From: Arthrobacter sp. NEB 688
GTDB lineage: Bacteria > Actinomycetota > Actinomycetes > Actinomycetales > Dermatophilaceae
Length of the DNA: 64,000 nt
NCBI RefSeq assembly: GCF_013201035.1
Contig: NZ_CP053707.1
Span: 310,001-374,000 of the forward strand
Reading direction: 5' to 3'
Below, piece after piece: positions 1 through 64,000 of this stretch. The position numbers were made by a program, and so were the translations under genes. Positions within the stretch are counted from its first letter, which is position 1. Every line of letters starts with the position of its first letter. Below the pieces are notes generated by a model. It ran no database searches, had not been told where the DNA came from, and saw nothing but the letters and a program-made list of their open reading frames with translations.

Positions 1-510
1 GAGGTCGTCGGCGTCTACCCGAACCGCGGATCCATCCCGACGGCGCTGTGGCAGAGCCTCTTCGACGGCGCGGTCGAGTCGATAGACATCGTCGCGTTCG
101 CTGCGAGCTTCCTGCACGACACCATGCCCGACGTCGATGATCAACTGCTCAAGAAGGCGCGATCCGGGGTGCGCGTGCGCTTGGCCTTCGGCGATCCAGA
201 CTGCGCTGCCGTCGCACTTCGAGGTGACGACGAAGGCATCGGTCCATCGCTGGCTGATCGATGCCGTCTCACGTGGAAGTACGTCGAGCCGCTGCTGGGT
301 GTATCAGAGATCGAAGCTCGAGCCCACAGCACGACGCTCTACTGCTCAATGTTCCGGTTCGACGGTGACCTGCTCGCCAACCATCACCTCTTCGGGGCTG
401 CTGCGAACCACTCACCAGTTCTTCACGTGAGGCGTCTTGTTGGGGGCCGGCTCTTCGACCACCACATGCGGTCCTTCGAGCGGGTCTGGGACGCCGCGCT
501 ACCGCAGTAA
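1..510 (+). CDS. DUF5919 regulator-type protein (C-terminal part, 5' end outside window)
   Basis: The reading frame is open from base 1, so this is the C-terminal portion of a longer protein; the first internal ATG at 124 is not its start. The visible 169 residues resemble the phospholipase-D-like DUF5919 domain that usually follows an XRE-type helix-turn-helix in actinobacterial proteins: VYPNRGSIPTALWQSLFDGA, then GVRVRLAFGDPD, EGIG and a closing SFERVWDAAL segment. The HTH half would lie upstream of the window. In other actinobacteria this type of gene often sits beside a Nudix hydrolase and an HD-domain protein, and both follow here, which supports the call. Substrate and DNA target are unknown; family recognition is from memory of the domain pattern. 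Confidence 0.7.
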   Translation, partial: EVVGVYPNRGSIPTALWQSLFDGAVESIDIVAFAASFLHDTMPDVDDQLLKKARSGVRVRLAFGDPDCAAVALRGDDEGIGPSLADRCRLTWKYVEPLLGVSEIEARAHSTTLYCSMFRFDGDLLANHHLFGAAANHSPVLHVRRLVGGRLFDHHMRSFERVWDAALPQ

Positions 511-583
511 CGCCATCAGCGCTCGGACAGAACGTGCCCCGTTGGCGACTTCGTGCTCGACGTACGGGGCTATCGTCTTGAGC

Positions 584-1054
584 ATGGGCAGGGTCGACTA
601 CATCGATGATCCCGAGGCGCCGACAGCGAACAGCGTCGTTCCCTCAGTCGTGGCGATCGTTCGAGACGGAGTAGGCCGAATCCTCCTGATTCACAAGACC
701 GACAACAACCTTTGGGCGCTGCCTGGAGGGGGTCACGAGATCGGCGAGTCGATCTCCGAGACGGTCGTGCGCGAGGTCAAAGAGGAGACTGGCTACGACG
801 TCGCGGTCGAGGCGATCACTGGTACGTATACGAACCCCCGTCACGTCATGGCCTACGACGACGGCGAGGTCCGGCAACAGTTCTCGATCGCCTTCCGTGC
901 CCGTCTCATCGGCGGCCAAGCTCGCACGAGCAGCGAAAGCAGTGAGGTCGAGTGGGTCAGGCCTGAAGACCTCCCTGCCTTGGACCTCCACCCGTCAATG
1001 CGGCTTCGCATCCAGCACGCGCTAGAGGACCGCAACTCCCCATTCCTCGGCTGA
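584..1054 (+). CDS. Nudix hydrolase
   Basis: A 156-residue Nudix-fold enzyme that would hydrolyse a nucleoside-diphosphate-linked substrate using a divalent metal. The complete Nudix box lies at residues 49-71 (G49, E55, R63-E64, E67-E68, G70), so it should be active. Substrate cannot be predicted. The frame stays open upstream to 437, but that part reads through the DUF5919 gene in another frame. ATG 584 begins the homologous part and lies 7 nt after a TATCGT -10-like hexamer (571-576), so a leaderless mRNA is possible. It follows the DUF5919 gene by 73 bp and its last 33 bp overlap the convergent HD gene. Confidence 0.85.
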   Translation: MGRVDYIDDPEAPTANSVVPSVVAIVRDGVGRILLIHKTDNNLWALPGGGHEIGESISETVVREVKEETGYDVAVEAITGTYTNPRHVMAYDDGEVRQQFSIAFRARLIGGQARTSSESSEVEWVRPEDLPALDLHPSMRLRIQHALEDRNSPFLG

Positions 1055-1576
1055 CGTGCGGCTGGCCGCGCGGGCGCAGCAGGCAAAAAGATACTCCGAT
1101 GACTTAAGCACTGCGCGATGCACCGGATCGCTCGTGCCATAGCGAGCAACGATCTCAGCGATCCGGTCGGCGACGCCTGTGTCAGTGCCTACAGGTGAAA
1201 CGGTGAGATCACACAGGATCAACGTGTCCAGCAGCTGCTGCGGAGGTCGCGCGTAGGCCATCAGTTCACCCAGCAAAGCTCGCTCGTCCGCTTCGAACTC
1301 CGCCCCTGTGTGGAAGGCCACGAGTGACACAACCATCGGATCCACGTTGCGCGAGGCGAGCCAGGCGGCACCGTCCAGCGCGTGCAGACCGGTGTAGGCG
1401 ACGGTCGGGGCGTATCCGATGTCATGTAGCCACGCAGCTGACACGAGGGGGTTCTCGTCCACGTCGTTGGTCAATCGCTGAGCGCGCGCCGCTACGCCTT
1501 CCACATGCCGCCAACGTCGCGGGTGGGAGTCGATCAGACACCCTTCCGCGAGCTGACGTGCCTCAGAAGGTCGCAT
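1022..1576 (-). CDS. HD-domain phosphohydrolase family protein
   Basis: A 184-residue protein with an HD-type metal-binding core: the first His in the RRWRHVEGVAARA helix, the paired HD in AAWLHDIGYAP, and a later conserved FHTG segment. HD proteins of this length usually act as phosphohydrolases on nucleotides. It converges on the Nudix gene and their coding ends overlap by 33 bp. Together with the DUF5919 and Nudix genes it forms a recurrent actinobacterial trio, suggesting a shared nucleotide or damaged-metabolite clean-up role (inference). A TATCTT hexamer 6 nt before ATG 1576 would fit a leaderless start. Confidence 0.75.
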   Translation of the reverse strand: MRPSEARQLAEGCLIDSHPRRWRHVEGVAARAQRLTNDVDENPLVSAAWLHDIGYAPTVAYTGLHALDGAAWLASRNVDPMVVSLVAFHTGAEFEADERALLGELMAYARPPQQLLDTLILCDLTVSPVGTDTGVADRIAEIVARYGTSDPVHRAVLKSSEYLFACCARAASRTSAEEWGVAVL

Positions 1577-1821
1577 GCCTCCAAGATACGCAGCAGCCGC
1601 GGACGGGCTTGCCTAGACGCTCACCTCTACACCTACCGGGGAACGCTGGGTACTCGTCCTGGTGCTGCGCCACCCCTCGGGCTCGCGGAGCGAGGTTCCT
1701 AGTTCCTACCCGCCCCGGCTATTGACCCGCGGGAGGGCTCAGGCCACGACCCGCACGAAGGAACGGGTGGCGCCCAGCCAGTCGCCTGTAGTCTGTGAGC
1801 ACTCAAGTGCAGGAGGAGCAG

Positions 1822-2838
1822 GTGGCGCGGACCTTGCCAGTCCAAAGGGCCAGCGGGTTGTCCCATCCGGAAGGGGTTGACCCGCCTGATCGCCTGCGCC
1901 TCTCTGTCACTGATGCATGCAACTTCGCTTGCTCTTTTTGCCACAATGAAGGCTCGTTTCAAACGCAGATTTCCTCGCGCAACCAGTTGCACCCCGAAGA
2001 TATGGCGTTCTACATCCGTGCGAGCGTAACTGCGGGGGTTCGCGCTATAAAGTTGACCGGCGGTGAGCCTCTCATCTATCAGCGCGATGGCATGGACATC
2101 GTTGCTCTTTCAGAATTAGCATGCGAGACGGCGGGAGCCGAGGTCAGCGTCTCTTTGACGACCAACGGGCAGCTTCTGAAACGCTTTGCAGAACGTCTTC
2201 CGGATACGGGCCTGTCACACGTCACCGTAAGCGTTCACACTCTCAATTTGGAGACGTTTAGAGCGGATATCAGTAACTCCGGAAGCCCTCGCCAACAAAT
2301 GGCGGGCATTCGCGCCGCCGCGGCCGCGGGGATGCACGTGAAGGCGAACGTGGTTGTGATGCCGGACACCGTCTCAGAGGTTAACGGTCTGTGCGCGGAG
2401 CTGTTCAGGGCTGGCGCACGCGAGGTCCGCCTTTACCCTGTCCTGTGGTCACCTTTTGCCGAGAAAGCGGCGTCTGAACTTTCACTTGCGGGCGACGATC
2501 TACTATCTCTTGCTTTCCGGGCATCGGGCCTCCCTATGACCAAGGACAGGCGTGATTACGTCTCAGCTTTCTTAGCGGCCGACAGCCCGCATTTGCCAAG
2601 ATCGGTGCGTCTATCTGGTCGCGTCGGGCCTATCGTGATGGATCGCATACGTAAGCGAAACGCCGGCGGGTCCGATGATGAGGGGGATTATGCAGTGAGG
2701 ATTTCAGCGCAAGGCGCCTTGCACGCACGCCTATTCAGTCCCCCAGTAGACCTATCCGTTGCCGCCTCAAGTGGAGATTTGCGGCTCGCCGTGAGGGCTA
2801 TCAACTTCGCACGCAGCGAGATCTCTGGCCTTGACTGA
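1822..2838 (+). CDS. Radical SAM enzyme, MoaA-like core without second cluster
   Basis: A 338-residue radical S-adenosylmethionine enzyme. C33, C37 and C40 form the CxxxCxxC site for the [4Fe-4S] cluster, and the SAM-binding GGEP motif is at residues 80-83 (KLTGGEPLIY). The N-terminal half looks like the MoaA/viperin branch, but the C-terminal cysteines that ligate a second cluster in MoaA are absent, so it is not a molybdopterin enzyme. GTG 1822 is chosen because AGGAGG stands 5 nt upstream; GTG 1795 in the same frame abuts a TAGTCT -10-like box (1789-1794) and has no ribosome site. It overlaps the next gene by 8 bp, so the two are translationally coupled. Codon use is more A+T-rich than in the core genes, indicating acquisition. 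The substrate is unknown. Confidence 0.85.
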   Translation: MARTLPVQRASGLSHPEGVDPPDRLRLSVTDACNFACSFCHNEGSFQTQISSRNQLHPEDMAFYIRASVTAGVRAIKLTGGEPLIYQRDGMDIVALSELACETAGAEVSVSLTTNGQLLKRFAERLPDTGLSHVTVSVHTLNLETFRADISNSGSPRQQMAGIRAAAAAGMHVKANVVVMPDTVSEVNGLCAELFRAGAREVRLYPVLWSPFAEKAASELSLAGDDLLSLAFRASGLPMTKDRRDYVSAFLAADSPHLPRSVRLSGRVGPIVMDRIRKRNAGGSDDEGDYAVRISAQGALHARLFSPPVDLSVAASSGDLRLAVRAINFARSEISGLD

Positions 2839-4363
2839 GCTGCCAATAATCGGCCTGCCGGGCGATCACCCTCTTCCCTGCGCCCTCAATCCGCGCAGCA
2901 TCAGTAAAATCCGGGCTTTCTATACTTTCGGGGTAGACCTTGGAGACTACTTCGGCGTCACCGATGATTCCATCGCCGCGCTCCAAGAAATCCGTGCCGC
3001 TGGGACGCTTCTGAGTCTTTACGAAGACGCCTTAACGGGCGTTGAAGGCTTTGCTCCGCAGGCAGATCGCATCGAAGCCGACGCAAACGAAGCAGTGAAC
3101 AAGGACGGCAAGGCCGTATGGTCGGACACTTTCATTAAGACTCGGGCCTCGTGGACAACGCCCTACCCCAGCTCGTTCGATATGGGCGCAGAACAGTTGC
3201 GCATTCAGGGTCGGATGCAGAGTTTAGATGCTTCTCTGGGGGGATGGGAGTTTGACACCATCCGCGGGTACTTGACCCCAGACGGTGTGGTGGTCCTAAC
3301 TGTTTCCTTCCGTCAAGATCAGGCACTCGATCTGGACGAAACCATCCGTGACCTGCGCACACTCCGACGCTTTGCGCGCAAGATGTTCGATCAACACGCC
3401 TCAAACATGGTGGGTGCCAGTTCTCCTATTCGCTCAATCCTCGAGCGTGAGGGATTCACTTGCGGCTCGCACCCGAACTCCGAAAAGGTTCGTTCTCATA
3501 GAACAATTTTCGTTCAGAGCATGCAGTGCGACTCGGGGAGAGTGTGCGACGCGCACCGCCTCCGCGACACAGCAGCCGTTGCAGGGCTTATGAATTTGGC
3601 GGCTTGGTACCCTACTTATCACGCAGAATACCGTGAGCGCTTGGCCAGTAAGGAGTTCGGCTACCGCTCAAATGAGCTCTACCTCGTCGATCGCGACACA
3701 ACTCTCTGCATCCAGAGTGGGTTCTGGGACGCCGAGAATCCACTTCACCTTTATATGGGCAACGTGCTACAGGCAGTGGAGTACCACGTGGGACTGCAGG
3801 CGCTCCTACGTGGTCAACTTCAGTACGCTCGCAAGCTCTACTCGACGAGCACCTCAGAAGCATCCAGCATGGATGCGGTGGAGGGCGTGCGACGGAGTAG
3901 AGCTATCCTCTCGGGCGCGTACGAGAGCTTAAATTATGCCGTCCTGGTGCTACACGGGTTCACGCGCCGGCTGCTTCGAGCCTTGGATGAGGAATCGGAG
4001 ATTTCGGCGATCCTGGAGGACGTTGAACGTCGCGTCGAGAACGTTTCTGACTCTGTGACGCTGCAGGCCTCCGTCTCAACGAGCCTGATGTCGGCGAATC
4101 TGCAAGGTTTCGGAAATGCGATTAACCGTCGCGTCTTGTGGGTGACGGTAGTCAGCGCAGTGGTCGGGTTGATCGCACTCTTGGTCGCGCTGCTCTCACT
4201 TTCTCAGTCTACACAGGATGGGGCAGCAAAGGACCACAATCCGACTCGGTCGACGACAGCTATCGCGCAGATACGCTATTCGGCCTTGAACGGCGACGAT
4301 GATCTATTTGACTTGCCCCCTTCTAATCGTCGTCGCGATCTTAGTTGCACGGCGGCGCTCTAA
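2831..4363 (+). CDS. Membrane-anchored protein of unknown function, partner of radical SAM enzyme
   Basis: A 510-residue protein that I do not recognise. About 430 presumably cytosolic residues carry no motif I can name. They are followed by one strong membrane helix at about 435-457 (VLWVTVVSAVVGLIALLVAL) and a 53-residue polar tail. The region just before the helix is helical, with an arrangement loosely recalling the CorA C-terminal stalk, but there is no GMN motif and only one helix. The start is TTG 2831 inside the stop region of the radical SAM gene; no upstream in-frame start exists and the next Met is over 100 residues in. Coupling to the enzyme suggests that it is either its substrate or partner, or a membrane effector acting on the enzyme's product (inference). 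Confidence 0.7.
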   Translation: MTELPIIGLPGDHPLPCALNPRSISKIRAFYTFGVDLGDYFGVTDDSIAALQEIRAAGTLLSLYEDALTGVEGFAPQADRIEADANEAVNKDGKAVWSDTFIKTRASWTTPYPSSFDMGAEQLRIQGRMQSLDASLGGWEFDTIRGYLTPDGVVVLTVSFRQDQALDLDETIRDLRTLRRFARKMFDQHASNMVGASSPIRSILEREGFTCGSHPNSEKVRSHRTIFVQSMQCDSGRVCDAHRLRDTAAVAGLMNLAAWYPTYHAEYRERLASKEFGYRSNELYLVDRDTTLCIQSGFWDAENPLHLYMGNVLQAVEYHVGLQALLRGQLQYARKLYSTSTSEASSMDAVEGVRRSRAILSGAYESLNYAVLVLHGFTRRLLRALDEESEISAILEDVERRVENVSDSVTLQASVSTSLMSANLQGFGNAINRRVLWVTVVSAVVGLIALLVALLSLSQSTQDGAAKDHNPTRSTTAIAQIRYSALNGDDDLFDLPPSNRRRDLSCTAAL

Positions 4364-4451
4364 GCGTTTCTCGACGGAAGCGGCGCCCTTGACACCTGTT
4401 TGGTTATCGATCCCGTTCAGCGCGTCGGACCATCCACCACTCTTTGCCCTC

Positions 4452-4480
4452 GGCCCTACGGCCTTTAGGGTCGTTGTTTT
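4452..4480 (+). terminator. Intrinsic terminator of the radical SAM operon
   Basis: A GGCCCTA / TAGGGTC stem (4452-4458 with 4466-4472, one G-U pair) with a 7-nt loop is followed by GTTGTTTT on the plus strand. That is a normal Rho-independent terminator, and it closes the two-gene operon. It overlaps the last codon of the convergent NlpC/P60 gene. Confidence 0.6.
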
Positions 4481-5553
4481 CTACTCGCGTCGGGCCTGCC
4501 CGCGACGACGTCGTCGTCGCCCCACGGTCTGTCAGCGGACAGATCTATAACTTTCACCTCGACGGTCCTCCCGGACGCCGGTGCGTGGATTACCTGGCCG
4601 TCAGCGACATAGAGAGCCACATGGTGGTAGACGCCGCTTGAGTCCCGAGGATCGTGAAAGAAGAGGAGGTCGCCTGGGCGGATCTCTGTGAGGGGCACGT
4701 GAGCCACAGCCGCAGCTTGATCGCTGGCGACTCGGGGAAGGGTGATTCCGGTCGCTTGGAACCAGACGTAGCGCGTGAAGCTAGAGCAATCGAAGCCAAC
4801 GACCCCTGTTCCGCTACCGAATCCCGGACCGGGTCCGGTCAGCGTCCCACCTCCCCAGGAGTAGGGGACGCCGAGCTGGCTCAGAGCTACATCGACGACC
4901 TTGCTGTCCTGGTTAAGGCCACGAGCCGCAGCGCAGGAAGCAGCGGCGATGCTCGGCGCGCCCACCAGCTGACGCGCGGTCGCCTCCCACTTCGCGTACG
5001 CAGTCGGGAAAGCGCTGACCTGGACCGCCTGGGCGGCCTCGGCCACTGGGAGCTCGAGATACCCCGGAACGCTGAGCAAGCCTCGTTGTCCGCCATGACC
5101 CCCACGGAAGAACATCGACGTCGACTGGATCGGATCGAGGCGCTCGGCGCGGCTACCCCAGGCATCCCGCTGCTGGAACATCCCGATCGAGTCGCGGTCG
5201 CCGAAGGGCAGGTTGCGCAGGCCTGATTCTTGGAGCGCCGTGCTGATCGCAACTACCCACCCTTGTTGAGGAACACCGAGTTCTCGACCGACAGCCACGA
5301 TGGTCTGGGCGTTGGCCAGCTGCTCGGAGTCGAAGGACGAGACGCTCACTACAGCTGGACGATCGACGGTCCCGCAGCCCATCACGGCCGGCTCGGAGTC
5401 AGAAGGCTCGCCTGCGAGCAGCGACATCGTGAAGACGGTCAATGCGAGGAAACCGACGAGTGCCACAGGCAGCACCACAGCCAGAACACGCACGAGCAAG
5501 CGCCACAGGCGCCGCTTCAATTCGGCAGCGGCAAGAGCAGTGACCGGGTCCAC
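4465..5553 (-). CDS. Conjugation cell-wall hydrolase: lytic-transglycosylase-like plus NlpC/P60 (C40) peptidase
   Basis: A 362-residue bifunctional wall hydrolase of the kind that opens peptidoglycan for a type IV secretion channel in Gram-positive bacteria. One membrane helix lies at about 22-45. A lysozyme/transglycosylase-like segment has the likely catalytic E109 (ALQES) and a GMFQQR motif at 124-129. A C-terminal NlpC/P60 domain follows, with C256 (FDCSSF), H310/H311 and H323 as the likely triad. It is the last gene of the minus-strand transfer operon, 3 bp after the TcpC-like gene. Its role matches TcpG/VirB1-type hydrolases, and the catalytic residues look intact. Confidence 0.85.
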   Translation of the reverse strand: MDPVTALAAAELKRRLWRLLVRVLAVVLPVALVGFLALTVFTMSLLAGEPSDSEPAVMGCGTVDRPAVVSVSSFDSEQLANAQTIVAVGRELGVPQQGWVVAISTALQESGLRNLPFGDRDSIGMFQQRDAWGSRAERLDPIQSTSMFFRGGHGGQRGLLSVPGYLELPVAEAAQAVQVSAFPTAYAKWEATARQLVGAPSIAAASCAAARGLNQDSKVVDVALSQLGVPYSWGGGTLTGPGPGFGSGTGVVGFDCSSFTRYVWFQATGITLPRVASDQAAAVAHVPLTEIRPGDLLFFHDPRDSSGVYHHVALYVADGQVIHAPASGRTVEVKVIDLSADRPWGDDDVVAGRPDASRKQRP

Positions 5554-5556
5554 GGC

Positions 5557-6123
5557 TCAACCCATCGCCCTGCCGACGAGAGCTGGGGACTCCTCGGGCT
5601 CGATGCCGTCGACAAGCCACTCGGAGCGAACTCGTTCGAGGCTGACGAAGACTGCCCCGCCATCCGTGGGAACCCGCACCCTTGCGGAGGCCGCGAAGCG
5701 CTCAACGGTCTCGGCGCTTCCCAGCGCACGCGAGGCGGGGACGCTGGCTGACGAGGAGTCACGCAGCAACCTGGTGAAGCGAGCCGTCGCAAAGGAGGAG
5801 CACTCGGAGCGCCACGAATCGACATCCGCGTCAGGACGAGCCCAGACCTCGGTGAACGCGAGCGCCACATCCTCCGGGGCTGCCCTCGACGAGGACGAGG
5901 TGGGGCCGGGGCGGGGGGCAGATGGAGCATCGCTCGATAAAGAGCGACCTACGGACGAGAGAGGCGTCGCCTCAGTAACCGGTGCCTCGTCGACCGTGGG
6001 CTCGCCCAGCGCGGAGACCCGGCCGAGCGCGCCGACCAGCGTCGTCGCGACCAGCAGCGTGACCGCCAGGTTGCGCCAGGACCACAACGGCCAGCGCCAC
6101 CACTCGGGCCGGCCGCTAGTCAT
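5557..6123 (-). CDS. Conjugal transfer protein, TcpC/VirB8-like
   Basis: A 188-residue protein with a short cytoplasmic start, one membrane helix (NLAVTLLVATTLVGALG, about residues 18-34), a low-complexity linker and a compact C-terminal domain (about 100-185) of the size of the NTF2-like domain in TcpC/VirB8 proteins. Such proteins form the periplasmic or wall-side scaffold of the conjugation channel. It overlaps the upstream VirB6-like gene by 4 bp and is followed at once by the wall hydrolase. Assignment rests mostly on topology and position in the operon, not on a diagnostic motif. Confidence 0.6.
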   Translation of the reverse strand: MTSGRPEWWRWPLWSWRNLAVTLLVATTLVGALGRVSALGEPTVDEAPVTEATPLSSVGRSLSSDAPSAPRPGPTSSSSRAAPEDVALAFTEVWARPDADVDSWRSECSSFATARFTRLLRDSSSASVPASRALGSAETVERFAASARVRVPTDGGAVFVSLERVRSEWLVDGIEPEESPALVGRAMG

Positions 6124-8117
6124 GACGCCTCCGCCTGTTCCGTCGGGACCGCGTCGGAGTGCCGCAGCATGGCCCCGGTCCGCGGGTCGTACACGAAGTG
6201 CCCGAGGCCGTCTTGGTCGAGCTGCTCGTTCGCACCGTGGGCAGGCTCCGCGCGGACGGGTTGCAGCCGGGGACTCGGTGCTGGTGGCACTAGCTCACCG
6301 GCGACGACGTCCGGCGAGACCTTGGTATCGGGCAGTCCGCCGCTCTGGCGGTGCACGTCGTGGGGCATTGGCGCAGGTGGTGTCGCAAGGTCGGATGCGG
6401 CCTGGCGGCCCATCGAACTCGGACCTGCGCTGATGAGATGGGCAGGAACGACCGTCGACCGGCTCAGGCCACCGTCGCTCGTGACGTCCCAGACCACGCG
6501 CTCCCGGCCGAACGTCTCGCTGCGTGGTGGCCGTGTCCCCGCTCGTGGCGTCGCACCCTCGCTGGGGATCGTCGGCTCGGGCGCGGAATCAGGCGTCTCC
6601 TCGATCGCGTGCTTCGTGCCGTCGTTCACGCCCTGCCGGGTGACGAGATATCGAGTCACCTGCCGTCCGATGCGACGGCCCCGACTCCGACGGCCGGCAT
6701 GGCCGAAGATCCTCGTGAACGACAGCAGGGGTGCCGTCAGCACGAACGCCGCGAGCGTGATGACGAGGCATAGGACCAAGGCCATGATGCCCATTCCGGC
6801 GTCGTCCGCGGTGCTGAGGACAGCCGTGATCGCGGCGGTGTAGATCACGGAGCCTGCCGAGAACGCCACGACATTGATGACCGCGGCACCGCCGATATTG
6901 GCCATCTGCTTCACGATCCCGGACATCGGCGCGAACACCCCCACGACCGCAGCCGCGGGCAGGAACATCACGAGCAGGCGCAGCATGACGAGGCCGGCGA
7001 GCAGGAAAACGTCGGCCACCAGCCGGAACAGATCGACGAAGACCGCGCCGAGCAGCGCGAATGCTCCGGTGCCCATCCGTCCGCCGGCCTTCCCCTGGAG
7101 GACCGCGTAGGTGGCGGGGTCCTCCTCGGCGATCTGTTCGGCAGTCTCTTTCCAGGTGGATGCCTTGCCCTCCGTCAGCTGCTTGCTCGCCTCGGGCGTC
7201 GTTGCCGCTGCTTCCTCGGACCACGACACTGCGCTGGCCCGGAAAAGGGCTGGGCCCCAACGCTTCGCGGCCGCCGAGTCAGAGGACCCCAACTGGCCGC
7301 GCAGCCACGCGTCGTACAACACCCGGTCGACAGTCAGCGCTCCCTGCCCGCGGGCAGCTCCTTGGCCAGCTGGCGTGGGCCCATCGACCCCGCCCGTCCG
7401 CGCTTGGAGGGTCCCAATGGTCGAGGTGATCGCGCCGTCGAAGAACCGGCTGGCCTGGGACGGATACTGCGTGATAACCGCGACGACACCAAGGATCAGT
7501 ACCGCCCAGACCGCTCCTCGCAGGACGCCCGGGAAGTGCCCGCGTACCGCCTGGAGGAGCAGCATCGCGGCAACACCGAAGAGGGCGACGCCGCCCCACG
7601 GGCTCCAGATGGCGTCGCGCAGCCGCTGGGTCACGGTGCCGACGACTTGGTCGAGTGGGCCCATGTACGAGGCCGGGTCGGCCACCTTGTTGTGGAGTCC
7701 GTTTGTCGCCGCGGTCAGCCACACCGCTGTCGACAACATGACGTTGCCGATCATGGTGTCGGTGGTGGCCGATGGGTCTCGCACGGATCCGCCGCAGCCG
7801 AGGTCGTAGGTGTTCCAGGTAAGGCCGGCGTATCCGTACTGGTCGTAGATGCTCGTAGTCGGGTTGTTCGCGAAGGGGTCTGCATTCGGTGGCAGAGGGT
7901 CGGGCTTGGGGTCCAGAGCTCCTGCAAGGCCGGTGCCAGGGCGTCCCGGCAGTGGTGCGTCCTTGCAGTCCGGGATCCCCGGAATGCTTGGAGCCTCCAC
8001 TGCACGGTGCGCAGTCGAGGGTGGGCTCGCAAAGCCGTTTGGTGCGCCGCCGATCGCCAGCACCCCTACGGCAGTGGCCGTCCCGAGAATGGCAAGGAGC
8101 CTCTGCATTCTTCCCAT
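6120..8117 (-). CDS. Polytopic conjugation channel protein, VirB6/TrbL-like
   Basis: A 665-residue membrane protein with a signal-peptide-like N-terminus (MGRMQRLLAILGTATAVGV), a proline-rich extracytoplasmic segment, then several long hydrophobic segments in the middle and a polar C-terminal tail of about 180 residues. This is the layout of VirB6/TrbL/TcpH-type inner-membrane channel proteins. ATG 8117 is used because an AGGAG precedes it inside the end of the VirB4 gene, whose stop is one base upstream; the open frame extends to 8330 but reads as shadow of VirB4. Its stop overlaps the next gene by 4 bp. Confidence 0.7.
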   Translation of the reverse strand: MGRMQRLLAILGTATAVGVLAIGGAPNGFASPPSTAHRAVEAPSIPGIPDCKDAPLPGRPGTGLAGALDPKPDPLPPNADPFANNPTTSIYDQYGYAGLTWNTYDLGCGGSVRDPSATTDTMIGNVMLSTAVWLTAATNGLHNKVADPASYMGPLDQVVGTVTQRLRDAIWSPWGGVALFGVAAMLLLQAVRGHFPGVLRGAVWAVLILGVVAVITQYPSQASRFFDGAITSTIGTLQARTGGVDGPTPAGQGAARGQGALTVDRVLYDAWLRGQLGSSDSAAAKRWGPALFRASAVSWSEEAAATTPEASKQLTEGKASTWKETAEQIAEEDPATYAVLQGKAGGRMGTGAFALLGAVFVDLFRLVADVFLLAGLVMLRLLVMFLPAAAVVGVFAPMSGIVKQMANIGGAAVINVVAFSAGSVIYTAAITAVLSTADDAGMGIMALVLCLVITLAAFVLTAPLLSFTRIFGHAGRRSRGRRIGRQVTRYLVTRQGVNDGTKHAIEETPDSAPEPTIPSEGATPRAGTRPPRSETFGRERVVWDVTSDGGLSRSTVVPAHLISAGPSSMGRQAASDLATPPAPMPHDVHRQSGGLPDTKVSPDVVAGELVPPAPSPRLQPVRAEPAHGANEQLDQDGLGHFVYDPRTGAMLRHSDAVPTEQAEAS

Positions 8118-8118
8118 G

Positions 8119-10659
8119 TCAGGCGCTCTCCTGCAGCACGTCGCTTGCAGCCTCACCCAGACCCGGCGCCGTCGCAGCGGCGCGCCGAGCGCGGGTCTTC
8201 GTGGGATCGGCGGTGGTGTCCAACGCCTCGAGCACCTCGGGGTGGGCGGACAGGTCCATCCGGATCCGCTCCACTCCTCCGGCGCCGTCGCTGAACACGA
8301 ACTCGCGAGCACCCCGCCGTCCGGTGGCATTCGGGCGCGACAGCGACTCGAAGATCGCCTCGTACCCCTGCCCGGTCTGGATCCCAGGGATGAACCGCAG
8401 GGCGTCCTTCTGCGCCTGCTCGTCGGTCAGGCGGCCGATGAACGCGGCGGACACGAGGTTCGCCAGATCTAGCCGCAGCAGGTCTGACGGGTTCTGGCTG
8501 GCCATCAGTACGCGGGTGTTGTGCTTGCGGCTGTCCCGGCCGGCGCGCTCGATGAAGCGCCGGCCGGTGGTGAACGTCGACAAGGCCCATGCCTCGTCGA
8601 TGAAGATGCCCTTTCGAGCATGGGCATCGCCGAGGTACATGCCCCGCTGCGCCAGCCAGGCCGCGAGGTAGAGGACGCACATGCTCAGCCGCTCATCGAG
8701 GTCCTCAGTCCCCTTGCTGTGCTCGTCGGGGAACGCTAGGCCGCGCAGGGAGTACACGGTGAGCAGCGCCTCGTCGGAGCCGTAGTCGTTGCGGTAGCCG
8801 GACGGGAACAGCAGGCGACCGTGGCCGGTGTGGGCTGCCTCGGAGAGGAAGTCGCGCATGTACCCCGCGTGCCGACGCAGCTCGTCGTCACCGGAGATCT
8901 GCCCGAGGGCGGCAACGACGTCGCTCAGGCTCGAGGTGCTGGTTGCCGACACTGCACCGACGGCTCGCATCAGGGCGACCTCGGTGAGGACGTGGTCCTG
9001 CATCTGTCGGGGAAGGATCGATCGCAGCACGCTGCTGGTGAGGAGGCGTCGCGTGTCGGCGGCGTTCTCCTGAGCGGCGCGCCATTCGCCATCGCTGTCG
9101 TAGTGCTCGCGCCGCGGTTCGGCGATGACGCGGTACGTGCACAGCGCGCCCGGTGGTGCGTCGAGGAGGTCGACGGCCTGGGACACCGCCGCGAGCTGTG
9201 GGAGCCGACAGAGCGCGGTCAGGCGCCCCGATGGGTCGAGGACCGTCCACGACACGCCCTGCATCACCGTGCGGTAGATGATGTTGCCGCCAGCGGTGGA
9301 CTTGCCCCCGCCGAGCCCCGCGCAGATCACGGCCAGCCCGGACTCCTCGGCCTGCTCGGTGGCCAGCCAGGGCTCCCAGGCGACCACGCGCGCCGAGGTG
9401 CCGGAGGTCTCCCCGAGGTGGATGCCGACGCGGTCACCGACCTTTGCCGTCGCGGTCGGGACTGCGGCTGCAAGGGTCGTCACGGGCATGCGACGCCGGT
9501 AGGCCGTGGTGCCGAGCTTCTCGCCGGGGATGAACTCGCGGGCAACGGCGTACTGGTCGGCCGGCCGGGAGATCGTGATCTGCGGAGCGAACAGCTGACG
9601 GACTGCCGCGGCGCGCTCGAGCGCCTCCTCTTCGGTCTGGCCAGAGACCGCGAGGCGGTACCAACCTGCGGTCCGGGTGCTGAGCCCGGAGAGGCCGGTC
9701 GAGAGCTCGTCCTCGGCGTGCAGCGCCTTCGACGCCTGCCGGTCGAGCGCCCCCGGGGCGGGCTCGGCGTGCTCGACCTCGTAGTGCTCCTTCTGCGAGC
9801 GGATCCGCTGGATGTTCCGGCGCATCGCTGACCCGACTCGTCCGGCGTCCTCGATGCTAATCCGCGCGGACCACTCGATCGGGAACGGCAGCTGGTCGGT
9901 GCGCTGGATCCACGGCACGCCGGGTGGGATCTCGAGGTCGGTCATCCGGCCCACCGAGAGCACGCAGACATGCCGCTCGACGATGGCTCCGTTGGCCTCG
10001 CCTCGGACGCTGATGGTCCGTCCGTACGGCACGGCCGACCAGGTGACGTGGTCGGTGAACTCGTGGAGGTCGTCCTTCTCCCAGTCGGGGTGCTCTGCGG
10101 TTCCGAGAGTCAGCGGGGCGGGGAGTCCGAGCGAGCAGGAGCGGTGGAGCAGCCATTCGAGCTCACGCGGGGTGGCCGGGGTTCCGTCCAGCCCGGGGTG
10201 GCGCAGGAGGTCGTCGATCTCGCGGACCGGCTTGGCGAGGGCGGTGACTTCACGATCCGCCATGCGCGGCGCGAGTCCGCTCAGTGCGTGGAGCAGTCGC
10301 CTCGTGCTGCCGAGGTCGACCCCGAGGTAGACCTCCTTATCGGCCATGCTCCTGCCGGCGAGGTGCAGTTGGTCGCGGATGAGGTGCTCGGGCCATCCGG
10401 GCAGTGGCGCGGGAGCGTTGGCGTCATGTGCCTCGGCCCATCGCGACACCGGGTACGGCCTCGTCGTGACGCGCAGGTGGAGGTTTCGGCGCGACAGCTG
10501 GGCGAGCGCATCAGCGGTGTCGATGATCAGCTGCTCGCGCACGGTGTCGGGTCGGAAGGACCAGCCTTGCGGCCCCATCCGGTACCAGGCGGTGACCCGG
10601 TCGCTGGTCACGGTGCAGTGGCCGGTGATCCGCCGCAGTGACAGTCCGCGGCTGCTCAC
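8119..10659 (-). CDS. VirB4/TraC-like conjugation ATPase
   Basis: An 846-residue ATPase that energises assembly or substrate passage in a conjugative type IV secretion system. Walker A (GLGGGKST) is at about 446-453 and Walker B (GIFIDEAW) at about 684-691, followed by a conserved ASQNP sensor segment (LMASQNPSDLL). The N-terminal 400 residues match the less conserved membrane-interaction part of the VirB4 family. It lies in a six-gene operon, overlapping the PrgI-like gene by 4 bp. This is the strongest evidence that the locus is a conjugation module rather than a secretion leftover. Confidence 0.9.
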   Translation of the reverse strand: MSSRGLSLRRITGHCTVTSDRVTAWYRMGPQGWSFRPDTVREQLIIDTADALAQLSRRNLHLRVTTRPYPVSRWAEAHDANAPAPLPGWPEHLIRDQLHLAGRSMADKEVYLGVDLGSTRRLLHALSGLAPRMADREVTALAKPVREIDDLLRHPGLDGTPATPRELEWLLHRSCSLGLPAPLTLGTAEHPDWEKDDLHEFTDHVTWSAVPYGRTISVRGEANGAIVERHVCVLSVGRMTDLEIPPGVPWIQRTDQLPFPIEWSARISIEDAGRVGSAMRRNIQRIRSQKEHYEVEHAEPAPGALDRQASKALHAEDELSTGLSGLSTRTAGWYRLAVSGQTEEEALERAAAVRQLFAPQITISRPADQYAVAREFIPGEKLGTTAYRRRMPVTTLAAAVPTATAKVGDRVGIHLGETSGTSARVVAWEPWLATEQAEESGLAVICAGLGGGKSTAGGNIIYRTVMQGVSWTVLDPSGRLTALCRLPQLAAVSQAVDLLDAPPGALCTYRVIAEPRREHYDSDGEWRAAQENAADTRRLLTSSVLRSILPRQMQDHVLTEVALMRAVGAVSATSTSSLSDVVAALGQISGDDELRRHAGYMRDFLSEAAHTGHGRLLFPSGYRNDYGSDEALLTVYSLRGLAFPDEHSKGTEDLDERLSMCVLYLAAWLAQRGMYLGDAHARKGIFIDEAWALSTFTTGRRFIERAGRDSRKHNTRVLMASQNPSDLLRLDLANLVSAAFIGRLTDEQAQKDALRFIPGIQTGQGYEAIFESLSRPNATGRRGAREFVFSDGAGGVERIRMDLSAHPEVLEALDTTADPTKTRARRAAATAPGLGEAASDVLQESA

Positions 10660-11081
10660 GACTCGCTCCCAGACGTGGATCCGGTCGCAGGGGAGTGGTT
10701 ACCCCGAGGCCGGGTCCGACCCGGACGCGCGGGGACTGCGCGGATCCGGGCCGGACGAATGGTGGCGGTCGTCATCCGCGTGGTCGCGCGCGGTGCGCTG
10801 ATCTCGTTGGCGAGTCCCCTCAGGACCGCGCTGACGGGCCGGTCGTGGTCGACGACGCGCAGGATCAGCTTCGTCACGGCGACGGTCACAAGCATCGAGT
10901 AGGCCAAGGCGAAGAAGCCGAACCCGATGCCGAGGCGACGCTCGAGCATCTGGACCAGGACGAAGACCGCGGCCCCGACGCCGTAGGCGACGTAGCGGGC
11001 CCGGAAGGGGAGGGTCTTGCCCGGAGGGCCGAGCCAGACCGCGTTGACGTTGTAGATCTCGTCATCGACCGCGAGGCGCAT
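10656..11081 (-). CDS. Small conjugation membrane protein, PrgI/TcpE-like
   Basis: A 141-residue protein with two adjacent membrane helices (about 28-47 and 52-72: YVAYGVGAAVFVLVQML and GFGFFALAYSMLVTVAV), then an Arg/Pro-rich polar tail. Two-helix proteins of this size directly before the VirB4 gene are usual in Gram-positive transfer operons (PrgI/TcpE). The ATGA overlap with the VirB4 start (10656-10659) shows translational coupling. Confidence 0.6.
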   Translation of the reverse strand: MRLAVDDEIYNVNAVWLGPPGKTLPFRARYVAYGVGAAVFVLVQMLERRLGIGFGFFALAYSMLVTVAVTKLILRVVDHDRPVSAVLRGLANEISAPRATTRMTTATIRPARIRAVPARPGRTRPRGNHSPATGSTSGSES

Positions 11082-11084
11082 GGC

Positions 11085-11339
11085 TCAGCCCGTGATGAGG
11101 CCGGCGAGCCAGGTGCCCACGTCGTCTGCTCGGCCGGTGGTGGCGATGCCCAGAACCCCGAGAGCGATGACGACGCCGGCGACGACGCGCATGGCCTTGG
11201 CGTTGTCTCCGCGCTGGGCGAAGACGAAGAGCATGACGGCGATGAGTAGCAGGAGCAGCGGGATGATGTTGTCCTTGATCCAGGACTGCAGGTTGGTGGT
11301 GTCGCCGGTGGCGCTGGCGAGCGCGACGAACTCGTTCAC
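11085..11339 (-). CDS. Small two-helix conjugal transfer protein
   Basis: An 84-residue protein with two hydrophobic helices (about 24-42 and 52-70) separated by a short basic loop (QRGDNAKAMR), the topology of VirB2/TrbC pilin-like subunits. It is the first gene of the transfer operon, 3 bp before the PrgI-like gene. It may be a pilin-type or channel subunit; sequence alone does not decide. Confidence 0.5.
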   Translation of the reverse strand: MNEFVALASATGDTTNLQSWIKDNIIPLLLLLIAVMLFVFAQRGDNAKAMRVVAGVVIALGVLGIATTGRADDVGTWLAGLITG

Positions 11340-11680
11340 GGTGTCCCCTAACGTCGAGCCTCGGAGGGCCCGGAATGGTCCTCCGAGACCTAGTCGGCTC
11401 CGCTCGGGGTGCTTCGTTCAACAAGAAGCAGAAACCCTTACCAAGACTTTGAACAGCCGTGCTCGTGGACGGTCGCGTTGGGTGGGCTGGCTCCCCCACT
11501 CCCCATCATCCGGGCCCGCCGGAACGCGTCAAGGGCGCCCACGGCGTCACTGCGTGATGGCCGACGGCCACCCTTGACCCACTCCGCCGGGCCCTACAGC
11601 TGCTCCGCTAAGGGGATCAGCCTCAGACAGGTGAACGTCCTCGGCAACTACTGCGCGCCTGCATGAACTGCGGTTGGGCC
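11340..11680 (-). other. Non-coding leader of transfer operon with dyads
   Basis: No convincing gene lies in these 341 bp. Two secondary structures stand out. CTCGGAGG / CCTCCGAG (11360-11367 and 11380-11387) is a compact hairpin just before the first transfer gene. TCAAGGG / CCCTTGA (11529-11535 and 11571-11577) encloses inner TCAC/GTGA and GGC/GCC pairings. Either could be a regulatory leader, a terminator or part of a transfer origin; nothing seen fixes the choice. Confidence 0.35.
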
Positions 11681-12616
11681 TTAGACCACGGCCTGAAGGA
11701 TCTTCCTGCGGTAGTAATCAGCCCACTCACCACCGAAATCCAACCGTGCAAGATGCACCCGGCTTGCTGCGCCGGCCAGAGCACGCATGTGACCGTGCTG
11801 AGCGATTGGGTGCGCGCGCAACCTTTCCTCTAGGTAGGCACCGAGATGTTTTCCGCTGAGCAAGGGGAAGTGCCCGTTTCTCCTCAACGCCTTTGAAAGT
11901 CTCTCCTCGATGACTTGCCGCCTCACCACGGGATCCTCGCAGGTCGCCGTGGTGGAGACCAGCTCTGACTCTGCCGCCGCAGCGATGTCGCTTACGGGAC
12001 CAAAGACGGGCGAGTTGATACGAGACTGGCTTTTGGGCTTTGTTCGACACTGCGAGCCAAGCGCGACTGATATGACGCACAGTTCCAGCCATGTGGACCA
12101 TTTATCAGCCAGTTCATGCTGCCATTTTCCTAGGTCAGCGGCCACCCTGGCCGCTTCACCGTCGGACAGGGAAGCCAAATCCGCCAGCGCACGGACGGGG
12201 TCCGCACTGTCGAAAACTTCAGCCTCAACGTTGTACGTCCGCGTCAAGGCTATATTCTTAGTTCTGGGCAACTGACTCTTGATGATCGGATCGAAGTCTC
12301 TATCCATAAAGAAGAGTGCGCTCACCCTTCCGCGTGAATTTGCTTGATTCAGTTTTCTCTGATCGCGCAAATACTCATAATATTCCTCCAAGCCCGATTT
12401 TCCTTCGTGGCCCTGCACGGCGACTATTCGCTCCACAGTGTATTCGAAGCCAGTCGCCGCCAGTGCAGTTCTACTAATGCCATCATAGAACGGTACGTCG
12501 AGTTCACGCCCCTCGACAAAAACGAATAGGCGATAGCGGCTGGTCTTCATGCGCCACGCCATCGATGCGGGCGTTCTCTTCGGTCGACCACCCGAAGACG
12601 GCATGGAGCCGCTCAC
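11681..12616 (-). CDS. TOPRIM/DUF4435 putative nuclease, PARIS AriB-like
   Basis: A 311-residue protein with a TOPRIM-like metal site: E35 in FVFVEGRELD and D105/D107 in LFFMDRDFD. That spacing is typical of DUF4435 proteins. In the PARIS anti-phage system a DUF4435 nuclease (AriB) works with an ABC-type ATPase (AriA), cutting host tRNA once a phage anti-restriction protein is sensed. Here the ATPase gene is immediately upstream with a GTGA overlap (12613-12616), the same gene order. Function is inferred from this pairing; subfamily membership is not proved. Confidence 0.65.
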   Translation of the reverse strand: MSGSMPSSGGRPKRTPASMAWRMKTSRYRLFVFVEGRELDVPFYDGISRTALAATGFEYTVERIVAVQGHEGKSGLEEYYEYLRDQRKLNQANSRGRVSALFFMDRDFDPIIKSQLPRTKNIALTRTYNVEAEVFDSADPVRALADLASLSDGEAARVAADLGKWQHELADKWSTWLELCVISVALGSQCRTKPKSQSRINSPVFGPVSDIAAAAESELVSTTATCEDPVVRRQVIEERLSKALRRNGHFPLLSGKHLGAYLEERLRAHPIAQHGHMRALAGAASRVHLARLDFGGEWADYYRRKILQAVV

Positions 12617-13761
12617 AACTCGAAGATTTTCGACTCAGGGACAGTGGCTAGGATTTCTGGCGAATGGGTGGCCAGGACCAGTTGGCAATCTGGATTTACA
12701 GTCTTTATCGACGCAACGAGCCTTGATTGCCAGTCGAGGTGCATCGACAGTTCGGGCTCGTCGACAATAAGCGGGTTGAACTCTGCGCCGAGCGCCTCAA
12801 GAAGGAGGAGAAGAAGTTGACGCTCACCAGAGGAGAGCGTGCGAAGGTCCAGATGTCTTCCTTCGACATCGAAGCCAATGGTGTGCGCTCTAACCACCGC
12901 CCTTTTGGATCCTGAAAACAGGTCGTTCAGGAGGTCCTGCAGGGCAATCATTGGACGCTCCGCCTCGTCGACTTCGAGGTTCAGATCCAAGATGCTAGCG
13001 ACAATCTCACGTTGCGTCGGCTCCGACACGTAGCGCTTGATAAAGCTGCTCTTGTTGATCCGTCCAGACACGCCTTGGCCACGCAGGAAGTCTCTGACAA
13101 TGGCGTAAGCATCTTCGGCGTCGAGCTGGAGTCCGCGCTCGTGCCTTGTGCCCGCAAAACTGAGCTCCATCACGCGCGCCAACCCGCGGCGTTGCGCCAA
13201 AGCCTGAGCTTCAAGAGACTGGTTGCTTACTCGGATCCAGAGAACTTTGATGGCTTCGGCAAATGCGTCATCGAAGGCAGACTCGTCCATAGCTTCACGC
13301 CTGCCGGAGACCCTTTCTAGCGGACGGGAGCTCGGGCTCAGCCTAGTAATTGGCAGGTAAGCGTGAGCGAAAGACCGCGACGCGTACTCAACATTTGCAG
13401 GTTTAGTCATCCATCGCAATTCTCGTGCGACCTGAGCAGTCCTGACTCTGCGGCTTTGAACTTCCTGCTCTTCTCCCCATAGATCCAATTCCCCGGCCAT
13501 AGCAGCAGCAGGCTTGGTAAGAGTCCGAACGAACGACTGCTCCCTGTGATGGCTATGAAACCGAACGACTGCTCTTTCAAACGCGACGTTCGTCAGTCCC
13601 GCCGCGTCGTTACGCAGCGCGCTATCCAGAATACGAAGAAGTGATGTCTTGCCACTTCCATTCAAGCCCCAGAAGACGTTCAAGTCGGGGTGCAAGTCGA
13701 AAGCGACTGCACCTTCCCGTCCTGCTAGCCCTTGGACCTCGACTGACTCGATGCGGGTCAT
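12613..13761 (-). CDS. ABC-type AAA ATPase, PARIS AriA-like
   Basis: A 382-residue SMC/OLD-like ATPase with all ABC motifs: Walker A at 32-40 (GLNGSGKTS), signature LSSGERQ at 309-315, Walker B LIVDEPE at 331-337 and H-loop ATHS at 364-367. The short inter-domain region lacks long coiled coils, as in AAA_15/AAA_21 defence ATPases. Start ATG 13761 follows the conserved beginning MTRIESVEVQG; TTG 13773 would add four residues. It is paired with the DUF4435 gene and flanked by a restriction-modification pair, so a defence role is likely. A Gabija- or OLD-like role is less likely because no UvrD helicase is present and the TOPRIM is a separate protein. Confidence 0.75.
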   Translation of the reverse strand: MTRIESVEVQGLAGREGAVAFDLHPDLNVFWGLNGSGKTSLLRILDSALRNDAAGLTNVAFERAVVRFHSHHREQSFVRTLTKPAAAMAGELDLWGEEQEVQSRRVRTAQVARELRWMTKPANVEYASRSFAHAYLPITRLSPSSRPLERVSGRREAMDESAFDDAFAEAIKVLWIRVSNQSLEAQALAQRRGLARVMELSFAGTRHERGLQLDAEDAYAIVRDFLRGQGVSGRINKSSFIKRYVSEPTQREIVASILDLNLEVDEAERPMIALQDLLNDLFSGSKRAVVRAHTIGFDVEGRHLDLRTLSSGERQLLLLLLEALGAEFNPLIVDEPELSMHLDWQSRLVASIKTVNPDCQLVLATHSPEILATVPESKIFEL

Positions 13762-14378
13762 GCGCGTTACCAATCTGATAGCCGGGCGGAGACTTATACC
13801 CGAGTGGAGGTTACGGAGGGTGCAGCTGCGGTGACTCTAGCGCGGCCTGGGCAGCAGATCCTCCGCGTTGTGTGACCGCCACCCACCTGCGCGCAGCGAG
13901 GCGTCGGAGGCCACAAGCTAAACAGCTTGCCCAGCAGAAGATGCTGAGTTCGGGGGGCACTGATCCGGGCTCGAGGACCACCCAGCATTTGGGATGCGCG
14001 ATGCCGTCACGGTCCGCCTGATCGCTGCGCCGGCCATCCCAGAACGCTGCGGCTGAAGTTGTCAATCGACTTGGACAGCGGCGCACCGTTCAACTCGGCG
14101 ACTGCTGAGTGTGCCTCTACTAGATCAAGGCCTCGCTTCGCTCGGCGGCGCCTGCGGGCGGCGCTGGCGCGCCGTCCTCGGTCGGCCCTCCGACTTAAAC
14201 TGCGTCGGCGTGCCTTTAACCGGACCGACAATGGGCGGCCGCGCAAGAGTCAACCTCAAGCATTCGTGTAGCCAGCCAGATACGCGTACGTATTCTTAAA
14301 ACAGTTCTACGAGTACTCGGACGTCTCGCTCGTTATAGTCTTCGTGAATTCGCGATTACGACTGGCCGGGAGATTCTC
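13762..14378. other. Intergenic gap inside the defence region
   Basis: I see no gene with convincing codon pattern or ribosome site here. The GC-rich part (about 14,110-14,200) contrasts with an AT-rich stretch near 14,270-14,350, so this may be a junction between two separately acquired cassettes with gene remnants. The left edge should carry the promoter of the AAA/DUF4435 operon. Confidence 0.4.
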
Positions 14379-15746
14379 TCAACTAGGGTCAAGCACTATC
14401 TCGGGTCGCGCAATCCATTTGTCCAAGAGTGCTTCCAGGTCGCCATTGGCCAGTTTCCTCTCCACGGCACCAAGATCGAATATCTCTTGAAGGAGCGGGT
14501 CGTTTAACAGCGGGTCGTTGAACGCAAGTATCGCATCGTACAGATGCCGCAGCGATCCTTCCGCGATCCTGTATTCACCCTCCTCAAGCGTGAAATCGCG
14601 CCCGTGGCCCCAGCGCACGTCAGACAGTCCATCGATGTAACCAGGGCGCAGAAAGAGCGGATCAAGGTTGGCGACCAGAGCACCCCTTACAGGCACACTT
14701 GCGGCGTCGTCCCTATAGTAGGAACCGAACTTCAACAACTGATAAGTGCCTTTTTTTACGTCATCAGTCCGCCCAAGCCCAGGCTTAGTCTTATTGGAGT
14801 CGATCTCGTCACCCCAGCCGTTCACGAGATACGCGAGCGCAGCAGTCCGGCCCGCTCTTTGCGTCTTGGGGGTTCTGTAAGCCGCGTACAGCTCGATCCA
14901 CGCCTGCAGATAACTAGCGGCATTGGCGGGTACTGAGAAGTAGTCGATCAGCGGTTCATAGGGCCAAGACTCCCCCTCTCGTTCACCGAGAGGGATTGCC
15001 GTCTCTGCGTGCGGGATAGCTACAGCGAATTCTCGGCCTTGCAGCGTTAAATCCACCAATGAGTGTTGCCGGTACTCTACTGGGCCGTCGGGGCCCTCCT
15101 GCAGCATTGGTTCTTCCAGTTCAGTCACCAGAGGAAAGGAGACCATTGGGGAAGCTTTAATCTCGAAAAGGACCAAAAGATCGTCACGGAAGCCAATGGC
15201 ATCAACGTCATGCGACTGTTTTGTGATCGTGGCGATTTCGAACGGATTCTCGTTAGCGGCAGCCACCAACTGGAGAAGAAGGGCGATCGCGACGGTGGTT
15301 ATCTCACCGATGTGATGGCTCGTCGGCTTGTGCTGTGCGCCACTCAGCCGCCCCTCCAAGCCTCGGTCAAGGCAGCACCGAGGACACTGTTTCAGGAAAG
15401 AGTAATAGGCGACAGCCGGCTCACCCCCTCGGTGGCAGTAGATCCACTTATTGTTGACCAATCGCCCGTGGACATATTCTGCATTACAAATTAGGTCGAA
15501 TCCCGCGGATAGCATCAACCCGAAGAGTTTCGCCTCGTCGTGCGCCTCAACTAAATTGGCTCGAGTGGCCGACTCCTCGGCGCTACCAATGACGCTACGA
15601 AATGACCGGATAAATGTGCCTAGCAAGCGAGCTGCGTTCGCCCCATCCACGTACTGCGAGTTGGTCAAGGAGCGATCCATCAGCCTTTCAAGGTCTGAAA
15701 TCTTTGGCGCGGCCGAGCTGTCTCGATACTCGGGAAATTCAATCAC
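14379..15746 (-). CDS. Type II restriction endonuclease, PD-(D/E)XK type
   Basis: A 455-residue protein, probably the restriction enzyme of a type II system. The PD-(D/E)XK core is visible as HDVDAIGF (D182) followed by FEIKAS (E195, K197), with an upstream Glu (E148). A cysteine set (C87, C104, C121, C124) in the N-terminal third looks like a structural zinc site. Its start overlaps the stop of the C5 methyltransferase gene by 4 bp, so the methylase is made first. The recognition sequence cannot be read from the protein. A+T content is higher than in the chromosomal genes. Confidence 0.8.
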   Translation of the reverse strand: MIEFPEYRDSSAAPKISDLERLMDRSLTNSQYVDGANAARLLGTFIRSFRSVIGSAEESATRANLVEAHDEAKLFGLMLSAGFDLICNAEYVHGRLVNNKWIYCHRGGEPAVAYYSFLKQCPRCCLDRGLEGRLSGAQHKPTSHHIGEITTVAIALLLQLVAAANENPFEIATITKQSHDVDAIGFRDDLLVLFEIKASPMVSFPLVTELEEPMLQEGPDGPVEYRQHSLVDLTLQGREFAVAIPHAETAIPLGEREGESWPYEPLIDYFSVPANAASYLQAWIELYAAYRTPKTQRAGRTAALAYLVNGWGDEIDSNKTKPGLGRTDDVKKGTYQLLKFGSYYRDDAASVPVRGALVANLDPLFLRPGYIDGLSDVRWGHGRDFTLEEGEYRIAEGSLRHLYDAILAFNDPLLNDPLLQEIFDLGAVERKLANGDLEALLDKWIARPEIVLDPS

Positions 15747-16945
15747 GACGCTTCCCTCGCGAGGTCAAAAACCAGCTGCGTCTGGCCCTCTGCAGCAACT
15801 CCACTCATGACTGCCTCAATTGAGTGCTGGAAGACCCAGCGCACGGCGGGGACACAAACGGCGTCACCAAATGCCCACAGCGCGTCGCTTTCGACCTGCG
15901 GAATCGCAAAGTCATCCGCTGCGTCCGGTAGCCCGACTCCTTGCAGACGTGCGCTCTCCAGGCCAGTGATCCGGCGAACGCCAACCGAGCCGTCGGATCG
16001 AACTTCCACGACGAACTGAATTGACGACCCTCCCTTCGGTGTACGCAGGCAACTGGCCAGACCGTCGAATCGAAGGTTGAAGATCTGCTCGCGCAGTCCC
16101 CGTCGGCGGCCGCGCCGCACAGCGGTCAGTCGTACGGGAATGCGCCTGCGGGCCATCTCTTCAAGCTGAGGGCGGTGATGGTGCTCGAGATGCTCCCAGA
16201 AATAGGACATCCTTTCCGCGTTCCACCAGCGGGGGTCCGACACAGGAATATCTTCAAGCAGGTCTTTGAGTTCGTACGTTGCCGAGGGTAACCGCGGAAA
16301 GTCGAAGAAGTGCCACGGCAAATCCCTGTTTCGATCGAATACTTCACGCACCTTATACCGCCGGATATGCGAAGTTGGCATCTCTCCCAGCGAGAGAGGC
16401 AATCCGAGGCCAGCAATGATAAACACGCGATTACGCGCCTGGGGCAAAAAGTGACGGGCGTCCACCTGAACGACGTCAATTGAGTAGCCAAGTTCCGCAA
16501 TCGCGTGCAGCAGTATATCAATGCTCTTTCCGCCCTGCAGGGTCAAGAGGCCAGCCACATTCTCTAGGAACAAAAAGCGTGGTTGACGATCAACCTTCTT
16601 GGCCTCTCTGATTCGATCGAGGTAGGCCCAGACGACTCCGCTATGGGTGCCGTGGATGCCGACGCGACCGCCCGCCTGGCTGAGGTCGATGCATGGGAAC
16701 GAAGCCGTCGCAAGAGTCGCGGGCGGAATATCGCTCGCGGAGAGATCGCGAATGTCTAGCGCACTCACTGGCACGTTCGGATAGTTCGCCTCATAGGCGC
16801 GGACCTTTTTAGGATCATTGTCGTTCGCCAGCTGACAAGTCCATCCCAAGGGGCGGAGCGCTTCGTGAATCAAACCTACGCCGGCGAAGTACTCCACGAA
16901 GGTGCGCCCTACTCCGGAAACCTGATGGAGGGCTGAGCTAGGCAT
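15743..16945 (-). CDS. DNA (cytosine-5) methyltransferase
   Basis: A 400-residue C5-cytosine methyltransferase. Motif I is FVEYFAGVGL (16-25), the catalytic Pro-Cys is P84-C85 in ASFPCIDLS, motif VI is ENV at 128-130, and the QARNRVF motif VIII follows. It would protect host DNA against the endonuclease encoded directly downstream. ATG 16945 is taken as start because a TACTGT -10-like hexamer (16953-16958 on this strand) lies 7 nt before it, fitting a leaderless mRNA; GTG 16954 would fall inside that hexamer. Confidence 0.9.
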   Translation of the reverse strand: MPSSALHQVSGVGRTFVEYFAGVGLIHEALRPLGWTCQLANDNDPKKVRAYEANYPNVPVSALDIRDLSASDIPPATLATASFPCIDLSQAGGRVGIHGTHSGVVWAYLDRIREAKKVDRQPRFLFLENVAGLLTLQGGKSIDILLHAIAELGYSIDVVQVDARHFLPQARNRVFIIAGLGLPLSLGEMPTSHIRRYKVREVFDRNRDLPWHFFDFPRLPSATYELKDLLEDIPVSDPRWWNAERMSYFWEHLEHHHRPQLEEMARRRIPVRLTAVRRGRRRGLREQIFNLRFDGLASCLRTPKGGSSIQFVVEVRSDGSVGVRRITGLESARLQGVGLPDAADDFAIPQVESDALWAFGDAVCVPAVRWVFQHSIEAVMSGVAAEGQTQLVFDLAREAS

Positions 16946-17326
16946 GAGGTACACAGTAGGTGAGTGTCACGACAGTGCGGCGCACCCCGCCGTCCGGGAG
17001 CGGGCTCAGCCCCAGGCCAGCCTCTGAAGAGGTCGGCGTGGGATGGGCCGAACCGACTGGACCGAAGGGACTGCCACTTTCCGTGCCACCGTGAGGGCGC
17101 CGTCGTCGACTCGGAGCCTCCCTCGACTGGGCTAGCGGTGCGGACGTGTTGGTCTCGTCGGCGTCTCCCGACTCGCATAGCTCCCTTCGCCACGTCAACC
17201 TTGGACTTGGGGTTACATATGAGGACACATCGCTAAGCCACTAGTCGCCAACAACCACGACCGCCCGCGGTCGCCACAGCAGAGCACCGCCGGGTCGCAG
17301 ACCACGGTGCTGGGGACCCGAGAACT
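16946..17326. other. Non-coding border region of the island
   Basis: No gene is supported between the methyltransferase start and the tRNA fragment. The left edge carries the methyltransferase promoter. The rest (about 350 bp) has no ribosome site, repeat or RNA I can identify, and no vsr-type repair gene accompanies the methylase. Confidence 0.5.
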
Positions 17327-17362
17327 CCGTAGGTTGTGGGTTCGAATCCCACGGGGCCCACC
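17327..17362 (+). other. tRNA 3'-end fragment, probable attachment site (att) of the island
   Basis: A perfect T-arm (GTGGG TTCGAAT CCCAC, 17336-17352) and a 3' acceptor strand GGGGCCC with discriminator A (17353-17360) are followed by CC. No matching 5' acceptor strand (GGGCCCC), D-arm or anticodon arm lies upstream, so this is not a complete tRNA gene. Tyrosine-recombinase elements that integrate into tRNA genes leave exactly such a 3' copy at their far end. It coincides with the switch from island to core-type genes. The tRNA identity cannot be told. Confidence 0.6.
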
Positions 17363-17393
17363 GCACGCCGGCCGACACCGGCCGGGCACGGGC

Positions 17394-17426
17394 CGGCGGC
17401 GCCGGACCGCCCGCCCGGCGCCGCCG
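17394..17426 (-). terminator. Hairpin terminator after the alpha-glucosidase gene
   Basis: A 12-bp perfect GC stem (17394-17405 with 17415-17426, 9-nt loop) lies 17 bp past the stop codon of the minus-strand glycosidase gene. There is no T-run, which is common for actinobacterial terminators. Confidence 0.45.
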
Positions 17427-17442
17427 ATCCGCACCGCCCCGC

Positions 17443-19086
17443 TCAGGCCGCCTCGACCCAGACGGCCGTCTCCGGAGCCAGCCCCTCCCCCTGAGAGGGG
17501 TTGCTGCTCAGGAGGATGCGACCGGGCACGGCCACCTCGTGCGCCGAGAAGTTGAGCAGGCAGGACCAGCCGCCCGATCGCCGGAAGTGCAGGACCAGCG
17601 GGTCGTCGGTCGGCACCCACGCGAAGGACTCGTCGTGGGCCAGCTTGCGCCGCAGGTGCAGCGCCGCGCGGTAGAGCTCGAGGCTGCTGTCCGGGCGGCC
17701 GGCCTGGACGTCGACGGCGACGTCGGCGAAGGACGCGGGCTGGGGCAGCCACGCACCGTCCGGGCCGAAGCCGAACGACGGTCCGGACGCGGTCCACGGC
17801 AGCGGCACGCGGCACCCGTCACGCCCCTTGAGCACCCGCCCGGTGCGCTCGTGGACGGGGTCCTGCAGCCGGTCGCGCGGGAGGTCGGCGACCTCGAGCA
17901 GCCCGAGCTCCTCCCCCTGGTAGAGGTAGGCCGACCCGGGCAGGGCGAGCATCGTCAGCGTCGCCGCGCGGGCCCGCCGGGCGGCGCCCGCGGGGTCCAC
18001 GGCGGGGGCCAGCCCGTCGGTCGAGAGCCAGGCGTCGACGTCGGTGCCGGCGGGGAGGGCGAGCCGGCTCGCGTGGCGCGGCACGTCGTGGCTGGAGAGC
18101 ACCCACGTCATCCCCCCGCCGACGGCGCCGTGCTCGGCGAGGGAGCGGGTGATGACGTCGCGGAACTGGTCGGCGTCCCACTCGGACTTGAGCAGCGAGA
18201 AGTCGAAGACCTGCCCGAGCTCGTCGTTGCGCGCGTAGAGGTAGGTGCGGCTGCTCGTCGGGTGCCAGGTCTCGGCGACGGCCATCCGCGGCGGGTCGTA
18301 CTCGTCGAAGACGCGCCGCCACGAGCGGTAGATCTCGTGCACCTCCTCGCGGTCGTACAGCGGGTCGGTGCCGTCGAGCGGCAGCCGGGAGTCCAGGTGG
18401 GGCTGGCTGCGCAGCGGCTCGGTGAGGTCCTTGGCCAGGGAGTGCGCGACGTCGATGCGGAAGCCGTCGACGCCCCGGTCGGCCCAGAAGCGCAGCGTGT
18501 CGAGGAAGTACTGCCGCACCTCGGGGTGGCTCCAGTCGAGGTCGGGCTGCTCCCGCGCGAAGAGGTGGCAGTACCACTCGCCGTCCTGCGTGCGCTCCCA
18601 CGCCGGGCCCCCGAAGTGCGAGCGCCAGTCCGTCGGGGGCAGCGAGCCGTCCGGGCCGGACCCGCGCCGGAAGATGTACCGGTCGCGTTCCGGCGCACCG
18701 GGGCCCGCCTCGAGCGCCGCGCGGAACCACGGGTGCTGGTCGGAGGTGTGGTTCGGGACGACGTCGACGATGACGCGGATGCCGTGCGCGTGCGCGTCGG
18801 TCACGAGCGCGTCGAAGTCCGCCAGCGTGCCCAGCCGCGGGTCGACGTCCCGGTGGTCGGTGATGTCGTAGCCGCCGTCGGCCAGCGGCGAGGGGTAGAA
18901 CGGGCTGAGCCACACCGCGTCCACGCCGAGCTCGGCGACGTAGGGCAGACGGCTGCGGACGCCGGGGAGGTCACCGATCCCGTCCCCGTCGGAGTCGGAG
19001 AAGCTGCGCGGGTAGACCTGGTAGACGACGGCGTCGCGCCACCAGTCCCGCGTCGTCGGGTCGTGAGGTGCTGCGTCCACGGGCAT
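17443..19086 (-). CDS. GH13 alpha-glucosidase (oligo-1,6-glucosidase type)
   Basis: A 547-residue glycoside hydrolase family 13 enzyme acting on short alpha-glucosides in the cytoplasm. Visible motifs: VYQVYPRSFSDSDGDGIGDL near the N-terminus, DVVPNHTS, nucleophile Asp at about 211 (GFRIDVAHS), acid/base Glu at about 271 (VAETWHP) and the third Asp at about 331 (LSSHDVPRH). ATG 19086 is chosen for its AGGAGG 9 nt upstream; an in-frame start at 19122 lacks one. It is transcribed after the sugar importer genes, although a strong hairpin separates them. This layout suggests import of an alpha-linked oligosaccharide followed by hydrolysis. Confidence 0.9.
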   Translation of the reverse strand: MPVDAAPHDPTTRDWWRDAVVYQVYPRSFSDSDGDGIGDLPGVRSRLPYVAELGVDAVWLSPFYPSPLADGGYDITDHRDVDPRLGTLADFDALVTDAHAHGIRVIVDVVPNHTSDQHPWFRAALEAGPGAPERDRYIFRRGSGPDGSLPPTDWRSHFGGPAWERTQDGEWYCHLFAREQPDLDWSHPEVRQYFLDTLRFWADRGVDGFRIDVAHSLAKDLTEPLRSQPHLDSRLPLDGTDPLYDREEVHEIYRSWRRVFDEYDPPRMAVAETWHPTSSRTYLYARNDELGQVFDFSLLKSEWDADQFRDVITRSLAEHGAVGGGMTWVLSSHDVPRHASRLALPAGTDVDAWLSTDGLAPAVDPAGAARRARAATLTMLALPGSAYLYQGEELGLLEVADLPRDRLQDPVHERTGRVLKGRDGCRVPLPWTASGPSFGFGPDGAWLPQPASFADVAVDVQAGRPDSSLELYRAALHLRRKLAHDESFAWVPTDDPLVLHFRRSGGWSCLLNFSAHEVAVPGRILLSSNPSQGEGLAPETAVWVEAA

Positions 19087-19129
19087 CCGCGGTCGCCTCC
19101 TTCGGGGTGGTCGTGTCGACAAGTGTGGA

Positions 19130-19171
19130 CCGGGCAGCCCGTTCCCGACCCAGACGGGACGGGCTGCCCGG
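19130..19171 (-). terminator. Hairpin between importer and glucosidase genes
   Basis: A 13-bp perfect stem (19130-19142 with 19159-19171), extended by CCCG/CGGG after a one-base bulge, lies just past the stop of the MalG-like permease on the minus strand. It would end or attenuate the transporter mRNA, so the glucosidase may be expressed at a different level. Confidence 0.55.
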
Positions 19172-19186
19172 AGCTTCGCGGAGCCC

Positions 19187-20011
19187 TCAGCCCTTGACGG
19201 CGCCGGCGAGCATCGCCTGGATGAAGTAGCGCTGGAAGGCGAGGAACACGAGGATCGTCGGCGCCATGATGAGCAGCGCCCCGGCGTTGAGCAGGACGAC
19301 GTCGGTCGAGTGCGCCCCGACGAACCCCTGCAGCGCCCCGGCCATCGTCCGCTTGTTCGGGTCGTCGATGAGCACGATCGCCAGGAGGAACTGGTTCCAG
19401 GTGCTGAGGAACATGAGCACCGCCAGCGAGGCGATCGCCGGCACCGCGAGCGGGAGCTGGATGCGCCGGAACGCCTGCCACGGACCGGCTCCGTCGATCG
19501 CGGACGACTCCGACAGCTCGGCCGGCACCGACATGAAGTGCGTGCGCATCCAGAACACCGCGAAGGGCATGTTCAGCCCGATGAGCGGCAGGATCAGCCC
19601 GAGCCGGGTGTTGAGCAGCCCGAGGCCCTGCATCTCGTAGTACAGCGGCACGACGACGATCTCGTAGGGCAGCGTCAGCCCGAGGAGCAGCAGCAGGAAG
19701 AAGACCTTCCCGAGGGGGATGCGCAGCTGGGCGATGGCGTAGGCCGCCATCGACGCGATGAGCACCGCGACGGGCACGACCCCGACGACGAGGATGATGC
19801 TCGACCTCATGAGCGTCGTGATGTTCGCGACGTCCCAGGCGTCGACGAAGTTGTGCCACTGCGGGTCCGTCGGGATCGAGAACCCGGCCGGCGAGGAGCC
19901 CTGGGGCTGCAGCGCGGCGGAGAGCATCGACAGGAGCGGGAAGACCGAGAAGAGGGCCGCACCCCCGAGCAGGAGGGTCTTGGGCGTGGAGTCCTTGAGA
20001 CGGGTCAGCAT
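19187..20011 (-). CDS. Sugar ABC transporter permease, MalG type
   Basis: A 274-residue inner-membrane subunit of a carbohydrate importer with about six membrane helices. The cytoplasmic EAA-type loop that docks on the ATPase reads ESSAIDGAGPWQAFRRIQLP. ATG 20011 follows a GGGAGAGGTGA ribosome site and lies 5 bp after the stop of the MalF-type gene. No ATPase gene is present here; CUT1 importers of actinobacteria often use a shared MsiK-type ATPase encoded elsewhere. Confidence 0.9.
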   Translation of the reverse strand: MLTRLKDSTPKTLLLGGAALFSVFPLLSMLSAALQPQGSSPAGFSIPTDPQWHNFVDAWDVANITTLMRSSIILVVGVVPVAVLIASMAAYAIAQLRIPLGKVFFLLLLLGLTLPYEIVVVPLYYEMQGLGLLNTRLGLILPLIGLNMPFAVFWMRTHFMSVPAELSESSAIDGAGPWQAFRRIQLPLAVPAIASLAVLMFLSTWNQFLLAIVLIDDPNKRTMAGALQGFVGAHSTDVVLLNAGALLIMAPTILVFLAFQRYFIQAMLAGAVKG

Positions 20012-20016
20012 CGGGC

Positions 20017-20985
20017 TCACCTCTCCCTGAAGAGTCGCTGGAGCGGGAGGATGACGGCCAGCACGATGAGGCTGAGCACGACCGCCACCGCGGAGGACTG
20101 GCCGATCCGGTTCTCCGTGAACGCCAGCTGGTAGACCTGCACGCCGGGCACCTGCGTGGAGTAGCCCGGGCCGCCCTGCGTCGACATGTAGACGACGTCG
20201 AAGCTCGCGAGCGCCGCGATGATCGTGATGGTCACGCAGACCCCGATCTCCTGGCGCAGCCCCGGCAGGGTGACGTTGCGGAACTGCTGCATCCGGTTCG
20301 CCCCGTCGAGCTGGGCCGCCTCGTAGAGGCTGGTGTCGATCTTGCCGATGCCCGACATGAGGAGCAGGGTGCACAGCCCGGTGGCGAGCCACGTGCCGAT
20401 GATGCCGACCGCGGGCAGCGCCCAGGTGAAGTCGCCGAGCCACGGCCGGGCCAGCGCGTCGAGGCCGAACGCCCGCAGGCCCTGGTTGACGGCGCCGTCC
20501 GGGGCGTACATCCACGTCCAGGCGATGGCGGCCGCGGCGCCGGGGATGATCTGCGGCAGGAAGAGCAGGGTGCGGGCCAGGCCGCCGGCGACGGCCGAGC
20601 GGATCTCCCGGACGATCGAGGCGATGACCAGCGCGAGCAGCACCGGGACGACCGAGAAGAAGATGACGAGGATGAACGCGTGGACGATCGAGGACAGCAG
20701 CTGCGGCTCGGTGAAGACCCGCACGTAGTTGTCCAGCCCGACCGGCGTCGAGAGGTTGATGCCGTCCCAGTCGTAGAACGAGTACTGGACCGCGGTGACG
20801 ATCGGGTACAGCTCGAAGACGACGTACATGACGAGCGCCGGGAGGGCGAACCACCAGCCGGCCCAGCGGGCGCGGCGCCGGGACCCGGCGCCGCCCGCCC
20901 GCCGTCGGCGCGGAGCGCGCCGCTCGGCCTGCAGCTCGGCCTCGGCGACGGCGGCCGGACCGGCCAGACCGTCGACGGTGCTCAT
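20017..20985 (-). CDS. Sugar ABC transporter permease, MalF type
   Basis: A 322-residue partner permease. An Arg-rich cytoplasmic start (about residues 22-40) is followed by around six membrane helices (WWFALPALVMYVVFELYP onward) and the EAA loop EAAQLDGANRMQQFRNVTLP. It overlaps the binding-protein gene by 4 bp (20982-20985). With the MalG-type permease it forms the translocation pore. Confidence 0.9.
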   Translation of the reverse strand: MSTVDGLAGPAAVAEAELQAERRAPRRRRAGGAGSRRRARWAGWWFALPALVMYVVFELYPIVTAVQYSFYDWDGINLSTPVGLDNYVRVFTEPQLLSSIVHAFILVIFFSVVPVLLALVIASIVREIRSAVAGGLARTLLFLPQIIPGAAAAIAWTWMYAPDGAVNQGLRAFGLDALARPWLGDFTWALPAVGIIGTWLATGLCTLLLMSGIGKIDTSLYEAAQLDGANRMQQFRNVTLPGLRQEIGVCVTITIIAALASFDVVYMSTQGGPGYSTQVPGVQVYQLAFTENRIGQSSAVAVVLSLIVLAVILPLQRLFRER

Positions 20986-22346
20986 CGCCCGAGCTCTTCC
21001 TCGTACTTGGCCTGGACGTTCTTGACGAACTGCTCCGGCGTCTCACGGCCGCCGTAGAGCAGCTGGCTCTCGGGGTTCCAGGCACGGTTGTTGATGCCGG
21101 CGGTCGCGTTCTGCACGAACGGGACCTGACCGCCCGCCTCGGAGACCGTGGCGAAGGCCGTGGTCACGTCGGCGAGCACCGAGCCGTCCTTGATGGTCGG
21201 CGCCTGCTGCTCGCTCGTGCCGGAGGGCATGAAGCCGGCGTCGACCGCGATCTGGCGGGCCTCGTCGCTGGAGAGGAAGTTCAGGAAGGCCGCGGCGGCG
21301 TCCTTGTGCGCGGACTTCGCGGGGATGCCGAACGCCGTGGCCGCGTCGGACATCGCCGCCGGGGAGGCGCCGTCCTTCGCCGCCGGGAAGGGGAAGAACC
21401 CGACCTGGTTCGGCATCGTCGTGTCGAGGTTGCCGGCGTCCCAGTTGCCCCACGGGAAGAACAGGCCCTTGTTGCTCGCGAAGAGCGCGTCGGCCGCCGT
21501 CGCGTCCACGGCGTTGACCGACTCGGGGAAGTAGCCGGCCTTCTGCCACTGCATCACCGTGGTGGCCGCCTCGAGACCCGCCGGGTCGTCGATCGTCGCG
21601 TCCGGGGCGTTGAACACCCACTGCGACACCTTCTCCGGACCCATGAGCGTGTTGAGGAGGAGCTGGAACGGGAACACCCCGCCGCCCTCCTTGTTGTGCA
21701 CGACCATCGGCGTGAGCCCCTGCGCCTTGGCCTTGTCCATGTAGCCGGTCAGCTCGGCGAGGGTGGTGGGCGGGGTCGACATGCCGACCTTCGTCGCGAG
21801 CGCCTTGTTGTAGTAGAGGCCGGTCATCGTGAAGCCGGAGGCCTTGGCGTAGAGCGACCCCGAGCCGGCGACGCCGTTCTCGGCCCGGAACTGCGCGAGC
21901 TGGGACGCGGGGAGGGCGTCCCACCCGTAGGCCTCGGCGTACTTGTCGAGGTTGGTCAGGAGGTTGTTCTTCGTGCCGGCCGTCACCGAGATGACGCGGA
22001 CGAGGTCCGGGGGCGTCGGGGACGCGAGCTGGCGCGGCTGGTTCTGCGTGGTGACGTTGTCGGGGTCGTACGTCGGCGTGATCGTCACGGTGGGGTGCTT
22101 CTTGGTGAAGGCCGCGATGAGCGCGTCGTCGAGGGGCTTGAGGCCCTGGCCGTCGTAGAGCTCGAGGGTCACCGCCTGGCTGCCGAGCGTGGTGCTCACC
22201 GCCGACGGGACCGCCTCGGCGGACGAGACGCCGGCGGAGCCGCCGGGGGCCGAGCAGGCGGCCAGGGCGCCGACGCCGAGGGCGCCGACGGCGGCCACGA
22301 AGGCACGACGGGTGGTGCTGCGGGGGGACTGGGATGCCGAGGGCAT
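20982..22346 (-). CDS. Sugar-binding lipoprotein of ABC importer
   Basis: A 454-residue extracellular solute-binding protein (family 1). The signal has a twin-arginine-like TTRRAFVAAVGALGVG segment ending in the lipobox LAAC, so it is a membrane-anchored lipoprotein. The mature part has the periplasmic-binding-protein pattern seen in CUT1 importers. ATG 22346 has an AGGAGA site. It is the first gene of the importer operon and faces the LacI-type gene across a promoter region with two operators. The substrate is inferred to be an alpha-glucoside from the adjoining GH13 enzyme. Confidence 0.9.
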   Translation of the reverse strand: MPSASQSPRSTTRRAFVAAVGALGVGALAACSAPGGSAGVSSAEAVPSAVSTTLGSQAVTLELYDGQGLKPLDDALIAAFTKKHPTVTITPTYDPDNVTTQNQPRQLASPTPPDLVRVISVTAGTKNNLLTNLDKYAEAYGWDALPASQLAQFRAENGVAGSGSLYAKASGFTMTGLYYNKALATKVGMSTPPTTLAELTGYMDKAKAQGLTPMVVHNKEGGGVFPFQLLLNTLMGPEKVSQWVFNAPDATIDDPAGLEAATTVMQWQKAGYFPESVNAVDATAADALFASNKGLFFPWGNWDAGNLDTTMPNQVGFFPFPAAKDGASPAAMSDAATAFGIPAKSAHKDAAAAFLNFLSSDEARQIAVDAGFMPSGTSEQQAPTIKDGSVLADVTTAFATVSEAGGQVPFVQNATAGINNRAWNPESQLLYGGRETPEQFVKNVQAKYEEELGR

Positions 22347-22421
22347 GGGCTTTCTCCTGCGCCGTTGGAGGATCCGGCGAGCCGACTCGCCGGGGGTGGA
22401 CCGACCGCTCCCGGTCGGACT

Positions 22422-22433
22422 GGAAGCGTTTCC
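22422..22433. promoter_or_regulatory. LacI-family operator 1 (importer side)
   Basis: GGAAGCGTTTCC is a near-palindrome with the central CG typical of LacI/GalR operators, 76 bp before the importer's first codon. The natural ligand-controlled repressor is the divergent LacI-type protein. Confidence 0.65.
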
Positions 22434-22522
22434 GGTCCGAGGATGGCGCGCGATCCTGCTTCCTGTCAAGAGTCCGTTTGCGTTCGCCTCTCGCGATCGT
22501 GCGGCCGGGGCAGGTCTGGACC

Positions 22523-22532
22523 GAAGCGCTTC
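22523..22532. promoter_or_regulatory. LacI-family operator 2 (regulator side)
   Basis: GAAGCGCTTC is a perfect 10-bp palindrome with central CG, 28 bp before the lacI-type start codon. Its centre is exactly 100 bp from the centre of operator 1, so one repressor tetramer could bind both sites or each could control one promoter. Confidence 0.6.
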
Positions 22533-22559
22533 CATCCGGCAGTCGGTTACGCTCCCGCC

Positions 22560-23603
22560 ATGCCCCGCAAGGTCGACGCCCGCGCCAAGGTGACGATCGT
22601 CGAGATCGCCCGCCTCGCCGGCGTCGGGGTCGGCACCGCCTCGCGCGCCCTGAGCAACGCCAAGGACGTCGCCCCCGCCACCCGCGACCGGGTCCTGCGG
22701 GTCGCCGAGGAGCTCAACTACGTCGTCTCCCCCGAGGCCTCGCGCCTGGCCAAGGGCACCCGGGGCCGCGTCGCCGTCGTCGTCCCCCACCTCTCGCGCT
22801 GGTTCTTCGGCGAGGTCGTCGAGGGGCTGGTCCGCGTGCTGCACGCCGCCGACCTCGACGTCCTGCTCTACCACGTCGCCGACACCGCCGAGCGGCGCGA
22901 CTTCTTCACCCGGCTCCCGGCCCGGCGCAAGGTCGACGCCGTCGTCGTCGTGGGCTTCCAGGTCGACGCCGCCGAGCAGGCGCAGCTCGCGACGATGGGC
23001 GTGCACATCGTCGCCGCCGGCGGCCAGAGCGCGACCTACCCGTCGGTGCACATCGACGACCACACCGCCGCACGCCAGGCCGTCGACCACCTCCTGTTCC
23101 TCGGGCACCGCCGCATCGGGATGCTCGAGGCGTACGACCCCGAGCAGCCGACGCTGCCGCCCACCCGCTCACCGGCGTACGTCGAGGCGCTGCGCGAGCG
23201 CGACCTCCCCGTCGACCCCGAGCTCGTCCTCGCCGCCTCGTGGAGCGGCGAGAACGGCGCCGCCCTCATGGGTCGCCTGCTCAGCCTGCCCGACCCGCCG
23301 ACCGCCGTCTTCGCGCACTCGGACGAGGTCGCCCTCGGCGCGGTCCGGACCCTGCGGCGCAGCGGACTGCGCCCCGGCGTCGACGTGTCGGTCATCGGCA
23401 TCGACGGCCATCCCCTCGGCGAGCTGACCGACCTCACGACCGTGCGTCAGGACCCCGCGGCCCAGGGCGCCGTCGCCGGCGAGATGGTCGTCGACCTCCT
23501 CGGTGGCCGGTCGCTCGCCGAGGAGTCGGTCATCGCCCCGACCGAGCTCGTCGTGCGGTCCTCCACCGGCCGTCCGGCGGAGGTCCTCACCCGGAGCACC
23601 TGA
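22560..23603 (+). CDS. LacI-family transcriptional regulator of the sugar importer
   Basis: A 347-residue repressor. The helix-turn-helix with hinge helix lies near residues 11-60 (VTIVEIARLAGVGVGTASRAL, then RVLRVAEELNYVVS), followed by a periplasmic-binding-protein-like effector domain. It is divergent from the importer operon and both promoters carry LacI-type operators, so it probably represses the importer and itself until the sugar binds. ATG 22560 is the first start after operator 2. Confidence 0.9.
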   Translation: MPRKVDARAKVTIVEIARLAGVGVGTASRALSNAKDVAPATRDRVLRVAEELNYVVSPEASRLAKGTRGRVAVVVPHLSRWFFGEVVEGLVRVLHAADLDVLLYHVADTAERRDFFTRLPARRKVDAVVVVGFQVDAAEQAQLATMGVHIVAAGGQSATYPSVHIDDHTAARQAVDHLLFLGHRRIGMLEAYDPEQPTLPPTRSPAYVEALRERDLPVDPELVLAASWSGENGAALMGRLLSLPDPPTAVFAHSDEVALGAVRTLRRSGLRPGVDVSVIGIDGHPLGELTDLTTVRQDPAAQGAVAGEMVVDLLGGRSLAEESVIAPTELVVRSSTGRPAEVLTRST

Positions 23604-23646
23604 TGCCGCGACCGGGACGGACCGGCCCGGCGCCTGGCCCCACGGG

Positions 23647-24714
23647 TCAGCGCGAGTAGACCTCGAGGTCGACGGCCTTGGCGGACAACCAGACCCGCTG
23701 CCCGGCGGACAGCCCGAGCTCGGCCACGGCCGCCGGTGTGATGTCGACGAGGCAGGACGGCTCGCCGACGAGGTCGAGCCGCACGCGGTCGGTGAGCAGC
23801 GTGAGGCCCGAGATGGTCGCCGCCCACGTGTTGCGGGCGCTGGAGGGCCCCGGCGGCTGGGCGCTGACCGTGACGGCGGAAGGACGCAGCGCGACGAGCA
23901 CCTCGCCCCGCTCGCCGTGGTCGGGCACGACGAAGCGTCCGCCGCCCTCCAGCCGTACCCCGTCCGGCTCGGCGGTCCCGGGGTAGAGGTTGAGCCCGAC
24001 GAGCCGGGCCACGTACTCGGTCGAGGGTCGGCGGGCGACCTCGGCCGGGCTGCCCTCCTGGACGACCCGCCCGTCCTCGAGGACGACGAGCCGGTCGGCG
24101 AGCACGAGCGCCTCGAGCGGGTCGTGCGTCACGAGCAGGCTCGGGCCGCCGAACGCCGCGAGGTGCTTCTTCAGCTCCCCCTGCACCTCGAGCCGCGTGC
24201 GCGCGTCGAGCGCGGACAGCGGCTCGTCGAGGAGGAGGAGGTCGGGCGAGCCGGCCAGCGCGCGCCCCAGCGCCACGCGCTGCGCCTGCCCGCCCGACAA
24301 CCGGTGGGGTCGCCGACGCGCGAGGTCGGCGAGCCCGAGGCGCTCGAGCCACTCCGTGGCCACCGTCCGCGCCTCGGCGCGCGAGCGTCCGCGCACCTGC
24401 GGCGAGAACGCCACGTTGTCGAGCACCGAGAGGTGCGGGAAGAGGCGGTAGTCCTGGAAGACGAAGCCGACCGGACGGTGCGCGGCCTCGACGAACGCCC
24501 CGGACGTGGCGTCGTCGAGCACCACGCCGTCGAGGCGGATGCTGCCCCCGGCGAGCGGCACCAGCCCCGCGACGGCGCCCAGCAGGGTCGACTTGCCCGA
24601 CCCGTTGGGCCCGAGCACGGCGAGCACCTCGCCCGGGGCGGCGCGCACGGCGGCCTCGAGCACGAAGTCGCCGCGGCGCACCTCGACCGACGCGTCGAGC
24701 CCCGCCGCGCTCAC
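23647..24714 (-). CDS. modC: Molybdate ABC transporter ATP-binding protein
   Basis: A 355-residue importer ATPase. Walker A is GPNGSGKST, the signature is LSGGQAQR, Walker B LLLLDEPLS is followed by the D-loop, and the H-loop is LLVTHD. The C-terminal third is the TOBE/Mop-type domain (ending VWLSAKAVDLEVYSR) that binds molybdate in ModC. GTG 24714 overlaps the modB stop as GTGA. It is the last gene of the four-gene mod operon and converges on the lacI-type gene. Confidence 0.9.
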   Translation of the reverse strand: MSAAGLDASVEVRRGDFVLEAAVRAAPGEVLAVLGPNGSGKSTLLGAVAGLVPLAGGSIRLDGVVLDDATSGAFVEAAHRPVGFVFQDYRLFPHLSVLDNVAFSPQVRGRSRAEARTVATEWLERLGLADLARRRPHRLSGGQAQRVALGRALAGSPDLLLLDEPLSALDARTRLEVQGELKKHLAAFGGPSLLVTHDPLEALVLADRLVVLEDGRVVQEGSPAEVARRPSTEYVARLVGLNLYPGTAEPDGVRLEGGGRFVVPDHGERGEVLVALRPSAVTVSAQPPGPSSARNTWAATISGLTLLTDRVRLDLVGEPSCLVDITPAAVAELGLSAGQRVWLSAKAVDLEVYSR

Positions 24715-25607
24715 ACGCTCCCCCCGCGCAGCCAGCGGTCGCGCAGCGCGACGAGGATGGCGACCGAGACCAGCAGCAGCACGAGGCTGAGGAGGATGGC
24801 GGCGTCCGGGTCGGTCTCGAGCGCGTAGTACACCGCGATCGGCATCGTCTGGGTGCGCCCGGGGAAGCTGCCCGCGAAGGTGATGGTCGCGCCGAACTCG
24901 CCGAGCGCCCGCGCCCAGCAGAGCACCGCCCCGGCGGCGAGCGAGGGCGCGACCATCGGCAGCGTCACGCGCCGGAAGACGGTCAGGCGGCCCGCGCCGA
25001 GCGTGGCCGCGGCGTCCTCGTAGCCCCGGTTCGCCGCCCGCAGCGCGCCCTCGACGGTGACGACGAGGAAGGGCATCGCGACGAACGTCTCGGCCATGAC
25101 GACCGCCGCCGGGCTGAACGGGATGGTGACCCCGAACCACGCGTCCAGCCACCGCCCGATGAACCCGTTGCGCCCGAACGCGAGCAGGAGCGCGACACCG
25201 CCGACCACCGGCGGCAGCACGAGCGGCAGCGTGACGAGCGCCCGCACGACGCGCAGCCCGGGGAAGCTGCTGCGCGCGAGCAGCCACGCGAGCGGCACCC
25301 CGAGGACGAGCGCGATGACGGTCGCCAGGCTCGAGGTCCACAGCGACAGCCGGAGCGCCTCGGCCGCCTGCGACTGCCGCAGGATGCTCCACGCGTCCGA
25401 CCACGGCGCGCGCACGAGCAGCCCCAGCAGCGGGACGACGAGGAACGCGACGCCCACCAGCGCCGGCACGAGCAGGGGCGCCGGCGGCCTGCGGGATGCG
25501 CCACCGGTCGCGGCGCGGCGGGCGCGCTCACGGGCGCTCAGGGTCACCGACCCCGCAGCGGCGGGACCCTTCTCGCGCACCGCCCCGCCCGGAGCCCCAG
25601 GGCTCAC
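24711..25607 (-). CDS. modB: Molybdate ABC transporter permease
   Basis: A 298-residue membrane permease with five to six helices and the EAA loop EDAAATLGAGRLTVFRRVTLP, followed by the ALGEFGATITFAG segment characteristic of ModB. GTG 25607 overlaps the modA stop as GTGA, so translation is coupled. Confidence 0.9.
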   Translation of the reverse strand: MSPGAPGGAVREKGPAAAGSVTLSARERARRAATGGASRRPPAPLLVPALVGVAFLVVPLLGLLVRAPWSDAWSILRQSQAAEALRLSLWTSSLATVIALVLGVPLAWLLARSSFPGLRVVRALVTLPLVLPPVVGGVALLLAFGRNGFIGRWLDAWFGVTIPFSPAAVVMAETFVAMPFLVVTVEGALRAANRGYEDAAATLGAGRLTVFRRVTLPMVAPSLAAGAVLCWARALGEFGATITFAGSFPGRTQTMPIAVYYALETDPDAAILLSLVLLLVSVAILVALRDRWLRGGSV

Positions 25608-26443
25608 GGCTTCTGGAAGCCGGCCGCCGTCAGCACCGTCGACCCCTCGGCCGAGAGGACGTAGTCGACGAAGGCCTGCGCCGTCGCGGCGTTCGGCGCC
25701 TTGCTCAGGGTCGCGATCGGGTAGCTCGTCGAGGCGTTGACGTCGGCCGGGATCTCGATGCCCGTCACCTTGTCGCCCGCCGCGCGGACGTCGGTGACGT
25801 AGACGAGCCCGGCGTCGACCTCGCCGAGGGTCACCTTGCTGAGCACCGACTTGACGTCGGGCTCGAGGGTCACCGGCGTCACCGTGACCCCGGCGTTGGT
25901 GAACACCTTCGCGGCGGTCGCCCCGCACGGGACCTGCTCCTGGCAGAGCGCGGTCTTCACCCCGGAGCCGGCGAGCGACTCGACGCCGGTCACCCGGCCG
26001 GGGTTCGAAGGCGGCACCGCGATCTCCATGACGTTGTTCGCGAACGTCATCGGGCTCGTGGCGTCGCCGGCCGAGACGACCGCGTCCATGTTCTTGGCGC
26101 TGGCCGAGGCGAAGACGTCCGCCGGTGCGCCGGAGGTGATCTGGGTCGCGAGGGCGGAGCTGGCGCCGAAGCTCAGGGTGACCTTGACCCCGGGGTGCGC
26201 GGCCTCGAACTGCTTCCCGAGCGTCGTGAACGACTCGGTGAGCGACGCCGCGGCGAGCACCGTGATGTCGCCCGACACGGTGCTGCCCGCGGAGGCCCCC
26301 GCGGAGGCGGTCGTCGACGCGGAGGGGCTCGAGGACCCGCACCCGGCGAGCCCGAGCCCGAGGAGGACGGCGACGGTGGTGGTGACGGTGCGGCGCACGG
26401 TGGCTCCTCGGGGACGACGGGCGGCGGTCATCGGCGCGCTCAC
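25604..26443 (-). CDS. modA: Molybdate-binding lipoprotein
   Basis: A 279-residue binding protein. A signal peptide ending in the lipobox LAGC is followed by a Ser/Ala-rich linker and the ModA fold: ITVLAAASLTESF, FGASSALATQI, PADVFASAS and the DAGLVYVTD hinge segment that contacts the oxyanion. GTG 26443 is chosen because it overlaps the preceding stop as GTGA, as at every other junction in this operon; ATG 26431 is an alternative four residues in. Confidence 0.9.
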   Translation of the reverse strand: MSAPMTAARRPRGATVRRTVTTTVAVLLGLGLAGCGSSSPSASTTASAGASAGSTVSGDITVLAAASLTESFTTLGKQFEAAHPGVKVTLSFGASSALATQITSGAPADVFASASAKNMDAVVSAGDATSPMTFANNVMEIAVPPSNPGRVTGVESLAGSGVKTALCQEQVPCGATAAKVFTNAGVTVTPVTLEPDVKSVLSKVTLGEVDAGLVYVTDVRAAGDKVTGIEIPADVNASTSYPIATLSKAPNAATAQAFVDYVLSAEGSTVLTAAGFQKP

Positions 26444-26850
26444 CGGCTGCTCGGGATCTCGACGGACACGTTCGTGGCCTTCATCGCGGCGACGGCGAGG
26501 ACGCCGGGCTCGAGGCCCAGCTCGTCGGCGGCCTCGCGGCTGAGGAGCGACACGAACCGGTGCGGCCCGGACTGGATCTCGACCTGCGCCATGACGCCGT
26601 CCTTGAGGACGCGCGTCACGAGGCCGGTGAACCGGTTGCGCACGGAGGCGGCCGCGACCTCGCCGACGGCGGCGTGGGCCCCCTCGGCTGCCAGCTCCTC
26701 GGCGAAGCGCGCGAGCACAGGCCCCTCGACGGCCCGGCGCCCGGCGGCGTCCGTCGTCGTCTCGAGCCGGCCGGCGTCGGCCCAGCGGCGCATCGTGTCG
26801 TCGCTGATGCCCAGGAGGTCGGCGGCCTCGCGCATCCGGAAGAGGTGCAT
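26440..26850 (-). CDS. MerR/excisionase-type HTH plus Mop (TOBE) molybdate-responsive regulator
   Basis: A 136-residue protein with an N-terminal helix-turn-helix of the excisionase/MerR sort (FRMREAADLLGISDDTMRRWADAGRL, residues 4-29) and a C-terminal Mop domain of about 68 residues (RNRFTGLVTRVLKDGVMAQVEI...). It probably senses molybdate and regulates the operon it heads. ATG 26850 lies 6 nt after a TAGGGT -10 box, so the mRNA is probably leaderless. An inverted repeat overlaps the promoter just upstream. GTGA overlap with modA. Confidence 0.85.
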   Translation of the reverse strand: MHLFRMREAADLLGISDDTMRRWADAGRLETTTDAAGRRAVEGPVLARFAEELAAEGAHAAVGEVAAASVRNRFTGLVTRVLKDGVMAQVEIQSGPHRFVSLLSREAADELGLEPGVLAVAAMKATNVSVEIPSSR

Positions 26851-26856
26851 GACGTG

Positions 26857-26875
26857 ACCCTAACCGCAGGTGCGG
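26857..26875 (-). promoter_or_regulatory. Promoter and putative operator of the mod operon
   Basis: On the minus strand TAGGGT (26857-26862) is 6 nt before the ATG. Adjacent to it is the inverted repeat CCGCA-GG-TGCGG (26864-26875), in the spacer region of the promoter where a MerR-type or Mop regulator could act. Confidence 0.5.
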
Positions 26876-27028
26876 CACAAATCCACGGTTCGCGACGGAA
26901 CTGCCCCATCGGCGGTGGTGACGCCCACGCGGGTGCGCCGTGCGGCACCCTCGGGGACGACGACGGCCGCGGGCGGAGCACCCGGTGGGCGCCCCGGCCC
27001 GCGGCCGGTCGTGGGGGTCAGGCGGACG

Positions 27029-28060
27029 TCAGAGCGTCACGACCATCTTCCCGGTGTTGTCGCCGCGCAGGACGCCGAGGAAGGCGTCGACCGCGTGCTC
27101 GAAGCCGTCGACCGAGGTCTCGCGCTGCGACAGCGTGCCGTCGGCGAGCCACCCGGCCGCGGTCGAGAAGTACTCGCCGGCGAGGTCGTAGTGGTCACCG
27201 ACGAGGAAGCCCTCGATGCGGCCGCGGGTCTGGATGAGCCGCACGAGGTTGCGCGGGCCCGGGGCCGGCTCGGTGTCGTTGTAGGCCGAGATCATCCCGC
27301 AGACCGCGATGCGCCCGCCGAGGTTGAGCGAGCCGATGGCCGCCTCGAGGTGCTCGCCGCCCACGTTGTCGAAGTAGACGTCGACGCCCTCCGGCGCGAG
27401 CTCGCGCAGGTGGTCGGAGACCTTGCCGTCGCGGTAGGAGAACGCGGCGTCGAAGCCGAGGTCCTCGGTCAGGTGGCGGACCTTCTCGGGCGAGCCGGCC
27501 GAGCCGATGACGCGCGAGGCGCCCATCGCCTTGGCGATCTGGCCGACGGCGCCACCGACGGCACCCGCGGCGCCGGACACGAAGACGACGTCGCCCTCCT
27601 TGAGCGCGGCGACGCGCTTGAGGCCGGCGTAGGCGGTGAGCCCGGTCATCCCGAGGACACCGAGGTAGGCGGATGCCGGTGCGGCAGAGGCGTCGACGAC
27701 GCGGGCGTCCTTGGCGTCCAGGACGGCGACCTCGCGCCAGCCCAGGCCGTGCAGCACGTGGTCACCGACGGAGAAGCCGTCGGCGCGCGACTCCTCGACG
27801 ACGCCGACCGCGCCGCCGTTCATCGCCTCGCCGACCGCGTAGGGGGCGGCGTAGGACTTGGCGGCGCTCATCCGGCCGCGCATGTACGGGTCCACGGAGA
27901 GGACGACGTTGCGCACGCGGAGCTGGCCGTCGGCCAGCTCGGGGACGTCGCTCTCGGCGAGCTCGAAGTTCTCGGGCGTCGGCCAGCCGGTCGGGCGGGA
28001 CGCCAGGCGCCACTCGCGCGGGGCGGTGGTGGAGCCGGGGGTCGGGGTGGTGTCGGTCAT
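27029..28060 (-). CDS. NADP-dependent medium-chain oxidoreductase (leukotriene B4 dehydrogenase / curcumin reductase type)
   Basis: A 343-residue zinc-independent MDR enzyme that reduces activated double bonds of enones with NADPH. Motifs: YMRGRMS near 60, VFVSGAAGAVGGAVGQIAK (dinucleotide-binding AxxGxxG) near 160, and VDVYFDNVGG typical of this subfamily. The family's zinc-ligand cysteines are absent, as expected. Single gene; start ATG 28060 has a GGAGGT site. An inverted repeat after the stop (GGCCGCGGGC / GCCCGCGGCC, near 26,964-27,005) could terminate it. Confidence 0.85.
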   Translation of the reverse strand: MTDTTPTPGSTTAPREWRLASRPTGWPTPENFELAESDVPELADGQLRVRNVVLSVDPYMRGRMSAAKSYAAPYAVGEAMNGGAVGVVEESRADGFSVGDHVLHGLGWREVAVLDAKDARVVDASAAPASAYLGVLGMTGLTAYAGLKRVAALKEGDVVFVSGAAGAVGGAVGQIAKAMGASRVIGSAGSPEKVRHLTEDLGFDAAFSYRDGKVSDHLRELAPEGVDVYFDNVGGEHLEAAIGSLNLGGRIAVCGMISAYNDTEPAPGPRNLVRLIQTRGRIEGFLVGDHYDLAGEYFSTAAGWLADGTLSQRETSVDGFEHAVDAFLGVLRGDNTGKMVVTL

Positions 28061-28190
28061 GGGTGGACCTCCAGGGGTGTCGGGGACGTGGACCGAGGAT
28101 GTCCAACGCCGACGGGGCCGCGGTCTATGCCGTGACCTCGTTCACCCGCCGCACCGTCACCCGACGGGCGGGCGCCCACGACGGAGTCCG

Positions 28191-28364
28191 TCAGCCCTCG
28201 CGGGAGCGACGGGCCTCCTCGACGCGCCGGGCCCGCTCGCGCCGCAGCCGGTTCTGCGGGTCGTCCTCGGTGCCGAGCTGCGCCGGGCCGAACACGCTGG
28301 TCAGGAGGTAGCGCACCCGCCACCCGATGCGGTAGCCCAGCGACAGTCCTTCGGAGCCCGCCAC
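28191..28364 (-). CDS. Small basic protein of unknown function
   Basis: A 57-residue product (MAGSEGLSLGYRIGWRVRYL at its start, LRRERARRVEEARRSREG at its end): a short amphipathic part, then a highly charged helix. AGGAG lies 11 nt before GTG 28364; GTG 28373 is an alternative. Codon third positions are GC-rich as in real genes here. It is divergent from the riboswitch-controlled UPF0016 gene. I do not recognise a family. Confidence 0.45.
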   Translation of the reverse strand: MAGSEGLSLGYRIGWRVRYLLTSVFGPAQLGTEDDPQNRLRRERARRVEEARRSREG

Positions 28365-28485
28365 GGCGACCACCTCTCCTCGTGCGCGGGCGGGCGGCCC
28401 GCGTCCTGGCGACGACACGTCCAACCTACGGGATGCGGGCCGCCCGCGATTTCCCTCGCCACCCCGCGGGCGGCTACCGTGGGCG

Positions 28486-28578
28486 ACGAAAGGGAGTAGT
28501 CCCCAATCGCCGTGTCGACACACTGACCCCCGGGTCCGGTACGGCGGGCCACCTGTGGTGGCGGACGAGACTTTCGGC
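28486..28578 (+). ncRNA. yybP-ykoY (manganese) riboswitch upstream of UPF0016 gene
   Basis: The two conserved halves of the yybP-ykoY aptamer are present: GAAAGGGAGTAG (28488-28499) and GACGAGACTTTCGG (near 28,564-28,577). They close as P1 through CGAAAG (28487-28492) and CTTTCG (28571-28576). The class binds Mn2+ and activates exporters. Downstream, TTTCGGCC (28572-28579) can instead pair with GGCCGAGA (28608-28615), and a CCTCGT/ACGAGG hairpin (28634-28650) masks the start of the ribosome site, a plausible switching platform. Confidence 0.75.
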
Positions 28579-28665
28579 CAGAAGCACGCCCGTCGATCAC
28601 GCGTGCCGGCCGAGAGGTCCGTCCCGCGGCACTCCTCGTCCGGCACGAGGAAGAGCCCCCACCAC

Positions 28666-29244
28666 ATGTACGCGTTCCTGCTCAGCACCGCCGTCATCTT
28701 CGTCGCCGAGCTCGGCGACAAGAGCCAGCTCATGGCGATGACCTTCGCGACGCGCTACCGCGTCCGCGACGTCCTCATCGGCATCACCGCCGCCACCGCG
28801 ATCGTCCACCTCGTCTCCGTCGGCATCGGCGCCGCCGTCGGGACCGCCTTCGAGCAGTACCAGGGGACGATCTCCGTCGTCGCCGGTGTCGCCTTCCTCG
28901 TCTTCGCCGCGTGGACCCTGCGCGGTGACGAGCTGACCGAGGACGAGGCCGACAAGGCCCGCCGCAGCACCGGTGCGGCGCTCCTCGCCGTCGGTGTCGC
29001 CTTCTTCCTCGCCGAGCTCGGCGACAAGACGATGCTCGCCACCATCACGCTCGCCACCCAGGAGGGCTGGTTCGGCACGTGGGTCGGCAGCACGGTCGGG
29101 ATGGTCGCCGCCGACGCGCTGGCCATCGGCGTCGGCGCCGTCCTCGGCCGCAAGCTCCCCGAGAAGGTCATCAAGTACGGCGCGGCCGGGGCCTTCCTCG
29201 TCTTCGGCCTCCTGCTCATCGCCCAGGGCGCCGGATGGCTCTGA
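28666..29244 (+). CDS. UPF0016/TMEM165-family manganese exporter
   Basis: A 192-residue membrane protein made of two homologous three-helix halves, each with the family motif: AELGDKSQLM near residue 14 and AELGDKTMLA near residue 118. Members such as TMEM165, Gdt1 and bacterial MneA transport Mn2+ (or Ca2+) in exchange for protons. The upstream yybP-ykoY riboswitch strongly supports Mn2+ export. ATG 28666 follows GAGGAAGAG; the longer open frame upstream is riboswitch sequence. It overlaps the transglutaminase gene by 10 bp. Confidence 0.85.
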   Translation: MYAFLLSTAVIFVAELGDKSQLMAMTFATRYRVRDVLIGITAATAIVHLVSVGIGAAVGTAFEQYQGTISVVAGVAFLVFAAWTLRGDELTEDEADKARRSTGAALLAVGVAFFLAELGDKTMLATITLATQEGWFGTWVGSTVGMVAADALAIGVGAVLGRKLPEKVIKYGAAGAFLVFGLLLIAQGAGWL

Positions 29245-30077
29245 CCCCGGTCCCCGGCGGGGCGACCGCCGGCCCGAGCACCTCGGTGGCGCTCGACCTG
29301 CGCACCGAGGTCGTCACCGCCGGCGAGGTCGCGTTCTGTCTCACCGCCGCGGGTCACCTCGAGCGCGACGAGTCGCTCGTGGTGACCGGCGCCGACGGCC
29401 ACGCGCTCGACGTCCGCGAGGTCGGGATGCACCACCACACCCGGCTGCACCTGGTCGACGCCCCGCTCGGCGAGCTGTCCGTGCGCTACCGGGCGACCGT
29501 GCGACGGGACTCCCCCGCACCCGCCCCGGTCACCGACGCCGACCGGTTCACCTACGTGCTCCCCAGCCGCTACTGCCCGAGCGACCGCGTGCAGGGATGG
29601 GCGGCAGCCCAGTTCGCGGGCACCGACGACCCCTGGGACCTCGCCCGCCGGGTCGCCGCGTGGGTCCACGCCCGGACGGCCTACACCCCCGGGTCGACCG
29701 GCCCCGGCGACGACGCCCTCGTCCCGCTGCACACCGGGCAGGGCGTCTGCCGCGACTACGCGCACCTCACGGTCACGCTGCTGCGCGCGCTCGAGGTGCC
29801 GGCCCGCTACGTCTCGGTCTACGCCCCCGGCCTGGACCCGATGGACGCCCACGCGGTCGTCGAGGCGGCCGTCGGCGACGAGTGGCGCCTGCTCGACGCG
29901 ACCCGGCTCGCGCCCCGCGCGTCGATGGTGCGCACCGGCACCGGGCGCGACGCGGCCGACGTCGCCCTCATGACGACGCTCGGCGCCGAGACCGGGCCGT
30001 TCTCGATGGAGGTCACCGCGACGGCCGACCCGGACCTGCCGGTCGAGGACCCCGACGTGGTCGTCCTCCTCGGCTGA
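29235..30077 (+). CDS. Transglutaminase-like protein
   Basis: A 280-residue cytoplasmic protein with an N-terminal beta-rich region (about 1-110) and a transglutaminase core: Cys in GQGVCRDYAHL, His in MDAHAVVEA and Asp in LLDATRL form the papain-like triad. Bacterial members are mostly proteases or amidases of unknown substrate. ATG 29235 lies inside the end of the UPF0016 gene, so it shares that transcript and may also respond to Mn2+ (inference). Confidence 0.8.
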   Translation: MALTPVPGGATAGPSTSVALDLRTEVVTAGEVAFCLTAAGHLERDESLVVTGADGHALDVREVGMHHHTRLHLVDAPLGELSVRYRATVRRDSPAPAPVTDADRFTYVLPSRYCPSDRVQGWAAAQFAGTDDPWDLARRVAAWVHARTAYTPGSTGPGDDALVPLHTGQGVCRDYAHLTVTLLRALEVPARYVSVYAPGLDPMDAHAVVEAAVGDEWRLLDATRLAPRASMVRTGTGRDAADVALMTTLGAETGPFSMEVTATADPDLPVEDPDVVVLLG

Positions 30078-30256
30078 CGTCCGCCCGCCGGCGCCGTGGT
30101 GCCGCTCGTGGCGCAGGAGTGGGGGTCATCACCCCGGTTCCCACGCCACCGGGCGCACCGTCACCGACGCCACAACCCATCGACCCGGCGACGCCACCGA
30201 CATCACGACCGGCCGGCGTCGGGACCCCGACATGTGGAGGCGCGGGGTGGGTGGGG

Positions 30257-31423
30257 TCAGGCCTCGAGGGGGCCGGAGAGCGCCCCACCGCAGTGGTAGA
30301 CGTCGGGGCGCCCGGGCCAGATGGTGCCCGCCTCGTGCATCGCGTCGTCGAGCTCGTTGCGCCAGGTGCCGCGCTCGTCGACCCAGTAGCGCGCGGCGTG
30401 GTCCCAGAGCCGGCGGTACCAGCCCTCCCAGTGCGGGTCGCCGGTGAGCCGGACCATCGACGCCGAGAGCTGGATGCCCTCGCAGACCGGCCAGTGCAGG
30501 CGCACGTCGGCGACGGGAGCGCCCTCCCAGTCGACGGTGTAGACCAGGCCCGGGCGGCCGTCGAGGGCCCAGCCGCCGTCGAGGGCCCGGCGCGCCAGCG
30601 CGTCGGCCGACTCGACGAGCCAGGCGGGTGACGCGACGAGCGGCGAGGCGTCGAGCTGGAGGAGGAAGCGCGCCCACTCCAGGGAGTGACCGAAGGTCGC
30701 GCCGTACGGGCGGAACGGGTGGTTCGGCTCGTCCCGGTTGTACTCGGGCAGGACCTCCCAGTCCGCCGAGAAGTGCTCCGGCAGCAGCCAGTCGTTCTCG
30801 CGCGCCGCCCGGTTGATCAGCCGGTCGGCGATGTCGAGGCCGCGCTCGTGCCAGACCGCGTCACCGGTCGCGTGGCCCATCGCGAGGAAGGCCTCGAGCC
30901 CGTGCATGTTGGCGTTGGCCCCGCGGTAGTCCTCGGAGTCGCTCCAGTCGGGGGCGAAGGACTCCAGGAGCGAGCGCGAGCCCTCGTCCCAGAGGTGGGC
31001 GTCGACGACCTCGACCACCTGGTCGAGCAGGGCCTGCGCGGCCGGGTGCCCGACCCCGAGCGCCGCGGAGGCGGCGAGCCCGACGTGGACGTGGTCGTAG
31101 GTCGCCTTGCGCGTCACCGTGCCGGGCTGGGTCAGCCAGCCACCGTGCTCGCGGTCGGCGTGCAGCCCGGTGAGCGAGGCCAGCGCGTGGTCGAGCAGCT
31201 CGCCGGAGCCGGGGACGCCGTGCCGCACCCCGGCGGACGCGGAGTAGGCCATCCGGGCGGTGAGGAAGAGCATCGGGGGGTGGTCGGGCAGCGGTGTGCC
31301 GTCGGCGTCGAGGTGGTGGAAGCCGCCCTCGGGCCGGATCGAGCGCAGGGCGAAGCCGAGGACGTCCGACAGTCCTCGGCCGAGCCACTCGCGGTGGGTC
31401 GGGTCGTCGAGCCAGCTGGTCAC
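30257..31423 (-). CDS. AGE-family sugar epimerase/isomerase
   Basis: A 388-residue (alpha/alpha)6-barrel protein of the N-acylglucosamine 2-epimerase family, which also includes YihS-type aldose-ketose isomerases. Family patterns seen: GGWLTQPG, TYDHVHVGLAASAAL, RGANANMHGLEAFLA, and the His-rich FGHSLEWARFLL and WEGWYRRLWDHA segments. It overlaps the upstream mutarotase-like gene by 4 bp (31420-31423), so the pair likely handles one hexose or its derivative. Substrate is unknown. Confidence 0.8.
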   Translation of the reverse strand: MTSWLDDPTHREWLGRGLSDVLGFALRSIRPEGGFHHLDADGTPLPDHPPMLFLTARMAYSASAGVRHGVPGSGELLDHALASLTGLHADREHGGWLTQPGTVTRKATYDHVHVGLAASAALGVGHPAAQALLDQVVEVVDAHLWDEGSRSLLESFAPDWSDSEDYRGANANMHGLEAFLAMGHATGDAVWHERGLDIADRLINRAARENDWLLPEHFSADWEVLPEYNRDEPNHPFRPYGATFGHSLEWARFLLQLDASPLVASPAWLVESADALARRALDGGWALDGRPGLVYTVDWEGAPVADVRLHWPVCEGIQLSASMVRLTGDPHWEGWYRRLWDHAARYWVDERGTWRNELDDAMHEAGTIWPGRPDVYHCGGALSGPLEA

Positions 31424-32253
31424 AGGTCCTCCACGGACAGGCGGTAGGTCATCGTGCGGGTCTCACCGGGGCCGACGGTCACGACGTCGGCGAGGACGTT
31501 GGCGGCCTCGACGCACACGAAGTGCGGCCACTCGTCCCCGATGTCGGGGATGCCGGGGCCCTTGTCGGGGCCGGGGTTCCAGACGACGCGGTCGGCGGCG
31601 CCCGTCGTCTCGATGCGCAGGCGCCGCCCGAGCACCGGGTCGGTGACGGTGACGGGGGCGTCCGAGCGGTAGACGCGGTCGGTCTCGCCGTCGAGGACGA
31701 GGTCGCCCTCCTGCACGCGGTCGACCCCGGCCACCTTGTCGTGGAAGCGCACCCCGTCGAGGCCCCCGACGCTCACCCGGCGCACGTCGCCGACGGCGAG
31801 GTAGGCGTGCAGCGCCTCCTCGACGACGAAGGGCTCACGCCCGGGGTTGGTCGTCGACAGCGACACCTCGAGCTCACGGCCCATCCGGGCGACGAGCTCG
31901 AGCCGGTAGGCGTGCGGCCACTGGAGGCTGCCGGAGTCCTTCGACGTCAGCCCCATCCGGACGGTGCCGCCGTCGGCGTCCGCGCTCTGCTCGAGGAGGC
32001 GCCAGCGGGCCCAGCGGACCCAGCCGTGCGACGGCGCCTTGTCCTGCGCGCGGCCGGGGCCGAACCACGGCCAGCACACGGGGATGCCGGCGTGCGGCGG
32101 GGTGCCGGAGCGCACCGGCAGGGTCGGGTGCGAGAAGAGCACGGGCTCGGCGCCGCGAGGGTGCCAGCGCAGGACCAGCGCTCCCTCGTCGAGCACCTCG
32201 CCGGTGCAGCCCGCACCCGAGACCGGGTGCGAGGAGGGGGCGTCGTCGGTCAC
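31420..32253 (-). CDS. D-hexose-6-phosphate mutarotase / aldose 1-epimerase-like protein
   Basis: A 277-residue beta-sandwich epimerase of the YeaD type. Seen: GIPVCWPWFGP near 60, PSHGWVRWARW with the conserved His, EEALHAYLAVGDV with the second His, and a late Glu in FVCVEAANV. These enzymes interconvert alpha and beta anomers of hexose 6-phosphates. GTG 32253 is preferred because the homology begins there; an ATG at 32301 lies within the bordering sequence. Followed by the AGE-family gene. Confidence 0.8.
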   Translation of the reverse strand: MTDDAPSSHPVSGAGCTGEVLDEGALVLRWHPRGAEPVLFSHPTLPVRSGTPPHAGIPVCWPWFGPGRAQDKAPSHGWVRWARWRLLEQSADADGGTVRMGLTSKDSGSLQWPHAYRLELVARMGRELEVSLSTTNPGREPFVVEEALHAYLAVGDVRRVSVGGLDGVRFHDKVAGVDRVQEGDLVLDGETDRVYRSDAPVTVTDPVLGRRLRIETTGAADRVVWNPGPDKGPGIPDIGDEWPHFVCVEAANVLADVVTVGPGETRTMTYRLSVEDL

Positions 32254-32302
32254 GGCCCCCACGGTAGTGAGCCGCGGCGGGCGACCGCACTTTGCGCCCA
32301 CG

Positions 32303-32338
32303 GGACGGCCCGGCGGGAGGTGTCCCGCCGGGCCGTCC
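32303..32338 (-). terminator. Strong hairpin downstream of terC
   Basis: A perfect 16-bp stem (32303-32318 with 32323-32338) with a GGTG tetraloop, 39 bp past the terC stop and just before the mutarotase gene on the same strand. No T-run follows; it is still a very likely terminator or mRNA 3'-end stabiliser. Confidence 0.6.
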
Positions 32339-32376
32339 GGTGTGGTGGTGCTGGTCGTAGTGGTGCTGGCGCCGGG

Positions 32377-33450
32377 TCAGGAGCGCTCGGGCTCCAGCTC
32401 CGGGCGGCGGGTGGAGTCCGGGTCGTCGTCCCCGCCGACCCCGCGGGCCTCGTCGCGCTTGTTGGCGATGATGCTCGTCGTCGTGACGAGCGCCAGGATG
32501 CCGACGATGACGGCGAGCGAGGCAAGGGTCGGGACCTCCGGGGTGGCCGGCCAGACGCCGTGCGCCCAGTGCAGGACGAGCTTGACGCCGATGAAGGCGA
32601 GGATCGCCGCGAGGCCGAAGCCGAGGTGGCGCAGCGCACCGAGCAGGCCCTCGAGGACGAAGTAGAGGGCGCGCAGGCCGAGCAGCGCGAAGGCGTTGGT
32701 CGCGAAGACGAGGTAGGCGTCGCCGGTGATGCCGAAGACGGCGGGCACGGAGTCGACGGCGAAGACGATGTCGGTGCCGAGGATGGCGACGGCGACGAGG
32801 CCGAGGGGGGTGAGGGCGCGCTTGCCCTTCTCCTTGACCGTGAGGTGCGGGCCGCGGTAGTCCTCGACGACGGGGAAGAAGCGGCGCAGGACCTTGACGC
32901 TGCGCAGCGAGCCGATGTCGACGGCGGCCTCCTCGTCGGACATCGCGTCCTTGAGCACCTTGACCGCGGTGAGCAGGAGGATGGCGCCGAAGAGCAGGAA
33001 GGTCCAGGAGAACATCGAGATCATCTGGGCGCCGACGGCGATGAAGATGCCGCGCAGGATGAGGGCGCCGGCGACGCCGATGAGCAGCACGCGCTGCTTG
33101 AGCTCGTCCGGCACGGCGAAGGCGGCCAGCAGGAGCATGAAGACGAAGAGGTTGTCGACCGACAGCGACTTCTCGACGAGGTAGCCGGTGTAGTACTCGA
33201 TGCCGCGGTCACCGCCGTACTGCGACCAGATGAAGACACCGAAGGCCAGGGGCAGGGCGATGTAGAAGCTCGACCAGCCGACGGCCTCCTTCATCGACAC
33301 CTCGTGCGGCTTGCGCGTCAGCACGAAGTCGAGGGCGAAGAGGCCGAGCACGGCGGCGATGGTGACGCCCCACAGCAGGGGGGTGCCGACGGACTGCTCG
33401 GTGGCAGCGGCGGGCTCGGCCGCTGCGACGAGGGTGTGGAGGGATGGCAT
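32377..33450 (-). CDS. terC: TerC/Alx-family membrane protein (manganese efflux)
   Basis: A 357-residue TerC-family protein with about eight to nine membrane helices. The acidic metal-site segments are ALDFVLTRK, EKSLSVDNLFVFML and ILGTDIVFAVDSVPAVFG, characteristic of TerC/Alx. Members relieve manganese overload or load secreted metalloproteins. The leader carries a yybP-ykoY riboswitch. The ribosome site CCCCGAGGAG (33455-33464) can pair with the 3' strand of the aptamer's P1, suggesting translational control by Mn2+. Confidence 0.9.
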   Translation of the reverse strand: MPSLHTLVAAAEPAAATEQSVGTPLLWGVTIAAVLGLFALDFVLTRKPHEVSMKEAVGWSSFYIALPLAFGVFIWSQYGGDRGIEYYTGYLVEKSLSVDNLFVFMLLLAAFAVPDELKQRVLLIGVAGALILRGIFIAVGAQMISMFSWTFLLFGAILLLTAVKVLKDAMSDEEAAVDIGSLRSVKVLRRFFPVVEDYRGPHLTVKEKGKRALTPLGLVAVAILGTDIVFAVDSVPAVFGITGDAYLVFATNAFALLGLRALYFVLEGLLGALRHLGFGLAAILAFIGVKLVLHWAHGVWPATPEVPTLASLAVIVGILALVTTTSIIANKRDEARGVGGDDDPDSTRRPELEPERS

Positions 33451-33475
33451 GACGCTCCTCGGGGCAGAATCGTTG

Positions 33476-33578
33476 TCCCGAGGTCTCCTTCACCACACCG
33501 GGGTGTGGCGCCGTCCCGGGAGCACCATGGGGTGCTCGTACTGACCGGTGACGGACTTGGGAAGTACTCCCCTCGTCA
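33476..33578 (-). ncRNA. yybP-ykoY (manganese) riboswitch upstream of terC
   Basis: On the minus strand CGAGGGGAGTAC (33575-33564) and GAAGGAGACCTCGGG (33492-33478) are the two conserved halves, closing as P1 by CGAGG/CCTCG. Between them lie internal hairpins such as GAGCACC/GGTGCTC. CCTCGGG (33484-33478), when not held in P1, is perfectly complementary to CCCGAGG (33463-33457) of the ribosome site, giving a 7-bp sequestering helix with a 14-nt loop. Mn2+ binding would hold P1 and free the start. Confidence 0.75.
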
Positions 33579-33668
33579 CGCCCAAGGCTACCGGCGGGCC
33601 GATCTTTTCCCCAAGTCCGTGTGCGGAAATCGGTGAACGTTCGACACGCGGCCCCGCATCGGCGCAGG

Positions 33669-35033
33669 TCAGCCGCGGACGGCCGAGTACCGCTCGAGCG
33701 CCTCGCGGCGCTCCTCGGCGTGGTCGACGATGCGCTCGGGGTAGCCGTGCGCGTACCCGTCGTCGTGGTTCCACGGCTGGTGCGCGGCCTTGCCGGTCAG
33801 GTGGCGCAGCTCGGGCACCCAGCGCCGGACGTAGTCGCCGGACGGGTCGAACTTCTCGCCCTGGGTCACCGGGTTGAAGACGCGGAAGTAGGGCGAGGCG
33901 TCGGTGCCGGTGCCGGCGACCCACTGCCAGCCGTGGTTGTTCGACGCGAGGTCGCCGTCGCAGAGGTGGTCGAGGAAGTGGCGCGCCCCGACCGGCCACC
34001 ACACGTGGAGGTCCTTGGTGAGGAAGCTGGCGGTGATCATCCGGACCCGGTTGTGCATCCAGCCCTCGGCGAGCAGCTGGCGCATCCCGGCGTCGACGAC
34101 GGGGTAGCCGGTCTCGCCGCGGCGCCAGGCCTCGACGGCGTCCTCGGCGTCGTCGTAGCGCATCCCCGAGAGGGCGGGGCGCAGGTCGGACCACGCGCTC
34201 GCGGGGTTCTGGAAGAGCACGTCCGCGTAGAACTCGCGCCACGCGAGCTCGTCGCGGTAGGTCTCGACCCCCGTCCCGGTGCGGTCGGCCAGCTCGGCGA
34301 GCAGCGTGCGCGGGTGCACGACACCGAGCTTGAGGTAGGGCGACATCCGGGAGGTGCCGTCAAGCGCCGGGCGGTCGCGGTCGTCGTCGTAGTCCGCCAG
34401 CGCGTCGTCGCGGAAGGTGCGGAAGCGGCGCAGCGCGGCCTCCTCGCCCACCGGCGGCAGCTCGGGCAGGTCGGGCGCGGAGAGGGCGGCGTCGAGGGCC
34501 GCGGTGGCGTCGGCGTCGTTGCGGGCGTGGCGCAGCGACAGCGTGCGCGGCGTCGGGGCGGGCTCCGGCCAGCCGTGGGCGCGCCACGCCTTCGAGAAGG
34601 GCGTGAAGACCTTGTAGGGGTCGCCGGAGCCGTTCGTCACCAGCCCCGGCCCGACCGCGTACGGGGTGCCGGTCTCGACCCACTCGACCCCCTCGCCGAG
34701 GGCGTCGCGGACGGCGTCGTCGCGCCGGACACCACCGGGGTTGGTCTCGCGCGAGACGTGCACGCTGGATGCCCCGACGCGCTGCGCGAGGGCGGGGACG
34801 ACCTGCCGCGGGTCGCCGTGCAGCAGCGTCAGCGACCCGTCGAGCGTCTCGTCGAGGTCGCGCAGGGTCGCGGCCAGCCAGGCCCGGCGGACCGGCCCGC
34901 CGCGGTCCCAGAAGCGCGGGTCGACGACGAACGCGACGACGAGGTCGCCCTCCCCCGCCGCGTCACGGGCCGCGAGCAGCGCCGGGTGGTCGCGGCGGCG
35001 CAGGTCGCGGCGCAGCCAGAGGACGGAGGTCAT
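33669..35033 (-). CDS. phr: Deoxyribodipyrimidine photolyase (class I cryptochrome/photolyase)
   Basis: A 454-residue FAD enzyme that repairs UV-induced pyrimidine dimers using blue light. The N-terminal Rossmann antenna domain starts LWLRRDLRRRDHPAL, and the C-terminal FAD domain carries SRMSPYLKLGVVHPR, WREFYADVLF, MRQLLAEGWMHNRVRM and NNHGWQWVAGTGTDA. ATG 35033 sits 13 bp after the CPBP gene and has a nearby GGGGCCC context only, so it depends on upstream transcription. It is the last gene of the long operon running from the CarH/LitR-type promoter. Confidence 0.95.
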   Translation of the reverse strand: MTSVLWLRRDLRRRDHPALLAARDAAGEGDLVVAFVVDPRFWDRGGPVRRAWLAATLRDLDETLDGSLTLLHGDPRQVVPALAQRVGASSVHVSRETNPGGVRRDDAVRDALGEGVEWVETGTPYAVGPGLVTNGSGDPYKVFTPFSKAWRAHGWPEPAPTPRTLSLRHARNDADATAALDAALSAPDLPELPPVGEEAALRRFRTFRDDALADYDDDRDRPALDGTSRMSPYLKLGVVHPRTLLAELADRTGTGVETYRDELAWREFYADVLFQNPASAWSDLRPALSGMRYDDAEDAVEAWRRGETGYPVVDAGMRQLLAEGWMHNRVRMITASFLTKDLHVWWPVGARHFLDHLCDGDLASNNHGWQWVAGTGTDASPYFRVFNPVTQGEKFDPSGDYVRRWVPELRHLTGKAAHQPWNHDDGYAHGYPERIVDHAEERREALERYSAVRG

Positions 35034-35046
35034 CGTGGGGCCCTGT

Positions 35047-35781
35047 TCAGGAGAGGCGGTCGAGGACGGGGGGCAGGAGGAAGAGCATCCCGAGGGACCA
35101 GGTGAGGTGCGTGACGATCGGGCCGAGGATGCCCCCGGTGACGCGGCGCTGGAGCCCGACCACGACACCGACGACCGCCGCCGCGAAGACGAGCAGCGGG
35201 ATGGCCGAGGTCGCCGTGACGAGGGCGTAGACGACCGTGGTCACCGCCACCGCGTGCTTGCGGCCGACCCCGGCGTAGAGGGCGCCGCGGAAGTAGAGCT
35301 CCTCGGCGACGCCGTTGACGACGGTGATGACCGCGACGACCCACAGGGACCCGTAGCGCGCGTGGTCGAGCAGCTGCTGGACCGGGTCGCGCAGGAACGG
35401 GATCTGCGCGACGACGACCGACCCGAGGAGGAACACGGCAAGCAGCAGCCCCCCGAGCGCGAGCGACTGGACGACCGGCCGGCTGTCGGTGCGCCCGGTG
35501 CGGGAGTGGGCCCGGCCCAGGTGCAGCGGCCCGGACACGAACGCGCCGACGGCCCACACGAGCGCGAGGGCCAGCGTCGCGACGTAGAACGTCGGGTCGC
35601 CGGGCTCGATGCGCAGCGCGTAGGCGAGGATCGCCGCCCCGACGAGCAGGGTGACGACCGCGACGACCCGGCGCCGCCGGAAGGCCCGGTCGGTCTCGGT
35701 GTGGTCGCGCGGGACGGGGTCGACGAGCGCGGCGCGGACGAAGGCGCGCAGCTCGGCGACCGGCTTGACGGAGGTGGCCAC
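35047..35781 (-). CDS. CPBP-family intramembrane metalloprotease
   Basis: A 244-residue membrane protein with about six to seven helices and the CPBP (CAAX protease / bacteriocin-processing) motifs: GVAEELYFRGAL (EExxxR) and the later His in IVTHLTWSLGM. The role of such proteins in bacteria is mostly unknown. GTG 35781 (VATSVKPVAEL) is 5 bp after the stop of the NAD-binding gene, so it belongs to the operon. It is followed by phr. Confidence 0.8.
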   Translation of the reverse strand: MATSVKPVAELRAFVRAALVDPVPRDHTETDRAFRRRRVVAVVTLLVGAAILAYALRIEPGDPTFYVATLALALVWAVGAFVSGPLHLGRAHSRTGRTDSRPVVQSLALGGLLLAVFLLGSVVVAQIPFLRDPVQQLLDHARYGSLWVVAVITVVNGVAEELYFRGALYAGVGRKHAVAVTTVVYALVTATSAIPLLVFAAAVVGVVVGLQRRVTGGILGPIVTHLTWSLGMLFLLPPVLDRLS

Positions 35782-35786
35782 CGGAC

Positions 35787-36812
35787 TCAGCCCGACGACC
35801 CGCTGCCACCCCCGGCCCACGAGGGGTCGGCCGCGGTGACCCGGGCGGGGTCGACGGTGCCGGGCTCTGGGCGCGGGTTCGCGTCGTCGCCGGCGATGGC
35901 GTCGGTGACGGCGCGGTCGAACCCCAGCGCGCCGTGCGGGGGCGGGCCGACGAGGTCGTCGACGTCGTGCTCCCCGCAGACGACCTCGTGCAGGAGGCTC
36001 TCGACGAGCGGCTTGGCGACCCCGGTGGGCACCGGGGTGACGAAGCCGACCCACTGGCTGGCCAGCCGCGGCGTCAGCACCGGCACGGTGAGGACGGTGC
36101 GCGGCAGCATGCCCCCCAGCCTCGCGAAGCGGGTGATCATCTCGCGGTAGGTCAGCACCTCGGGGCCGCCGATGTCGAACGTGCGGTTGACCTCGGGCGG
36201 CAGGTCGGCGGCGCCGACGAGGTAGTGCAGGACGTCGCGCACGGCGATCGGCTGGATCTTGTTGTCGAGCCACTTCGGGGCGACCATCACGGGCAGCCGC
36301 GAGGTGAGGTGGCGCAGCATCTCGAAGGACGCCGACCCGGAGCCGAGGATGATCGCGGCCTGGAGGACGGCGGTCGGCACCCCGCTCGCCATGAGGAGGT
36401 CGCCGACCTCGACGCGGGAGGCGAGGTGGTCGCTGAGCGGCCCGTGGTCCGGGTGCAGCCCGGAGAGGTAGACCAGGCGCCCGACCTCGGCCTCGTAGGC
36501 GGCGAGCCCGAAGGCGCGGGCCATCTCGCGGTCGCGCTCGACGAAGTTGCCGGCGCCGTCCATCGAGTGCAGGAGGTAGTAGGCGACGTCGACGTCGGCC
36601 AGCGCCTCCGCGAGCGTCGCGCGCGAGGTCGCGTCGCCCTCGACGACCTCGGCCCGCTCGCGCCAGAGGCGCTGGTCGAGCTTGGACGCGTCACGGGTCA
36701 GCACCCGCACCGTCCAGCCCTGCTCGAGCAGGGCCGGGACGAGGCGGGAGCCGATGTAGCCGGTGACGCCCGTGACGAGGGCTCGGCGGCCGGTGCCGCT
36801 GGAGGGGCTCAC
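35787..36812 (-). CDS. NAD(P)-binding epimerase/NmrA-like protein
   Basis: A 341-residue atypical SDR. The cofactor motif is GVTGYIGSRL (residues 15-24), followed by VRVLTRD and YYLLHSMDG. The Tyr/Lys catalytic pair of classical SDRs is not evident. The C-terminal part includes KWLDNKIQPIAVRDVLHYLVGA, as in the DUF2867-linked NmrA-like proteins of light-responsive clusters. It overlaps the SRPBCC gene by 4 bp. Confidence 0.8.
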   Translation of the reverse strand: MSPSSGTGRRALVTGVTGYIGSRLVPALLEQGWTVRVLTRDASKLDQRLWRERAEVVEGDATSRATLAEALADVDVAYYLLHSMDGAGNFVERDREMARAFGLAAYEAEVGRLVYLSGLHPDHGPLSDHLASRVEVGDLLMASGVPTAVLQAAIILGSGSASFEMLRHLTSRLPVMVAPKWLDNKIQPIAVRDVLHYLVGAADLPPEVNRTFDIGGPEVLTYREMITRFARLGGMLPRTVLTVPVLTPRLASQWVGFVTPVPTGVAKPLVESLLHEVVCGEHDVDDLVGPPPHGALGFDRAVTDAIAGDDANPRPEPGTVDPARVTAADPSWAGGGSGSSG

Positions 36813-37240
36813 CGGCGGTCCAGCACGTCCTTGAGCTGGGCGGCCGTCTTGTCGCCCAGCCGCTCGAGGAGCGGGGTCATGAGCGGGCCGACCAGCGCGA
36901 CGATCCCGCTGAAGTCGAACTCGGCCTTGTAGGTGACCTCGGACCCCGTGCCGTGCGGGCGCACGGTGATCGTGTCGTGGCTCGTCGCGGCGTCGTTGCG
37001 CCCGACGATGACGACGTGGTCCTCACCGAGCTCCTCGGTCGTGTACTCGAGCTCGACGGTGTTGCCGGCGAACTTCGACACGTTCTTGTACTTCGTGCCG
37101 ACGCCGCCGTCGCCGCTGACCCGCTCGCACGAGACGGTGCCCGCGTCCCACTCGGTCGCGTTGCGGAAGTCGGCCAGGTAGGGGAGCACGTCGGCTGCCG
37201 GGGCGGTCGTCGTGATGGTGCGTTCCACCGTCGTGGTCAT
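36809..37240 (-). CDS. SRPBCC (START-like) ligand-binding protein
   Basis: A 143-residue helix-grip protein (VERTITTTAPAADVLPYLADF at the start, a long C-terminal helix LLERLGDKTAAQLKDVL), likely binding a hydrophobic ligand or polyketide/lipid intermediate. Both its start and stop overlap neighbouring genes by 4 bp (37237-37240 and 36809-36812), so it is tightly coupled to the fatty-acid-modifying enzyme. Confidence 0.75.
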   Translation of the reverse strand: MTTTVERTITTTAPAADVLPYLADFRNATEWDAGTVSCERVSGDGGVGTKYKNVSKFAGNTVELEYTTEELGEDHVVIVGRNDAATSHDTITVRPHGTGSEVTYKAEFDFSGIVALVGPLMTPLLERLGDKTAAQLKDVLDRR

Positions 37241-38490
37241 GCGGTGTCCCTTCTCGAGAAACGGATCTGGGCCACGTCGAGGTAGCCGGTGGCGAAGCCC
37301 GCCTCGCAGTACGCGAGGTAGAACTCCCACATCCGGCGGAAGGTCTCGTCGAAGCCGTTGCGCTGGATGTCCGGCCACTGCGCGTTGAAGCTCTCGCGCC
37401 AGCGACGCAGCGTCTCGGCGTAGTCGGCGCCGAAGCCGTGCACCCTCTCTACCCGCAGGGTGGTCGACTCACGCGTCACGTCGCGGATCGCCTGCAGGGA
37501 GGGGATGAGGCCGCCCGGGAAGATGTACTTCTGGATCCAGCCGAAGGAGCCCTTCGTGGCGAGCAGCCGGTGGTGCTCCATGAGGATGGCCTGGACGGCG
37601 ACGACGCCGCCGGGCGCGAGGAGCGCGTCGATCTGGCGGAAGTAGGTCTCCCAGTACTCCTCCCCCACGGCCTCGATCATCTCGACGCTGACGATCGCGT
37701 CGTACTCGCCGGTCGTCTCGCGGTAGTCCTGGAGGAGCACCTGCACCCGGTCGGAGTACCCGGCGTCGGCGATGCGGCGCATCGCGAGGTCGCGCTGCTC
37801 GGCCGAGAGGGTGACGGAGGTGACGGTGGCGCCGCGCGCCGCGGCCCGGATGGACAGCTCGCCCCAGCCGGTGCCGATCTCGAGCACGCGCGAGCCCTCG
37901 CGGACGTCGGCGGCGTCGAGGATGGCCTCGACCTTGCGCACCTGCGCCTCATGGAGGTCCTGCTCGGCGACCGGGCGGGTGGGGTCGAACAGCGCCGAGC
38001 TGTAGGACATCGACGGGTCGAGGAAGGCCGCGAAGAGGTCGTTCGAGAGGTCGTAGTGCGCGCTGATGTTGCTGCGCGAGCCCTCGAGCGTGTTGCGCTG
38101 CGCCCGGGGGATGGCGCGGTCGACGAGGCCGCGCAGGGAGAGCAGCGGCTTGGGCACGAGCTCGCCCATCCGGGCCGCGAACGGGGCGAGCGCCCGCGCG
38201 AGGTCCGTGCCGTCGGCGACGCGCCAGTCGCCGGCCATGTAGGCCTCGCCGAGACCGATCTTCGGGTGCGCCTCGAGCCGGCGGAACATCGCCCGCGGGC
38301 GGACGACCTCGAGCACCGGCGAGTCGGGGCCGCCTGCGCCGACGACGGTGCCGTCGGGGTAGCGCATCCGCACCGGCATCGGCTTGACGGCGATCTCGGT
38401 GATGGCCTTGGCGACCGCGCCCCGGGTCAGGACGTGGGGGAAGCGCAGCGCGGGGGCGGCGAGCTCGAGGCGGGGGGTCTCTGCGGTCAT
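37237..38490 (-). CDS. Cyclopropane-fatty-acid-synthase-family methyltransferase (copy 1)
   Basis: A 417-residue SAM-dependent enzyme that modifies double bonds of phospholipid acyl chains. Its SAM loop is VLEIGTGWGELS and the acyl-binding region begins ISAHYDLSNDLF. The active-site segment reads SVEMIEAVG rather than the classical FEHVG of E. coli Cfa, as in a distinct subgroup common to light-regulated clusters. It overlaps the DUF1365 gene by 4 bp. The reaction (methylation or cyclopropanation) cannot be decided from sequence. Confidence 0.85.
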   Translation of the reverse strand: MTAETPRLELAAPALRFPHVLTRGAVAKAITEIAVKPMPVRMRYPDGTVVGAGGPDSPVLEVVRPRAMFRRLEAHPKIGLGEAYMAGDWRVADGTDLARALAPFAARMGELVPKPLLSLRGLVDRAIPRAQRNTLEGSRSNISAHYDLSNDLFAAFLDPSMSYSSALFDPTRPVAEQDLHEAQVRKVEAILDAADVREGSRVLEIGTGWGELSIRAAARGATVTSVTLSAEQRDLAMRRIADAGYSDRVQVLLQDYRETTGEYDAIVSVEMIEAVGEEYWETYFRQIDALLAPGGVVAVQAILMEHHRLLATKGSFGWIQKYIFPGGLIPSLQAIRDVTRESTTLRVERVHGFGADYAETLRRWRESFNAQWPDIQRNGFDETFRRMWEFYLAYCEAGFATGYLDVAQIRFSRRDTA

Positions 38491-39242
38491 CGGACGGTCT
38501 CCAAAGAGTTCTCGGGGCGGGGTCGGACGGGCAGCCGCCGCAGCCACAGCCAGATGCCGTGGACGCGGATGAGCGCCGTGACCCGTTGGGGCATGAGCGG
38601 GTACCGCAGGGCCGTGCGGGCGACCTGCGCGGTGGTGGCCGCGCGGGGGCGTCCGGTGACGGTCGCGGTGACGAGTGGTTCGTCGCGGGTGCGCAGCCGG
38701 ATGGCGACGCCCACCGTGTCGGGGGTCAGGGTGAGGCGGATGGCGTACTCGCCCTCGACGTCGTTGAAGGGCGAGACGTAGAAGTCCTTGTCCATCGCCG
38801 CACGGCCACCGTCGTCCGGGCGCAGGACGTACGCGTGCCGGCCGCCGTAGGTGTTGTGCACCTCGACGAGCACCGCCCGCAGCGAGCCGTCCGGCGCGAA
38901 GACCCAGAAGGCCGACATCGGGTCGAAGACGTGCCCGAGCACGCGGGCGTGCGACAGCATGACGACCCGGTCGCGGGACGAGGTCGTGACCCCGTCGCGC
39001 TCGAGGACGCGCAGGACGTTGGCCTTGAGGGCGGGGATGCCGGGGTTGCCCGCGAGGTGGTCCTCGGCACGGAAGGTCGCGAACGGCCGCAGCGGGCGCG
39101 GGACCCGCGGCATGGCGTCGAGGTCGACGAGCCACTGGGTGTGCCGGTGCGTGAAGGAGTGCCGCACCGGCCGGTGCCGGGTGTGGTGCACCCGACCCAC
39201 GACGAGCGCGGGGAGGACGGGGAGGTCGGCGGTCGAGGTCAC
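38487..39242 (-). CDS. DUF1365 family protein
   Basis: A 251-residue protein recognisable by RVHHTRHRPVRHSFTHR near residue 18, MPRVPRP, and VFDPMSAFWVF near 115. DUF1365 proteins almost always sit between an FAD amine-oxidase-like gene and a CFA-synthase-like gene, as here and in M. tuberculosis (Rv0448c). The biochemical role is not established. It lies 4 bp after the FAD-oxidase gene. Confidence 0.85.
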   Translation of the reverse strand: MTSTADLPVLPALVVGRVHHTRHRPVRHSFTHRHTQWLVDLDAMPRVPRPLRPFATFRAEDHLAGNPGIPALKANVLRVLERDGVTTSSRDRVVMLSHARVLGHVFDPMSAFWVFAPDGSLRAVLVEVHNTYGGRHAYVLRPDDGGRAAMDKDFYVSPFNDVEGEYAIRLTLTPDTVGVAIRLRTRDEPLVTATVTGRPRAATTAQVARTALRYPLMPQRVTALIRVHGIWLWLRRLPVRPRPENSLETVR

Positions 39243-39246
39243 CGGG

Positions 39247-40527
39247 TCACCACTCGACCCCGAAGGCGCGCGCCGCCTCCACCCCCGACCGGCAGCCGTC
39301 CTCGTGGAAGCCCCAGCCCTGGTACGCGCCGGCGAACGCCGTGCGGGCCGTGGTGATCTCGGGCAGGCGTCGCTGCGCGCGGACGGCCGCCACGTCGTAG
39401 AGGGGGTGGGTGTACTCCATGGTGGCGACGACGCTACCGGGGTCGATGCGCTCGGTGGCGTTCAGCGTGACGTAGAAGGGCTCGCTGTCCGGGATGCCCA
39501 TGAGCTTGTTCATCCAGTAGGTGACGACGGCGCCCTGGGCCGGGTCGCCGACGAGGTAGTTCCACGACGAGCGGGCCAGGCGGGCGCGCGGCATGAGCGA
39601 GCCGTCGCGGTGCAGGACGGTCTTGTTGCGGGAGTAACGGAATGCCCCGAGAACCTCCTTCTCCGTGGGCGTCGCGTCGGCGAGCAGCCGCAGCGCGTCG
39701 TCGGCGTGGGTCGCGACGACGACCTGGTCGTGACGGTCCAGCCGCCCACCGGCCGTGCGGATCTCGACGCCGTCGGGGGTGCGGGACACGGACGTCACCG
39801 GGTCGCCCACGTGGACGGCGGGCAGCCGCGCCGCGAGGAGGTCGACGTAGGTGCGCGAGCCGCCGACGACGGTCATCCACTGCGGGGAGTCGCCGACGGA
39901 GAGCATCCCGTGGTGCTGGAGGAACCGGAAGAGGTAGCGCGCGGGGTAGTCGAGGGCGTCGCCGCCGCCGCTGGACCAGACGCACGCGACGACCGGGATG
40001 GCGTAGAGCCGGACGAAGGGCTCGGGGAAGCCGTGGTCGCGGATGAACTCGCCGTAGGTCGTCGTGTCCTCGTCGTCGGTCTCGTCCAGGAAGCGGGAGG
40101 CGACGGCGTGGAAGCGCTTGACGGAGCGGAGCATCCCGACGTACTCGCGGTCGAGGAGCTGGCGCGGGCGGGCGACGAAGCCCTTGACCCCGCGGCCGCC
40201 GGCGTACTCGAGGCCGCTCGAGGCGTCGCGGATGCTCATCGACATCTCGGTGTCACGAGCCTCGACGCCGAGCTCGCGGAAGAGGCGGCGCAGGTGCGGG
40301 TAGGTGCGGTCGTTGTGGACGATGAAGCCGCTGTCGACCCGGACGTCGCCGCCGTCGGTGGGCACGGTGTGGGTGTGCGCGTGGCCGCCGAGGCGGTCCT
40401 CGCCCTCGTACAGCGTGACGTCGTGGGTGGTCGAGAGGACGTGTGCCGCCGTCAGGCCGGAGACTCCGGCGCCGACCACGGCGATGCGCCGGCGAGCGTC
40501 GGGGCTCGCCGTGGGATGGGTGGGCAT
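39247..40527 (-). CDS. FAD-dependent amine-oxidase-like oxidoreductase (Rv0449c type)
   Basis: A 426-residue flavoprotein. The FAD-binding dinucleotide fold is RIAVVGAGVSGLTAAHVL (GxGxxG) with the acidic VTLYEGEDRLGGH; further marks are VDSGFIVHNDRTYPHL and a C-terminal FAGAYQGWGFHEDG. First gene of a seven-gene operon ending in phr. ATG 40527 is 6 nt after a TACGGT -10 (40534-40539), so the mRNA is probably leaderless; GTG 40533 is less consistent with that. Presumed to oxidise or reduce a modified lipid together with the CFA enzymes (inference). Confidence 0.85.
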   Translation of the reverse strand: MPTHPTASPDARRRIAVVGAGVSGLTAAHVLSTTHDVTLYEGEDRLGGHAHTHTVPTDGGDVRVDSGFIVHNDRTYPHLRRLFRELGVEARDTEMSMSIRDASSGLEYAGGRGVKGFVARPRQLLDREYVGMLRSVKRFHAVASRFLDETDDEDTTTYGEFIRDHGFPEPFVRLYAIPVVACVWSSGGGDALDYPARYLFRFLQHHGMLSVGDSPQWMTVVGGSRTYVDLLAARLPAVHVGDPVTSVSRTPDGVEIRTAGGRLDRHDQVVVATHADDALRLLADATPTEKEVLGAFRYSRNKTVLHRDGSLMPRARLARSSWNYLVGDPAQGAVVTYWMNKLMGIPDSEPFYVTLNATERIDPGSVVATMEYTHPLYDVAAVRAQRRLPEITTARTAFAGAYQGWGFHEDGCRSGVEAARAFGVEW

Positions 40528-40604
40528 GGGCACGACCGTAGAACCTTTCGTCGAATGTCGTCAAAGGTTTGTCAAATCTCTGCCGAGCACCTACCGTGGG
40601 TGAC
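40528..40604. promoter_or_regulatory. Divergent CarH/LitR-type promoter region
   Basis: Rightward (litR): -35 TTGTCA (40569-40574), 17-bp spacer, -10 TACCGT (40592-40597), start GTG 40605. Leftward (FAD-oxidase operon): -35 TTGACG (40564-40559), 19-nt gap, -10 TACGGT (40539-40534). AACCTTT-N14-AAAGGTT (40542-40548 / 40563-40569) is a perfect inverted repeat across the leftward spacer and both -35 boxes. On the minus strand TTTGACA, TTTGACG and TTCGACG recur at 11 and 10 bp, resembling the ~11-bp direct repeats bound by CarH tetramers; ATTTGACA fits AnnTnACA. Confidence 0.65.
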
Positions 40605-41636
40605 GTGAGGCGTTCGGTTCCGCCATCGATGCGGATTGGAGAGCTGGCCACCAAGGTGGGGGTCAGCACCCACGTGCTGCGTGCGTGGGAGTCCCGCTAC
40701 GGGTTGTTGACCCCGGTGCGGAGCAGTGGCGGTTACCGCCTCTACGGGGCCGACGACGAGCGGCGTGTCCGCGACGTCCTGGCCCTGCGTGAACAGGGCG
40801 TCAGCGCGATGGAGGCGTGCCGGCAGGTGCTGGCCGCCGAGCGCGCGGGCAACGCGGCGACGGGCGTCGCCTCCGCCGACGAGCATGGAGAGCTCGCGCC
40901 TGAGGGCCAGGGCCTGGACCCGATGCGCACCGACCCGCCGCTGCTGGTGACCCAGCTGCTCGACGCGGTCACCGCGCTCGACGAGGACCGGGCGCACGCC
41001 GTCCTCGACACCGCCTTCCTCGACCGCTCCGTCGAGAGCGCGATCGTCGACGTCCTCGTCCCCTTCTTCGTCCGCGTGGGCGAGATGTGGGAGCTCGGGC
41101 GCATCGGCATCGCCCAGGAGCACTTCGCCTCCAGCCTCGTGCGGCGGCGCCTGGGCGCCCTGTCGCTCACCTGGGGCATCGGCACCGGCCCGGTGGCCGT
41201 GCTCGCGTGCCCCCCGGGCGAGTTCCACGACATCATCCTCCTCAGCTTCGGGGTGCTCCTCGGCCGGGCCGGGTGGCGCATCCGCTACCTCGGCCCCGAC
41301 ACCCCCATCGCGTCGCTGGCCTCGGCCGCCGACCTCACCCAGCCCGACGCCGTCGTCCTGGCCAGCCGCCGGCCCTCCGGCTTCCGGGCGCACGCCCCGG
41401 CGCTGCGCCGGCTCGCCGAGCGCCACCCCGTGTGGCTCGCCGGCCGCGGCACGACGCCGCGCGTCCTCGACGAGATCAAGGCCCACCACCTCGGCCCCGA
41501 CCTCGTCGGTGACGTCACCGAGCTGACCGCCGCGGCGCGCGAGCGCCGCCGGGCCCTGGCGCAGGAGCAGTCGCAGGAGCAGGGTGCGCGGCACGAGGCA
41601 TCCGCCGCGCGGACGGACTCCGAACGCCGGTCGTGA
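40605..41636 (+). CDS. litR: MerR-family, cobalamin-binding photoreceptor regulator (CarH/LitR type)
   Basis: A 343-residue regulator. A MerR helix-turn-helix lies at about 9-45 (MRIGELATKVGVSTHVLRAW, RYGLL). The four-helix bundle contains W162-x9-E172-H173, the signature by which CarH caps adenosylcobalamin. The B12-binding fold has E206-x-H208 (GEFHDII), H208 matching the lower axial ligand; the usual following Gly is Ile. CarH/LitR repressors leave DNA when light breaks the Co-C bond, inducing photolyase and membrane-lipid genes, which are the genes around it. GTG 40605 is immediately downstream of the promoter (leaderless); ATG 40629 is an alternative. Confidence 0.85.
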   Translation: MRRSVPPSMRIGELATKVGVSTHVLRAWESRYGLLTPVRSSGGYRLYGADDERRVRDVLALREQGVSAMEACRQVLAAERAGNAATGVASADEHGELAPEGQGLDPMRTDPPLLVTQLLDAVTALDEDRAHAVLDTAFLDRSVESAIVDVLVPFFVRVGEMWELGRIGIAQEHFASSLVRRRLGALSLTWGIGTGPVAVLACPPGEFHDIILLSFGVLLGRAGWRIRYLGPDTPIASLASAADLTQPDAVVLASRRPSGFRAHAPALRRLAERHPVWLAGRGTTPRVLDEIKAHHLGPDLVGDVTELTAAARERRRALAQEQSQEQGARHEASAARTDSERRS

Positions 41637-41707
41637 CCACTTCCGACAGGCCGGGCGCTGCCACCAGCGCCCGGCCTTCCCCTACCCCCCTCACCCCAGG
41701 AGCCCCC

Positions 41708-43006
41708 GTGACGCTGACCGACCGGAGCACGACGAGCACCCCGACGCAGGGCCTCGCCCCGCGCATCGAGGCCGCCCTGCGCCCCCTCCTCGCCGGGCCG
41801 CTGCCGGTCCGCCTGCGGGCCTGGGACGGCTCGGAGGCCGGCCCCGAGGGCGCGATGCTCGTCGAGCTGCGCTCGCCGCAGGCCCTGACCCGCCTCCTCT
41901 GGCACCCGGGCGAGCTCGGCGCCGCCCAGGCCTACGTCACGGGCGAGATCGAGGTCCACGGCGACATCGGTGACGCCCTCGACCTCGTCCGCGAGACCGT
42001 GGCCGCGCGCAACATCCCGCCGCTCACCCCGGCCCGGGTCGCGCGGATGCTCCCCGACCTCGTGCGCCTGGCCCGTGACACCGGCGCCCTCGCCCGCCCG
42101 CCGGCCCCGCCGGCGACGCAGGCCGTCATCAAGGGGCGGCTGCACTCGCTGGCCCGCGACCGCGCCTCGATCAGCCACCACTACGACCTCTCCAACGAGT
42201 TCTACGAGTTCCTCCTCGACCCGCACATGGCGTACTCGTCCGCGTTCTACGCCGACGGCCCGCAGATGCGCCTCGAGGACGCGCAGGCCGCCAAGCTCGA
42301 CCTCGTCTGCCGCAAGGTCGGCCTCCAGGAGGGCATGCGCTTCCTGGACGTCGGCTGCGGCTGGGGCTCGCTCTCGCTCTACGCGGCCGAGCACTTCGGG
42401 GCGCACGTCACCGGCGTCACCATCGCCGCCGAGCAGAAGGCGTTCATCGACGCCCGCATCCGCGAGCGCGGCCTGCAGGACCGGGTGCAGATCCGGCTCC
42501 AGGACTACCGCGAGGTCCACGACGGCCCGTACGACGCCGTCGCCTCCCTCGAGATGGGCGAGCACGTCGGCGAGAAGAACTACGACACCTACGCCGAGGT
42601 GCTCCACCGCAACGTCCGACCCGGCGGCTACGTCCTCGTGCAGCAGATGTCGCGCTTCCGCGGGCACCACCCCGGCGGCGGCCCGTTCATCGAGCAGTTC
42701 ATCGCCCCGGACATGACGATGCGCCCGGTCGGCGACACCCTGACCTTCCTCCAGGACGCCGGCTTCGAGGTCCGCGGCGTGCACGCGCTGCGCGAGCACT
42801 ACGTGTGGACCGTCGAGGCCTGGCACCGCACCCTCGAGGAGAACTGGGACCGCGCCGTCGAGCTCATCGGCGAGGAGGGCGCGCGGGTCTGGCGCCTCTA
42901 CCTCGTCGGGGGCGCGCAGGCGTTCCGCGACAACCGGATGGGCGTCGACCAGCTGCTGCTCCGTCGCACCGGCGGCCCGGCCGTCGTCTCGGACCCGGCC
43001 CGCTGA
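41708..43006 (+). CDS. Cyclopropane-fatty-acid-synthase-family methyltransferase (copy 2, UfaA1-like)
   Basis: A 432-residue SAM-dependent lipid methyltransferase. Its SAM loop is FLDVGCGWGSLS, and the active-site segment LEMGEHVGEKNYDTY retains the His of FEHVG enzymes. The pattern and the following DUF1295 gene recall M. tuberculosis ufaA1 (Rv0447c) and Rv0446c. GTG 41708 is chosen for AGGAG 5 nt upstream; an upstream in-frame GTG at 41633 overlaps litR as GTGA. Its stop shares one base with the DUF1295 start. Confidence 0.85.
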   Translation: MTLTDRSTTSTPTQGLAPRIEAALRPLLAGPLPVRLRAWDGSEAGPEGAMLVELRSPQALTRLLWHPGELGAAQAYVTGEIEVHGDIGDALDLVRETVAARNIPPLTPARVARMLPDLVRLARDTGALARPPAPPATQAVIKGRLHSLARDRASISHHYDLSNEFYEFLLDPHMAYSSAFYADGPQMRLEDAQAAKLDLVCRKVGLQEGMRFLDVGCGWGSLSLYAAEHFGAHVTGVTIAAEQKAFIDARIRERGLQDRVQIRLQDYREVHDGPYDAVASLEMGEHVGEKNYDTYAEVLHRNVRPGGYVLVQQMSRFRGHHPGGGPFIEQFIAPDMTMRPVGDTLTFLQDAGFEVRGVHALREHYVWTVEAWHRTLEENWDRAVELIGEEGARVWRLYLVGGAQAFRDNRMGVDQLLLRRTGGPAVVSDPAR

Positions 43007-43800
43007 TGGACGGCTTCTCCGGAGGCACGCTCGGCGTCGTCCTCGTCGCGTCCGCCCTCACCTCGCTCCTCGCCATGACCGTGACCGCGGTGTGGTCCAG
43101 GCGGGTGGGCCGGTACTCGGTCGTCGACGTCACGTGGGGCCTGGTCTTCGTCGCCATCGGCTGGGTCGCGTACCTGGCCGGCCAGCACTCGACCCGCTCG
43201 CTGCTGCTCGCCGTGCTCGTCACCCTCTGGGGCGGCCGGCTCGCGTGGCACATCCGCGGTCGGGCGCTCGGCCAGGGCGAGGACCCGCGCTACGCGAAGA
43301 TGCTGTCGGGCGTGCCCGAGGAGAAGCGGTTCCGCACCGCCCTGGTCAAGGTCTTCGGCACCCAGGGCGCCGCCGCGTGGTTCGTGTCGCTGCCGCTGCA
43401 GGTCGCCGCGGCGACGGACTCGGCCCTCGGCTGGGTCGCGGCCCTCGGCGTGGTCGTGTGGCTCGTCGGGGTGACCTTCGAGTCGGTCGGCGACGCCCAG
43501 CTCAAGGCGTTCAAGGCCGACCCCGCGAACAAGGGCAAGGTCATGGACCGGGGCCTGTGGGGCTGGACCCGCCACCCGAACTACTTCGGCGACTCCGCCG
43601 TGTGGTGGGGCATGTGGGTCGTCGCCGCCGAGGCCTGGCCGGGCGTCCTCACCGTGCTCTCGCCGGTGGTCATGACGTACTTCCTCGCCTTCGCGACGGG
43701 CGCTCGCCTGCTGGAGTCCGAGATGGCCAAGCGGCCCGGCTACCCCGAGTACCAGCAGCGCACGAGCATGTTCTTCCCGCTGCCGCCGAAGAAGCGCTGA
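43006..43800 (+). CDS. DUF1295 membrane protein (steroid 5-alpha-reductase-like)
   Basis: A 264-residue polytopic protein of the DUF1295/isoprenylcysteine-methyltransferase-like fold with about six to seven helices. The conserved C-terminal block is GLWGWTRHPNYFGDSAVWWGMW and PGYPEYQQRTSMFFP. It starts at TGATG with the methyltransferase stop, so the two are coupled. Paired with CFA-synthase-like enzymes in many actinobacteria (Rv0446c with Rv0447c), it may reduce or bind the modified acyl chain (inference). Confidence 0.8.
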   Translation: MDGFSGGTLGVVLVASALTSLLAMTVTAVWSRRVGRYSVVDVTWGLVFVAIGWVAYLAGQHSTRSLLLAVLVTLWGGRLAWHIRGRALGQGEDPRYAKMLSGVPEEKRFRTALVKVFGTQGAAAWFVSLPLQVAAATDSALGWVAALGVVVWLVGVTFESVGDAQLKAFKADPANKGKVMDRGLWGWTRHPNYFGDSAVWWGMWVVAAEAWPGVLTVLSPVVMTYFLAFATGARLLESEMAKRPGYPEYQQRTSMFFPLPPKKR

Positions 43801-43824
43801 GCCCCGGCCCTGCGCCGCCGCGGC

Positions 43825-47032
<3,208 letters not shown>

Positions 47033-47127
47033 GCCGGCGCGGTGGCGCGCGCCCATCCCTCGGACACCCGGCCACCGGTCGGGAGGGTGCGCACCACGCG
47101 GCCTCGCCCATGGGCGAAAATGACGGC

Positions 47128-48339
47128 ATGGCCTACGACGTCGAGCGGATCCGGTCCCACTTCCCCTCCCTCACCGAGGGAGCGGCCCACTTCGACGGCC
47201 CCGGCGGCAGCCAGGTGCCGGACGTGGTCGGCCGGGCCGTCGCCGACACGCTCACCTCGGCGATCTCCAACCGCGGCACCATCACCTCGTCCGAACGCCG
47301 GGCCGACGCCGTCGTCCTCGCCTACCGGCAGGCGATGGCCGACCTCCTCGGCGCCGACCCGCGCGGCATCGTCCACGGCCGCAGCGCGACGACGCTGACC
47401 TACGACCTGGCCCGGGCGATGGCCAAGACCTGGGGGCCCGGCGACGAGGTCGTCGTGACGCGCCTGGACCACGACTCCAACATCCGCCCGTGGGTCCAGG
47501 TCGCCGAGTCGGTCGGCGCGACCGTGCGCTGGGCCGACTTCGACCCGGAGTCCGGCGAGCTGCCGACGTCCGCCGTCGAGGCCGTGCTCAGCGAGCGCAC
47601 CCGCCTCGTCGCGACCACCGCGGCCGGCAACCTCATCGGCACCCGCCCCGACACCGCCGCGATCTCGGCGGCCGCGCACGCGGTCGGCGCCTTGCACTGG
47701 GTCGACGGCGTGCACGCCACGGCCCACGTCCCGGTCGACGTCGCCGCCCTCGGCGCCGACGTCTGGACCTGCTCGCCGTACAAGTTCCTCGGCCCCCACT
47801 GCGGCGTCCTCGCGGCCGACCCGGCGCTCCTCGAGACGCTGCACCCGGACAAGCTGCTGCCCTCGAGCGACGAGGTGCCCGAGCGCTTCGAGCTCGGCAC
47901 CCTCCCCTACGAGCTGCTCGCCGGCGCGACGGCGGCCGTCGACTTCCTCGCGGGGCTGGACGACCTCGACACCCCCGTGACCCCGGAGAACCGTCGGGCC
48001 CGGCTGCTCACGTCGATGGCCGCCCTCGAGAAGCACGAGGAGGGGCTGCTCGGCCGGCTGGAGCCGGCGCTGCGCGGCCGTCGCGGTGTGCAGGTGCGCT
48101 CGAACGCCGCCCGGCGCACCCCGACCCTGCTCTTCACGGTCACCGGCCGCGACCCCCAGGACGTCCGCCGCACCCTGGCCAGCCACGGCGTCAACGCCCC
48201 CGCGGGCAGCTTCTACGCGCTGGAGTGCAGCCGGCACCTCGGGCTCGGCGACGCGGGCGGCGTGCGGGTCGGCCTCGCGCCGTACACGAACCGCGAGGAC
48301 GTCGAGCGGCTGCTCGGCGCGCTCGACGACGTCTGCTGA
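47128..48339 (+). CDS. Cysteine-desulfurase-family PLP enzyme
   Basis: A 403-residue class V aminotransferase-fold enzyme. PLP lysine K219 is in CSPYKFLGPHCG, the cofactor-contact residues are TRLDHDSNIRPW and WVDGVHAT, and the C-terminal part reads TLLFTVTGRDPQDVRRTLASHGV. The subgroup ('cysteine desulfurase-like protein') is distinct from IscS/SufS, and its substrate is unknown. ATG 47128 fits the conserved N-terminus AYDVERIRSHFPSL; ATG 47110 would add six residues. Confidence 0.85.
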   Translation: MAYDVERIRSHFPSLTEGAAHFDGPGGSQVPDVVGRAVADTLTSAISNRGTITSSERRADAVVLAYRQAMADLLGADPRGIVHGRSATTLTYDLARAMAKTWGPGDEVVVTRLDHDSNIRPWVQVAESVGATVRWADFDPESGELPTSAVEAVLSERTRLVATTAAGNLIGTRPDTAAISAAAHAVGALHWVDGVHATAHVPVDVAALGADVWTCSPYKFLGPHCGVLAADPALLETLHPDKLLPSSDEVPERFELGTLPYELLAGATAAVDFLAGLDDLDTPVTPENRRARLLTSMAALEKHEEGLLGRLEPALRGRRGVQVRSNAARRTPTLLFTVTGRDPQDVRRTLASHGVNAPAGSFYALECSRHLGLGDAGGVRVGLAPYTNREDVERLLGALDDVC

Positions 48340-48405
48340 CGCCACGGGCGGACGGGGCCGTCGCGTCCCGTCCGCCGCTCCGGCGGCTGTGACAGCATCG
48401 ACGGC

Positions 48406-49461
48406 ATGGTCGCCCTGCTCGAGCCGCTGGAGGCTCCCGTCGACCCCGTCGACGCGCTGCGCCGCATCGCCTTCCTGCTCGAGCGCACCCGCGCCGGCAC
48501 CTACCGGGTCGAGGCGTTCCGCAACGCGGTGAAGCGGGTGCGCACGCTGGACGACGACGAGCTGCGCGAACGCGCCTCCGCCGGAACGCTGCAGGAGCTC
48601 GACGGAATCGGGAAGTCGACGGCGGGCGTCATCGCGGAGGCCGTCGCGGGCGAGGTGCCGTCGTACCTGGCGTCGCTCCAGGAGAAGTCCGGCGGCCCGC
48701 TCGTCGAGGGCGGCGACGAGCTCTACGGGCTGCTCCGCGGCGACTGCCACCTGCACTCCGACTGGAGCGACGGGGGCTCCCCCATCGACGAGATGGTGCT
48801 GACCGGCGTCGAGCTCGGCCACGAGTGGATGGTGCTGACCGACCACAGCCCGCAGCTGCGTGTCGCCAACGGGCTCACCGTCGAGCGGCTGCGCCAGCAG
48901 CTGAAGATCGTCGACGGCGTGAACCGTTCGCTCGCAGGGCAGTTCACGCTGCTCAAGGGCATCGAGGTCGACATCCTCGACGACGGCTCGCTCGACCAGA
49001 CCGACGAGATGCTCGGCCGCCTCGACCTCGTCACCGCGTCGGTCCACAGCAAGCTGCGGATGAACCACGACCCGATGACGCGGCGGATGGTGGCGGCGGT
49101 GTCGAACCCCCGGGTCAACGTGCTGGGGCACTGCACGGGGCGGCTCGTCACCGGCTCGCGCGGCACCCGGCCGCAGTCCGAGTTCGACGCGCGGGCGGTC
49201 TTCGAGGCCTGCGCCGAGCACGGCACCGCCGTCGAGATCAACAGCCGGCCGGAGCGCTGCGACCCGCCGGACGAGCTCGTGACCCTCGCGCTCGAGATCG
49301 GCTGCCTGTTCAGCATCGACTCCGACGCGCACGCGCCGGGGCAGCTCGACATGAAGGCGTACGGGTGCGAGCGGGCCGAGCGCCTCGGGGTGCCGGCCGA
49401 CCGCGTCGTCACGACGTGGGACGTCGAGCGGGTCCTGGAGTGGACGGGGGCCGGGCGGTGA
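48406..49461 (+). CDS. PHP-domain protein with helix-hairpin-helix, PolX-like without polymerase domain
   Basis: A 351-residue protein. The N-terminal 90 residues resemble the 8-kDa/HhH part of X-family polymerases (FRNAVKRVRTLD; LQELDGIGKSTAGVIAEA). The rest is a PHP phosphoesterase with the metal ligands DCHLHSDWSDG, LTDHS, GIEVDIL, ASVHS, LGHCTGRL and SIDSDAH. The central nucleotidyltransferase palm of bacterial PolX (usual length about 570) is missing. It may act in repair as a 3'-end processing nuclease or phosphatase (inference). GTGA overlap with the GntR-type gene. Confidence 0.85.
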   Translation: MVALLEPLEAPVDPVDALRRIAFLLERTRAGTYRVEAFRNAVKRVRTLDDDELRERASAGTLQELDGIGKSTAGVIAEAVAGEVPSYLASLQEKSGGPLVEGGDELYGLLRGDCHLHSDWSDGGSPIDEMVLTGVELGHEWMVLTDHSPQLRVANGLTVERLRQQLKIVDGVNRSLAGQFTLLKGIEVDILDDGSLDQTDEMLGRLDLVTASVHSKLRMNHDPMTRRMVAAVSNPRVNVLGHCTGRLVTGSRGTRPQSEFDARAVFEACAEHGTAVEINSRPERCDPPDELVTLALEIGCLFSIDSDAHAPGQLDMKAYGCERAERLGVPADRVVTTWDVERVLEWTGAGR

Positions 49462-49874
49462 GCGGGCGCGTCACCACCGCGCTCGGCGGCGTCCTGCGCG
49501 TCGAGCACGAGGGCGCGCGACCGCCGTTCGACCAGGTGCGGACCCAGCTGGCCGAGGCGGTCGGTGACGGGCGGCTGGCCGAGGGCACCCGACTGCCCAC
49601 CGTCCGCGGCCTCGCCGAGGAGCTCGGCCTCGCCGCCAACACCGTCGCCCGCGCCTACAAGGAGCTCGAGGCCGCGGGGCTCGTCGTCACGCGCGGCCGG
49701 CTCGGCACCGTCGTGGCCCCCGGTGCCGGCGGCGCCCCGAGCACCGGAGTCGTCGGCGGGGACCCCGGGATGCGGCTCGCCGCAGCCGACTTCGCCCGCG
49801 CGGCGAGGACAGCAGGACTCACCGACGAGGCGGCTCTGGCGCTCGTGCGGGACGCCCTCGGACACCGCCGCTGA
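49458..49874 (+). CDS. Short GntR-family regulator (YtrA-like)
   Basis: A 138-residue regulator with only the GntR winged helix (PPFDQVRTQLAEAVGDGRLAEGTRLPTVRGLAEELGLAANTVARAYKELE) and a short helical tail; this is the YtrA-type layout that usually controls a nearby transporter. Here it is coupled by GTGA to the PHP gene, with no transporter adjacent. Its target is not evident. Confidence 0.8.
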   Translation: MSGRVTTALGGVLRVEHEGARPPFDQVRTQLAEAVGDGRLAEGTRLPTVRGLAEELGLAANTVARAYKELEAAGLVVTRGRLGTVVAPGAGGAPSTGVVGGDPGMRLAAADFARAARTAGLTDEAALALVRDALGHRR

Positions 49875-49904
49875 GGCCCCCCGATCGTGTCCCCGGACCC
49901 CGTT

Positions 49905-49933
49905 TTGGTGGTCCCGAGAATCTCCCCTATGCT
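49905..49933 (+). promoter_or_regulatory. Promoter of the tRNA operon
   Basis: TTGGTG (49905-49910) and TATGCT (49928-49933) are separated by exactly 17 bp, 62 bp before the first tRNA gene: a good housekeeping-sigma promoter. Confidence 0.7.
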
Positions 49934-49995
49934 TTCGGAGTCCTCGACGGATCCGATCCCGGGTTGTGCGACGGAGAGGGTCCGACGAAGGTCGG

Positions 49996-50068
49996 GTCCC
50001 CATCGTCTAGCGGCCCAGGACCCCGCCCTTTCACGGCGGTAGCACGGGTTCGAATCCCGTTGGGGATA
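49996..50068 (+). tRNA. tRNA-Glu (TTC anticodon)
   Basis: Cloverleaf with acceptor GTCCCCA/TGGGGAT (closing G-U pair), anticodon loop containing TTC between CGCCC and GGCGG, T-arm ACGGGTTCGAATCCCGT and discriminator A. No CCA encoded. First of three tRNAs. Confidence 0.95.
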
Positions 50069-50086
50069 CGGTCTTGCACCAGCCAA

Positions 50087-50160
50087 GGCCCCGTAGCGCA
50101 GTTGGTTAGCGCGCCGCCCTGTCACGGCGGAGGTCGCGGGTTCGAGTCCCGTCGGGGTCG
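50087..50160 (+). tRNA. tRNA-Asp (GTC anticodon)
   Basis: Acceptor GGCCCCG/CGGGGTC, D-loop with AGTTGGTTA, anticodon GTC between CCGCCCT and ACGGCGG, T-arm GCGGGTTCGAGTCCCGT, discriminator G. No CCA encoded. Confidence 0.95.
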
Positions 50161-50174
50161 CTCCTTCACGAGAG

Positions 50175-50194
50175 GGGCCGGATACGTCCGGCCC
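50175..50194 (+). terminator. Hairpin between tRNA-Asp and tRNA-Phe
   Basis: GGGCCGGA-TACG-TCCGGCCC is an 8-bp perfect stem with a tetraloop followed by TTCC. It may be a processing or pausing signal rather than a full stop, since tRNA-Phe follows 15 bp later. Confidence 0.4.
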
Positions 50195-50209
50195 TTCCGT
50201 GCAGGTCCA

Positions 50210-50283
50210 GGCCAGGTAGCTCAGTTGGTACGAGCGTCCGACTGAAAATCGGAAGGTCGGCGGTTCGACCCCGCCCCTGGCCA
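50210..50283 (+). tRNA. tRNA-Phe (GAA anticodon)
   Basis: Acceptor GGCCAGG/CCTGGCC, D-arm AGCTCAGTTGGTACGAGC, anticodon GAA in ACTGAAAAT, T-arm GCGGTTCGACCCCGC, discriminator A followed by CC. Last of the cluster. Confidence 0.95.
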
Positions 50284-50290
50284 CCACCAC

Positions 50291-50325
50291 GAGCCGCAGT
50301 CCGCATGCCGGGCTGCGGCTCTTGT
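50291..50325 (+). terminator. Terminator of the tRNA operon
   Basis: GAGCCGCAG (50291-50299) pairs with CTGCGGCTC (50313-50321), then TTGTC. It lies 8 bp after tRNA-Phe and before the convergent SDR gene. Confidence 0.6.
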
Positions 50326-50358
50326 CGTCCCCGGCCTTGGCCGTCCCGGCCGACCGCC

Positions 50359-51216
50359 TCAGGCCAGCCAGGTCGACGTCGCGCCGAGCACCCGGCTGCC
50401 GTCGAGGTCGGCGAGCGAGAGGCCGACGAAGGCCGACGCCTGCTCGGTCGTCTGCCAGCGGAAGCGCGGTGCGTCCGTCGTCGCCGCCTCGACGATGACC
50501 TCCGCGGCCGACGCGGAGGTCTGCGCGTCGTCGAAGGCCCCCGCCGTGCGGCGCAGGTAGGCGGCCAGCAGCTCGGCGTAGGGGTCCTCGCCGCCGGTCC
50601 CTGCCGCACCGCCGCCCTCGCCGTCGGCCCGGTGGACGTTGCCCGTGAAGTCGCTCGCGACCGCGCCGGGCTCGACGATGCTCACCGTGACGCCGAACGG
50701 CGCGACGACGGGCGCGAGGGACTGCATCAGCCCCTCGACGGCGAACTTCGCCGCGCAGTAGGCGTCGGCGAACGGCTGGCCGACCGCGCCGCCGACGCTC
50801 GTGACCGTGACGACGCGCCCGCGCCCGGCGGCGCGCATCGAGGGCAGCACGAGGCGGGTCATCCGGGCCACGCCGAGGTAGTTGACGTCGAGCTGCTCCT
50901 GGAGCTGGGCGTCGGTCAGCTGCTCGAGGGTCGCGACGGCGCCGCGTCCGGCGTTGTTGACGAGGACGTCGACGCCCCCGTGGTCGGCGAGCACCCCCTC
51001 GACGGCGGCGCGGGCACCGCCGGCGTCGGTGACGTCGAGGGCCCGGACGTCGAGCTCGACCCCCGCCTCGTCGGCGGCCGCCCGCAGCCGGTCCGCGCGC
51101 CCGGTGTCGCGCATGGTCGCGACGACGGTGCGGCCGGCGCGAGCCAGCCCGACCGCGGTCGCCAGCCCCATCCCGCTCGACGTACCGGTGACCAGGGCGA
51201 CCTCACGACGCGACAT
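50359..51216 (-). CDS. Short-chain dehydrogenase/reductase
   Basis: A 285-residue classical SDR: cofactor motif TGTSSGMG (residues 10-17), NNAG, the catalytic Ser in VTVTSVGG, and Tyr-x3-Lys in AYCAAKFAVEG. The specific substrate is unknown. ATG 51216. It is divergent from the ribbon-helix-helix operon and convergent to the tRNA cluster. Confidence 0.9.
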   Translation of the reverse strand: MSRREVALVTGTSSGMGLATAVGLARAGRTVVATMRDTGRADRLRAAADEAGVELDVRALDVTDAGGARAAVEGVLADHGGVDVLVNNAGRGAVATLEQLTDAQLQEQLDVNYLGVARMTRLVLPSMRAAGRGRVVTVTSVGGAVGQPFADAYCAAKFAVEGLMQSLAPVVAPFGVTVSIVEPGAVASDFTGNVHRADGEGGGAAGTGGEDPYAELLAAYLRRTAGAFDDAQTSASAAEVIVEAATTDAPRFRWQTTEQASAFVGLSLADLDGSRVLGATSTWLA

Positions 51217-51323
51217 GGCCGGAGCGTAGACCCGCCGGACCTCCGGCGGCGAGGCCCGCCGATACCCCCCCCCCGGTCGCCGTCGGCTGACCGAGCGGGC
51301 CGGACACGTCCGGCACCCCGTTC

Positions 51324-51385
51324 GTGACGTCACTGCGGCGCCAATGCTCTTGCCAGTGACGTCACGATGGTGTCATAGTGGCGTC
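51324..51385 (+). promoter_or_regulatory. Promoter with paired operators of the RHH/DUF4097/ABC operon
   Basis: The palindrome GTGACGTCAC occurs twice, at 51324-51333 and 51356-51365, centres 32 bp (about three helical turns) apart. The second copy lies between a TTGCCA -35 (51350-51355) and a CATAGT -10 (51374-51379, 18-bp spacer). The transcription start would fall at about ATG 51386. Further half-sites (GTGTCA, GGCGTCA) follow. This geometry suits repression by a dimeric RHH protein such as the product of the first gene. Confidence 0.65.
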
Positions 51386-51892
51386 ATGGACCTCACGCCC
51401 TACGTCGCCCGCCTCCAGCGGGACCTCGTCACGACGGCTCGCACCGGCGGCCCCGAGGCGACCGGGCTCGCCGAGCTGCTGGCCGGTGGCCTCGAGCCCT
51501 CGGCCCGGATGCTCCTGCTCGACGCCGTCGTCGAGGCGGCAGCCGAGGTGACCGAGCGGATGGCCCCCGGATCGGTCGACGTGCGGCTGCGCGGACGGGA
51601 CGTCGACCTCGTCGTCACCCCGGCCACCCCGGACGCGGTGCCGGCCCCCGCGCCGCCGGCCGCCGAGCCGGAGGACGACGAGGCCGGCGGCACGGCCCGC
51701 CTCAGCCTCCGGCTGCCCGAGCGCCTGAAGCCCCGCGTCGAGGAGGCCGCCGACGCCGCCGGGATGTCGGTCAACGCCTGGCTCGTCCGCACGGTGGCCG
51801 CCGCGGTCACCGACCCGTCCTCCTCGCCGTCGGCGAGCCACCGGGCGCCGTCGGTCACGACCGGCCAGCGCCACACCGGCTGGGTGCGCTAG
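51386..51892 (+). CDS. Ribbon-helix-helix (HicB-C-like) DNA-binding protein
   Basis: A 168-residue protein. The C-terminal segment ARLSLRLPERLKPRVEEAADAAGMSVNAWLVRTVAAAV (split as strand, helix, helix at about 107-142) is the RHH fold seen in HicB-type antitoxins and Arc/CopG regulators. The N-terminal 80 residues form an acidic helical domain of unknown fold. No HicA-like toxin follows, so a stand-alone autoregulator is more likely. It heads an operon with DUF4097 and a drug-type ABC exporter and has two palindromes in its promoter. Confidence 0.75.
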   Translation: MDLTPYVARLQRDLVTTARTGGPEATGLAELLAGGLEPSARMLLLDAVVEAAAEVTERMAPGSVDVRLRGRDVDLVVTPATPDAVPAPAPPAAEPEDDEAGGTARLSLRLPERLKPRVEEAADAAGMSVNAWLVRTVAAAVTDPSSSPSASHRAPSVTTGQRHTGWVR

Positions 51893-51975
51893 CCCCCGCC
51901 CACGAGCCGCGGCATCACGCCCGGCCCCACCAGAACCCCACCGCCGCAACCCGACCCGCCACGGGAGGATCCGCC

Positions 51976-52827
51976 ATGCCCACCTTCAGCACCCCACGAC
52001 CCGTCACGCTGCACGTCGACGTCGCCGGCCTCGACCTGACCGTCCGGGCCACCGCCACGGACGAGACCGTGGTCGACGTCCGCCCGCACGACCCGCACCG
52101 TCGGGGCGACGTCGACCACGCGGCGGCCGTGGTCGTCGAGCACACGGACGGCCGCGTCGTCGTCCGCTCGCCCCGCTCCGTGACCGGCCGCCTGCGGGCG
52201 ATGGTCGGCACGGGCGACCGCGCCGACGTCGTCGTCGAGCTGCCCGAGGGCTCCGCTCTCGAGGTGCGCGGCTGGGGCGAGACCCGTGCCACCGGGATGC
52301 TCGGCGCGGTCGACGTCGACACCTCGATGGGCGACATCGCCATCGAGCGGGCCGCCGGCGTCCGCGGCCGCACCTCGATGGGCGACGTCCGCGTGGGCAC
52401 CGCCCGGGGACGGCTCGAGCTGCGGACGTCCGCGGGCAGCATCCGCATCGACGACGCCGGCGACGAGACGAGCGCACGCACGGCCGCCGGTGACGTCACC
52501 GTCGGCACGGGGCGCGGGCCACTGCACCTCTCGACGACCGCCGGCGACGTCCGCGTCGAGCGGGCCCAGCGGGGCGTCACCGCCAAGGCATCGGCCGGCG
52601 ACGTCCGGGTCGCGGCGGTGGACGGCGGCGCCGTGAGCATCGACAGCGCCTACGGGCGGGTCGAGGTCGGCGTCGCCGACGGCGTCGCCGCCTGGCTCGA
52701 CGTCGAGGCCCGGCACGGCACGGTCCGCAGCGACCTCGAGGCGAGCGCCCCGCCGGCCGACGGCGAGCCGAGCGTGGAGGTGCGCGTGCGCGCCGGCTAC
52801 GGCGACGTCGTCCTGCGCCGCGTCTGA
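51976..52827 (+). CDS. DUF4097 beta-helix protein
   Basis: A 283-residue protein with the repeating short beta units of DUF4097/adhesin-like families: recurring SMGDI, SMGDV, SAGSI, AAGDV, TAGDV and SAGDV turns about every 18-20 residues between residues 110 and 225. No signal peptide. GGGAGG precedes ATG 51976. Between an RHH regulator and an ABC exporter, it may sense envelope state or assist the exporter (inference). Confidence 0.8.
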   Translation: MPTFSTPRPVTLHVDVAGLDLTVRATATDETVVDVRPHDPHRRGDVDHAAAVVVEHTDGRVVVRSPRSVTGRLRAMVGTGDRADVVVELPEGSALEVRGWGETRATGMLGAVDVDTSMGDIAIERAAGVRGRTSMGDVRVGTARGRLELRTSAGSIRIDDAGDETSARTAAGDVTVGTGRGPLHLSTTAGDVRVERAQRGVTAKASAGDVRVAAVDGGAVSIDSAYGRVEVGVADGVAAWLDVEARHGTVRSDLEASAPPADGEPSVEVRVRAGYGDVVLRRV

Positions 52828-52870
52828 CCCCCCTCCCCCCGACCCGACCGACCCCGCGAAGGGACCCACG

Positions 52871-53830
52871 ATGAGCACCAGCACCCCGGCCGTCGAGATC
52901 CGCGGCCTGCGCAAGTCCTTCGAGGACCACGTCGTCCTCGCCGGCGTCGACCTCACCGTCGCGCCCGGGACCGTCCACGCCCTGCTCGGCCCCAACGGCG
53001 CCGGCAAGACGACGACGGTCAACATCCTCACGACCCTCCTCGCCCCGGACGGCGGCACCGTGGCGGTCCTCGGCCACGACGTCGAGCGCGAGCCCCGGCT
53101 CGTCCGCGCCTGCATCGGCCTCACCGGGCAGTTCGCCGCGCTCGACGACCTCCTGACGGCCCGGGAGAACCTCGTCCTCGTCGGGCGGCTGCACCACCTG
53201 CCCGCCGGGGAGGTGCGCCGGCGCTGCGCCGAGCTCCTCGAGCGCTTCGGGCTCGAGGACGTCGCCGACCAGCGGCCCTCGACCTTCTCGGGTGGGATGC
53301 GCCGCCGGCTCGACCTCGCGATGGGGCTCGTCGGGCGACCGAGCGTCCTCGTCCTCGACGAGCCGACGACGGGCCTGGACCCCCGCAGCCGGCGGGCGAC
53401 CTGGGACGTCGTGCGCGAGCTCGTGACCGAGCGCGTGACGGTCGTCCTGACCACGCAGTACCTCGAGGAGGCCGACCGCCTGGCCGACCACGTGTCGCTG
53501 CTCGACGGCGGGCGGGTCGTCGCGGCCGGCACCCCGGCCGAGCTCAAGCGCCGCGTCCCCGGCGGCCACGTGCGCCTGGGCGTGGCCGACCTCGACGCGC
53601 TCGACGCCGCCCGCCGGGCGGTCGGGGGCGAGCCCGACCCGGACGCCCTGGCCCTCGACGTGCCCGGCTCGGGCGACGTCCCGGCCCTGCGCGCCCTCCT
53701 CGACCGGCTCGACGAGGCCGGCGTCCGGGTCGACGACCTCGCCATCCGCACCCCCGACCTCGACGACGTCTTCCTGGCCCTCACCGGCCGCCCCACCCCC
53801 GACGACGCGGCCGAGGAGGCCCTGCGATGA
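52871..53830 (+). CDS. ABC exporter ATPase, DrrA-like
   Basis: A 319-residue ATPase of the daunorubicin-resistance (DrrA) type: Walker A GPNGAGKTT, signature FSGGMRRRLDLAMGL, Walker B VLVLDEPTTGLDP, H-loop TTQYLEEAD, and the DrrA C-terminal extension ending RTPDLDDVFLALTG. It energises the permease in the next gene, which it overlaps by 4 bp. Substrate is unknown (lipid or toxic amphiphile is usual). Confidence 0.9.
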   Translation: MSTSTPAVEIRGLRKSFEDHVVLAGVDLTVAPGTVHALLGPNGAGKTTTVNILTTLLAPDGGTVAVLGHDVEREPRLVRACIGLTGQFAALDDLLTARENLVLVGRLHHLPAGEVRRRCAELLERFGLEDVADQRPSTFSGGMRRRLDLAMGLVGRPSVLVLDEPTTGLDPRSRRATWDVVRELVTERVTVVLTTQYLEEADRLADHVSLLDGGRVVAAGTPAELKRRVPGGHVRLGVADLDALDAARRAVGGEPDPDALALDVPGSGDVPALRALLDRLDEAGVRVDDLAIRTPDLDDVFLALTGRPTPDDAAEEALR

Positions 53831-54645
53831 CCACCGCTGTCCCCACCGCCCCCACCCGCTCGCGCCCGTTCGCCGACGCGATGACCATGCTGGGTCGCCA
53901 GCTGCGGCACGCCCGCCGCTACCCCGAGCTGACGGTCATCGTCCTGCTCGTGCCGGTCGTCCTGCTCGTCCTGTTCGTCCTGGTCTTCGGCGGCACCCTC
54001 GGCGCGGGGCTCGGGCCGGCCGTCGCCGGTGGGCGGGGCGCCTACGCCGACTACGTCCTGCCGGGCATCCTCGTCATGACGGTCGCGTCCATCGCGCAGG
54101 GCACGTCGACGACGATGGCCATGGACACCACCCAGGGCATCATCGACCGGTTCCGGACGCTGTCCATCTCCCCGGGGGCCGTGCTCTCCGGGCACGTGCT
54201 GGCCGCCACGATCCAGTCGGTGGGGTCGATGGCCGTCGTGACCGGCGTGGGGCTCGCCGTCGGCTTCCGGCCGCGCGCCTCGGTCACCGACTGGCTGCTC
54301 GTGCTCGCTCTCCTCGCCGCGCTCTCCCTCGCGGTGTCGTGGCTCTCGGTCGCTCTCGGGCTCGCCTCGCGCACCGTCGAGAGCGCGAGCAACTACCCGA
54401 TGCCGCTCGTGCTCCTGCCCTTCCTCGGCAGCGGGTTCGTCCCGACCGGGTCGATGCCCGCCGGCCTCGCCTGGTTCGCCGAGCACCAGCCCTTCACCCC
54501 GGTCATGGACACCCTGCGCGGGCTCCTCCTCGGGACGGGGGTGGCGACCGGGACCGCGTGGCTCGCCGCCGGCTGGTGCGTCGTCATGGCCGTCGTCGGC
54601 TGGTGGCTCGCCCGCCGCCTCTACGCCCGACCGCGCCGGGCCTGA
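53827..54645 (+). CDS. ABC exporter permease, DrrB/ABC-2 type
   Basis: A 272-residue ABC-2 membrane protein with six helices; the RYPELTVIVLLVPVVLLVLF start, GIIDRFRTLSISPGAVLSG amphipathic loop and FGSGFVP-like turn (FLGSGFVPTGSMPAGLAWFAEHQPFTP) are typical. It is the last gene of the RHH operon. Confidence 0.9.
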   Translation: MTTAVPTAPTRSRPFADAMTMLGRQLRHARRYPELTVIVLLVPVVLLVLFVLVFGGTLGAGLGPAVAGGRGAYADYVLPGILVMTVASIAQGTSTTMAMDTTQGIIDRFRTLSISPGAVLSGHVLAATIQSVGSMAVVTGVGLAVGFRPRASVTDWLLVLALLAALSLAVSWLSVALGLASRTVESASNYPMPLVLLPFLGSGFVPTGSMPAGLAWFAEHQPFTPVMDTLRGLLLGTGVATGTAWLAAGWCVVMAVVGWWLARRLYARPRRA

Positions 54646-54779
54646 CGCACCTGGCGGGGCCGGCCGGCCGCCGCGACACGAGCAGAAACCCGAGACCGGC
54701 CGGCCCGTGGCTCGCTACGGTGGGCCGGGGTCGATGTCCGGGTCACCCCTGATGTGCGGGCAGGGGGAGGCACGCCACG

Positions 54780-55940
54780 GTGGTCACCATGACGAGGATG
54801 TGGGGTCCGGGGCTGCGGCTGGCCCTCGGTGCGGCGGCCGCCGCCACCGTGCTCGCCGTCGCGCTGCCGCGGGTCGTCGGCACCTCGTGGCGGCCCATCG
54901 CCGAGGCGCTGACCCACCCGAGCGCCGTCCAGCTCGGGCTGCTCGCGGCCCTCTGGCTCCTGGGCCTCTGGGTGCACACGCCGGCCCTGACGGCCGCGCT
55001 CCCCGGGCTGAGCCACCGCCGGGCGCTCCTGCTCAACCTGTCCGGCTCGTGCGTCTCGAACCTCCTGCCGCTCGGCGGGGCGGCCGGCACGGTCGTCAAC
55101 TGGCGGATGGCCCGCGGCTGGGGCTTCGGCTCGGCCGCGTTCGGCCGCTGGGCCCTCGTGACCAACCTCGTCGACACCGCCGTCAAGCTGCTCCTGCCGG
55201 GGGTCGTCCTCTGCTGGTTCGCGCTCGCCGGCGACCGGGGGACGGCGCGGCTGGCGGTGCCCGGCGCGCTCGGCCTCGCGCTGCTGCTCGTGCTCCTCAC
55301 CGGGGTCGTGCTCCTCGGGCGCGACGACCGCGCCGTGCGCCGGGCCGGCGGCGCCCTCGACCGGCTCGCCGCCCGGCACCGCCGCGTGCCCTCGGCCCCC
55401 GAGGGCTGGGGGGAGCGCGGCGCCCGCTTCCGCGCCGAGAGCGCCGACCTCGTCCGGCGCGGCTGGCACCGGATGCTCGGCGCCAAGATCCTCTACGCGC
55501 TCTTCCAGGCCCTCCTCCTGTGGGCCTGTCTCGTCGTCGTCGGCGCCCCCTCGGCCCCGCTGCTCGTCGCCTCGGCCTTCGTCGTCGAGCGCCTGCTCTC
55601 GATGCTCGTCCTCACGCCGGGCGCGACCGGGGTCGTCGAGGTCGGGATGGCCGGTGCCCTCACGGCGCTCGGCACCCCCGCGGCACCGGCCGCCGCCGGC
55701 GTCCTGCTCTACCGGGCGTTCGTCGTCGGGATGGAGGTGCCGGTCGGCGGGCTGGCCCTCGGCGGCTGGTGGCTCGCCCACCGGCGCGCGGTTCGACGCG
55801 TCCGCGGTGCGGTCGCCCTGCACCCCGCGCCGGTCCCGGAGGTGCTCGGGGCGCATGATGCGGGGAGCATCCCGACCGAAGGAGCACCTCGATGGAGTAC
55901 ACCCGCCTCGGCAGCACCGGGCTCACCGTCAGCCGGCTAG
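54780..55940 (+). CDS. Lysylphosphatidylglycerol-synthase-TM-like (UPF0104) membrane protein
   Basis: A 386-residue flippase-like protein with about eight membrane helices in the MprF N-domain fold: NLSGSCVSNLLPLGGAAGTVVNWRMAR, RWALVTNLVDTAVKLLLPG and ERLLSMLVLTPGATGVVEVGM. No synthase domain is attached, so it may only move lipids. GTG 54780 has GGGGGAGG 9 nt before it. The last 49 bp overlap the aldo/keto reductase gene in another frame, which explains a non-family C-terminal tail. Confidence 0.8.
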   Translation: MVTMTRMWGPGLRLALGAAAAATVLAVALPRVVGTSWRPIAEALTHPSAVQLGLLAALWLLGLWVHTPALTAALPGLSHRRALLLNLSGSCVSNLLPLGGAAGTVVNWRMARGWGFGSAAFGRWALVTNLVDTAVKLLLPGVVLCWFALAGDRGTARLAVPGALGLALLLVLLTGVVLLGRDDRAVRRAGGALDRLAARHRRVPSAPEGWGERGARFRAESADLVRRGWHRMLGAKILYALFQALLLWACLVVVGAPSAPLLVASAFVVERLLSMLVLTPGATGVVEVGMAGALTALGTPAAPAAAGVLLYRAFVVGMEVPVGGLALGGWWLAHRRAVRRVRGAVALHPAPVPEVLGAHDAGSIPTEGAPRWSTPASAAPGSPSAG

Positions 55941-56860
55941 CGCTCGGCTGCATGAGCTACGCCGACGGCTCGCGCGGCTACCACCCGTGGGCCCTCGACG
56001 AGGAGGCGTCCGGGGCGTACTTCCGGCAGGCCGTCGAGCTCGGCATCACCTTCTGGGACACCGCGAACGTCTACAGCGGCGGGACGTCCGAGGAGTTCGT
56101 CGGGCGGGCCATCAGGACCTACAGCCGGCGCGAGGACGTCGTGCTCGCGACGAAGGTCCACGGGCGGATGCACGACGGGCCGGGCGGGAGCGGGCTGTCG
56201 CGCACGGCGATCCTCGAGCAGGTCGACGCCTCGTTGCGTCGCCTGCAGACCGACCACGTCGACCTCTACCAGATCCACCGCTTCGACCCCGAGGTCCCCG
56301 TCGAGGAGACGATGGAGGCCCTGCACGACGTCGTGCGTGCCGGCAAGGCGCGCTACATCGGCGCCTCCTCGATGTGGGCCTGGCAGCTCGCGACGATGCA
56401 GCACGCGGCCGACCTCGGCGGCTGGACCCGCTTCGTGACGATGCAGGACCAGTACAGCCTCCTCATGCGCGAGGAGGAGCAGGAGATGTTCCCCCTGCTC
56501 GAGCACCAGGGCCTCGGCGCGCTGCCGTGGAGCCCGCTCGCCCGTGGGCGGCTCGCCCGGCCGTGGGGCGAGCAGACCGGCCGCTCCGACACCGACGAGT
56601 TCGGCAAGCGCCTCTACCAGGACGGCGACGGCGAGATCGTCGGCGCCGTCGAGGCGGTGGCGCGCGACCGAGGCGTCGCGATGTCGACCGTCGCGCTGGC
56701 GTGGGTGCTGCGCAACCCGGTCGTCACCGCCCCCATCGTCGGCGCGACGAAGCCGCACCACCTGCCGGACGCCGTGGCCGCGCTGGACCTCGACCTGACC
56801 GACGACGAGGTGGCCGCGCTCGAGCGCGCCTACACCCCGAGGCGCCCGACGGGCTTCTGA
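55892..56860 (+). CDS. Aldo/keto reductase
   Basis: A 322-residue (beta/alpha)8 NADPH reductase. The catalytic tetrad is visible: Asp in FWDTANVYSGG with Tyr of the same segment, Lys in LATKVHG and His in YQIHRFDP. The C-terminal ALAWVLRNPVVTAPIVGATKPHHL binds the cofactor phosphate. GAAGGAG precedes ATG 55892. YakC/general-stress type by pattern; substrate unknown. Confidence 0.9.
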   Translation: MEYTRLGSTGLTVSRLALGCMSYADGSRGYHPWALDEEASGAYFRQAVELGITFWDTANVYSGGTSEEFVGRAIRTYSRREDVVLATKVHGRMHDGPGGSGLSRTAILEQVDASLRRLQTDHVDLYQIHRFDPEVPVEETMEALHDVVRAGKARYIGASSMWAWQLATMQHAADLGGWTRFVTMQDQYSLLMREEEQEMFPLLEHQGLGALPWSPLARGRLARPWGEQTGRSDTDEFGKRLYQDGDGEIVGAVEAVARDRGVAMSTVALAWVLRNPVVTAPIVGATKPHHLPDAVAALDLDLTDDEVAALERAYTPRRPTGF

Positions 56861-56872
56861 CCGCTGCCGGGG

Positions 56873-57757
56873 TCAGGCCTCGGGGACCGGTGCCGCACAG
56901 GCCTCCCGGATGCGCGCCGCCACCATCCGCATCGTCAGGCGGGCGCGCACCGGGTCGCCGGTGAGGAAGTAGTGGTCGGCGCCCGGGGTGACGTCGTGCA
57001 GGACGTCGACGCCGGCGGCCCGCAGGCGCGCGGCGTACCGGTCTCCCTCGGGCCGGAGGGCGTCGCGCTCGCCGGTGAGGACGACCGTCGGCGGCAGACC
57101 GGACAGGTCGGGCGCGAACAACGGTGAGGCGTAGGCCTCGCCGCGCCGCTCGGCGTCCGGGAAGTAGACCCTCCGGACGAGGCGGCGCAGGGCCGGGTCG
57201 ACCATCCCGGGACGGTCCTCGACCTCGGAGGCGAGGTCGAGCGAGGGGACCCCGAGCACCTGGAGGACCGGTGCGCAGGAGCCGGAGTCGCGCGCCATGA
57301 GGCAGACGGCCGCGGCCACCTGCCCGCCGGCGCTGAAGCCGCTGACGACGACGCGGGTGCCGTCGAGCCCGTGCTCGCGCCCCGCCGCCGCGAGGCGGGC
57401 GACGACGTCGTGCCCCTCCTCCTGGCCGACGGGGTAGCGCGCCTGCGGGCCGACAGACCAGTCGACGTTCGCCACGGCCACCCCGGCGGTCGCGGCGAGG
57501 TAGCGGCACCACCAGTCGTCCATCTCGGGGTAGCGCATGACGAACGCGCCGCCGTGGAAGTGGACGACGACCGGGGGCCGCTCGACGCCCGGCGGGCGGT
57601 ACAGGTCGACGCGGACCGTCCCGTGGCGCGTCGGGACGCGGAGCCGCTGCGGGGCGGGCAGGTCGCTGCCCGCGAACCGCAGCGGCTCGCCGTAGCGCAC
57701 GGTGAAGCGCGCCGAGGCCTGCATCGCGAGCGCGCGGACGTCGTCGAGGAGGGTCAC
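56873..57757 (-). CDS. Alpha/beta hydrolase, hormone-sensitive-lipase family
   Basis: A 294-residue esterase with the HSL oxyanion motif HFHGGAF, nucleophile Ser in GFSAGG, Asp in GERDAL and His in GADHYF. GTG 57757 is taken as start; no strong ribosome site is visible. It converges on the aldo/keto reductase gene and lies 83 bp after the aldolase-like gene. Substrate not known. Confidence 0.85.
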   Translation of the reverse strand: MTLLDDVRALAMQASARFTVRYGEPLRFAGSDLPAPQRLRVPTRHGTVRVDLYRPPGVERPPVVVHFHGGAFVMRYPEMDDWWCRYLAATAGVAVANVDWSVGPQARYPVGQEEGHDVVARLAAAGREHGLDGTRVVVSGFSAGGQVAAAVCLMARDSGSCAPVLQVLGVPSLDLASEVEDRPGMVDPALRRLVRRVYFPDAERRGEAYASPLFAPDLSGLPPTVVLTGERDALRPEGDRYAARLRAAGVDVLHDVTPGADHYFLTGDPVRARLTMRMVAARIREACAAPVPEA

Positions 57758-57840
57758 GGGCGGGGTTCGTCGCGCGCCGGGCCGGCGGATGGACGCCGCC
57801 GTCAGTGGGCAGCCGCCACCCGCGCGGGACGGCGGCGAGG

Positions 57841-58572
57841 TCAGGTGCCGCCGGCGCCGAGCTCGTCGAGGACCGCCCGCGCGCCGGCGGCCACCAGGCC
57901 GGCGTCGGTCGTCACGGCGAGGAACCCGATGCCGTGGGCGCGCAGCCGGGCGGCGACCGCCGGCGTGCCGGCGAAGGCGCCGACGAGGATGCCCTGGCGT
58001 CCGGCCGCAGCGACGACGCGGGCCAGCGGGCCGTCCGGGGAGTCGTCGTCGAGGAGGGCGTCGACGCTCGTGCCGAGCGCGAGGGCGAGGTCGAGCGGGC
58101 CGACGAACAGGCCGTCGACGCCGGGGGTGCCCGCGATCGCCTCGACCTCGTCGAGCGCGCCGACGGTCTCGACCATGACCCAGCAGCGCACCAGCTCGTT
58201 GGCCGTCCCGGTGTCCGGGGCATCGGCTCCCCACATCGGGGACCACGGGCCCCAGCTGCGCTCGCCCAGCGGCGGGTAGCGCGCGGCGAGCGCCGCCCGC
58301 TCGGCATCGGCGGCGCCGGTGACCGAGGGGACGACGACCCCGTGGGCGCCGGCGTCGAGCGCGACGCCGATCCACGCGGCGTCGACGGCCGGGACGCGGA
58401 CGAGGAACGGGCGGTGGGCCGCCGTGAGGGCCCGGCCGGCGGCGTGCAGGGCGGCCCGGTCGAGGGCGCCGTGCTGCGCGTCGAGGGCCAGCCAGTCGAA
58501 CCCGCTCCCCGCGAGCCGCAGCAGCAGGTCGGTGTCGGCCGTCATCGTCCAGATGCCGCGTGAGTCCTCCAT
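57841..58572 (-). CDS. HpcH/HpaI-type aldolase/citrate lyase family protein
   Basis: A 243-residue class II (metal-dependent) aldolase barrel: FDWLALDAQHG near the N-terminus, then LVRVP, AHGVVVPSV, VMVETVGALDEVEAIA with the metal-binding Glu, and DGLFVGPLDLALALG. It would cleave 2-keto-hydroxy acids to pyruvate and an aldehyde. ATG 58572 gives a start (RGIWTMTADTDLLLRLAGSG) aligned with the family. Confidence 0.85.
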   Translation of the reverse strand: MEDSRGIWTMTADTDLLLRLAGSGFDWLALDAQHGALDRAALHAAGRALTAAHRPFLVRVPAVDAAWIGVALDAGAHGVVVPSVTGAADAERAALAARYPPLGERSWGPWSPMWGADAPDTGTANELVRCWVMVETVGALDEVEAIAGTPGVDGLFVGPLDLALALGTSVDALLDDDSPDGPLARVVAAAGRQGILVGAFAGTPAVAARLRAHGIGFLAVTTDAGLVAAGARAVLDELGAGGT

Positions 58573-58609
58573 CCCGGCATCGTGTCACCGCGACGCGCCG
58601 TCACGTCGC

Positions 58610-59755
58610 TCAGATCCAGCCGCGCCGCCGGAAGATCCGGTGCAGCACGAGGCTGACGACGCCCATCGCGACGACCGCCAAGGGGTAACCGAAGCGCCAG
58701 TGCAGCTCGGGCATCACCTCGAAGTTCATCCCGTAGACCGTGCCGACGAGGGTCGGCGCGAAGAGGATCGCCGCCCAGGCCGAGATCTTCTTGACCTCCT
58801 CGTTCTGCGCGTTGCTCGCCTCCGCGAGGACGCGCATCTCCTCGTTCTGGGCCTGCGCGACGAGCGTGGCGTTGACGGTGAGGATGTCGCGCAGGAGGTG
58901 GCGGAACCCGTCGACCTGCTCGATGACCTGGGTCAGGTGGTCCTCGACGTCGCGCAGGTAGCGACGCAGCTCCTCGTCCGTGCCGTACTTCTCGAAGCCC
59001 GTGGCGAGGGCGCGGATGACCGCCCCGAGCGGCCGCGTCGCGCGCTCGAACTCGATGACCTCCCGGGTCAGCTCGTAGATGCGTCGCGAGACACCCGGGT
59101 CGCCGCGGAACACCTCGACCTCGATCTCGTCGATGTCGTTGCGCAGCCCGGCCACGACCGGTCCGTACCCGTCGACGACGCGGTCGAGGATGGCGTAGAG
59201 GACGGCCTCGGGGCCGAGCGAGAGCAGGTCGGGGTTGCTCTCGAGCCGGCGCCGCACGGCGGCGAGGTCCGGGGCCTCGCTGTGGCGCACCGTGACGACG
59301 GCGTCCGGGGCGACGAAGACGTGCAGCTCGCCGAACTCCACCTCCTCCTCGTCGTCGAGGTAGCGGGCGGCACGCAGCACGACGAACAGGGTCTCGCCGT
59401 ACCGCTCGAGCTTGGGCCGCTGGTGGGCGACGATGGCGTCCTCGACGGCCAGCTCGTGCAGGTCGAACTCACGTGCCAGCGAGCCGATCTCGGCCTGGGT
59501 CGGCCGGTAGAGACCGATCCAGGCGAGGGCGTCGTCCGTCGTGTGGAGCTGCCGGTAGGTCTCGGCGAGGGTCCGCGGGGACGCCACACGGTCGCCGCCG
59601 ACGTAGAGCGCGCTGTCGACGACGCTGGTCGGCTCGGCATCGCCGGGTCGCTCGACCGGGCGCTCGGGATCGAGGGGAGCGGGCGGCCACGTCGCGGCCG
59701 GGCGCAGGATGCGGCCGGCGAAGGAGCGCAGGGGCTGGAGCGTACGGTCGGACAC
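58610..59755 (-). CDS. corA: CorA-family magnesium/cobalt channel
   Basis: A 381-residue CorA protein: a long cytoplasmic domain, stalk helix, and two C-terminal membrane helices with the selectivity motif GMN in VGTVYGMNFEVMPEL between them. It forms a pentameric Mg2+ (Co2+) channel. GTG 59755 has GAGGTG 4 nt upstream; the very long open frame above it is non-coding shadow. A short proline-rich ORF with its own strong ribosome site precedes it by 32 bp and may control expression. Confidence 0.9.
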   Translation of the reverse strand: MSDRTLQPLRSFAGRILRPAATWPPAPLDPERPVERPGDAEPTSVVDSALYVGGDRVASPRTLAETYRQLHTTDDALAWIGLYRPTQAEIGSLAREFDLHELAVEDAIVAHQRPKLERYGETLFVVLRAARYLDDEEEVEFGELHVFVAPDAVVTVRHSEAPDLAAVRRRLESNPDLLSLGPEAVLYAILDRVVDGYGPVVAGLRNDIDEIEVEVFRGDPGVSRRIYELTREVIEFERATRPLGAVIRALATGFEKYGTDEELRRYLRDVEDHLTQVIEQVDGFRHLLRDILTVNATLVAQAQNEEMRVLAEASNAQNEEVKKISAWAAILFAPTLVGTVYGMNFEVMPELHWRFGYPLAVVAMGVVSLVLHRIFRRRGWI

Positions 59756-59787
59756 GGGGCACCTCGGAGGGCACGGGGGCGCCCGCG

Positions 59788-59841
59788 TCAGGCCACGGGC
59801 TCCCGGGGTGGGCGGGGATCGGCATGACCGCTCGGACTCAT
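59788..59841 (-). CDS. Putative corA leader peptide, proline-rich
   Basis: ATG 59841 with a strong GGGAGG ribosome site (7-nt spacing) opens a 17-codon frame, MSPSGHADPRPPREPVA, ending in TGA 32 nt before corA. Five prolines and two acidic residues in seventeen recall leader peptides that sense low Mg2+ through ribosome stalling or destabilisation (mgtL; corL before Salmonella corA). The location before a magnesium channel makes this meaningful rather than random. Expression is not proven. Confidence 0.55.
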   Translation of the reverse strand: MSPSGHADPRPPREPVA

Positions 59842-60104
59842 GCGACCACCTCCCGCTGCTCGGCCACCCGTGGTGGCGACGACGACGGGCACCATCCCGT
59901 CCGCGCAGGAGGCTACCCGGTCGACCCCTGCGGGCCCACTCCTTGACGAGTCCTTGACGCCCGGTCGGTCGGGCCCGACGCCGGCGGCGTGACCTCCCTC
60001 CCGAACATCCCTCCGGGCGCATGCCCGGTGGGAGGATCGAGGTGGCGGGGGCGCGCGCCCCGTCGGCGCGGCTCTCCGACGCCACCGCCGGCAGGAGCAG
60101 CGCC
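59842..60104. other. Divergent region between corA leader and 60,105 gene
   Basis: Contains the corA leader ribosome site at its left edge and the AGGAG of the rightward gene at its right edge. I looked for an M-box (magnesium) riboswitch and do not see its conserved segments. No other gene is supported. Confidence 0.4.
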
Positions 60105-60566
60105 ATGTCAGCAGTCGTCCGGTCGTCGACGCGACGTCCCGGGGACCATCGCCTGCCGCCCAGAGCCGTCTCGGTCGCGGGTGTCGCCGTCGGCCTCGGC
60201 CTGCTCTTCCTCGTGCAGGTGCGGCCCGGCTGGCGGGCGCTCACCGTGCTCACCCCGGCGGCCGCCGAGGTCGTGCCGTTCGTCGTCGCGGCGCTCTGGA
60301 CGGGGGTCCTCGCCGAGGCGGTCGCCCTCGTCGTCCGGACGACGTGGTGGCGCACCGTCGCCGGGCTCGTGACCTCGGCCGTCGGGCTGGCGGCGGCCGT
60401 CGCCGCGTGGGACGTCTTCCCCGTCGTGGCGGGCAGCCCGTGGCGGACGAGCCTGCGCGCCGTCCTCGTCGTCGCGGTCGTCTCCGGTGTGGTGGGGGTC
60501 GTGTCCTCGCTCCTGGGCCCGCTCGGGGGCCGGCCCACCGACACCGGTGGTGGCCGCCGGCGCTGA
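60105..60566 (+). CDS. Small integral membrane protein of unknown function
   Basis: A 153-residue protein with four membrane helices at about 24-38, 53-75, 82-102 and 118-138 and a basic start and end. AGGAG stands 7 nt before ATG 60105; the frame is open from 60021 without a ribosome site. No family recognised. It is divergent from corA and convergent to ligB. Confidence 0.65.
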   Translation: MSAVVRSSTRRPGDHRLPPRAVSVAGVAVGLGLLFLVQVRPGWRALTVLTPAAAEVVPFVVAALWTGVLAEAVALVVRTTWWRTVAGLVTSAVGLAAAVAAWDVFPVVAGSPWRTSLRAVLVVAVVSGVVGVVSSLLGPLGGRPTDTGGGRRR

Positions 60567-60609
60567 GCCCGGGCCGTGGGTCGGCGGCGTCGACCGCCGG
60601 CCCGTCGGC

Positions 60610-62145
60610 TCAGAGGGCCCCGAGCCCCCGGACCGTCTCGAGGGTGTCGACCTCGTCGAGCGGCTTGTCGTCGCGGTAGCGCAGGACGCGCGCGAACCGC
60701 AGGGCCACGCCGCCCGGGTAGCGCGTCGAGCGCTGCACCCCGTCGAGCGCGATCTCGACGACCTGCTCGGGCCGGACCGTCACGACGTACCCGTCGGCGG
60801 GCCCGACCGCGAGCTGGGTGAAGCGCTCGGTCTGCCAGCGCAGCATCTCGTCGGTCATCCCCTTGAAGGTCTTGCCGACCATGACGAGCTCGCCGGTGTC
60901 GGCGTCGCGCGCCCCGAGGTGGATGTTGGAGAGCCAGCCGCGCCGCCGGCCGGAGCCTCGCTCGACCGCGAGCACGACGAGGTCGAGCGTGTGCGTGGGC
61001 TTGACCTTGACCCAGCCGCTCCCCCGGCGCCCGGCGGCGTACGGGGCGGCGGCGTCCTTGACGACGACCCCCTCGTGGCCGTCGGCGACGAGACGGTCGA
61101 AGAAGGCCGCGGCCTCGTCGGGGTCGGCCGTGACCAGCCGGGGCACGAGCAGGTGCGGCGCGAGCGCGGTGAGCACCTCGTGCCGCTCGCGGGCGGGTGC
61201 GTCGACGAGGTCGCGCCCGTCGGCGTGGAGGACGTCGAAGAGGAACGTCGTCAGGGGCACCTCGGCCCGCAGCCGCTCGACGTCGGCCGAGCTCGCGGTG
61301 CGGGCGCCGGTCACCTGGAACGGCGCCGGGCGGCCGTCCTCGTGCAGGACGATGGCCTCGCCGTCGAGGACGAGGTCGCCGCCGGGCAGGGCCGCGACCG
61401 CCTCGACGACCTCGGGCAGCCGCTCGGTGATCTCGTCCAGGCTGCGGGTGAAGACCGTGACCTCGCCCGCGCGCCGGTGCACCTGCACCCGGATGCCGTC
61501 GAGCTTGCCGTCGACGAGCAGCTCGGCGCCGGCGAACCCCTCGACGGCCTCGTCGGTCGTCTTCGCCGACCCCGCGAGCATCGGGCGCAGCGGGCGGCCG
61601 ACGACGAGCCCGACCTCCTCGAGCGCGGGCTGCCCCCCGGTGGCGGCGATGCCGGCGACCTCGTGGGTGGACCCGGCGAGCATGACGGCCCGGCGCACCA
61701 CGGCGTCCGGCACCTCGAACGCGCGGGCCAGCGCGGCGAGGACGACGCCGTCGAGCGCGCCCTGGCGCAGGTTGCCGGTCATCAGGTCGCGCAGGAACTG
61801 CTGCTCGTCGGCGGTGGCGCGGCCGAGCAGCCCGGCGAGCTCGGCCCGCCGGGACGCGGTGGACCCGGCGCCGGCGGTCGCGGCCAACCGGTCGAAGGCG
61901 GCGTCGACCTCGGCGACCGTCAGCGTCGGCTCGCCGGCCGGCTCGGGCATCCGGGCGAGCGAGCGGTGGCCGACGCCGAGGCGCCGTTGGGGCAGCACCC
62001 CGGACAGGAACGCGACGACGGTGCCGACCTCGGCGGCATCGGCCCGCGCGACGAGCGCCGCGATGGCCTCGGTCTTCGCGGTGCGCGAGCGCGTGGCCGC
62101 GACCTCCTGCGAGGTGGTGACGAGCCCGGCCAGCGTGACGTCCAT
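60610..62145 (-). CDS. ligB: ATP-dependent DNA ligase (LigB type)
   Basis: A 511-residue ligase. An N-terminal DNA-binding domain (about 1-190) precedes the adenylation domain with catalytic Lys at about 214 (LLVDGKLDGIRVQ), later nucleotidyltransferase motifs EAI (DLVLDGEAIV), FLFDVL, EGVVVKD and WVKVKP, then an OB-fold. Length and layout match mycobacterial LigB, a non-essential ligase. No Ku or polymerase partner is adjacent. Start ATG 62145. Confidence 0.9.
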   Translation of the reverse strand: MDVTLAGLVTTSQEVAATRSRTAKTEAIAALVARADAAEVGTVVAFLSGVLPQRRLGVGHRSLARMPEPAGEPTLTVAEVDAAFDRLAATAGAGSTASRRAELAGLLGRATADEQQFLRDLMTGNLRQGALDGVVLAALARAFEVPDAVVRRAVMLAGSTHEVAGIAATGGQPALEEVGLVVGRPLRPMLAGSAKTTDEAVEGFAGAELLVDGKLDGIRVQVHRRAGEVTVFTRSLDEITERLPEVVEAVAALPGGDLVLDGEAIVLHEDGRPAPFQVTGARTASSADVERLRAEVPLTTFLFDVLHADGRDLVDAPARERHEVLTALAPHLLVPRLVTADPDEAAAFFDRLVADGHEGVVVKDAAAPYAAGRRGSGWVKVKPTHTLDLVVLAVERGSGRRRGWLSNIHLGARDADTGELVMVGKTFKGMTDEMLRWQTERFTQLAVGPADGYVVTVRPEQVVEIALDGVQRSTRYPGGVALRFARVLRYRDDKPLDEVDTLETVRGLGAL

Positions 62146-62182
62146 CCGGCCATCCTGCCCGGCGGCACCGACACCGCGGCGG

Positions 62183-62617
62183 TCAGCGGGCGAGGCGCAT
62201 CGGCACGTGCGGGATGCCGTCCTCGACGAACTCGGCGCCGTCGCGCCCGAAGCCCAGCCCGGCGTACCAGTGCTCAAGGTGGCTCTGGGCGTCGAGGACC
62301 ACCGGCCCGCGCGTGGCGGCGAGGACCGCGAGCACCAGCTCGCGCGCGACCCCGGCGCCCCGGGCCGACGCCGACGTCGCCACCCGGCCGACGCGCAGCA
62401 CCCCGCCGCCGTCGTCGAGGACGCGCAGGGTCGCGACGACCCCGCCGGTCTCCGACTCGGCCCACCACTGGACGGCGCCGGGCTCGAGGTCGCGGCCGTC
62501 GAGGTCGGGGTAGAGGCACTCCTGCTCGAGGACGAAGACGTCCTGGCGCAGCCGCATCAGCGCGTAGAGCACCTCGGCGGGCAGGTCACGGGTCGGGGCG
62601 GAGCGGACGACGGGCAC
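62183..62617 (-). CDS. GNAT-family N-acetyltransferase (ElaA-like)
   Basis: A 144-residue acetyltransferase: LYALMRLRQDVFVLEQECLYPDLDGRD at the start is the ElaA pattern, and RVATSASARGAGVARELV is the acetyl-CoA-binding motif A. Target unknown. GTG 62617 lies 7 nt after a TAGGGT -10 box (62625-62630), indicating a leaderless mRNA. Confidence 0.85.
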   Translation of the reverse strand: MPVVRSAPTRDLPAEVLYALMRLRQDVFVLEQECLYPDLDGRDLEPGAVQWWAESETGGVVATLRVLDDGGGVLRVGRVATSASARGAGVARELVLAVLAATRGPVVLDAQSHLEHWYAGLGFGRDGAEFVEDGIPHVPMRLAR

Positions 62618-62647
62618 GCCGACCACCCTAGGCACCCCCACGACGCA

Positions 62648-62697
62648 CGAACGTGTGTGAAGAACGTCTCCATGCCGACGTTCTTCACACACGTTCG
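62648..62697. repeat. 21-bp perfect inverted repeat (hairpin) between BCCT and GNAT genes
   Basis: Two perfectly complementary 21-nt arms (62648-62668 and 62677-62697) flank an 8-nt loop. The arms are moderately A+T-rich (core ACGTGTGTGAAGAACGT) against a very GC-rich background. It lies 28 bp past the BCCT stop and just upstream of the GNAT promoter. No T-run follows, so it is either an atypical terminator, an RNase-resistant 3' end or a dispersed repeat. Confidence 0.7.
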
Positions 62698-62724
62698 CGG
62701 TGAGGCGGGTGGGTGGGGGCGGGG

Positions 62725-64000
62725 TCAGCCGCGCGCGACCTCCGCGGCCTCGCTCGGGGTGCTGTCGGCCTCGCCGAGCACCGACCCGTCGGCGGCCTCG
62801 ACGGTCAGCGCGAAGTCGTCGCCGTGGCGGGTGGCCCCGGTGACGACGGCCTTCTCGACCGCGGCCACGGCGTACCTGCGGCGCACGACGACGGGGTCCT
62901 CGCGCAGGTCCTTGACGAGGGCCCACGCCAGCCCGACCATGACGAGCGCGAACGGCAGCGCCGCGACGATCGTCAGGTTCTGCAGCCCGGTCAGGGCCGA
63001 GTCACCGCCGACGAGCAGCATGACGGCCGCGACCGCTCCGGTGGCGACGCCCCAGAAGATGACGTTCCAGCGGCTGGGCTCCATCGTGCCGCGCTGCGAC
63101 AGCGTGCCCATGACGATGGACGCCGCGTCGGCGCCCGACACGAAGAAGATCGCGACGAGGACCATGACGACGACGGTCGTGATGCCGGCCAGCGGCATCG
63201 TGTCGAGGAGGCCGAACAGCTGTCCCTCGGACGTCGACTGCCCCGCGAGGTCGGTGCCGTTCTGCTGCGCGTGGATGCCGGCGCCACCGAAGATCGCGAA
63301 CCACACGAGGCTCACGAGGCTCGGGACGAGGAGCACGCCGGTGACGAACTGGCGGATGGTGCGGCCGCGCGAGATGCGCGCGATGAACATCCCGACGAAG
63401 GGCGTCCACGACATCCACCAGGCCCAGTAGAAGACGGTCCAGCCCGAGAGCCACGCGGCCATCCCGTCGCCGCCCGCGGCGTCGGTGCGCGCCGACATCA
63501 TCGCGAGGTCCTGGAAGTAGGAGCCGACCGCGGTGGGGATGAGGTCGAGCATGAAGACGGTCGGGCCGACGACGAACACGAACAGCGCCAACGCGATCGC
63601 GAGCACCATGTTGATGTTCGAGAGCCACTGGATGCCCTTCGCGACCCCCGAGACGGCCGAGAGGATGAACGCGACGGTGAGCAGCGCGATGACGCCGACG
63701 AGCACGCCGTTGCCGACCTCGCCGATGCCCGCGACGATCTCGAGGCCGCTGCCGATCTGCAGCGCGCCGAGGCCGAGCGAGGCGGCCGAGCCGAAGAGGG
63801 TCGCGAAGATCGCGAGCATGTCGATGACGCGTCCCGCGCCGCCGGACGCGCGGCGCTCGCCGATGAGCGGGATGAACGCCGAGGACACGAGCTGCGAGCG
63901 GCCCTTGCGGAAGACGCCGTACGCGATGGCGATGCCGACGACCGCGTAGATCGCCCACGGGTGCAGCGTCCAGTGGAAGAGCGTCGTGGCCATCGCGGTC
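62725..64000 (-). CDS. BCCT-family betaine/carnitine/choline transporter (5' part outside window)
   Basis: The frame is open to the window edge, so the N-terminal third is missing; the internal Met at 63993 is not the start. The 424 visible residues have about nine membrane helices and the BCCT signature GWTVFYWAWWMSWTPFVGMFIAR followed by ISRGRTIRQF. Such transporters import compatible solutes (glycine betaine, choline) with Na+ or H+. The C-terminal about 90 residues form a soluble tail, longer than the core fold needs, possibly osmosensory. Confidence 0.9.
   Translation of the reverse strand, partial: TAMATTLFHWTLHPWAIYAVVGIAIAYGVFRKGRSQLVSSAFIPLIGERRASGGAGRVIDMLAIFATLFGSAASLGLGALQIGSGLEIVAGIGEVGNGVLVGVIALLTVAFILSAVSGVAKGIQWLSNINMVLAIALALFVFVVGPTVFMLDLIPTAVGSYFQDLAMMSARTDAAGGDGMAAWLSGWTVFYWAWWMSWTPFVGMFIARISRGRTIRQFVTGVLLVPSLVSLVWFAIFGGAGIHAQQNGTDLAGQSTSEGQLFGLLDTMPLAGITTVVVMVLVAIFFVSGADAASIVMGTLSQRGTMEPSRWNVIFWGVATGAVAAVMLLVGGDSALTGLQNLTIVAALPFALVMVGLAWALVKDLREDPVVVRRRYAVAAVEKAVVTGATRHGDDFALTVEAADGSVLGEADSTPSEAAEVARG

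Follow-up and report, generated by a model that had tools for sequence, protein, structure and literature searches.

A rare mobile gene pair encoding a MoaA-like radical SAM enzyme and a membrane-anchored partner, a candidate anti-phage cassette

Two adjacent genes of Arthrobacter sp. NEB 688, encoding a radical SAM enzyme (gene 1) and a membrane-anchored protein (gene 2), form a real and rare pair that behaves as a mobile unit and is likely to function in defence. The pairing of the genes in three loci, the kinship of the enzyme to MoaA, the loss of cysteines from it, the membrane helix of the partner, and the mobile and defence-gene setting are shown at the level of sequence. Because the two genes travel together on mobile DNA beside anti-virus genes in three distant bacteria, they are a good candidate for a new bacterial immune system, and we give a slightly better than even chance to the reading that they make up a rare mobile two-gene cassette for anti-phage or anti-mobile-element defence.

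The features of the window, that is, the whole stretch of 64,000 nucleotides that was analysed, are collected in Table 1. An earlier note on this DNA had described two overlapping open reading frames, and these were found where it had placed them, with an overlap of 8 bp in the ORF list (2831-2838). GTG 1822 is likely to be a better start for gene 1 than GTG 1795, since AGGAGG lies in front of it; the product would then have 338 aa, and the cysteines of the radical SAM motif, which are residues 42, 46 and 49 counted from GTG 1795, would be residues 33, 37 and 40, in keeping with the C33 and C37 of the earlier note. The pair is A+T-rich, as had been claimed, with a GC content of 58.5% in gene 1 and 56.8% in gene 2 versus 71.1% in the whole window. 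The hairpin that had been taken for a terminator is indeed present, but a scan over 1500-4700 gave 4 such sites versus a shuffle mean of 2.6. A two-hexamer scan found no promoter upstream of gene 1; its sole match, with 0.7 matches expected in shuffles, lies inside the gene (2093-2122).

Table 1. Positions in the window of the gene pair, the element that carries it and nearby defence genes
Feature	Position	Strand	Basis
Right part of ~24-kb AICE-like element carrying the pair	1..17362	.	37-bp direct repeat; integrase and NUDIX by Pfam; remaining modules named by reading gene content
Gene 1 (MoaA-like radical SAM enzyme)	1795..2838	+	ORF, GTG start, 347 aa
Ribosome-binding site AGGAGG for GTG 1822	1811..1816	+	Direct sequence reading
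Gene 2 (membrane-anchored partner)	2831..4363	+	ORF, TTG start, 510 aa
Terminator-like hairpin and T-rich tail, 3' of gene 2	4451..4473	+	Scan, weak
Conserved module by the cargo slot: NlpC/P60, 188-aa gene, VirB6-like (name assigned by reading), VirB4-like AAA_10	4465..10659	-	
311-aa protein in AriB position	11681..12616	-	Adjoins AriA-like gene; no PADLOC or Pfam match
AriA-like ATPase (PARIS-like)	12613..13773	-	PADLOC AriA PDLC04164, 3.2e-34
Type II restriction endonuclease	14379..15746	-	PDLC03413, 1092.5 bits
C5 cytosine methyltransferase	15743..16954	-	PF00145, 6.1e-37
Right attachment-site repeat	17326..17362	+	Direct repeat

Kineosporia sp. R_H_3 and Gordonia oryzae each have a further, divergent copy of the pair. 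In all three loci the partner gene directly follows the enzyme gene, which upholds the view that the two are a conserved unit, and homologues that are always separate, named beforehand as a refuting outcome, were not seen. Measured from first start codons, the overlap of the window copy is replaced in the other two loci by gaps of 32 nt and 4 nt, and the partners share just 24-31% identity. Relatives of gene 2 were confined to its own genome among 396 genomes of the phylum, to its own genome and Kineosporia among 396 genomes of the order (E 1e-3; 31 other reported matches were weaker), to Kineosporia among the 13 genomes of that organism's family (two-row profile), and to its own genome among 394 genomes of the class (three-row profile); these genome sets overlap. 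Plasmid and phage records held no relatives of the window gene 2 and plasmid records none of the Kineosporia partner, while enzyme searches of plasmid and phage records returned MoaA-type and other radical SAM matches, all of less than 60% identity. Pattern scans based on single gene 2 proteins or two-row alignments of them, and on a single enzyme, returned nothing. A scan of genome contigs with the motif GYRxxExYLxDR gave 10 contigs, of which those of Kineosporia and Gordonia are genuine; in the other 8 tblastn detected no similarity (E 0.01), and they were rejected. A C-terminal enzyme motif recovered only the Gordonia contig from viral contigs. Two of the three loci given by an enzyme scan (L072 and L073) were set aside because the match was weak and a relative of gene 2 was lacking. 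A literature search found no published description of the pair.

The window copy is carried by an AICE-like element whose left end, a tRNA-Lys gene, lies outside the window (genome C1:303341-303416); the repeat of the 3' part of this tRNA is found at L085:11379 and at the right attachment site. The pair is absent from all nine fetched sister-element stretches with the same conserved module, so it is cargo and not backbone. A recombinase gene lies at most 9 kb away in each of the three loci; it encodes a serine recombinase in Gordonia and a phage-type integrase both in the Kineosporia island and in the window element. A search for the attachment repeat of the Kineosporia island found no same-strand copy of at least 14 bp from its tRNA-Arg region. 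These recombinases, and the position of the window copy as AICE cargo, bear out the claim that the pair is mobile. The same setting could mean that the pair serves its element in entry exclusion, transfer control or maintenance and not in phage defence, a reading that we regard as improbable. It would fit the location of the window pair, which has HD/NUDIX genes on one side and the VirB4-type module on the other, the TrwB/VirD4-like coupling protein and serine recombinase near the Gordonia pair, and the fact that membrane proteins are typical of exclusion; against it stand the nine sister stretches that have the module and lack the pair, the different types of recombinase in the three loci and, to our knowledge, the lack of any radical SAM exclusion enzyme.

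Recognised defence genes lie within about 15 kb of the pair in all three loci, a small count without a matched control. In the window, the PARIS-like and restriction genes reported by the earlier note were confirmed as an AriA-like ATPase, a type II restriction endonuclease and a C5 methyltransferase. The neighbours in Kineosporia are MADS-like (mad6 1.7e-55, mad8 2.2e-20, mad7 1.3e-6); the mad7 match is weak, and DndH scores slightly better than mad8 on the mad8 gene. In Gordonia there are a methylase, a SacI-type restriction endonuclease, GmrSD and Mrr, with the restriction-modification and GmrSD genes 8-12 kb from the pair. The corresponding slot holds Mokosh in one of the nine sister stretches (MkoA 756 bits, MkoB 229 bits) and no clear known system in the other eight, as judged from 10 proteins of six slots (L093 and L094 were unscanned), of which three had weak matches of 23-30 bits. 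Mobile elements carry many non-defence genes.

Gene 1 has the CxxxCxxC motif (as CNFACSFC) and the GGEP motif that had been claimed for it, matches Pfam Radical_SAM with E 3.8e-24, and shares the three motif cysteines with both other enzymes. The proposed link to the viperin branch did not hold: among the 25 of 82 matched NCBIfam models listed, MoaA (E 6.4e-39) is closer than viperin (1.6e-14), the first four Foldseek ranks are all MoaA, matched over 325-341 alignment columns by a low-confidence model (pLDDT 54.1 and 58.5 for the pair), and gene 1 scores 53.8 bits, and the other two enzymes 64.4 and 50.2 bits, against viperin NF038283 with its cut-off of 180. A viperin identity was rejected, MoaA being nearer in profile and fold. 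In a tree of 33 rows the three enzymes, flagged as long branches, form one clade versus 30 MoaA-type sequences (support 100/98).

The C-terminal auxiliary cluster of MoaA has the motif CysX2CysX13Cys (PMC5352715). All three of these cysteines and a C-terminal GG tail are present in six of six aligned MoaAs and missing from all three enzyme copies, in which the equivalents of MoaA Arg17 and Arg268 are kept and that of Arg266 is Ala. The GG tail of MoaA is essential, and the three arginines bind GTP. They are mutated together in PDB 2fb2. The scores against TIGR02666 (133.8 bits for gene 1, 125.0 and 142.5 for the other two enzymes) miss the cut-off of 284.05, the Kineosporia enzyme covers 9-294 of the 336 positions of the MoaA profile, and gene 1 stays under the cut-offs of all three MoaA models. 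In these comparisons gene 1 is nearest to MoaA, the GTP 3',8-cyclase of molybdenum cofactor synthesis, yet not a MoaA, since all copies are without the cysteines for the auxiliary [4Fe-4S] cluster that binds GTP and without the GG tail, and have two of the three GTP-binding arginines left. It resembles an enzyme of cofactor synthesis that has been put to another use. A housekeeping MoaA was rejected on the missed cut-off, the lost cysteines and the presence of a separate true MoaA at another site of the same genome (374 bits). That gene 1 might be an ordinary divergent MoaA paralogue, placed by chance beside an unrelated membrane gene, is very hard to credit: MoaA-like domains are widespread (a match in 360 of 396 genomes of the phylum), but the identical pair and order in three distant loci contradict chance adjacency, and the single clade, the missed cut-off and the lost cysteines also speak against this reading. 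The loss of the cluster cysteines could instead signal an altered role outside defence.

It is unlikely, though worth weighing, that the enzyme is a maturase which activates the membrane partner, or another protein, with no diffusible small molecule. The tight coupling of the genes in all three loci would suit a maturase, and many radical SAM enzymes that adjoin a single partner modify that partner; however, no cut-off was reached among the 25 of 82 matched NCBIfam models listed, SPASM maturases included, the best-matching kin of gene 1 act on nucleotides, and the flanks (1.2-2.1 kb) hold no conserved small precursor ORF, with 0 cross-locus matches among 159 ORFs of at least 25 aa. A RiPP (radical SAM/SPASM) maturase with a precursor peptide is unsupported on the same two counts of profile and precursor.

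Gene 2 has a large soluble part and, as had been noted, one membrane helix near its C-terminus, a strong hydrophobic segment at about residues 435-458; a single C-terminal helix is found in all three partner copies. No cut-off was reached in family profile searches, in accord with the earlier failure to assign the protein, and the clear metabolic family that had been named as a refuting outcome was not seen. Three weak lines hint at kinship to CorA: a Pfam CorA score of 10.9 bits (cut-off 27), Foldseek matches to a low-confidence model of which the top 9 of 237 are all CorA (E 0.02-0.19), and an hhalign comparison with E 0.0054 and a probability of 6.7%, whose score 0 of 40 block shuffles reached and for which CorA against VirB6 gave 0.027. 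The Kineosporia and Gordonia partners have no CorA Pfam match at E 0.5. CorA has two C-terminal membrane helices with a GMN motif between them; all three partners lack GMN, and their final 120 residues contain no GxN either. The gene 2 fold matched nothing among viral models at E 0.001.

On the favoured reading of a defence cassette, gene 1 would apply 5'-deoxyadenosyl-radical chemistry to a small molecule that carries phosphate but is probably not the substrate of MoaA, since the guanine-holding auxiliary cluster is missing. Gene 2, anchored in the membrane with its large conserved part presumably in the cytosol, would bind the product of gene 1 or sense infection jointly with the enzyme, and would act as an effector at the membrane by coupling ligand to membrane. 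A more specific version, which we consider doubtful, is that an enzyme descended from a MoaA-like ancestor has lost the guanine-binding cluster and, on infection, produces a new alarm molecule derived from a nucleotide, which is bound by a CorA-derived single-helix protein that then breaches the membrane; if true, this would be signalling-type immunity powered by radical chemistry. The only radical SAM antivirals known to us are viperins, and a further branch near MoaA with a membrane protein would broaden the radical chemistry of immunity and might tie it to membrane effectors, as in the case of SAM-AMP and CorA. With adjacent genes and three divergent copies, the idea is directly testable.

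Mokosh, PARIS, MADS, type II restriction-modification and GmrSD are neighbours or slot-mates of the pair, and their PADLOC models match neither of its proteins at E up to 1. Gene 1 resembles MoaA in its radical SAM core, its fold match and its equivalents of R17 and R268, and differs from it in lacking the CxxCx13C cluster and the GG tail and in having a membrane partner and a place on mobile elements. Viperins make chain-terminating nucleotides. Prokaryotic viperins (pVip), which make ddh-nucleotides, are like gene 1 radical SAM enzymes without an auxiliary cluster, and gene 1 has a defence setting and may have a nucleotide-like substrate; its similarity to them is, however, far weaker than to MoaA, and it has a membrane partner, whereas the PADLOC pVip models consist of viperin alone or with a kinase. 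Type III CRISPR has a CorA effector activated by SAM-AMP (PMC10600005). Gene 2 differs from this effector in its one helix, its lack of GMN, a CorA similarity that is not significant, and its pairing with a radical SAM enzyme and not Cas10, and is like it in its big N-terminal part, its C-terminal membrane part and its weak similarity to CorA.

The source genome is a single contig of 4.08 Mb, of which the window covers bases 310001-374000. The earlier note had described an operon of two genes, a radical SAM enzyme (gene 1) and a 510-aa membrane protein (gene 2), and the open reading frames agree with this layout and its 8-bp overlap. GTG 1822, preceded by AGGAGG at 1811-1816, is the likelier start of gene 1. 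The pair is indeed A+T-rich, with a GC content of 58.5% (gene 1) and 56.8% (gene 2) against 71.1% for the window. A two-hexamer promoter scan ahead of the pair found none, and the proposed terminator is present as a terminator-like hairpin after gene 2, although it stands only weakly above chance in the scan.

An order-wide search with gene 2 returned one real relative, in Kineosporia sp. R_H_3 (G478; E 3e-25), where a relative of gene 1 lies directly upstream across a 32-nt gap. A scan of viral contigs with these two enzymes gave three loci. One of them encodes a third enzyme (33% identity across residues 9-319), with a gene 2 relative beginning 4 nt after it, and its contig is a 99.8% match to Gordonia oryzae. 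The pair is conserved across three divergent loci, and the Kineosporia and Gordonia copies are the closest two for both proteins, as expected under joint inheritance. The other two loci, L072 and L073, with weak enzyme matches and no gene 2 relative, were set aside; they look identical to each other, each with a 331-aa radical SAM-like protein followed by a 162-aa gene that has no relation to gene 2.

Gene 1 is a MoaA-like enzyme that lacks the auxiliary-cluster cysteines. The best NCBIfam model for all three copies is a MoaA model, and none reaches the cut-offs of the three NCBIfam MoaA models; the host's own MoaA (374 bits) is elsewhere in the genome. The solved folds nearest to the low-confidence predicted model are MoaA (ranks 1-4), then BlsE and later NifB and viperin entries. 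In a tree with 30 MoaA-type sequences the three enzymes form one clade (100/98), whose branches the tool flags as long. In an alignment with six MoaAs, FC..CNRLRLTADG.L..CLFS is replaced by SDEG.YA.R..A.G.L, where the window copy reads DDEG; the three auxiliary-cluster ligands are thereby gone, and the GG tail is missing from all three copies. PDB 2fb2 has three arginines mutated; of their counterparts here, those of R17 and R268 are kept and that of R266 is an alanine. The MoaA auxiliary cluster binds guanine N1, according to the title of Lees 2009 in the reference list of PMC5352715. The substrate of gene 1 is most likely phosphate-bearing and other than GTP.

Gene 2 is a membrane-anchored partner, with one helix near the C-terminus, as first described for the window copy, in all three copies; the rest consists of large soluble parts. 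Conserved motifs are GKAxW, AGLxNxAxWYxxY, GYRxxExYLxDR, GFW and HGF. Lys+Arg counts on either side of the helix (2/1, 3/3 and 2/0, the third with one residue beyond the counted stretch) are of little value as a clue to the inside face. The protein had been left unassigned, and it has no significant model in Pfam, NCBIfam, PHROGs or, for the window copy, PADLOC, and no match by sequence among solved structures (best profile match E 0.23). Three weak lines make kinship with CorA a lead only: CorA is the sole Pfam match of the window copy (E 0.29), the first nine Foldseek matches of a poor model are CorA (E 0.02-0.19), and hhalign against CorA gave E 0.0054 at a probability of 6.7%, with none of 40 block shuffles reaching its score. 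Against CorA speak a control comparison of CorA with VirB6 that itself reached E 0.027, the lack of any CorA match for the Kineosporia and Gordonia proteins in Pfam at E 0.5, the poor quality of the model, and the absence from gene 2 of both GMN and a second helix.

A run of genes that starts upstream and ends 1.6 kb into the window comprises, by Pfam, a phage-type integrase and a NUDIX gene, together with putative replication protein, FtsK-like, XRE regulator and HD genes, named by inspection of predicted genes only. All except the HD gene match the AICE module set in an excerpt of PMC11706625. Since 37 bp from the 3' part of tRNA-Lys recur downstream, the element spans about 24 kb and includes the pair. 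The PARIS-like and restriction genes noticed near the pair are cargo of the same element, namely AriA with a 311-aa neighbour for which neither PADLOC nor Pfam gives a hit, and a type II system whose endonuclease matches PADLOC PDLC03413 over all 455 residues (1092.5 bits). This AICE-like family, with its FtsK-like gene, also has an NlpC/VirB6/VirB4-type module.

Coordinates of features (window positions unless prefixed; L069, Kineosporia; L098, Gordonia; L086-L094, sister stretches)
Feature	Position	Strand	Basis or content
Gene 1	1795-2838	+	ORF
Gene 2	2831-4363	+	ORF
NlpC/VirB6/VirB4-type module	4465-10659; L086-L094		
PARIS-like pair	11681-13773		AriA-like ATPase; 311-aa protein in AriB position
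Type II R-M	14379-16954		REase; C5 methyltransferase
tRNA-Lys repeat	17326-17362		37 bp
Kineosporia operon	L069:7721-19620		
Gordonia defence cluster	L098:8187-15519		includes regulator-like gene and CapP-like protein
Mokosh	L090:8967-13669		
Post-NlpC protein	L090:8170-8847		~225 aa
Set-aside pairs	L072:3367-4847; L073:9833-11313		

VirB4-like matches at E 1e-50 occur in 11 of 119 family-set genomes, the window's own included. Sister stretches were fetched around nine others (72-76% identity, eight genomes), leaving out matches at 34-35% in two further genomes. All nine share the NlpC/VirB6/VirB4-type module with the window, and the pair is absent from every one (tblastn, E 1e-8; stretches of 17.5-18.5 kb, possibly shorter than the whole element). 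In L090 Mokosh occupies the corresponding slot, which NlpC/P60 and HD bound (PADLOC: MkoA, 756 bits, nearly the whole model; MkoB, 229 bits, part of it). The flanks are < 1 kb apart in L093 and L094, as are NUDIX and NlpC/P60 in L091, and among ten slot proteins of six other stretches PADLOC left seven without a match and gave three weak ones (23-30 bits). By these contents, Mokosh included, the slot serves as a cargo site, and one of nine sisters has a clear known defence system there. Several sisters encode a similarly worded, unassigned protein after NlpC (e.g. RARFLMTS); none was noticed at the corresponding place in the window's element.

The Kineosporia pair adjoins an integrase gene, and nearby are matches to mad8 (DndH scores slightly better), mad7 (weak) and mad6. 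The operon of these mad8/DndH-, mad7- and mad6-like proteins and a UvrD-type helicase is possibly a divergent MADS-like system. Upstream of the Gordonia pair are a serine recombinase and a TrwB/VirD4-like protein, and about 7 to 14 kb downstream a CapP-like protein, C5 methylase, SacI-type endonuclease, GmrSD and an Mrr-like protein. All three settings are mobile, and by count alone defence genes lie near the pair in 3 of 3. For scale, PMC11706625 reports a PADLOC system within ten genes of orn and nrnA, both housekeeping genes, in 2% of cases; mobile cargo is a less favourable background than these.

Defence against phages or other elements is the likely role of the pair. Among the papers listed by the literature searches, none was recognisable as pairing a radical SAM enzyme with a membrane protein in a defence role, bioRxiv and most subscription papers being outside the search, and the PADLOC models date from 2023, so that a later-named system is possible. 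PMC10250203 mentions a Pseudomonas defence hotspot with a radical SAM protein on its flank; in PMC13391042 and PMC10853773 the superfamily appears in other senses. Gene 1 would make a modified phosphate-bearing metabolite, which gene 2 would bind and then act on the membrane. A membrane effector can be driven by a SAM-derived nucleotide in the SAM-AMP/CorA system, as excerpted from PMC10600005, and this precedent would extend to the radical SAM pair by analogy only.
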